IMG/VR virus record: IMGVR_UViG_3300034374_002544
Span: 1-20,468 of that record
Source of the DNA: a virus
Strand: one strand, 5' to 3'
Length of the DNA stretch: 20,468 bases
Every line of letters starts with the position of its first letter. The stretch's first letter is position 1. A model generated the notes under the pieces. The model had not been told where the DNA came from and ran no database searches. It saw nothing but the letters and a program-made list of their open reading frames with translations. This document shows positions 1 through 20,468 of this stretch, piece by piece. A program made the translations under genes and the position numbers.

Positions 1-3000
1 TTTTTCAAATGCAATTGCTTTAATTTCACCAGCAATTTGAGCGAGTTCTCGCTCACCCTCAAGCCTGATTTGTAAGAATTGATTTTCGGCAAGCTGTGCG
101 TTCCGAATTTTTTCATTAATTTGCGCAATTTGCTGCTGCATTGCAAGCTGCGCCATAAGTTGCGGCAACTGGCTTTCGCGTTCTTTTTTGGCTTTGCCGG
201 CGCCGGATTTTGTGCTGCTTGGATCGTCATATCCACGAACGCCTGCATTGAGAGGGCGCCCGTCAGTCCTGCGAACCGGGTTTCCTTGAGCGTCGTAAAC
301 AATTCCAGCAACGGTAAAGTCGACCATTTTGCCCTCGTCGTCGACCCGAATACCTTGTCTTTCAATACTGAGGCGAATTTTGAATGTCTTATTGATTCTT
401 GCCAGCTGATTTTCTAGCTCTGCAATCTTCATCTTTAACTGCATTGCCTGTCTTCCGGTCGCCTGCATTCCAGAGCCATTGTCCTCAAGGCTTCTCCTTG
501 CCGCCTCAAGCTGTTTTTCTAGCCGCTGCTGCGTATCTTTTAATTGCTCAGTGCTTCCGACTCCGTTATCAATCAAATCTTTGTATTCTTTTTGCGCTTG
601 ATTGTGCTTATACAGAGCAACGCTTGCGGCAGCAATTCCTGCGGCAAGTGCTACCCAAGGATTAGCAAGGGCTGCAAGGTTGACAGACATAATTGCGCTT
701 GCCGCTCCAGCAGCAAGAACCCCCACTTGCTTTAAGGCCAATGCAATGCCACCAAGTTGAGCAACAAAAGCGACAAGTTTTGCCACTCCTAAAGTGGCAG
801 TAAATCCAGCAACGGCAATTGCAAGTGAGTCAAAATTATTTGCCAATGTCAACACAGCTTCACCAATTTTTGGAAGAGTTGCAACCAGCGCTGGTGAAAT
901 ATTTTCAATAAAATTAACAAATATTTCCTGAAATTGAGCGCCAATTGGTTGCAAGCTTTCGCCGATGGCAATCCGCATATCGTTGAAAGCAATGTTTAGG
1001 CGAGCGCCCGCTTCTTCGCTTGAGCCTGCAATTGCTTGTGCAACATCAGCATATTCCGCCCCAAGCGCTTCAATAAATTTCATCAACTCGTTCAAGCCAA
1101 CTTGTCCCTGTTCAAGCGCTTTTTGCAGCTCAGGCAGGGTCATATCGTTCGCCTTGGCAAACTTGGTAACCGCACCAGGCAAGCGCTCACCAAGCTGACC
1201 GCTTAGTTCTTCAGCGCTTACCTTGCCTTTTGAGAACACTTGCACCATTGCGGTGATGGCGCCGTCAACGTCTTGCGCCGAACCTCCAGTAGCCTTGATT
1301 GCTGCCGTTACATTTTTTAATACCAATTCTGCGTCGCTAATTGGTCCTTTCGCCCCAGTTACTGCAGCGGTTAATTTTGTCATGCCTCCAATTGCTACGT
1401 CCTGAGGCACATTCAAGTTGCGCGTGACATCTTCTGCTGCAGCCATTGCACGATTAAAGTCTGCCTGGCTTTTGACTGCGCTGCGCAACGCAATCTCCAT
1501 TTTTTGGATTTGCGCTGCATAATCCGCAAAACCACCAAGTTGCTGCCTCAGTCCACCAATCTGCGCACCAAAAGCGGCACCAGCAAATGCGCCGCCAACA
1601 CCAAAGGCGCTACCAATTGCACCACCAAGGAAGCCCTCAGGTCCGCCAAAGATGCCGCCGCTAAGCGCAGCACCAGCTGCTTGGCTCATCTGCATGCCGG
1701 TCATGCGGCGGCGGCCCTGCCTGACTTGCAACCTTTCAGACTGAGCATCTAATTCTTGGATGCGCTTGGTTAAGCGATTGAAGTCCCCATCCGCTGGTGA
1801 CAACTGGTTACGCAATGCTGCAATTGCATCGCGCAACTTGCCAATAGAATTTACGCTGCCATTATTTGCCCTTGCAGCATTGTCAATTGCTACTCGATAT
1901 TGACTTAAATCAATCGCTGCGGCTCTTGCAGCGTTCGCTTGCGCTCGATATGCAGCTTCTGGATCGCTAAGACCCGTCGCACCGGAAATACCAGTAGCGG
2001 CAGAAGGCAGCCCCTGCCTCCCCATGAATTCAATAGCGCGTGGATTGCGGAACTGAGCCTCTCCAAAAGTAAATTCAGTCTGTCCAGTCAGCCGGCGAGC
2101 GCCACCACTAATCTCTTGCCCAGTGCCAGCGGCTGTTGTTTGCCCAGCCGCAGGCAGCGCCAACGGAGTAGCAGCAACACCAGCACGCACACGCTGACCA
2201 AGCTCAGCAAGCGCCTGCTCCTGTGCGCGTACTGCCGCACGATTGAAATAGTTCGCTCGCGTCGCAGCATTTGCAGCATTCTCTTGCGCAGTCGCAGCCT
2301 CCGTCGCCATCTGGCCGACGTAGCGATAACTGTCGCCAAGCTTGCGAATTTGCTCAGAAAGCTGAACGCTTTCATTGCTGAGACGAGCAAATTCAGCCTT
2401 GCCCTCAGTCGTTGAAGTGTCGACTTCCTGCAGTCGTCCCTTTAGGAAGCTCAAACGCTGAGCAAGATCAACGGCAGCTTCAGAAGTGCCACGCACACGT
2501 TGCCGATATTCCTCAAGTACTACTGCTTGACGGCCAGCTTCCTCGCGTCCAACTGCTTCAAGCCCAGCAATCTGCGAAGCCATTGAACGACTCAATGGCG
2601 TACCAGCAGGTGCAGCAGCAAAACGCTGCCTTGCCGCAGCTAGTAATTCATTGATTTTTGCGGTCGATAATGATTGAATTTGATCGCGCAGCTTGGTCAG
2701 CGAACGAATCAACCCTTGAACTTCATCGTCAATGCCCGTAAACGACTTCTCAAGCTCAACGCGAGTTTCTTCTGCGGCATTACGCAAACGGTCATAAATA
2801 ATTGCAATGCCAGCACTGGCTGCAATCGCACCGGCACTTGCAGTAGGTCCAAATGCAGTAAATGCATTCGTAACCGCATCCATTGCCTGATCCAGGCCGG
2901 CGACCTTCGCCTGCAATGCAGCAACATTGCTTGCAGCCTCATTGAGCCTTGCAATTGCTTCAGGGCTGACAAGTGCTTGTAGCTTTTCACCAGCAAATGG

Positions 3001-3777
3001 AACAGCACCAAGTCCGCCTTTTAGTCCAGAAAGAGATGCACCAGCACCTTGAATGAGACCAGATAATCCACCAAGCGCACCAGCTCCACCACCAGCAACC
3101 GCGCCACCAACTCCAACTGCAGTGATACCCTCAACAGTTCGAGCAACTTGACCAAAAGCAGTTTTGCTCTGCTCTCCAAGGCGCTTGAACAGATTAATAC
3201 TTTGCTGAATGCCAGTTTGTAGGCCTCCAATGGCGCCCTTGGTCGCATTGACAGCGTTCTTGCCAAAATCAGCAAGCTCTTCCTGCCTTAGCTGACGCAT
3301 TTTGAACGTCAGCGATTCGATGTCAGCCTCGAGATCATTGAAAGCCTGAGAGCTAACCCGTGTTTGACTTTGTAGTTTTTTGAGCTGGGCAATGTATTTT
3401 GCAACTTCAGTCGAGCTGTTTTTTGTCGATGTTGCAGACTTGACCAAAGCATCACGCTGCCTGATCAAGCCTTCGGACGCGCCTTTTAGTTCCTGTTCAA
3501 GACGCTTAATTTCACCGTCAAGTTTTTTGTAAGTCGAACCCGTAATATCAGCCTGACTTTTCAGCTTACGAAAAGCTTCAACCTGACCCTTAATTACCGC
3601 TTCACTGTTATTTGCACTGCGTACATATTCCTTGATCCCATCGGTCGCTTTATTAATTGCATCATCAGTAATATCTATCGTGCTTGTCAGACCCTTGAAT
3701 GCGCTTTTTAGCCGCGTCAGCTCCTCTAGGCCCTGAATGCCAACCTTGATGTCAAGAGGAGCAACCTGCTTAGCCAT
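1..3777 (-). CDS. Tape measure protein, partial (C-terminus beyond the left edge)
   Basis: This frame begins at ATG 3777 with MAKQVAPLDIK and is open for 1259 codons to base 1 with no stop; I checked every in-frame triplet. It is a tail tape measure protein, which sets tail length and is ejected with the DNA. Residues about 740-920 match the conserved tape-measure N-terminal-type domain, including SAEELSGQLGERLPGAV and a following amphipathic stretch. Residues about 975-1070 are strongly hydrophobic and Ala/Gly-rich, with several possible membrane segments, as in tape measure proteins that form a channel. The N-terminal 200 residues and the region after 1075 are charged and predicted coiled coil. 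A Gly/Ala-rich stretch lies near residues 220-265. The start overlaps the end of the upstream chaperone frame by 8 nt, as in lambda T/H. At about 0.15 nm per residue, the visible part alone implies a tail longer than about 185 nm. Confidence 0.93.
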   Translation of the reverse strand, partial: MAKQVAPLDIKVGIQGLEELTRLKSAFKGLTSTIDITDDAINKATDGIKEYVRSANNSEAVIKGQVEAFRKLKSQADITGSTYKKLDGEIKRLEQELKGASEGLIRQRDALVKSATSTKNSSTEVAKYIAQLKKLQSQTRVSSQAFNDLEADIESLTFKMRQLRQEELADFGKNAVNATKGAIGGLQTGIQQSINLFKRLGEQSKTAFGQVARTVEGITAVGVGGAVAGGGAGALGGLSGLIQGAGASLSGLKGGLGAVPFAGEKLQALVSPEAIARLNEAASNVAALQAKVAGLDQAMDAVTNAFTAFGPTASAGAIAASAGIAIIYDRLRNAAEETRVELEKSFTGIDDEVQGLIRSLTKLRDQIQSLSTAKINELLAAARQRFAAAPAGTPLSRSMASQIAGLEAVGREEAGRQAVVLEEYRQRVRGTSEAAVDLAQRLSFLKGRLQEVDTSTTEGKAEFARLSNESVQLSEQIRKLGDSYRYVGQMATEAATAQENAANAATRANYFNRAAVRAQEQALAELGQRVRAGVAATPLALPAAGQTTAAGTGQEISGGARRLTGQTEFTFGEAQFRNPRAIEFMGRQGLPSAATGISGATGLSDPEAAYRAQANAARAAAIDLSQYRVAIDNAARANNGSVNSIGKLRDAIAALRNQLSPADGDFNRLTKRIQELDAQSERLQVRQGRRRMTGMQMSQAAGAALSGGIFGGPEGFLGGAIGSAFGVGGAFAGAAFGAQIGGLRQQLGGFADYAAQIQKMEIALRSAVKSQADFNRAMAAAEDVTRNLNVPQDVAIGGMTKLTAAVTGAKGPISDAELVLKNVTAAIKATGGSAQDVDGAITAMVQVFSKGKVSAEELSGQLGERLPGAVTKFAKANDMTLPELQKALEQGQVGLNELMKFIEALGAEYADVAQAIAGSSEEAGARLNIAFNDMRIAIGESLQPIGAQFQEIFVNFIENISPALVATLPKIGEAVLTLANNFDSLAIAVAGFTATLGVAKLVAFVAQLGGIALALKQVGVLAAGAASAIMSVNLAALANPWVALAAGIAAASVALYKHNQAQKEYKDLIDNGVGSTEQLKDTQQRLEKQLEAARRSLEDNGSGMQATGRQAMQLKMKIAELENQLARINKTFKIRLSIERQGIRVDDEGKMVDFTVAGIVYDAQGNPVRRTDGRPLNAGVRGYDDPSSTKSGAGKAKKERESQLPQLMAQLAMQQQIAQINEKIRNAQLAENQFLQIRLEGERELAQIAGEIKAIAFEK

Positions 3778-4431
3778 CTTTTTTGTTTAGCTCACTCAAG
3801 GCCGCCGCTTCCATGACTTGAATATCTTCAAGCAGGAGCCGCTTGTCCTTCACATCATAAAGCTGACTCACCCATTGGAGCACTTCATATTTCAAGCCAA
3901 CGTAGCCACCCATTGTGACGTTCCATTGAGTTTGCATTTTTAGGAAAATTTCTAAACATTCCCAATTCTCCTCCCACACCTCAAAATGCTCTGATTCATC
4001 GCGGCGCTGTTCATTTGGAAGCCTGATGCCAAAGGCGGCAGCATCATCCGCAGTTTTGTCTTCTACGATTTTGCCGCCCTTGGCCCAATAAAGCGCCGCT
4101 TCCTTCAGTTTCCCTGGCGGGCACCTTCAAATGTCTCGGTGTACGCCTTCAGCACACCACGAATCCAATAGGGATCATCCGAAAGCTCACGCATGGCCTC
4201 AATCGAAAAAGGCAGCTCCTTGCCATCCTCGTCTTGGATGCCTTCCCATCCCACCATGATCACCTTCAACAAGTCGAGTTCGCCCTTCTCTCCAAGCTTC
4301 TGAAATTCCTTGCGGCCAACACGCTTGAATTTCGCGTCAAAGGTCACCGTGTCAAAAGTGCCGCCGTCACTAGGCTCTTCGATGCTGACCGGCCAAGAAA
4401 AGACCTTAACTTTTTTACGAACAAATGCCAT
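3770..4431 (-). CDS. Tail assembly chaperone, -1 frameshift fusion (lambda gpGT-like)
   Basis: If ribosomes slip by -1 at GGGAAAC (4114 to 4108), translation bypasses the TGA at 4107-4105 and continues from CTG at 4108 for 112 more codons to TAA at 3772-3770. The fusion is about 220 residues. The second frame is open from just after a TGA at 4129-4127 and has no good independent start before GTG 3979. The extension contains KLKEAALYWAKGGK and, near its end, TQWNVTMGGYVGLKYEVL, which resembles the DUF1799 family of T-like frameshift products. In lambda, the T domain recruits the major tail protein to the tape measure, and the G:GT ratio matters for assembly. The fusion has not been measured here; it is inferred from frame, heptamer and position. 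Confidence 0.85.
4105..4431 (-). CDS. Tail assembly chaperone, short form (lambda gpG-like)
   Basis: A 108-residue protein starting MAFVRKKVKVFSWPV and ending in GARQGN. It sits just before the tape measure gene and just after the major tail protein, the fixed position of the gpG-type chaperone, which coats the tape measure during tail assembly. The sequence has the charged, mixed alpha/beta character of phage tail assembly chaperones, with a conserved-looking C-terminal segment around DDPYWIRGVLKAY. I chose ATG 4431. A GTG at 4464 is in frame, but it would begin in the U-tract side of the terminator at 4470-4494. No strong Shine-Dalgarno sequence precedes 4431; the nearest is GGAG about 17 nt upstream. 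The last two sense codons form a -1 slippery site that makes the longer fusion. Confidence 0.85.
   Translation of the reverse strand: MAFVRKKVKVFSWPVSIEEPSDGGTFDTVTFDAKFKRVGRKEFQKLGEKGELDLLKVIMVGWEGIQDEDGKELPFSIEAMRELSDDPYWIRGVLKAYTETFEGARQGN
4108..4114 (-). other. -1 programmed frameshift slippery heptamer GGGAAAC
   Basis: On the minus strand the short chaperone frame reads CAG GGA AAC TGA. GGGAAAC fits X XXY YYZ exactly in the zero frame and lies directly before the stop. Re-pairing to GGG AAA continues into the T-like frame. Lambda uses GGGAAAG at the same place. I did not find an obvious downstream pseudoknot. Confidence 0.88.
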
Positions 4432-4469
4432 GCGTAATGGACGCGATACTCCAACAGCATACACCCGAC

Positions 4470-4494
4470 AAAAAGGGGCCGCATTAGCGGCCCC
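4470..4494 (-). terminator. Intrinsic terminator after the major tail protein gene
   Basis: A perfect 8-bp GC stem, GGGGCCGC with GCGGCCCC (4475-4482 and 4487-4494), with a 4-nt loop. On the minus strand it is followed by five U residues (4474-4470). It lies 28 nt after the major tail protein stop. It probably limits transcription into the chaperone and tape measure genes, which are needed in fewer copies. Confidence 0.85.
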
Positions 4495-4522
4495 GTGCCC
4501 TCAGTCTTCAATCACATCCTAA

Positions 4523-5458
4523 TCAGGTGTAAACGAAGCTGAACTCATCGTTACCAGATGTTGACGGAACACAGGTGAACGGGATGGTCAGCATGTGGAT
4601 GCCATCCTGATCGCTGTAGCTCACATCGCCGATATCGACTCGGGTAGAGGCGAAATCGAAGATGTTGCCAGCGGTCTGACCGTGCTGGAACAACAGGTTA
4701 CCCAGGGTGCCGTCGCTCAGCGCTGCAGTGAAGTAGTCCTTCTGAGCAATGGTCGGGGCTTCGATCACGACGCTTCCGGTGCTGGCACGATCGGTCAGCA
4801 GCACCTGCTTGGTGCAGTTGATCAGATCGCGATACACAAGAGTGTTGCCGATGTCGAAAGTCACCGACTGGAGGCAGCCGCTATAGGACAGCAGCTCGAA
4901 GCCAGTCGTGTTGCCCTGCTTGGCGATCACAGGCGTTGCTTGGTCCGCGTAGGTGACAGAGGGAGCAGCGGTATCAGTCGGTGCGTTGTACACACCAGTG
5001 AAGGTGAAATCAATAGAAGGGATTTCACCCACTGCCATGTTCAGCGTGAAAGTACCGCGAGCACCGGTCACCTTATGCAGCACGCCATCAATGTTGTAAT
5101 AGATGGTGCAGCTACCGAAGCTGGAGCTAACAGGCGCATAAGTTGCACTAGTACCAGCAGAAATGGTTTCACTCATGCCGCAAGCAAGCAGAGCCTTGCC
5201 ATAGCGAGGAGCGGTGCCAGCAGTACCAGAACCAGCAAGCTCAACGCTGAAGGTGCATTCAACGCGAGTGTTGGCCAGGAGCTGCTCAGATGCACCCAAA
5301 TAAGGGCGCACAAGGTCGCGGCTTACGACATCACTCTGCAGGGGAGTGATGTTCAAATCCCGCACCAGAATGGCGTCGGCGCCGTCTGGAGTCGGATCCG
5401 TCCCGTAAGTGCCTTCCGATTCCAGAAGAATCAGGCGTTTCCGAGTTAGAAGGGGCAT
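4523..5458 (-). CDS. Major tail tube protein
   Basis: A 311-residue protein starting MPLLTRKRLILLESEGTYG and continuing with TDPTPDGADAILV. The opening, with a tube-type N-terminal strand and a Thr/Pro/Asp loop, resembles the phage tail tube protein family that polymerises into hexameric rings around the tape measure. The rest is beta-rich with many Thr, Ser and Gly, has almost no long helices, and ends in FSFVYT. It is preceded by AGAGGT about 10 nt before ATG 5458. A TAA at 5467-5465, in frame just upstream, excludes a longer start. An intrinsic terminator follows, and the chaperone genes come next, as expected for this gene. A long open frame on the opposite strand inside it is a shadow. 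The identification rests on order and composition rather than a catalytic motif. Confidence 0.85.
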   Translation of the reverse strand: MPLLTRKRLILLESEGTYGTDPTPDGADAILVRDLNITPLQSDVVSRDLVRPYLGASEQLLANTRVECTFSVELAGSGTAGTAPRYGKALLACGMSETISAGTSATYAPVSSSFGSCTIYYNIDGVLHKVTGARGTFTLNMAVGEIPSIDFTFTGVYNAPTDTAAPSVTYADQATPVIAKQGNTTGFELLSYSGCLQSVTFDIGNTLVYRDLINCTKQVLLTDRASTGSVVIEAPTIAQKDYFTAALSDGTLGNLLFQHGQTAGNIFDFASTRVDIGDVSYSDQDGIHMLTIPFTCVPSTSGNDEFSFVYT

Positions 5459-5567
5459 TGGAAATTACCTCTGGTCGTTCAGGTGGCAGCGTCCGTGAAA
5501 CAAGGGTACGAACGCCTGTCTCGGGGTCAAGGATGTACGAGCCACCTTGCCCTTGAAACTCATCCAT
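5331..5567 (-). CDS. Small protein overlapping the major tail protein start
   Basis: A 78-codon frame starting MDEFQGQGGSYILDPETG. The first 36 residues precede the major tail protein start; the remainder overlaps that gene in another frame by 128 nt. The N-terminus (GQGGSYxLDPxTG, then a basic Thr/Arg segment) resembles very short proteins often seen between the tail terminator and the major tail protein in phages, so I think the frame is real. The C-terminal part is Arg/Ser/His-rich (a run of five Arg) and looks like a by-product of the overlapping capsomer-type gene. No clear Shine-Dalgarno sequence precedes ATG 5567. The function is unknown. Confidence 0.5.
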   Translation of the reverse strand: MDEFQGQGGSYILDPETGVRTLVSRTLPPERPEVISNAPSNSETPDSSGIGRHLRDGSDSRRRRRHSGAGFEHHSPAE

Positions 5568-5595
5568 TACTGTAAATCGGGTGGCTTATCAGACT

Positions 5596-6021
5596 TTAGG
5601 ACGACAAACTCGCAACACTCGTTCTGTATTGAACGATATAATCATTAAAAATTACTCCTGCAGGCTGATCGGCGTCGACAAGGGTGAATGACACCTCATC
5701 AGGCTGCACGTCAATCGCGTAACCACCAACAGTTAAGTCACGCACCATCCTGGCGTGCATATCCTCAATTACTGCATCAGCAATCTGATCTGGAACGTCT
5801 CCCCTCACGATCACGCTAACCCTGACCCGCATTCGCCAATCCAACGTCGGCAAACTTGTGTTCTGCGTTGGCGTGTCGCTGATTGGTTCCACCACAATCG
5901 CTGGCGACTCAGCACGTTGCACAGCGGTTACGCGACTTCGATAAACACGACCGTTCACTCCCGCAGTCGGCGTCAACGCGGTAGTAATCGCTCGCAAAAT
6001 TCGCTCACGCTTGGTCACCAT
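5596..6021 (-). CDS. Tail terminator / tail completion protein (gpU-like)
   Basis: A 141-residue protein starting MVTKRERILRAITTALTP. It has the layout of minor tail proteins of the gpU type, which cap the tail tube and join it to the head: an N-terminal helix, an exposed RVYRSR segment, a central strand pair (WRMRVRVSVIVRG), a helix (ADAVIEDMHARMVRD) and a C-terminal strand ending in YIVQYRTS. It lies between the connector-type genes and the major tail protein, the usual place. GAGG precedes the ATG by about 6 nt, inside the end of the small gene 6005-6175, which it overlaps by 17 nt. The family assignment is by pattern and position. Confidence 0.72.
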   Translation of the reverse strand: MVTKRERILRAITTALTPTAGVNGRVYRSRVTAVQRAESPAIVVEPISDTPTQNTSLPTLDWRMRVRVSVIVRGDVPDQIADAVIEDMHARMVRDLTVGGYAIDVQPDEVSFTLVDADQPAGVIFNDYIVQYRTSVASLSS

Positions 6022-6175
6022 TGAATCCTCGCTGGGGAAGCTTGCCGAACGGCCCAGGATCTGCGCCGCCGCTCACAATTGATTTCGCTCGATAATAAAT
6101 GTAACAGTCCGTTTTGCCCGCCACCTCCAAAGCCTGCATCACCTTGACCCAGTTTTTGAAAGTTTCGCGGTCCAT
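6005..6175 (-). CDS. Small hypothetical protein, 56 residues
   Basis: This short frame starts at ATG 6175 with MDRETFKNWVKVMQALEVAG and ends at TGA 6007-6005. AAGG lies about 3 nt before the start. It begins 4 nt after the stop of the fibre-like gene 6180-6791 and overlaps the tail completion gene by 17 nt, so it is packed as a genuine operon member. The N-terminal half is helical and charged. The C-terminal half is Gly/Pro-rich (GGADPGPFGKLPQRGF) and probably extended. I do not recognise a family; a small head-tail joining or completion factor is possible from its place. Confidence 0.62.
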   Translation of the reverse strand: MDRETFKNWVKVMQALEVAGKTDCYIYYRAKSIVSGGADPGPFGKLPQRGFNGDQA

Positions 6176-6179
6176 AGCC

Positions 6180-6791
6180 TTACGCCTTGACCTCTATTGC
6201 GCTTATTCTTCCGCGCTGAAATTGAATCGTCGTTGTATCACCAATATTTGCAATATATAGCGCAACCTCGTCACCATCTGCCAGTTCAACCATCCAGAAG
6301 CAGAACAGCTTTGCAATCTGTCCCGTAGAACCGCTAAATGCACGGCACTCAGACTGGTCAATGCCAACGCCATTTTTAGCTAGCTTGATGCCAAGTGTAT
6401 GGTTATTGCCGGCATAGGCGTCCATGCTTGCCTGCACCATGAACAACTTGGTGGCGCCGCTGTCATTCTTCAAACCAAACGTATCGCTCGTTCCCAGCAC
6501 CACCTGATAATCCGTTGCGCTATCAAAAGTCGCAGTCAGACCAGTGCTTTGATACGTTCCAGCTTGCGCAATCGCAATAGTCCCAGCGGTGGTCTTGCTG
6601 GCCTGTCCTCTTGCCAGCACACCCTCGATGTAATACGGAAGTGCCGCCCAAGCACTAACACCATTTCCTACCTTGTATTTCCGCGTATCAGTCTCAATAC
6701 CCATTTCGCCTTCAAGCAAAATCGGGTTATTAGCAGTCCACTGAGCAGCGCTGCCATTACGAATTAAGAATCGAGTGATTGTGTCGCTCAT
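6180..6791 (-). CDS. Receptor-binding-like protein: trimeric-knob N-terminus plus TNF/C1q-like domain
   Basis: A 203-residue protein. Residues 1-55 (FLIRNGSAAQWTANNPILLEG, then EMGIETDTRKYKVGNG and W..LPYY) match the N-terminal knob motif shared by the major tropism determinant and phage fibre or hyaluronidase-type proteins, which anchors trimeric adhesins. Residues about 60-203 look like a TNF/C1q-type jelly roll: AGTYQSTG, LGIKLAKNGVGID, and VELADGDEVALYIANIGDT near the end. It is probably a trimeric surface adhesin. Its ATG overlaps the upstream connector-like gene by ATGA. The position, between joining genes, is odd for a tail fibre. No diversity-generating reverse transcriptase or template repeat is in the window. 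Confidence 0.75.
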   Translation of the reverse strand: MSDTITRFLIRNGSAAQWTANNPILLEGEMGIETDTRKYKVGNGVSAWAALPYYIEGVLARGQASKTTAGTIAIAQAGTYQSTGLTATFDSATDYQVVLGTSDTFGLKNDSGATKLFMVQASMDAYAGNNHTLGIKLAKNGVGIDQSECRAFSGSTGQIAKLFCFWMVELADGDEVALYIANIGDTTTIQFQRGRISAIEVKA

Positions 6792-7204
6792 GGAGCACCG
6801 CCGTTAAGTACGTTTCCGGCCACATACTCAGTCGCAGGGCCGCCTCCATCAAGAATAACCAAGCTCTCTGTATCGACACCATCCCCATCAAGCACTGCAG
6901 GCGACACGTCCGCCAACACAGGCGTCGCGCTGCGTTGCAGCATCAAATCACAAAACCTCCCATCATCAAGCAATTCAACTGATCGCACCGTGTAAGGCAG
7001 GCCATCAACGTTGACTCCCGCTCCATATTGCAAATCACCAAACAGGCTCGCAAGGCAGGTGACCTTGTAATCGGTCGTCAGCACCACACCATCCGCCACC
7101 ATCTCACTTGGCATGTCAAGGATCCCAAGCCCACTCGCTGATCCAGCCGAAATCGGTACACCGAAATCGGCGAGGAATACACTCAAGTCTTCAGTGAATG
7201 CCAT
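6788..7204 (-). CDS. Head-tail joining protein (gpFII-like), probable
   Basis: A 138-residue protein. I took ATG 7204 (MAFTEDLSVFLADFGVP) rather than the TTG at 7210. The sequence around the start, with a helix followed by a beta-rich domain (AGVNVDGLPYTVRSVELLDDGRFCDLMLQRS), resembles the small head-tail joining proteins related to lambda gpFII, which sit at the bottom of the connector. The C-terminal 35 residues are Gly/Asp-rich and extended, beyond the usual length of the family. It overlaps the next gene by ATGA. An 83-nt gap precedes it, with no convincing promoter. The assignment is by pattern. Confidence 0.6.
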   Translation of the reverse strand: MAFTEDLSVFLADFGVPISAGSASGLGILDMPSEMVADGVVLTTDYKVTCLASLFGDLQYGAGVNVDGLPYTVRSVELLDDGRFCDLMLQRSATPVLADVSPAVLDGDGVDTESLVILDGGGPATEYVAGNVLNGGAP

Positions 7205-7287
7205 CAGCAATAGCAGGCCCGATGCCAGGGCAGAGCGGGAACAAATGAATTCTAGCCTGTATTAGTCGGGGACACTAGGAGTGCGGG

Positions 7288-8148
7288 TTAAGGCACAGGA
7301 ACTGCGGTTTTATATGGGTGATCAGCAGGGAGGTTTGCAGTGAGTCCCCATTTGTGGGCTAGGTAGCCTTCTAGTTTTTGGCGATTCGTTGTCCTCAGCA
7401 GCGTAGAGCTTACAATCACTTCAGCAAATTTAATGGCTGGACTGTAACCAAGTGCGCCAGAAAATCTCACCGCCCCGAAATGAAGATCACTATCAGTAGC
7501 GTAACCAGTACTAGATGGGGCGGTGTTGGTAGATGTTGTAATCTGGTTTGCCAGATTTAGTTCTATTTGCAACCCGTTCGCGAATAACAAAGTGCCATTA
7601 GTGGAGTTTTTGCTATTTAGTATTTGCGCTGTATTTGCTGCACGTGCATACGAATTACTGCCTAAGCGACCCAAGCCAAAGGATGTAGACTCAAAAAAAG
7701 TCACGATAGACTCTCCCGATAGAACTCCGGTTCCACTTACTAGAGCTTGACCTCTGGCACTTGGATAAATTCCACTGCTACTCCCCAGATTGCCGTATCC
7801 CCAAAAAAGGGCGCTACTTGTATCAGCCGCTGCTGCAGCAGTTGTTTGCGTCACCATGTAGACATCTAACGCATTGAAGCTACCGATTCCCGTGATGGAA
7901 GACGTAAAGCTATCGCCAGTGCCATCAAGTTGGACCGCTGGCTTGTTGGTACTCATACCAGTGGCGCTGTAGGTAGGGTTGCCAGCAGCAGTTGCATTAT
8001 GGCCATTCCCACTTTTGTCAGTCCAAGTAGTAACAGCACCACCGCTCTCAGTAATCGTGCTTGCATCCGCAGCATCCAGCCACAGCGCCGTATCAATATC
8101 AGCCGGTGTCCAGTTGTTCTTCTGAGTCCCCGTAATAATCCAGCTCAT
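7288..8148 (-). CDS. LamG/concanavalin-like lectin domain protein (probable adhesin)
   Basis: A 286-residue protein beginning MSWIITGTQKNNWTPADID, followed by ALWLDAADASTITESGG and TTWTDKSGNGHNAT. These motifs, together with EGYLAHKWGL at residues 260-269 and HPYK near the end, are hallmarks of a LamG-like jelly roll found in phage and bacterial surface proteins that bind glycans. It is likely an adhesin or fibre tip. A strong GGAGGTG lies 5 nt before its ATG, inside the preceding micro-ORF, with which it overlaps by ATGA. The stop is followed by 83 nt without a gene. The ligand cannot be told from sequence. Confidence 0.8.
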   Translation of the reverse strand: MSWIITGTQKNNWTPADIDTALWLDAADASTITESGGAVTTWTDKSGNGHNATAAGNPTYSATGMSTNKPAVQLDGTGDSFTSSITGIGSFNALDVYMVTQTTAAAAADTSSALFWGYGNLGSSSGIYPSARGQALVSGTGVLSGESIVTFFESTSFGLGRLGSNSYARAANTAQILNSKNSTNGTLLFANGLQIELNLANQITTSTNTAPSSTGYATDSDLHFGAVRFSGALGYSPAIKFAEVIVSSTLLRTTNRQKLEGYLAHKWGLTANLPADHPYKTAVPVP

Positions 8149-8207
8149 CGCAACACCTCCGTTTGATTAGTGGCAGTGACTAATAGGTCGTGGTTTGTGT
8201 AGGTCAT
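8145..8207 (-). CDS. Coupled micro-ORF, 20 residues (MTYT type)
   Basis: The frame reads MTYTNHDLLVTATNQTEVLR and stops. Its ATG overlaps the stop of the glycine-rich gene (ATGA), and its stop overlaps the ATG of the lectin gene (ATGA). GAGGT precedes the start by 7 nt. The GGAGGTG inside its GAG GTG codons is the ribosome binding site of the lectin gene. A second micro-ORF at 8938-8991 starts with the same 12 nt. It may be a translational coupler or the relic of a deleted gene. Confidence 0.55.
   Translation of the reverse strand: MTYTNHDLLVTATNQTEVLR
8196..8207 (-). repeat. 12-nt border repeat, copy 1
   Basis: On the plus strand this is TGTGTAGGTCAT, identical to 8980-8991. On the minus strand it encodes the first four codons (ATG ACC TAC ACA) of the micro-ORF at each junction. 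Confidence 0.8.
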
Positions 8208-8941
8208 ATTGCGTACCTCACGATGACAATGCCGGAGCCGCCGTTGTATCCGGCAAAAACTGCGCTACGAGAACGGCCACCTCCACCACCCCCGGTATTC
8301 GCCTGTCCGGGTGTTCCATTATTTAGTCCATAACTATCCCCACGACCTCCTCCTCCTAGTCCGCCCAATCCGCCATATGAGAAACCGCCTCCACCACCAC
8401 CTGCATAGGCGGTAGATGTGCCTGTTATATCAGAAACGGCGCCATCTCCTCCAGCGCCAGCATTTGGATATACACCTATCTGTCCTGGTGTTCCTGTGCC
8501 ACCGGCTCCACCATTTCTAGCAACGATAGACGAGGTTCCTGAACCACCTGTTCCGCCAGTTGCAGTAATGCTATCAAACGTAGAGTTTTCACCATTACCA
8601 CCATTAGCGTTAGCTACGCCAATTCCGCCGGATCCAACGTAGATAGATTTTATGCCAGGTATCAGCACTAATGAACCCGTCAGAAACTCACCAGCATCTC
8701 CACCATCTCCACTGTTTCCAGATGCGCCAATACCTCTTCCGGCTCCACCTCCAGCAACGACAAGATATTCAAAAGACCCACCTTGCTTGATAGTTAGCTG
8801 AGATGATCCAGTAGTGGTAAATACATGCACTCGATAAGGATTGTTTGCAACATCAATGTAAAACACCTGATCGCCACCTTCAGCCCATGTATTTGGCTGA
8901 TTGCGAAGTGTCACCTTCCCCGGCACATAAATCGGGCTCAT
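8204..8941 (-). CDS. Glycine-rich adhesin / fibre protein
   Basis: A 245-residue protein starting MSPIYVPGKVTLRNQPNTW. Residues about 50-235 are a glycine-rich domain with blocks such as YLVVAGGGAGRG, then GGTGGSGTS, and a run of glycines near GGGGGGFSYGGLGGLGGGG, ending in GGSGIVIVRYAI. This pattern is typical of phage fibre glycine-rich domains. In the adhesin gp38 of phage S16, similar stretches form packed polyglycine type II helices that display receptor-binding loops; the analogy here is inference. GGAGGTG lies 5 nt before the ATG, within the preceding micro-ORF. The end overlaps the next micro-ORF by ATGA. Confidence 0.8.
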   Translation of the reverse strand: MSPIYVPGKVTLRNQPNTWAEGGDQVFYIDVANNPYRVHVFTTTGSSQLTIKQGGSFEYLVVAGGGAGRGIGASGNSGDGGDAGEFLTGSLVLIPGIKSIYVGSGGIGVANANGGNGENSTFDSITATGGTGGSGTSSIVARNGGAGGTGTPGQIGVYPNAGAGGDGAVSDITGTSTAYAGGGGGGFSYGGLGGLGGGGRGDSYGLNNGTPGQANTGGGGGGRSRSAVFAGYNGGSGIVIVRYAI

Positions 8942-8991
8942 GACATCACCTCCGCAGCAATCGTAGTGTTGGAAACTTGTGTGTAGGTCAT
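8938..8991 (-). CDS. Coupled micro-ORF, 17 residues (MTYT type)
   Basis: The frame reads MTYTQVSNTTIAAEVMS and stops. The ATG overlaps the stop of the upstream fibre gene, and the TGA overlaps the ATG of the glycine-rich gene; both overlaps are ATGA. GGAG lies 10 nt before its start. The GAG GTG codons contain the GGAGGTG ribosome binding site of the next gene. It is the counterpart of 8145-8207. Confidence 0.55.
   Translation of the reverse strand: MTYTQVSNTTIAAEVMS
8980..8991 (-). repeat. 12-nt border repeat, copy 2
   Basis: Identical to 8196-8207 (plus-strand TGTGTAGGTCAT). The two copies lie at the 3' ends of two consecutive adhesin genes. Confidence 0.8.
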
Positions 8992-9752
8992 GGTATAGCT
9001 GCTCCGATAGCGGTGATTAGAGCTGACACGCGGGTGTCAAGGGCGGCTAGGTCTAGGGATTCGCCGATGGAATAGAAATTAAGTCTTCCATCTGCATATC
9101 CAGCAGTTCCAAAGACTCTAATGTTCTCCGCTGTTGGCGTAACGCTTGTTGTTGAATGAGAAGCATTGCTGCCTCCGTTTCTTGAAATGAAAGTAGCAGA
9201 ATCTGATCTGTTGGTGCCAAAAAAGCCGAGGGAAAGCGTCCTAGTCGAAGACGAAAGGGTCCTGTTTCTGAAATAAATGTTATCAGGAACTGGGGAAATC
9301 GTAAAAGCTGATGTGGTGGCAGCCAGGCTGTCAGTCCCTAGAAAATATCTGTTTACGTCACGTGTATTATTTTCTGTGATGTAAATGGAATAGTGATGAC
9401 TGTTTTGTGGATATGACGCTTGTGTTTGGTTGCTGTCTAGGTACTTGGAACTGCCGTCTCCTTTTAGCCCTGTAATACGGCTGTAATCCCCGGACACGAA
9501 GTTGTAGTTCGTTGGCGCAGTCCCCACAAGCGGAACCAAAGCTCCAGCAAGCGTGCGAGCACCTGCAAGGATACAACTTGCCTTAATCGCATCCCAGATG
9601 CCATCATTCTTGCAGCCAAGGACAAAATCATTGATCGCCTTGGCTACACCAAATTCCAGCTCCTGGCCATCGGCTGCCTCCACAGCAGCGACATACGACA
9701 CTGCTTCAGGTTCGGTCAGTCCGTTCCAACCAGGCACCCATCGCAGCGTCAT
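8988..9752 (-). CDS. Fibre-like structural protein
   Basis: A 254-residue protein starting MTLRWVPGWNGLTEPEAV. An N-terminal helical part (about 1-75, with AAVEAADGQELEFGVAKAI and DGIWDAIKASCILAGARTL) is followed by LVPLVGTAPTNYNFVSGDY and a beta-rich domain with GLKGDGSSKYLDSN. It ends in NFYSIGESLDLAALDTRV. I recognise this layout from phage and environmental proteins in which a helical attachment region precedes a LamG-like beta sandwich, but I cannot name a Pfam family with confidence. It is probably an adhesin. GGAGGTG precedes the ATG by 4 nt, and the start overlaps the upstream gene by ATGA. Confidence 0.68.
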   Translation of the reverse strand: MTLRWVPGWNGLTEPEAVSYVAAVEAADGQELEFGVAKAINDFVLGCKNDGIWDAIKASCILAGARTLAGALVPLVGTAPTNYNFVSGDYSRITGLKGDGSSKYLDSNQTQASYPQNSHHYSIYITENNTRDVNRYFLGTDSLAATTSAFTISPVPDNIYFRNRTLSSSTRTLSLGFFGTNRSDSATFISRNGGSNASHSTTSVTPTAENIRVFGTAGYADGRLNFYSIGESLDLAALDTRVSALITAIGAAIP

Positions 9753-10015
9753 ACATCACCTCCATCGGGCTCAGTAGTGTCGTTGTCTACGACTGGTGCC
9801 ACCCAGTTGGGATCGTATGGGGTGCCATCAGGATTGAACTGAGGCGGGGTAGGACCAACGTAATACGGTCCAACCTTGAGGTCTTGGCACACCTTTGTGG
9901 CCATGCTGGTGGCATAAGCGCCAACCACTTCTTCAGGAGAGATGCCTTCAAGGGAGGCAGTAGCGATGATGCCGGGGACGAGAGTGTCGTCGATAGAGAT
10001 GTTGAAGGTTGCCAT
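9749..10015 (-). CDS. Small hypothetical protein, fibre-associated
   Basis: An 88-residue protein starting MATFNISIDDTLVPGIIATA. The first 50 residues are predicted alpha/beta, with a helix around SPEEVVGAYATSMATKVCQD. The rest is Pro/Asp-rich and extended (GPTPPQFNPDGTPYDP), ending in EPDGGDV. It sits between two fibre-like genes, follows the upstream gene by 5 nt, and overlaps the downstream one by ATGA. No strong Shine-Dalgarno sequence precedes it. The function is unknown; a fibre linker, attachment or chaperone role is only a guess from position. Confidence 0.6.
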   Translation of the reverse strand: MATFNISIDDTLVPGIIATASLEGISPEEVVGAYATSMATKVCQDLKVGPYYVGPTPPQFNPDGTPYDPNWVAPVVDNDTTEPDGGDV

Positions 10016-10020
10016 GATGA

Positions 10021-11058
10021 TTAACCGATGAGCCAGTTTGTACCGTCAGAATAGACGGGGACAGTGTTTGCACCACCGCCTACAGGTGCTGCCGCGAAGG
10101 TTGTGGACGTTGCATCTGAGACAAAACCTCGCGTACCAGCGCCAACTGTTGCTGCGGCTGGTAGTTGTGAAACAAGGACAGGAACTTGCTTGACGTAGCC
10201 AGTGCCAGTAGATCCGTCAGTGATTTTAATGACGCCTGCGGAGTCACGGGCAATTGCAAGATCAGTGCTAAATTTAATTAAGCCACCTGACCGCGCATCA
10301 AACTCTAAGCCTTGAGTTCCAGTTACACTGGTTACTTTTAGTCGAAGAGTTGGCTGTGTATTTGGGGAATAAATTACATTTGTGCTACCATCAATTCCAA
10401 GCCCATTGGTATTAGAATAAGTATGTATTGCAGTTCTATTTGTCGTTGTTGGGGCAATTATTGTACCCACGCTTGAGACCGCTAATTGTCTAGTGCCGTT
10501 TACCTGCAACTCCAACAGGCTCCCACCAAACCCACTCGCTGCATTAACACCAAGGCCAGTACCACTCGTGCTCCACGCAGTCGAAGTGGTACCAGTGGGT
10601 TCAATCAGCAGTTGAGGCTTAGTCGTGGTAGCAGTGCCACCAGTGAACCAAGAACCAGTGAACGAAACAGGCGGCGTAGATGCAGCACCTGCCAAGCTGA
10701 TGTTGATCTCACCAGTGCTGCCGATGCTGGCAGAGGTGAGACCAGCTTGAGCACCTGCAGAGTTGTACGTCAGTTGACCAGAGCTGCCAGCAACTAATGC
10801 GACGGTGCCAGTGGCATCTGGGAAGCTGATCGTGCGGTTAGCAGTAGGCGTGACCACCTGCACGGTGGTTTCGTAGGTGCCGCCGTCATCAAGGTTGATG
10901 TCACCGCCGACGCCAAGCTCTTTGGCGCTGTCGTTCCAGGTCAAATCAGCGGAGCCGGCTAGTGCGCCGCTGCTGTTGTATTGAATTTGCGTATCAGCGC
11001 CGGCAACATATGCATCGCCGCCACCGCCAAATGCCGAACTGAGAGTTAGGGTTTCCAT
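10021..11058 (-). CDS. Repetitive fibre protein
   Basis: A 345-residue, Gly/Ser/Thr-rich protein starting METLTLSSAFGGGGD. Two related segments near residues 22-40 and 95-110 (TQIQYNSSGALAG and GQLTYNSAGAQAG) are repeats of the type found in phage and prophage fibre shafts. TANRTISFPDATGTVAL is a further shaft-type motif. The C-terminus, GANTVPVYSDGTNWLIG, is a tail common to such proteins. No catalytic motif is visible. It begins 3 nt after the stop of 11062-11391 and leads the adhesin block. It is most likely a trimeric surface fibre. Whether it attaches to head or tail is undetermined. Confidence 0.75.
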   Translation of the reverse strand: METLTLSSAFGGGGDAYVAGADTQIQYNSSGALAGSADLTWNDSAKELGVGGDINLDDGGTYETTVQVVTPTANRTISFPDATGTVALVAGSSGQLTYNSAGAQAGLTSASIGSTGEINISLAGAASTPPVSFTGSWFTGGTATTTKPQLLIEPTGTTSTAWSTSGTGLGVNAASGFGGSLLELQVNGTRQLAVSSVGTIIAPTTTNRTAIHTYSNTNGLGIDGSTNVIYSPNTQPTLRLKVTSVTGTQGLEFDARSGGLIKFSTDLAIARDSAGVIKITDGSTGTGYVKQVPVLVSQLPAAATVGAGTRGFVSDATSTTFAAAPVGGGANTVPVYSDGTNWLIG

Positions 11059-11061
11059 GGA

Positions 11062-11391
11062 TCAGATAGTGCCAAGCACAGTCGCGACAGAGGGAGTGCC
11101 ACCACTTAAACTCACGAGCCGAACGCGCACAAATTGAACCGGAGCAAACAAAACGTATCCATATGTACCATTTGCTGTGATCGTATAATCAACTTGATTT
11201 GCCGCTAAATTAAAATAACTATCACCATCAACGCTGCCCTCAAAACGAATAACAACGTTGGTTCCAATATCCGCAACAGTGACCTGAAAACTTAAATTTG
11301 CTCCAGTACTCTTCTGTGCTGCCGTGACACCAGGAGCCGTCAGCGCCTCAAGGCTTGCGGTATCAAAAGAGCTGTCGTATCCGAATGGCAT
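11062..11391 (-). CDS. Small beta-sandwich structural protein
   Basis: A 109-residue protein starting MPFGYDSSFDTASLEALTAP. From residue 30 it is almost entirely beta: LSFQVTVADIGTNVVIRFEG, then SVDGDSYFNL, ANGTYGYVLF and FVRVRLVSLSGG. This is the layout of small phage head-decoration or fibre-base proteins. It resembles the neighbour 11475-11885 in overall architecture (SxDG..., then RxR strand) more than in exact sequence. It begins about 30 nt after an intrinsic terminator, so it depends on read-through or an unseen promoter. No strong ribosome binding site is visible. Confidence 0.6.
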   Translation of the reverse strand: MPFGYDSSFDTASLEALTAPGVTAAQKSTGANLSFQVTVADIGTNVVIRFEGSVDGDSYFNLAANQVDYTITANGTYGYVLFAPVQFVRVRLVSLSGGTPSVATVLGTI

Positions 11392-11421
11392 TAGATGGCA
11401 GCCGCTTCAGCAATCATAACC

Positions 11422-11456
11422 AAAAAAAAGCCTCAGGTCACCAATGCAACCTGAGG
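11422..11456 (-). terminator. Intrinsic terminator after the decoration-like gene
   Basis: A perfect 8-bp stem, CCTCAGGT with ACCTGAGG (11431-11438 and 11449-11456), with a 10-nt loop. It is followed on the minus strand by C and eight U residues (11429-11422). It separates the abundant head proteins from the fibre block. Confidence 0.88.
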
Positions 11457-11474
11457 ACCCGTCGTCATCCGCTA

Positions 11475-11885
11475 TCAAGCGTACTTCTTCACGCCAACAC
11501 CGTTGATGGAATAGGTATGGGTGGAGCTGTCTACGGTCGAGACAGCTTTGATCCAGCGCTTGGCAGCACCCTTGGGGAACACCAGATACTGCTTGTCAGC
11601 AGTGGTGCTCACCTGAGCAAATGCAACAGCGGCAGAGGCTTGCTCGGTGCCGTCAAGATTGAATACGGTGGTCACATCCGTGTAGCTGCCACCTTCGGTG
11701 TCGCTCGACTGAATTTTGACATCCAAGGTCGACGTACCACCGTTCTCAACATCAAGAATGATCACAAGGTCGCCCTCGTAATCGTTCATGTCGACAGCAG
11801 TACCGCTCAGAGCGGTAGTACGGGAAGCGGTAGGAGCCAGCGCAAAGTGGCTGAGCTTCTCCAGACCAGTGGAAAGAATGGCCAT
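11475..11885 (-). CDS. Probable head decoration / capsid-associated protein
   Basis: A 136-residue protein starting MAILSTGLEKLSHFALAP. The body is a beta sandwich with YEGDLVIILDVENGGTSTLD, QSSDTEGGSYTDVTT and KRWIKAVSTVDSS segments. This pattern is common in phage proteins encoded just after the major capsid protein. It has the best ribosome binding site in the window (see 11892-11900) and is followed by a strong terminator, both consistent with a high-copy virion protein. A decoration role is inferred from place and expression signals, not from a diagnostic motif. An alternative is a fibre-base protein. Confidence 0.65.
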   Translation of the reverse strand: MAILSTGLEKLSHFALAPTASRTTALSGTAVDMNDYEGDLVIILDVENGGTSTLDVKIQSSDTEGGSYTDVTTVFNLDGTEQASAAVAFAQVSTTADKQYLVFPKGAAKRWIKAVSTVDSSTHTYSINGVGVKKYA

Positions 11886-11887
11886 GA

Positions 11888-12115
11888 TTAGTCCTCCTTA
11901 GGGGCGTAGGTGCGTGCCTTGCGCGCGGGCTTGACCGGCTCAGGCTTAACTTCTTCCGTCACCTCGACAGGTGCGGGCTTCTCAACGGCAGGTGCAAAAA
12001 CAGCTTTGCCGCCACCAACCAATAAATTTGCGTCAGCTTCACTGACCTCAATAAAGGAGCCGGCCGGAACCGACTCCCCCGAGACCATGACTTGACGCAG
12101 GATCTCGACCCTCAT
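11888..12115 (-). CDS. Small head-associated protein
   Basis: A 75-residue protein. I took ATG 12115 (MRVEILRQVMVSGESVPAGS) over the TTG at 12121. Residues 1-40 resemble a compact domain frequent in small phage proteins beside the capsid gene: a strand, then VMVSGESVPAGSFIEVSEAD, then ANLLVGGGKAVFA. The remaining 35 residues are a Pro/Glu/Lys/Val-rich, probably unstructured tail (KPAPVEVTEEVKPEPVKPAR). It follows the capsid stop by 2 nt, and its end contains the ribosome binding site of the next gene. The role is unknown; a minor head or completion protein is plausible. Confidence 0.7.
   Translation of the reverse strand: MRVEILRQVMVSGESVPAGSFIEVSEADANLLVGGGKAVFAPAVEKPAPVEVTEEVKPEPVKPARKARTYAPKED
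11892..11900 (-). promoter_or_regulatory. Near-perfect Shine-Dalgarno for the decoration-like gene
   Basis: The minus strand reads TAAGGAGGA, then 6 nt, then ATG 11885. It lies in the last codons of the preceding gene (AAG GAG GAC TAA), so the two genes are coupled while the second can still be made in great excess. Confidence 0.85.
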
Positions 12116-12117
12116 GA

Positions 12118-14778
12118 TCAAGTACCGAGGCAGAAGGCACCAGGCTGCTTCACAGCCACATCCACGTCCTGCAGGGCAATCACGCGGACGGTGCCAGCAG
12201 TAGCACCAGCGTAAGGATCAACAGTCAGATCCAGACCAGACCACATACCCATGATCATCATGGAGAAGTCGCCGAACAGAGCATCGTTGTTGGCAAGCTG
12301 GTTGGACACGATCACGGGGTAACCGTTGATCTCGCCATCCTCGAACACGAAGCCAGCAGCCACAGCAGAGCTGGACTTGGCGGTCGATTTCAGCGCACCA
12401 CGAGCAGCAGCGTTGATGATGTAACGCAGGCTGCCGGCATCAGCGTTAGCAGAAGCAACATCGGTCTCCATGCCGATGTACTCCTCGAAGGTGCCGTAGG
12501 TGGTGATGGTCTGGCTGCCAATGCCGGTGGTGTTGGTCAGACCCAGGGGCTGGTTGCTAGAGCCGGTGCCGTAGATAGCAGCGCGGTCAAGCTCAAGAGC
12601 AATTACGCGAGCCAGATCGTTACGGATCATGCCCTCAACATCGATCGAGGACTGAAGCAGCAGACGACGGCTGTAATCGACATAAGCACCCACAGTCTTG
12701 GGGGTCATGTTGACCTGATCGATTGCCTGCTGGCTTTCGGTCGGGCTGCCGTTCTCACCCACCCAATAGGCAGTAGCAGCGGAGGTCTGACGAGGGATGC
12801 TGATGTTGCCTTGCAGGCCGGTCAGCATGGTCACGCCAGCTTGAGCCAGTGCAAGACGATTGCGCAGCAGGTCGATGAACGAACCAGCCAACAGCTCATC
12901 AGCAACAAGGTTGCCACCAGCAGTGGGGGTGCCCACCACCAGATCGCGACGAAGCACTTCGTTGGGGATCACGATGCCGTTGCTGGCACGCTCATACTTC
13001 TGAGCAGCAGCCTTGCCGACTTCGATTTCAAACTCAGCAGCGCGACGGGCAGAAGCATCACTGGGGTTAGCCAGATAGTTCAGCGCACGAGCAAAGCTGA
13101 AAGAGCGAGTCTCCTTATCGGAGAGGCCGACATCATTAGAAGTGATGTCGGCAGAACGGATGGGTTCTTCCATGGGTTGAGAGCCGAGTTTTTCGAGGAC
13201 GGCAGCGCGAGCCTCGTCGAGGGTGCGACCACCTTCGACAAGCTCACGAGCCAGGTCTTGCATCTGGTGCTTTTCGCCCAGTGCATTGATAGCGGCGATA
13301 CGGGTACGCTCGGCCTCTGCGGCCTTGGACCGGATCACCTCCAGATCTGGAGTGTTTTCCATTTCGGGTTCAGGTGTTGGTGATGCGGCGGGGGCCGCTT
13401 GAATCACGGTCTCATCATTTAGAGACCTGCCAATTCCAATCGTAGGATCAGCAGGTATAGAGACCACGCTGACTTCATAAGGCGACCATCTGGTAGCCAC
13501 GAAGTCACCGCCTCGTTCTTCCATCTTGTCGATGGAATAACCGAAGCTGATGCCGCGCAAAATATTATCGCGGACATCAGCAAGGATTTCCTGAGCGAAG
13601 CTATTACGCGAGAAACGCACTTTGGCGTAGCCGCGCTTCTTCTCCCCATCAACCCAAGCACGCTCTACAACGCCAACGACACGATCTGGATCGTGGTTGA
13701 ACAGCAGAGGCGCACCGTCATTCAGCCGACCAAGATCAGCCGCGTCCATTTCGTGACTTAGTACTTCGTTACCGAAGTACCGCATCACTGGATATTCAGA
13801 GCTAAACGGAAACTCGAAGCTGCGATCATCAACAGCACGGAACTGAACGCTCTCAGTGCGCTGATACTTACCCTCAAGCGAACGAAGCTCCGCAATTTTG
13901 GATAAAGCACTGAAGCGATGCCCGGCCATCACATCGGTCTCCTGCCAGCCATCCTCGCCTTCGCGATAAATTGCAATCAAGGCGGCAGGATCTTCTTCGG
14001 TGCCGACAATCTCAAAGCTGCTGCTCGGTACATCAATGCGACCGCTGCGCTCAATTCGTTTAATTTTTCCTTGAGCTTTGCCGCCAGGAGTGTTCCATCT
14101 GACAAAATCTCCAACCTTTAGAGCATCGGGAGCAGCACGTTCTGCTGTCACAGGTTCAGCCTCAATTTGCTCTACTTTAGAGCGCTCACCTGTTGCTTCT
14201 TCAAATTCAAGCGGCTCATAATCGCGCTCGCTCAGCCACGCGCGAGCCTCCGCAGCAGTGAACTCGCTCAGTCGAAAACGAATTGCCTGCAACTCGGCAC
14301 CGTCCTCGCCCTCTTTGATCCCAAAAATAAAATCAACCCCTTCGCCGCCTGCATCATTACGGCGACGGAAACGGTCGTACTGCTCAGGATCACGCAGTCT
14401 TGCTGCATGTTCATTCGGATAAGGACGCTCCATTTCAAGCGCCTCATCCATAGTCAACTCACGGTCAGAGTCCATACGAGCCACAAGTGCATCACTCCAT
14501 GTTTTACCTGGGTCGCCTCCCCAGGCTGCCCATGCCACCCTTCCTGGCGATGGATATCCTTCTTCTCCAGCACTAAATCCCTCGGCCTGCTTGTCCACTT
14601 CATGGCGAGCAAACCATGCGCTCATCGTGCGAATCGTTTCATCACTCAGCTCGTCACCACTCAAAATCTGACCCGCACGCCGAGCGGCAACATCAGTGCC
14701 ACCCTTGCGACCTTCTTCTTTCCACGCGCGATAACGCCGCGCCTCTTCCTTCATTCCATCAGTCGGCTTAGCGCCCAT
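12118..14778 (-). CDS. Prohead protease-major capsid polyprotein (HK97 type) with extra N-terminal domains
   Basis: An 886-residue single frame. Residues about 1-110 are a helical segment with SPGRVAWAAWGGDPGKTW, and about 118-195 are a second conserved-looking segment (YPNEHAARLRDPEQYDRF, then RFRLSEFTAAEARAWL). Residues about 218-295 resemble the HVA1/Tudor-like domain (LKVGDFVRWNTPGGKAQGKI). Residues about 310-455 are an HK97-type prohead protease, with candidate catalytic His362 in LLFNHD, Ser411 in RGISFGYS and an acidic residue near 435. Residues 475-600 form a charged delta-like/scaffold segment. Residues about 605-886 are the capsid protein (GGNLVADELLAGSF, ATAYWVGENG, LDRAAIYGTGSSNQPLG). 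GGAGGAAG precedes the ATG, which overlaps the portal stop by 1 nt. No good internal ribosome binding site precedes Met473 or Met536, so cleavage of the fusion is expected. Confidence 0.92.
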   Translation of the reverse strand: MGAKPTDGMKEEARRYRAWKEEGRKGGTDVAARRAGQILSGDELSDETIRTMSAWFARHEVDKQAEGFSAGEEGYPSPGRVAWAAWGGDPGKTWSDALVARMDSDRELTMDEALEMERPYPNEHAARLRDPEQYDRFRRRNDAGGEGVDFIFGIKEGEDGAELQAIRFRLSEFTAAEARAWLSERDYEPLEFEEATGERSKVEQIEAEPVTAERAAPDALKVGDFVRWNTPGGKAQGKIKRIERSGRIDVPSSSFEIVGTEEDPAALIAIYREGEDGWQETDVMAGHRFSALSKIAELRSLEGKYQRTESVQFRAVDDRSFEFPFSSEYPVMRYFGNEVLSHEMDAADLGRLNDGAPLLFNHDPDRVVGVVERAWVDGEKKRGYAKVRFSRNSFAQEILADVRDNILRGISFGYSIDKMEERGGDFVATRWSPYEVSVVSIPADPTIGIGRSLNDETVIQAAPAASPTPEPEMENTPDLEVIRSKAAEAERTRIAAINALGEKHQMQDLARELVEGGRTLDEARAAVLEKLGSQPMEEPIRSADITSNDVGLSDKETRSFSFARALNYLANPSDASARRAAEFEIEVGKAAAQKYERASNGIVIPNEVLRRDLVVGTPTAGGNLVADELLAGSFIDLLRNRLALAQAGVTMLTGLQGNISIPRQTSAATAYWVGENGSPTESQQAIDQVNMTPKTVGAYVDYSRRLLLQSSIDVEGMIRNDLARVIALELDRAAIYGTGSSNQPLGLTNTTGIGSQTITTYGTFEEYIGMETDVASANADAGSLRYIINAAARGALKSTAKSSSAVAAGFVFEDGEINGYPVIVSNQLANNDALFGDFSMMIMGMWSGLDLTVDPYAGATAGTVRVIALQDVDVAVKQPGAFCLGT

Positions 14779-16325
14779 TACTTCTTCCTCCGGCTACGAG
14801 TCGGTGCAGGCGTAGGTGGCTCCTCAGCAGGCATCGGCGCATCTGCAGGCAGCATCGGCTGCTCAATGATGTCCCGATCAAGCTCAACGCCCAACCGCTC
14901 AGCCGCTTGCTGCTCCCTAGCTAGCTCAGCCAGATTCTCATCAAAGTCACCACCAAGCTTGGCCACAATTTGCGCCTTGGTCATGTACCCGGCCTGCTCC
15001 ATCTCCCTGTAAGCCTTCACTTCCTTCAGCGGATCCACCCAGTCCCAGCCGCGTGCCATCCAACGCGGCGTGTCGTAACGCTCAGGGCGAGTCTCAAAAT
15101 CGTCAAACGGCAGCTCACCCGACAACACCGCCAGCGCCAACCACTCACGGAACACCCGCATGTGGAAGTGCTCGATCAAATATGACTGCACCACCTTCCA
15201 GTGCTCGCGATCCTCAAGCAGTGACAACCTGCTGCTCGAATAATTCGTATCACTGAAGTCGCGGCTCAACGTCTCATACGAACAACCGAAGCCACTAGCA
15301 AATCTGCGCACCTTATTGCGCACAAACATTTCATACTGCTGATCCGGTGAATCAATATTTGGCACCGTGACGTTCTCGCCCGGCATCAAATACTTGAACA
15401 TGCCAGGTTCAAATTCACTGATGCGACGCTCATTTTCAATGTCATCCGCAGTAAGTTCACCTTCTTGATTGGTGATAAAGCCCATCACGCTGGCGCCAGC
15501 GCGTGCTCTGATTACCGCTGCTTCTTCATAACCCTGAAGCTGATGAGCATCCGTCATCACAGGATGGAACCACGGTACGCCACGATGTTGCTGCGGCCTC
15601 TCGGGGATAAACAAATGGATCACATCTTCCGCCGGAAGGAAGACATGCTTTTCATTTCGCTGCGGGGCATTCTGGAACCAGTAGTCACCTGGATGGCGCG
15701 TGAGGAAGGCGTACCGCACAGGGCGACCCCATTCGTTGACCTCCACGCCCATCCGCCATTCGTTCCCATTGGCGAGGGTTGGGCCTTGATACTCCTCATC
15801 CAAGTAATCAGCCTCAAGCATCTGGAGCGCCAATGGCACCCTGCTACCTCCGAACGACCGACGCACAATCCTGAACAGAGCCTCTCCTGATTCAGGAAGG
15901 GCGCCAACAGCCAGCCATTCCATTACATGGAAGCTATGGCGCCCTGCAACGTCACAATGCTGCGCGCGGCACCACGATGCCCACTTGCTTTCAATCAGGT
16001 TGTTAATCCGCTCGTCTCGACGGTTGCCGCGCAATGCTGCAACCTGCGACTGAATCTTGATGCCAGCGCCAACAACGTTGATCTGCGTCGTCCGCTTTGC
16101 CTGCTTGGCATACGGATTATTCCGCACCATCTCGCGGCTGCGGTCGCGCAGCTTCCGCAAACTGGTGCGAATCTCAGCGTCAGCGCTGGCCTGCGTTGCC
16201 ATCCAGTCGCTGGTCAAGCGGCTGATAATCGCGCCCGCATAATTGCGGCGCCTTACCGGTACAGGCAGCGCCTTCGGAATCGGCTGAAGACCGAAGCGTT
16301 GCAGAATCGCAGTACGGATGCCCAT
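14778..16325 (-). CDS. Portal protein (lambda gpB type)
   Basis: A 515-residue portal that forms the dodecameric ring at the packaging vertex through which DNA enters and leaves. The N-terminal part has SREMVRNNPYAKQAKR followed by TTQINVVGAGI, the signature of the lambda-type portal family. ADYLDEEYQGP and the HPGDYWF region follow, and AEDVIHLFIPERPQQHRGVPW is another conserved block. The C-terminus is low-complexity and basic (TPAPTRSRRKK). It overlaps both neighbours by 1 nt (TGATG and TAATG), so the three head genes are probably translationally coupled. The length agrees with the family. Confidence 0.93.
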   Translation of the reverse strand: MGIRTAILQRFGLQPIPKALPVPVRRRNYAGAIISRLTSDWMATQASADAEIRTSLRKLRDRSREMVRNNPYAKQAKRTTQINVVGAGIKIQSQVAALRGNRRDERINNLIESKWASWCRAQHCDVAGRHSFHVMEWLAVGALPESGEALFRIVRRSFGGSRVPLALQMLEADYLDEEYQGPTLANGNEWRMGVEVNEWGRPVRYAFLTRHPGDYWFQNAPQRNEKHVFLPAEDVIHLFIPERPQQHRGVPWFHPVMTDAHQLQGYEEAAVIRARAGASVMGFITNQEGELTADDIENERRISEFEPGMFKYLMPGENVTVPNIDSPDQQYEMFVRNKVRRFASGFGCSYETLSRDFSDTNYSSSRLSLLEDREHWKVVQSYLIEHFHMRVFREWLALAVLSGELPFDDFETRPERYDTPRWMARGWDWVDPLKEVKAYREMEQAGYMTKAQIVAKLGGDFDENLAELAREQQAAERLGVELDRDIIEQPMLPADAPMPAEEPPTPAPTRSRRKK

Positions 16326-16912
16326 CAGCCTTGATTGAAGCGGACGTAAAGATTGTTTGGATCGCCCAAGCCTGATGCGATCAACTTCGCCTTATTCTCG
16401 CGTGCTACCACGGCCTTCAACCTCGACTCCAGCGCCAACAACTCAGTCAGGTCATATCGCTTGAGCGATCGATTGCCGATCCGATACTCCTGCGTCGCGC
16501 CACCAGTCATCAATGACCGGATAGCAGCCTGAACAGCATCCAGATCCTTCTGCGATTGCGTCCGGCCATCAAATGCAGCAGGCGAACCTGCATACACCAG
16601 CGAAGCCTGAACCTCAATCTGACCTCGGCTGTACTCAGTAACCGCACCGTCACTGATCGCAGTCAACAGCGCTTGGAAATACCAGTTCGGACTGGCATCC
16701 ATATTTGCGCTAGTCGCAGCAGGCAAAGTCACGCGCCAACCGTTTTCATACGCAACGCCAGTCGCGCTAGCGCCCTCGCCCGCTGTATTCAGCCTGAAAT
16801 AGTACGTTAAATTATGAGTGGCATTTGTGACTTCATTGCCGAAAATATCCGTGGTAGCGGCATCGATCCACACCACGTCCACGCCTGCAGTAATGGACGA
16901 AGGGATCCCCAT
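16325..16912 (-). CDS. gpW-like head-tail joining protein with an extra N-terminal domain
   Basis: A 195-residue protein between terminase and portal, the place of lambda W. Residues about 113-175 match a gpW-like fold: two helices around a hairpin, with DLDAVQAAIRSLMTGGATQE, then YRIGNRSLKRYDLTELLAL. gpW alone is about 68 residues and closes the head connector before tail joining. The N-terminal 112 residues are additional: a Thr/Ala-rich, beta-predicted domain (VVWIDAATTDIFGN, LTYYFRLNTAGEG, NGWRVTLPAATSAN) that may be Ig-like. It therefore looks like a fusion. GAGGAG lies about 11 nt before ATG 16912. The gpW assignment for the C-terminus is good; the N-terminal domain is unknown. Confidence 0.75.
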   Translation of the reverse strand: MGIPSSITAGVDVVWIDAATTDIFGNEVTNATHNLTYYFRLNTAGEGASATGVAYENGWRVTLPAATSANMDASPNWYFQALLTAISDGAVTEYSRGQIEVQASLVYAGSPAAFDGRTQSQKDLDAVQAAIRSLMTGGATQEYRIGNRSLKRYDLTELLALESRLKAVVARENKAKLIASGLGDPNNLYVRFNQG

Positions 16913-16955
16913 CAGATGCCTATCTCCTCATTACCCGTCACTTTAGCGCTCATCC

Positions 16956-18800
16956 TTACCACTGCTTAACAAAACTCCGCTGCGGTGCAGCGCGCCGCGC
17001 CGACTGCTTCGGTTTCTCTTCCCTCCGCTCAAGCTGGTCCCATATCGTCCGTCTATCCATCTTCTGGTACAGACGATGCAACGCCGCATACGCATAGTTC
17101 ATCTCGTCCAATGCTTCGTTGGGGGACTGGCTCTTCTTTACCCACACCCGCTCGGGATACCCGTTCCTAAAACGCAATATCTGTTTCTCCGCTGTCAACT
17201 CCTCGAAGTAGTCAGCACCAATCGTCGGGAAGAAATGCAAATATCCAGGCCCCGGCTCGTTGTGCTTCAGCCGTCCAAACAACAAGGATTTGACCGTATC
17301 AACGCCAACAGGGAAAAGCTGTGCGCCCTTCTTTAGCGCTCTACCTTTGTAGTCCACGTCTACCTTCGATGCCTTCCCGAGCGGGGGTTTGCCCTTCTGC
17401 GACATACCCTTAATCGCAATCACACCCATCGCCGCACGCTCACGGCTGTATTGGTAAACCTCTTGGGTGTGGTGGCCGCCGCTATCGATCGCGCAGCACA
17501 ACACCTTCATCTGTTCACCAGCCTCATTCACATAAGGCTTCTGCAAAATCTCGTCCAACTGCTTCCACACCTCGGGCCTAGACGGGCTTCCGTAAATCTT
17601 CACGCGGTCGATCAACCAACCCTCTTCCTCGCGGCCCCAGCCCCATACGCTGAGCGACAGCCGGTCATCCTGCACGTCACATCCGATCGTCAACGCCAGC
17701 GCGCTTACCGGCGGCACATACTGCTCATATTCCTCACCCGCAGCGCGCTCCAACAGCGAATCTGCGCCAATCTTCGACGCATACTCGTCCTCCCATGTCT
17801 CGCCCAGCACCGTATTAACGAACGTCTTCAATTGCTCGGCGTCGTTCTTGGCATCCAAAAACTCCTCCACCAGATTCGGCCACGTCGCATTCGGGCTGTA
17901 GCTATACGCCGCCCAAATATGAAATCCCACATGCCGACCATTTCCTGGCGCAGTCGGCCGCCACTCGCCGCGCTCCACCATCCAGCGCTTCTTTGAATGC
18001 GGAATCCATACCCCACATTTCTCGCAACAATACGAAGCGGTCTCAGGATCGCCGTCACGCCACTTAATATTTGGCCATTTCAGGTACTGCATATGTTCGC
18101 AATCGGGACAAGGCACGAAATAGCGGCGCTGATCCGTCTGCAGGAACATGCGCTCTACACGACTGAAATCCTTAACTGTCGGCGTGCTACCAGCAACAAT
18201 CGTGCGATTCCAGTAGTACTCCGTCCGTCGGATGCCCAGCTTGATCTGGTCGCCCTCAGCGCCCGCTGACAACGGATAGCCATCCACCTCATCAAACAGC
18301 ACCACCCTCCGACTCACGCGACGGAAGCCACGCGGCGAATTCGCGCCCACCATGCTCAGCGTTCCACCCGGAAACTGCTTCTGCAAAATCGTGTTCGCAC
18401 CATCCTTCGCCTTCGACTCACTCACCAAGCCACGCAAACAAGGCGTATCGCGCAGCATCGGCGCAATCTCTTCCTTTGAATACCCCTGCGCGTCCTCGAT
18501 CGTCGGCTGCACCAGCATGATCGGGCACGGATCCTGGTGAATATGGAATGCGATCGTGTGATTCAAGATCTTGGAGTACCCCACACGCGCGCTCTTCATC
18601 ACAGTCACCTGTTCGACCTTCGGATCCGTTATTGCGTCCATAATTCCTTTTTGATACGGCAAAGTGTGCCATCTGCCGCCTTCTGCGCTGCTTTCTGCGC
18701 TTAAAAACGCATAACGGTCCGCCCACTCGCTCAAAGTGAGCTTCTCAGGCGGCTTAAACGCCTTCCATGCCGCATTTTCAAGCTTAAGTAGATTACTCAT
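16956..18800 (-). CDS. Terminase large subunit (gpA family)
   Basis: A 614-residue packaging motor. The N-terminal ATPase has a Walker A-like TVMKSARVGYSK (about residues 67-77) and a Walker B RVVLFDEVD (about 165-173). A Cys4-type zinc ribbon follows (CPDC near 231-234 and CCEKC near 258-262). The C-terminal nuclease starts with TIGCDVQDDR (acidic residue near 375) and AIDSGGHH near 440. These are the features of phage GpA-type terminases, which cut concatemers and pump DNA into the prohead. I took ATG 18800, preceded by GGAGAG at good spacing, over a GTG two codons upstream. It overlaps the small subunit stop by 8 nt. Confidence 0.96.
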   Translation of the reverse strand: MSNLLKLENAAWKAFKPPEKLTLSEWADRYAFLSAESSAEGGRWHTLPYQKGIMDAITDPKVEQVTVMKSARVGYSKILNHTIAFHIHQDPCPIMLVQPTIEDAQGYSKEEIAPMLRDTPCLRGLVSESKAKDGANTILQKQFPGGTLSMVGANSPRGFRRVSRRVVLFDEVDGYPLSAGAEGDQIKLGIRRTEYYWNRTIVAGSTPTVKDFSRVERMFLQTDQRRYFVPCPDCEHMQYLKWPNIKWRDGDPETASYCCEKCGVWIPHSKKRWMVERGEWRPTAPGNGRHVGFHIWAAYSYSPNATWPNLVEEFLDAKNDAEQLKTFVNTVLGETWEDEYASKIGADSLLERAAGEEYEQYVPPVSALALTIGCDVQDDRLSLSVWGWGREEEGWLIDRVKIYGSPSRPEVWKQLDEILQKPYVNEAGEQMKVLCCAIDSGGHHTQEVYQYSRERAAMGVIAIKGMSQKGKPPLGKASKVDVDYKGRALKKGAQLFPVGVDTVKSLLFGRLKHNEPGPGYLHFFPTIGADYFEELTAEKQILRFRNGYPERVWVKKSQSPNEALDEMNYAYAALHRLYQKMDRRTIWDQLERREEKPKQSARRAAPQRSFVKQW

Positions 18801-19308
18801 CAACACTCTCCGCTAAATCTTCAAGGGTTTCGCGCACAATATCCTCAAGCATCGTCACCGCATCAGTATCAAGATCCGGGATTCTTTGCTTCGCCTTGGT
18901 CGGTATCCCCATAATCTTCGTCCGCGCCAGCGTCACAATCTCGACCCACTTCAACTCAACCTCCTCAGCCTTGACCAGCAATCCCTCCTTCTGTTGTCTT
19001 TCCAGCTCAAGCAGCTCTGCTTTCAGGTGCTCAGTCCTTGCCCTGCTCTCGTCATAGTCAGGAATCGATTCTTGCGTCTTGCCTAATCTTGGCGCGCGAG
19101 GCTGCTTCTCCCGCTGTCTTACTGGCCCAACGTTGATGCGAGTTTGAGTGTTCTTTGCCCACTCTTCCCGCATTGTGTTGCTGTCTATTTTTTCCGTGCC
19201 ATCAGCATCAACCACCACGGACAGCCTATTTTCCTTGATCGCGTTGTAGATCGACTGACGGCTCACGCCAAGCACTCGCGATGCCTCAGTTTTGGTAAGT
19301 AAAGTCAT
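18793..19308 (-). CDS. Terminase small subunit (Nu1-like)
   Basis: A 171-residue protein starting MTLLTKTEASRVLGVSRQSI. Residues 1-35 are a winged/helix-turn-helix DNA-binding segment (EASRVLGVSRQSIYNAIKEN), the part that recognises the packaging site in Nu1-like subunits. A basic, flexible stretch (RQREKQPRAPRLGK) precedes a helical, probably coiled-coil region (residues about 85-125). The C-terminal acidic helix should bind the large subunit, whose gene follows with an 8-nt overlap. The start overlaps the end of the HNH gene by 23 nt. No obvious cos hairpin is visible nearby. Confidence 0.9.
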   Translation of the reverse strand: MTLLTKTEASRVLGVSRQSIYNAIKENRLSVVVDADGTEKIDSNTMREEWAKNTQTRINVGPVRQREKQPRAPRLGKTQESIPDYDESRARTEHLKAELLELERQQKEGLLVKAEEVELKWVEIVTLARTKIMGIPTKAKQRIPDLDTDAVTMLEDIVRETLEDLAESVDE

Positions 19309-20344
19309 TTTCTAATGTTTGACAAATTTTATTCCAGCGTTGCTCAGTAAAAAACGGCTGCTTTGTGTACCAGCGGTAGGGATGATGGTCAAATTTGGAG
19401 TAATTGCATTTTGCGCACGCTGGAACAATGTTCCTCCGACCGTGCTCGCCTCCCCTGGAAATCGGCCAAACATGCTCCACCTGCAGGTCACAGGAATTGT
19501 CTCCGCAATATGCGCAACTATAGTCAAACAATGCAAAGTGAGCGGAAATGGCGCCTGGTGTCAGGTGCTCTGCTGTGTTCCCTCTAATTTTTGCTTTTCG
19601 AGCTTTGGCCTTAGACCTGTTATAAAAGCGCAGTTCGCTGCTAATCAGATATTTCAGCTTCCAGCGGTGTCTGTGATGCCTAGCTTTTTCTTCGGCCCAG
19701 TATTCTGGAAATACAGTTTTCATTTGCTTTTCTTGCTTGGCAACTAGGTCAACAATGGGGCAACTACTGCGCCTTCTTCTGAGCGAAGCGTTCAGCTTGG
19801 CCTCAAGCGCAACCTGTTCTCTTGGCTTTGCGCCAGCCTGTCTTCTGTATCGCGTGCGCTGAGCAAGTATTTGATCTCGATTTTCAGCTCTTCTTTGAGC
19901 CCATCGACCGCTTTCGCGATCGCGTGCATACTGCTCTCTACTTCTATGCTTGTAATTTGCTTTGTTTTTCAGATAATGTGCCCGAGCGCGCGCTTTGAGC
20001 ACTTCTGGGTCTGTGTTTAATCTTTTTTCTTTTTCGCATTCAATGCACGCGCCTTTTCTTCTAAGGCTGTAGCCGGTTTTGTGCCAGTTGTGCTGCTTGG
20101 GGCAGAGAATGCCGAGATATTTTCCTTCAGGGACGCCAGACGCAGGGTTGTCTATGAATTTGATAAGCCAGTCCTGTGGATGCCTTGTGCCGGTTTTGCA
20201 GCCAGCGCAGTGAGAGATGGGGACACCTTTCGGCGAAACGTAAGTGCTTCTAAGCGAAAAATTGGTTCCAGGCCACAGGTGTCCGTACTTGCAAGGGATG
20301 CCAAGCCTCCACTTCGTCGAATCAAATGTGTACACCAAGCTCAA
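19286..20344 (-). CDS. HNH endonuclease with two N-terminal zinc modules
   Basis: A 352-residue protein; the start is TTG 20344 (or GTG 20335), because a TAG lies upstream at 20365-20363. Two similar N-terminal modules (C18, C46/C49 with KYGHLWP; C81, C100/C103 with KQHNWHKTG) look like tandem zinc-binding units. A long, very basic, helical linker follows (residues 105-250). The nuclease core has CAYC (277-280), an EH pair at 290-291 in LQVEHVWPISRGG, Asn305 and CAKC at 310-313: an HNH motif with a structural zinc. Phage HNH proteins next to terminase can either assist DNA packaging or act as free-standing homing enzymes. The extra DNA-binding modules favour the latter; both remain possible. 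Confidence 0.88.
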   Translation of the reverse strand: MSLVYTFDSTKWRLGIPCKYGHLWPGTNFSLRSTYVSPKGVPISHCAGCKTGTRHPQDWLIKFIDNPASGVPEGKYLGILCPKQHNWHKTGYSLRRKGACIECEKEKRLNTDPEVLKARARAHYLKNKANYKHRSREQYARDRESGRWAQRRAENRDQILAQRTRYRRQAGAKPREQVALEAKLNASLRRRRSSCPIVDLVAKQEKQMKTVFPEYWAEEKARHHRHRWKLKYLISSELRFYNRSKAKARKAKIRGNTAEHLTPGAISAHFALFDYSCAYCGDNSCDLQVEHVWPISRGGEHGRRNIVPACAKCNYSKFDHHPYRWYTKQPFFTEQRWNKICQTLENDFTYQN

Positions 20345-20364
20345 GACTGTAAAGCTGTCAAACT

Positions 20365-20439
20365 ATGCTTTACATGTTAGCATTATCTGTTTTACTGGGC
20401 TGGGGATTGTATGCGTTTATGCGCGTAAAGCTATTTTGA
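20365..20439 (+). CDS. Possible 24-residue hydrophobic peptide, divergent
   Basis: On the plus strand, ATG 20365 opens a 24-codon frame that reads MLYMLALSVLLGWGLYAFMR and ends in VKLF before TGA. It is a single hydrophobic helix with a short basic end, typical of small membrane peptides, and points away from the structural operon. No Shine-Dalgarno sequence or promoter is evident, and a hydrophobic shadow can arise by chance. It may belong to a neighbouring block beyond the right edge. Confidence 0.25.
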   Translation: MLYMLALSVLLGWGLYAFMRVKLF

Positions 20440-20449
20440 AATTTCGTGC

Positions 20450-20467
20450 GTCGCTTTATGGAGCGAC
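20450..20467. other. Small inverted repeat at the right edge
   Basis: A 6-bp inverted repeat, GTCGCT and AGCGAC, with a 6-nt loop. It has no U-tract in the window, so it is not a clear terminator. It may be part of a larger element beyond the right edge. Confidence 0.3.
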
Positions 20468-20468
20468 T

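Follow-up and report, generated by a model that had tools for sequence, protein, structure and literature searches.

In this virus of ocean cyanobacteria, genes for fibre- and lectin-like proteins lie between the MCP/decoration region and the tail terminator and tube genes. What are such genes doing at this position, and how did they come there? The block is a swappable host-attachment (lectin/fibre) gene set. It is bounded by short repeated sites where such genes appear to have passed between unrelated viruses, a hint that viruses may alter what they stick to by a system not yet described. The whole stretch of DNA analysed, 20,468 nt, is called the window below, and all features are given on its minus strand.

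The insertion slot and its contents

The ORFs of the window are all on the minus strand, in tight operonic order. In the direction of transcription, terS, terL, connector, portal, and MCP (12118-14778) are followed by 11888-12121 and by a conserved backbone gene for a small decoration-like protein (11475..11885, phrog_5707). The latter is probably the gene that an earlier, sequence-only reading called decoration-like. A terminator-like hairpin with a T-run (11431..11456) closes the head operon and is the left limit of the insert. It is the best of 7 terminator-like sites, where shuffles expect 6.0. The hairpin and its position are kept across relatives, in both empty and filled sites. Just after it, TATGAT (11413..11418) is a putative -10 element and candidate promoter of the inserted unit, and L112 has it at the same position. 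It matches 9 of 12 consensus positions, which is no excess over shuffles, and no clear terminator was found at the insert end. The unit might be a moron, an insert transcribed on its own between two operons.

The inserted unit runs from 11062-11391 through 7288-8148, exactly between the terminator hairpin and the -10-like element of the tail operon. Its first gene encodes a 109-aa candidate adaptor (11062..11391) that travels with the cassette. The homologues adjoin the same fibre gene in a tail-tip context (L144), in podovirus-type contigs (L149 and L186), and in a KBS-type contig (L151). That fibre-like protein of 345 aa (10021..11058) is homologous to genes of KBS-S-2A and S-CBS4; about 200 N-terminal aa are conserved and the C-terminal part is swapped among relatives. 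A conserved 88-aa cassette protein follows (9749..10015), whose gene overlaps the start of the next one. The 254-aa product of 8988..9752 is a candidate adhesin in an unnamed PHROG family (phrog_17104); its AlphaFold model was poor (pLDDT 52) and was not used. The 245-aa product of 8204..8941 is glycine-rich and adhesin-like (Pfam Gly_rich_2, E 2e-19). The last gene of the array (7288..8148) encodes a 286-aa ConA/LamG-like protein, predicted by its structure model (pTM 0.73) to be a ConA-like lectin jelly roll. It is the only block product for which a lectin fold was predicted. The block products presumably bind cyanobacterial surface glycans.

Past the insert, TAGAAT (7249..7254) is the putative -10 element of the tail operon, and in empty sites it stands directly after the terminator hairpin. 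The right-flank gene (6788..7210) is a backbone gene for an FII/Hc1-like head-tail joining protein; its resemblance to lambda FII/Hc1 is below the cut-off (Pfam Phage_attach 7.5e-5 and 23.7 bits, where 26 are required; phrog_82, E 0.26). Next comes a fibre protein with an Mtd_N domain (6180..6791; Pfam Mtd_N 2e-11, PHROG tail fibre family 4e-106), a separate resident variable gene between the FII-like gene and the tail terminator. Its 57 N-terminal aa are conserved and the remainder is swapped in many relatives. The order continues with the tail terminator (5596-6021), tube (4523-5458), a chaperone, and the tape measure, within which the window ends; relatives of the same backbone have ordinary fibre genes after the tape measure.

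The sequence-only reading had described six fibre, lectin or knob-like genes in one block with a connector-like gene inside it. The ORFs and their location were right, but they do not form one block. The supposed connector at 6788 does resemble FII/Hc1 at the sub-threshold level given above, but it is the first resident gene after the insert, outside the inserted unit, and the Mtd_N gene beyond it is resident in most relatives. The fibre and lectin labels suit 8204-8941, 6180-6791, and 7288-8148, but not 9749-10015, which has no detectable fibre or lectin similarity and no known family function.

Comparison with relatives for presence, absence, and swapping supports strongly the proposal that the block is a mobile tropism cassette, on the grounds of empty sites, variable contents, unrelated backbones, and sharp breakpoints. 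In 61 of 74 distinct related regions, nothing but a gap of at most 114 bp separates the decoration-type gene from the FII-like gene, and the flanks of these empty sites are 85-100% identical. This block is present only in the window and a near-identical contig (2/74), so the same genes are not carried by all close relatives. Other relatives have other fibre or lectin genes in the slot, including Mtd homologues in S-CBS1 and S-CBS3. Simple integration of a circular element at this slot was rejected, since the left insert end has no matching site.

The same genes in unrelated phages

Genes of the block are found at other loci of unrelated sipho- and podoviruses, in many contigs. The same gene set occupies this head/tail slot in KBS-S-2A, whose backbone is unrelated. 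In podoviruses, including S-SRP02, and in S-CBS4 the set lies behind the tail fibres, and in some contigs the array is found between the portal and scaffold genes.

This distribution bears on where the products are located on the virion. The block might lie between head and tail-completion genes because it encodes head or neck fibres, a reading that we consider rather doubtful. The use of the same slot in two unrelated siphovirus backbones, the window type and the KBS-S-2A type, and the arrays between portal and scaffold genes are consistent with it. However, the operon boundary may be merely a tolerated insertion point, and the homologous genes beside tail fibres in S-CBS4 and podoviruses mean that the products could equally be tail-tip fibres. 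The head or neck location does not compete with the exchange mechanism discussed below.

Short sites and exchange breakpoints

A 15-bp site was noticed from the right edge of the block. Its consensus is TAGTC-N5-CACTA, with the first-arm variant TAG[T/A]C-N5-CACTA. The variable genes are preceded by such short repeats: S1, S3, and the weak S2. S1 (TAGAC-aacga-CACTA, 9/10; 9775..9789) lies within the coding sequence of the 88-aa gene, at its 3' end, and S2 (AAGTT-tccaa-CACTA, 8/10; 8964..8978) lies between two array genes. S3 (TAGTC-actgc-CACTA, 10/10; 8168..8182) precedes the start of the last lectin gene. S4 (TAGTG-tcccc-GACTA, 10/10; 7263..7277) is inverted relative to S1-S3, and is the right limit of the insert and a recombination breakpoint. 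S1 differs from S4 at 3 positions. It was accepted as a site rather than a chance match because the synonymous codon choice in it (NDTT) is frozen: AAC 30/30, GAC 30/30, ACT 30/30, and ACT 29/30, against backgrounds of 61%, 67%, and 30%.

The exact S4 19-mer occurs once each in 48 viral contigs, nearly always at the end of such an array, and none of about 85,000 prokaryote genomes contains an 18-mer of it. In a scan of 3.5 Mb, only the 5-nt spacing was enriched, with 86 distinct contexts and 19 spacers against 0-4 for other spacings and 0-6 for shuffled sequences. Strict merging left 27 independent N5 contexts versus 0-3, and 21 with spacers other than the three common ones. At any one position the 5-nt spacer does not vary, but it differs from position to position. 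The sites were noticed first in these data and tested largely on them; the scans for S3 and for sites near the recombinase gene described below are partly independent checks.

The sites often overlap TAG stops. In tail-tip arrays of the same backbone, the TAG stop of a small ORF is the first 3 nt of the site, and the gene sets differ among relatives. It is in these small-gene arrays that stop-adjacent sites are clearest. Coding of a mini-ORF leader is unlikely as the cause of S3 conservation, as core changes alter amino acids and synonymous positions are fixed, judged by eye. If the sites were RNA or translation signals, acting as coupling leaders or by long-range pairing of S3 with S4, the nearby breakpoints would be incidental. 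S3 is just upstream of a Shine-Dalgarno sequence and is complementary to S4, and the two show covariation at one position of the arms (Fisher p 4e-4, without correction for ancestry). Yet such sites are also found inside coding sequence, over the stops of unrelated small genes, and near the recombinase gene in arrays that have no lectin, and we regard an RNA role as very improbable.

The sites coincide with exchange breakpoints. In four pairs of contigs (L095/L102, L023/L335, L164/L174, and L094/L342), the last lectin gene is 89.8-96.5% identical and unrelated DNA begins just past S4. One of these pairs crosses backbone types, L164 being siphovirus-type and L174 podovirus-type. In the reverse sense there are 32 pairs; L152 and L328, for example, are 99.7% identical over 3.9 kb from position -7 and unrelated before it. 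In tail-tip arrays the breakpoint is 6-17 nt before the site proximal to the recombinase gene. Because conservation includes the sites, breakpoints are placed to no better than about ±20 bp, which leaves room for short-homology recombination. The array-end sequence would then be a self-perpetuating homology patch for phage single-strand annealing recombinases, and ordinary recombination, homologous or homeologous, would swap cassettes between this linker at one end and the conserved fibre and 88-aa genes at the other. Such a linker fits the breakpoints, which fall on the element or close to it with a latitude of 6-20 bp. A Sak-like annealing protein is annotated in S-CBS4, S-LBS1 has an annealing protein, and lambdoid phages are known to have similar boundary sequences. 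However, a linker does not need identical 5-bp arms at exactly N5 in S1, S3, inverted S4, and over a dozen further sites whose spacers are unrelated, and it gives no role to the association between the sites and a recombinase. We consider it unlikely.

Exchange that is position-specific and site-specific is the best model for the sites, and on the sequence comparisons above it is fairly probable. The opposite orientation of S3 and S4 predicts inversions, but lectin genes on the opposite strand were found in none of 62 arrays. An ON/OFF or shufflon-type inversion is thus not supported.

A candidate recombinase and related systems

A Xer-like tyrosine recombinase of the S-LBS1 "integrase" family, here called INT, adjoins homologous arrays in about a dozen loci. 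A site of at least 9/10 lies within 250 nt upstream of INT in 9 of 24 distinct loci (chance p 3e-11); the other 15 have no strong site close upstream. INT is not in the window, which is a 20-kb fragment, and most arrays have no INT nearby. It matches XerC/XerD profile models weakly and no integron-integrase equivalog. According to its publication, KBS-S-2A lacks an integrase. Two negative results speak against INT as a lysogeny integrase, although it may be one: genome_contigs contained no close relative of INT, and Zhong et al. did not find S-LBS1 integrated in its host, nor was an S-LBS1 lysogen found.

Endonuclease genes are also seen at some arrays: directly downstream of a degenerate element in S-CBS4, of the element in L166 and L299, and, as endonuclease VII and HNH genes, after the element in podovirus 7B11-B. 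The element could accordingly be a homing-type target, where cuts spread the neighbouring lectin genes by gene conversion. But most arrays have no endonuclease beside the element, more arrays have INT, and such enzymes do not usually have targets in which fixed short arms flank a variable centre of 5 nt. This origin of the pattern is improbable.

The receptor-binding cassette, comprising the small protein, the fibre, the 88-aa protein, and three adhesin/lectin-type genes, is inserted as its own unit between the head-operon terminator and the tail-operon start. Under site-specific exchange, the dyad-like TAG[T/A]C-N5-CACTA sites would be crossover sites of recombination run by INT, which stands directly beside such arrays in some phages. 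Since the spacer is constant by position and differs between positions, recombination would take place between corresponding slots of two co-infecting phages, and one lectin gene or the whole array would be replaced in register. INT presumably acts on the sites, and the exchange is presumably site-specific rather than homologous.

The replacement in register is as thought for the pdif (dif) modules of Acinetobacter plasmids, where the two sites around a module are inverse in orientation, with arms that are conserved and spacers that vary, one module is replaced by another, and matching spacers are thought to be needed (PMC13141974). Here too S3 and S4 are in inverse orientation and the spacers are constant by position; recombination between matched spacers is proposed. 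Each pdif site has separate binding sites for XerC and for XerD flanking a 6-bp spacer, and the host supplies XerCD (PMC13141974), whereas here there are 5-bp arms, a strict 5-bp spacer, a phage-borne recombinase candidate, and phage receptor-binding cargo.

The Rin shufflon of bifidobacterial prophages (Mavrich et al. 2018, PMC6109161) likewise has tandem receptor-binding genes with a short repeat before each, a constant fibre gene on one side, and a XerD-like armless tyrosine recombinase on the other, as in the INT-bearing relatives here. Its rix sites are an 11-bp repeat, TTCCCTAACCC, for inversion within one genome (PMC6109161). In contrast, the present arrays have TAGTC/CACTA arms, position-specific spacers, and no inverted lectin gene, and the exchange is between unrelated phages, mostly with no recombinase nearby.

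Integrons and attC clusters in phages (Qi et al. 2023, PMC9892861) also have promoterless ORFs, a site near each stop codon, and a tyrosine recombinase. Here the sites are of 15 bp and not long folded repeats. A canonical integron was rejected, as S1-S4 contain no attC boxes (GTTRRRY/RYYYAAC) and INT has no integron-integrase match. In Alteromonas phages A5, V22, and P24, a receptor-binding module is common to morphologically different phages, but a text search of the paper showed no description of dedicated sites or a recombinase (PMC10579305); here single genes are exchanged at fixed sites. The Mtd homologues of S-CBS1 and S-CBS3 in the same slot, and the Mtd N-terminal domain of 6180-6791, recall Mtd of Bordetella phage BPP-1. 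A diversity-generating retroelement was set aside, as the variation is by gene replacement and no reverse transcriptase family was found among the scanned proteins of the window, an incomplete genome.

We lean slightly toward a wider proposal: that phages of picocyanobacteria share a so far undescribed cassette system, with TAGTC/CACTA arms, position-specific 5-nt spacers, and an INT of the S-LBS1 family. It would exchange single receptor-binding genes between unrelated sipho- and podoviruses, as well as small genes near the tail-fibre locus, and the S-LBS1 integrase would be a cassette recombinase rather than, or besides, a lysogeny enzyme. If so, it would be a new small recombinase with short, heterospecific sites, and the retention of the integrase gene in S-LBS1 would be explained. 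Leaving the recombinase aside, the breakpoints mark exactly where receptor-binding genes are exchanged.

Synechococcus ranks with the most abundant of photosynthetic organisms. Provided that the sites are points of crossover, its phages have a common format for exchanging host-attachment genes across virus families. The well-known hypervariability of fibre regions in marine phages would then have a concrete mechanism, and host-range evolution would become testable gene by gene in the laboratory phages KBS-S-2A, S-CBS4, S-SRP02, 7B11-B, and WH11-B.

The head/tail slot and its occupants

The window, a linear viral fragment of 20,468 bp, spans the complete IMG/VR record, and every recognisable phage gene in it is on the minus strand. 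The genes for terminase, portal, capsid, tail terminator and tube group it with the Synechococcus siphoviruses S-CBS1, S-CBS3 and S-LBS1. Its DNA similarity to known phages is almost wholly limited to the adhesin/lectin block (from 11062-11391 to 7288-8148). Parts of the 8-11 kb stretch are 82-90% identical to KBS-S-2A and S-CBS4, whose remaining genes are unrelated to the window.

The ORFs listed by the sequence-only reading are present at their places. Family searches assigned Gly_rich_2 to the adhesin-like gene (8204-8941, minus strand), Mtd_N and a tail-fibre PHROG to 6180-6791 (minus), and sub-threshold FII/Hc1 similarity to 6788-7210 (minus); they gave no named function for the 88-aa gene (9749-10015) or for 8988-9752. 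The last lectin gene (7288-8148) showed a weak profile match to carbohydrate-binding domains of sialidase-type proteins (E 0.027). Its structure model (pTM 0.73) matches ConA-like lectin jelly rolls; examples are calreticulin, the lectin domain of trans-sialidase and a domain of an arabinanase. The generic fold is found also in clostridial neurotoxin binding domains, with no functional implication here. Tiny ORFs of about 16-20 codons lie between array genes (8149-8203 and 8942-8987). They overlap the stop before them and the start after them by ATGA, an arrangement that would suit translational coupling.

Eighty loci collected via the tail terminator and eighty via the decoration gene gave 74 distinct regions between the decoration and FII genes. 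The sequence-only reading had proposed a possible mobile tropism cassette, and presence, absence and swapping of the block were indeed observed: the gap is at most 114 bp in 61 of the 74 regions and larger in 13. The full 4.26-kb insert is seen in the window and in L089, a nearly identical contig, and parts of the insert, running to contig ends, in L009, L022, L093 and L112. Different fibre-type genes occupy the slot in L213, L243, L012 and L066, and an Mtd homologue (Pfam mtd_2nd) does so in S-CBS1 and S-CBS3. In L153, L183, L205, L229 and L235, the insertion is placed after FII, not before. Alignment of the window to the empty site of L013/L064 put the insert boundaries at the terminator hairpin following the decoration gene (11475-11885) and at a TAGAATT element before FII.

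By scans with block proteins and gene-order maps, sets of fibre, 88-aa and lectin genes occupy at least four kinds of place. Window-type and KBS-S-2A-type phages have them in the head/tail slot, and S-CBS4-type phages have them behind the tail fibres. In L137 and L169 they lie between the portal and scaffold genes, and in podovirus-type contigs, S-SRP02 among them, they adjoin the tail fibre or the maturase. The usual fibre genes behind the tape measure were confirmed for empty-slot relatives with the window's backbone, one of which has a homologue of the window's 345-aa fibre among them; the window itself stops short at the tail end, so that any recombinase gene of this phage, like its tail-tip fibre genes, would fall outside it. 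Because these relatives have normal fibre genes, the head-slot position is an optional second fibre locus, whose products may sit on head, neck or tail.

In most relatives the Mtd_N gene (6180-6791) is a resident gene, located between FII and the tail terminator. Its N-terminal 57 aa are conserved while the C-terminal part is exchanged, or else a gene for a 110-aa beta-type protein takes its place. An S-L/V-D-G...W/Y-F-x-L pattern is common to small proteins (11062-11391, 11475-11885 and L069:4868-5200) that turn up close to the decoration gene, within the cassette and in the slot between FII and the terminator; they may belong to a single beta-sandwich family in repeated use. The capsid gene (12118-14778) encodes a head-maturation protease fused to the major capsid protein, 886 aa in all, with an additional domain at the N-terminus. 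Two small genes preceding the tape measure (3770-4464) match tape-measure/tail-assembly-chaperone PHROGs and are a possible frameshifted chaperone pair. Upstream of the small terminase gene, a 352-aa ORF (19286-20344), labelled from sequence as putative HNH-type, has partial matches to related loci.

The terminal element S4

Directly after the last lectin gene is the conserved element CCCTCGTAGTGTCCCCGACTA, with the site S4 (7263-7277). Its core occurs 63 times at up to 2 mismatches in 3.1 Mb, one per contig and practically always on the coding strand. A scan of all viral contigs found the exact 19-mer in 48, single copy in each and nearly always at the 3' end of a lectin array; the 18-mer had zero matches in about 85,000 prokaryote genomes. 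Information content is near zero beyond about 23 positions.

Seven pairs of loci are 88-100% identical in the last 200-600 nt upstream of S4 and have unrelated DNA downstream; in the main examples, the full-length last lectin gene is 89.8-96.5% identical. The reverse pattern, common downstream and unrelated upstream DNA, was seen in 32 pairs. Example breakpoint pairs are L095/L102 and L164 (siphovirus type) versus L174 (podovirus type). L152 and L328 are 99.7% identical over 3.9 kb from 7 nt before the S4 core, and unrelated before that. The block is almost certainly an exchangeable receptor-binding cassette, with S4 marking its right breakpoint; these are the strongest conclusions of the analysis.

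In the podoviruses 7B11-B and WH11-B, a gene of about 112 aa, longer in other phages, is cut to 50 aa by the element; in 7B11-B (L353:8867-9020) this is apparently a scar of exchange there. Endonuclease genes of one family lie directly 3' of S4 in three phages (L003:23343-23918, L166:10965 and L299:1575), and a homing-endonuclease model is therefore kept as a rival to recombinase-mediated exchange. The element before the endonuclease gene is degenerate in S-CBS4.

Spaced sites and the candidate recombinase

S4 contains the motif TAGTC-N5-CACTA, inverted. The same motif is in spacers between lectin genes, as S3 (8168-8182) before the last lectin gene and in weaker form as S2 (8964-8978), and S1 (9775-9789) falls within the 88-aa gene, at the end of its coding sequence. 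In 3.48 Mb, the N5 motif had 86 distinct contexts with 19 spacers, compared with 0-4 for N0-N4 and N6-N12 and 0-6 in shuffled sequence; after merging contexts sharing either flank, the counts were 27 versus 0-3, 21 of them outside three common spacers. The density of exact sites in arrays is 14 times that in loci lacking S4. The sites were found in the same data used for most of these tests. At S1, NDTT is encoded by AAC GAC ACT ACT in 29-30 of 30 genes. Since usage of these codons elsewhere in the same genes is 61%, 67% and 30%, the constraint acts on DNA. That a protein recognises the sites is likely, given their fixed spacing, the frozen synonymous codons and the variable centres. No earlier description of the sites was found in the open-access literature; one may exist elsewhere, for instance in the original S-CBS genome paper.

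The candidate protein is INT, the S-LBS1 tyrosine recombinase (PF00589), whose gene lies between FII and the terminator in that phage. It weakly resembles XerC/XerD, a search of the genome collection gave no close relative, and the S-SRP02 integrase is only distantly related to it. INT homologues adjoin fibre/lectin arrays in several backbones, and 9 of the 24 distinct loci have a site matching 9 or all 10 arm bases no more than 250 nt upstream of INT (p 3e-11, estimated with uniform bases). This and the other p-values are approximate. The data consist throughout of metagenomic or database sequences, and related sequences are not independent. In the window relatives L256, L258 and L355 (the last new from a targeted scan), small ORFs in the tail-tip locus end in a TAG stop that also forms the first three bases of a site. 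These ORFs differ from phage to phage, and identity begins 6-17 nt before the INT-proximal site. L252 and L257, of the same backbone as the INT-bearing L256 and L258, have INT cleanly deleted with flanking DNA kept.

The best model, somewhat more likely than not, is that INT recognises the sites; acting on them, it would drive spacer-matched, site-specific exchange of cassettes. The proximity of INT to the sites and the analogy with the Rin and pdif systems favour this model, while arrays without INT and the lack of observed inversions count against it. The S-LBS1 recombinase was described as a lysogeny integrase, although integration in the host was not found (Zhong et al.). In several phage backbones that are unrelated to each other, members of the family of this gene (L005:10085-10939) lie beside receptor-binding arrays. 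The role of the S-LBS1 "integrase" in lysogeny may need rethinking.
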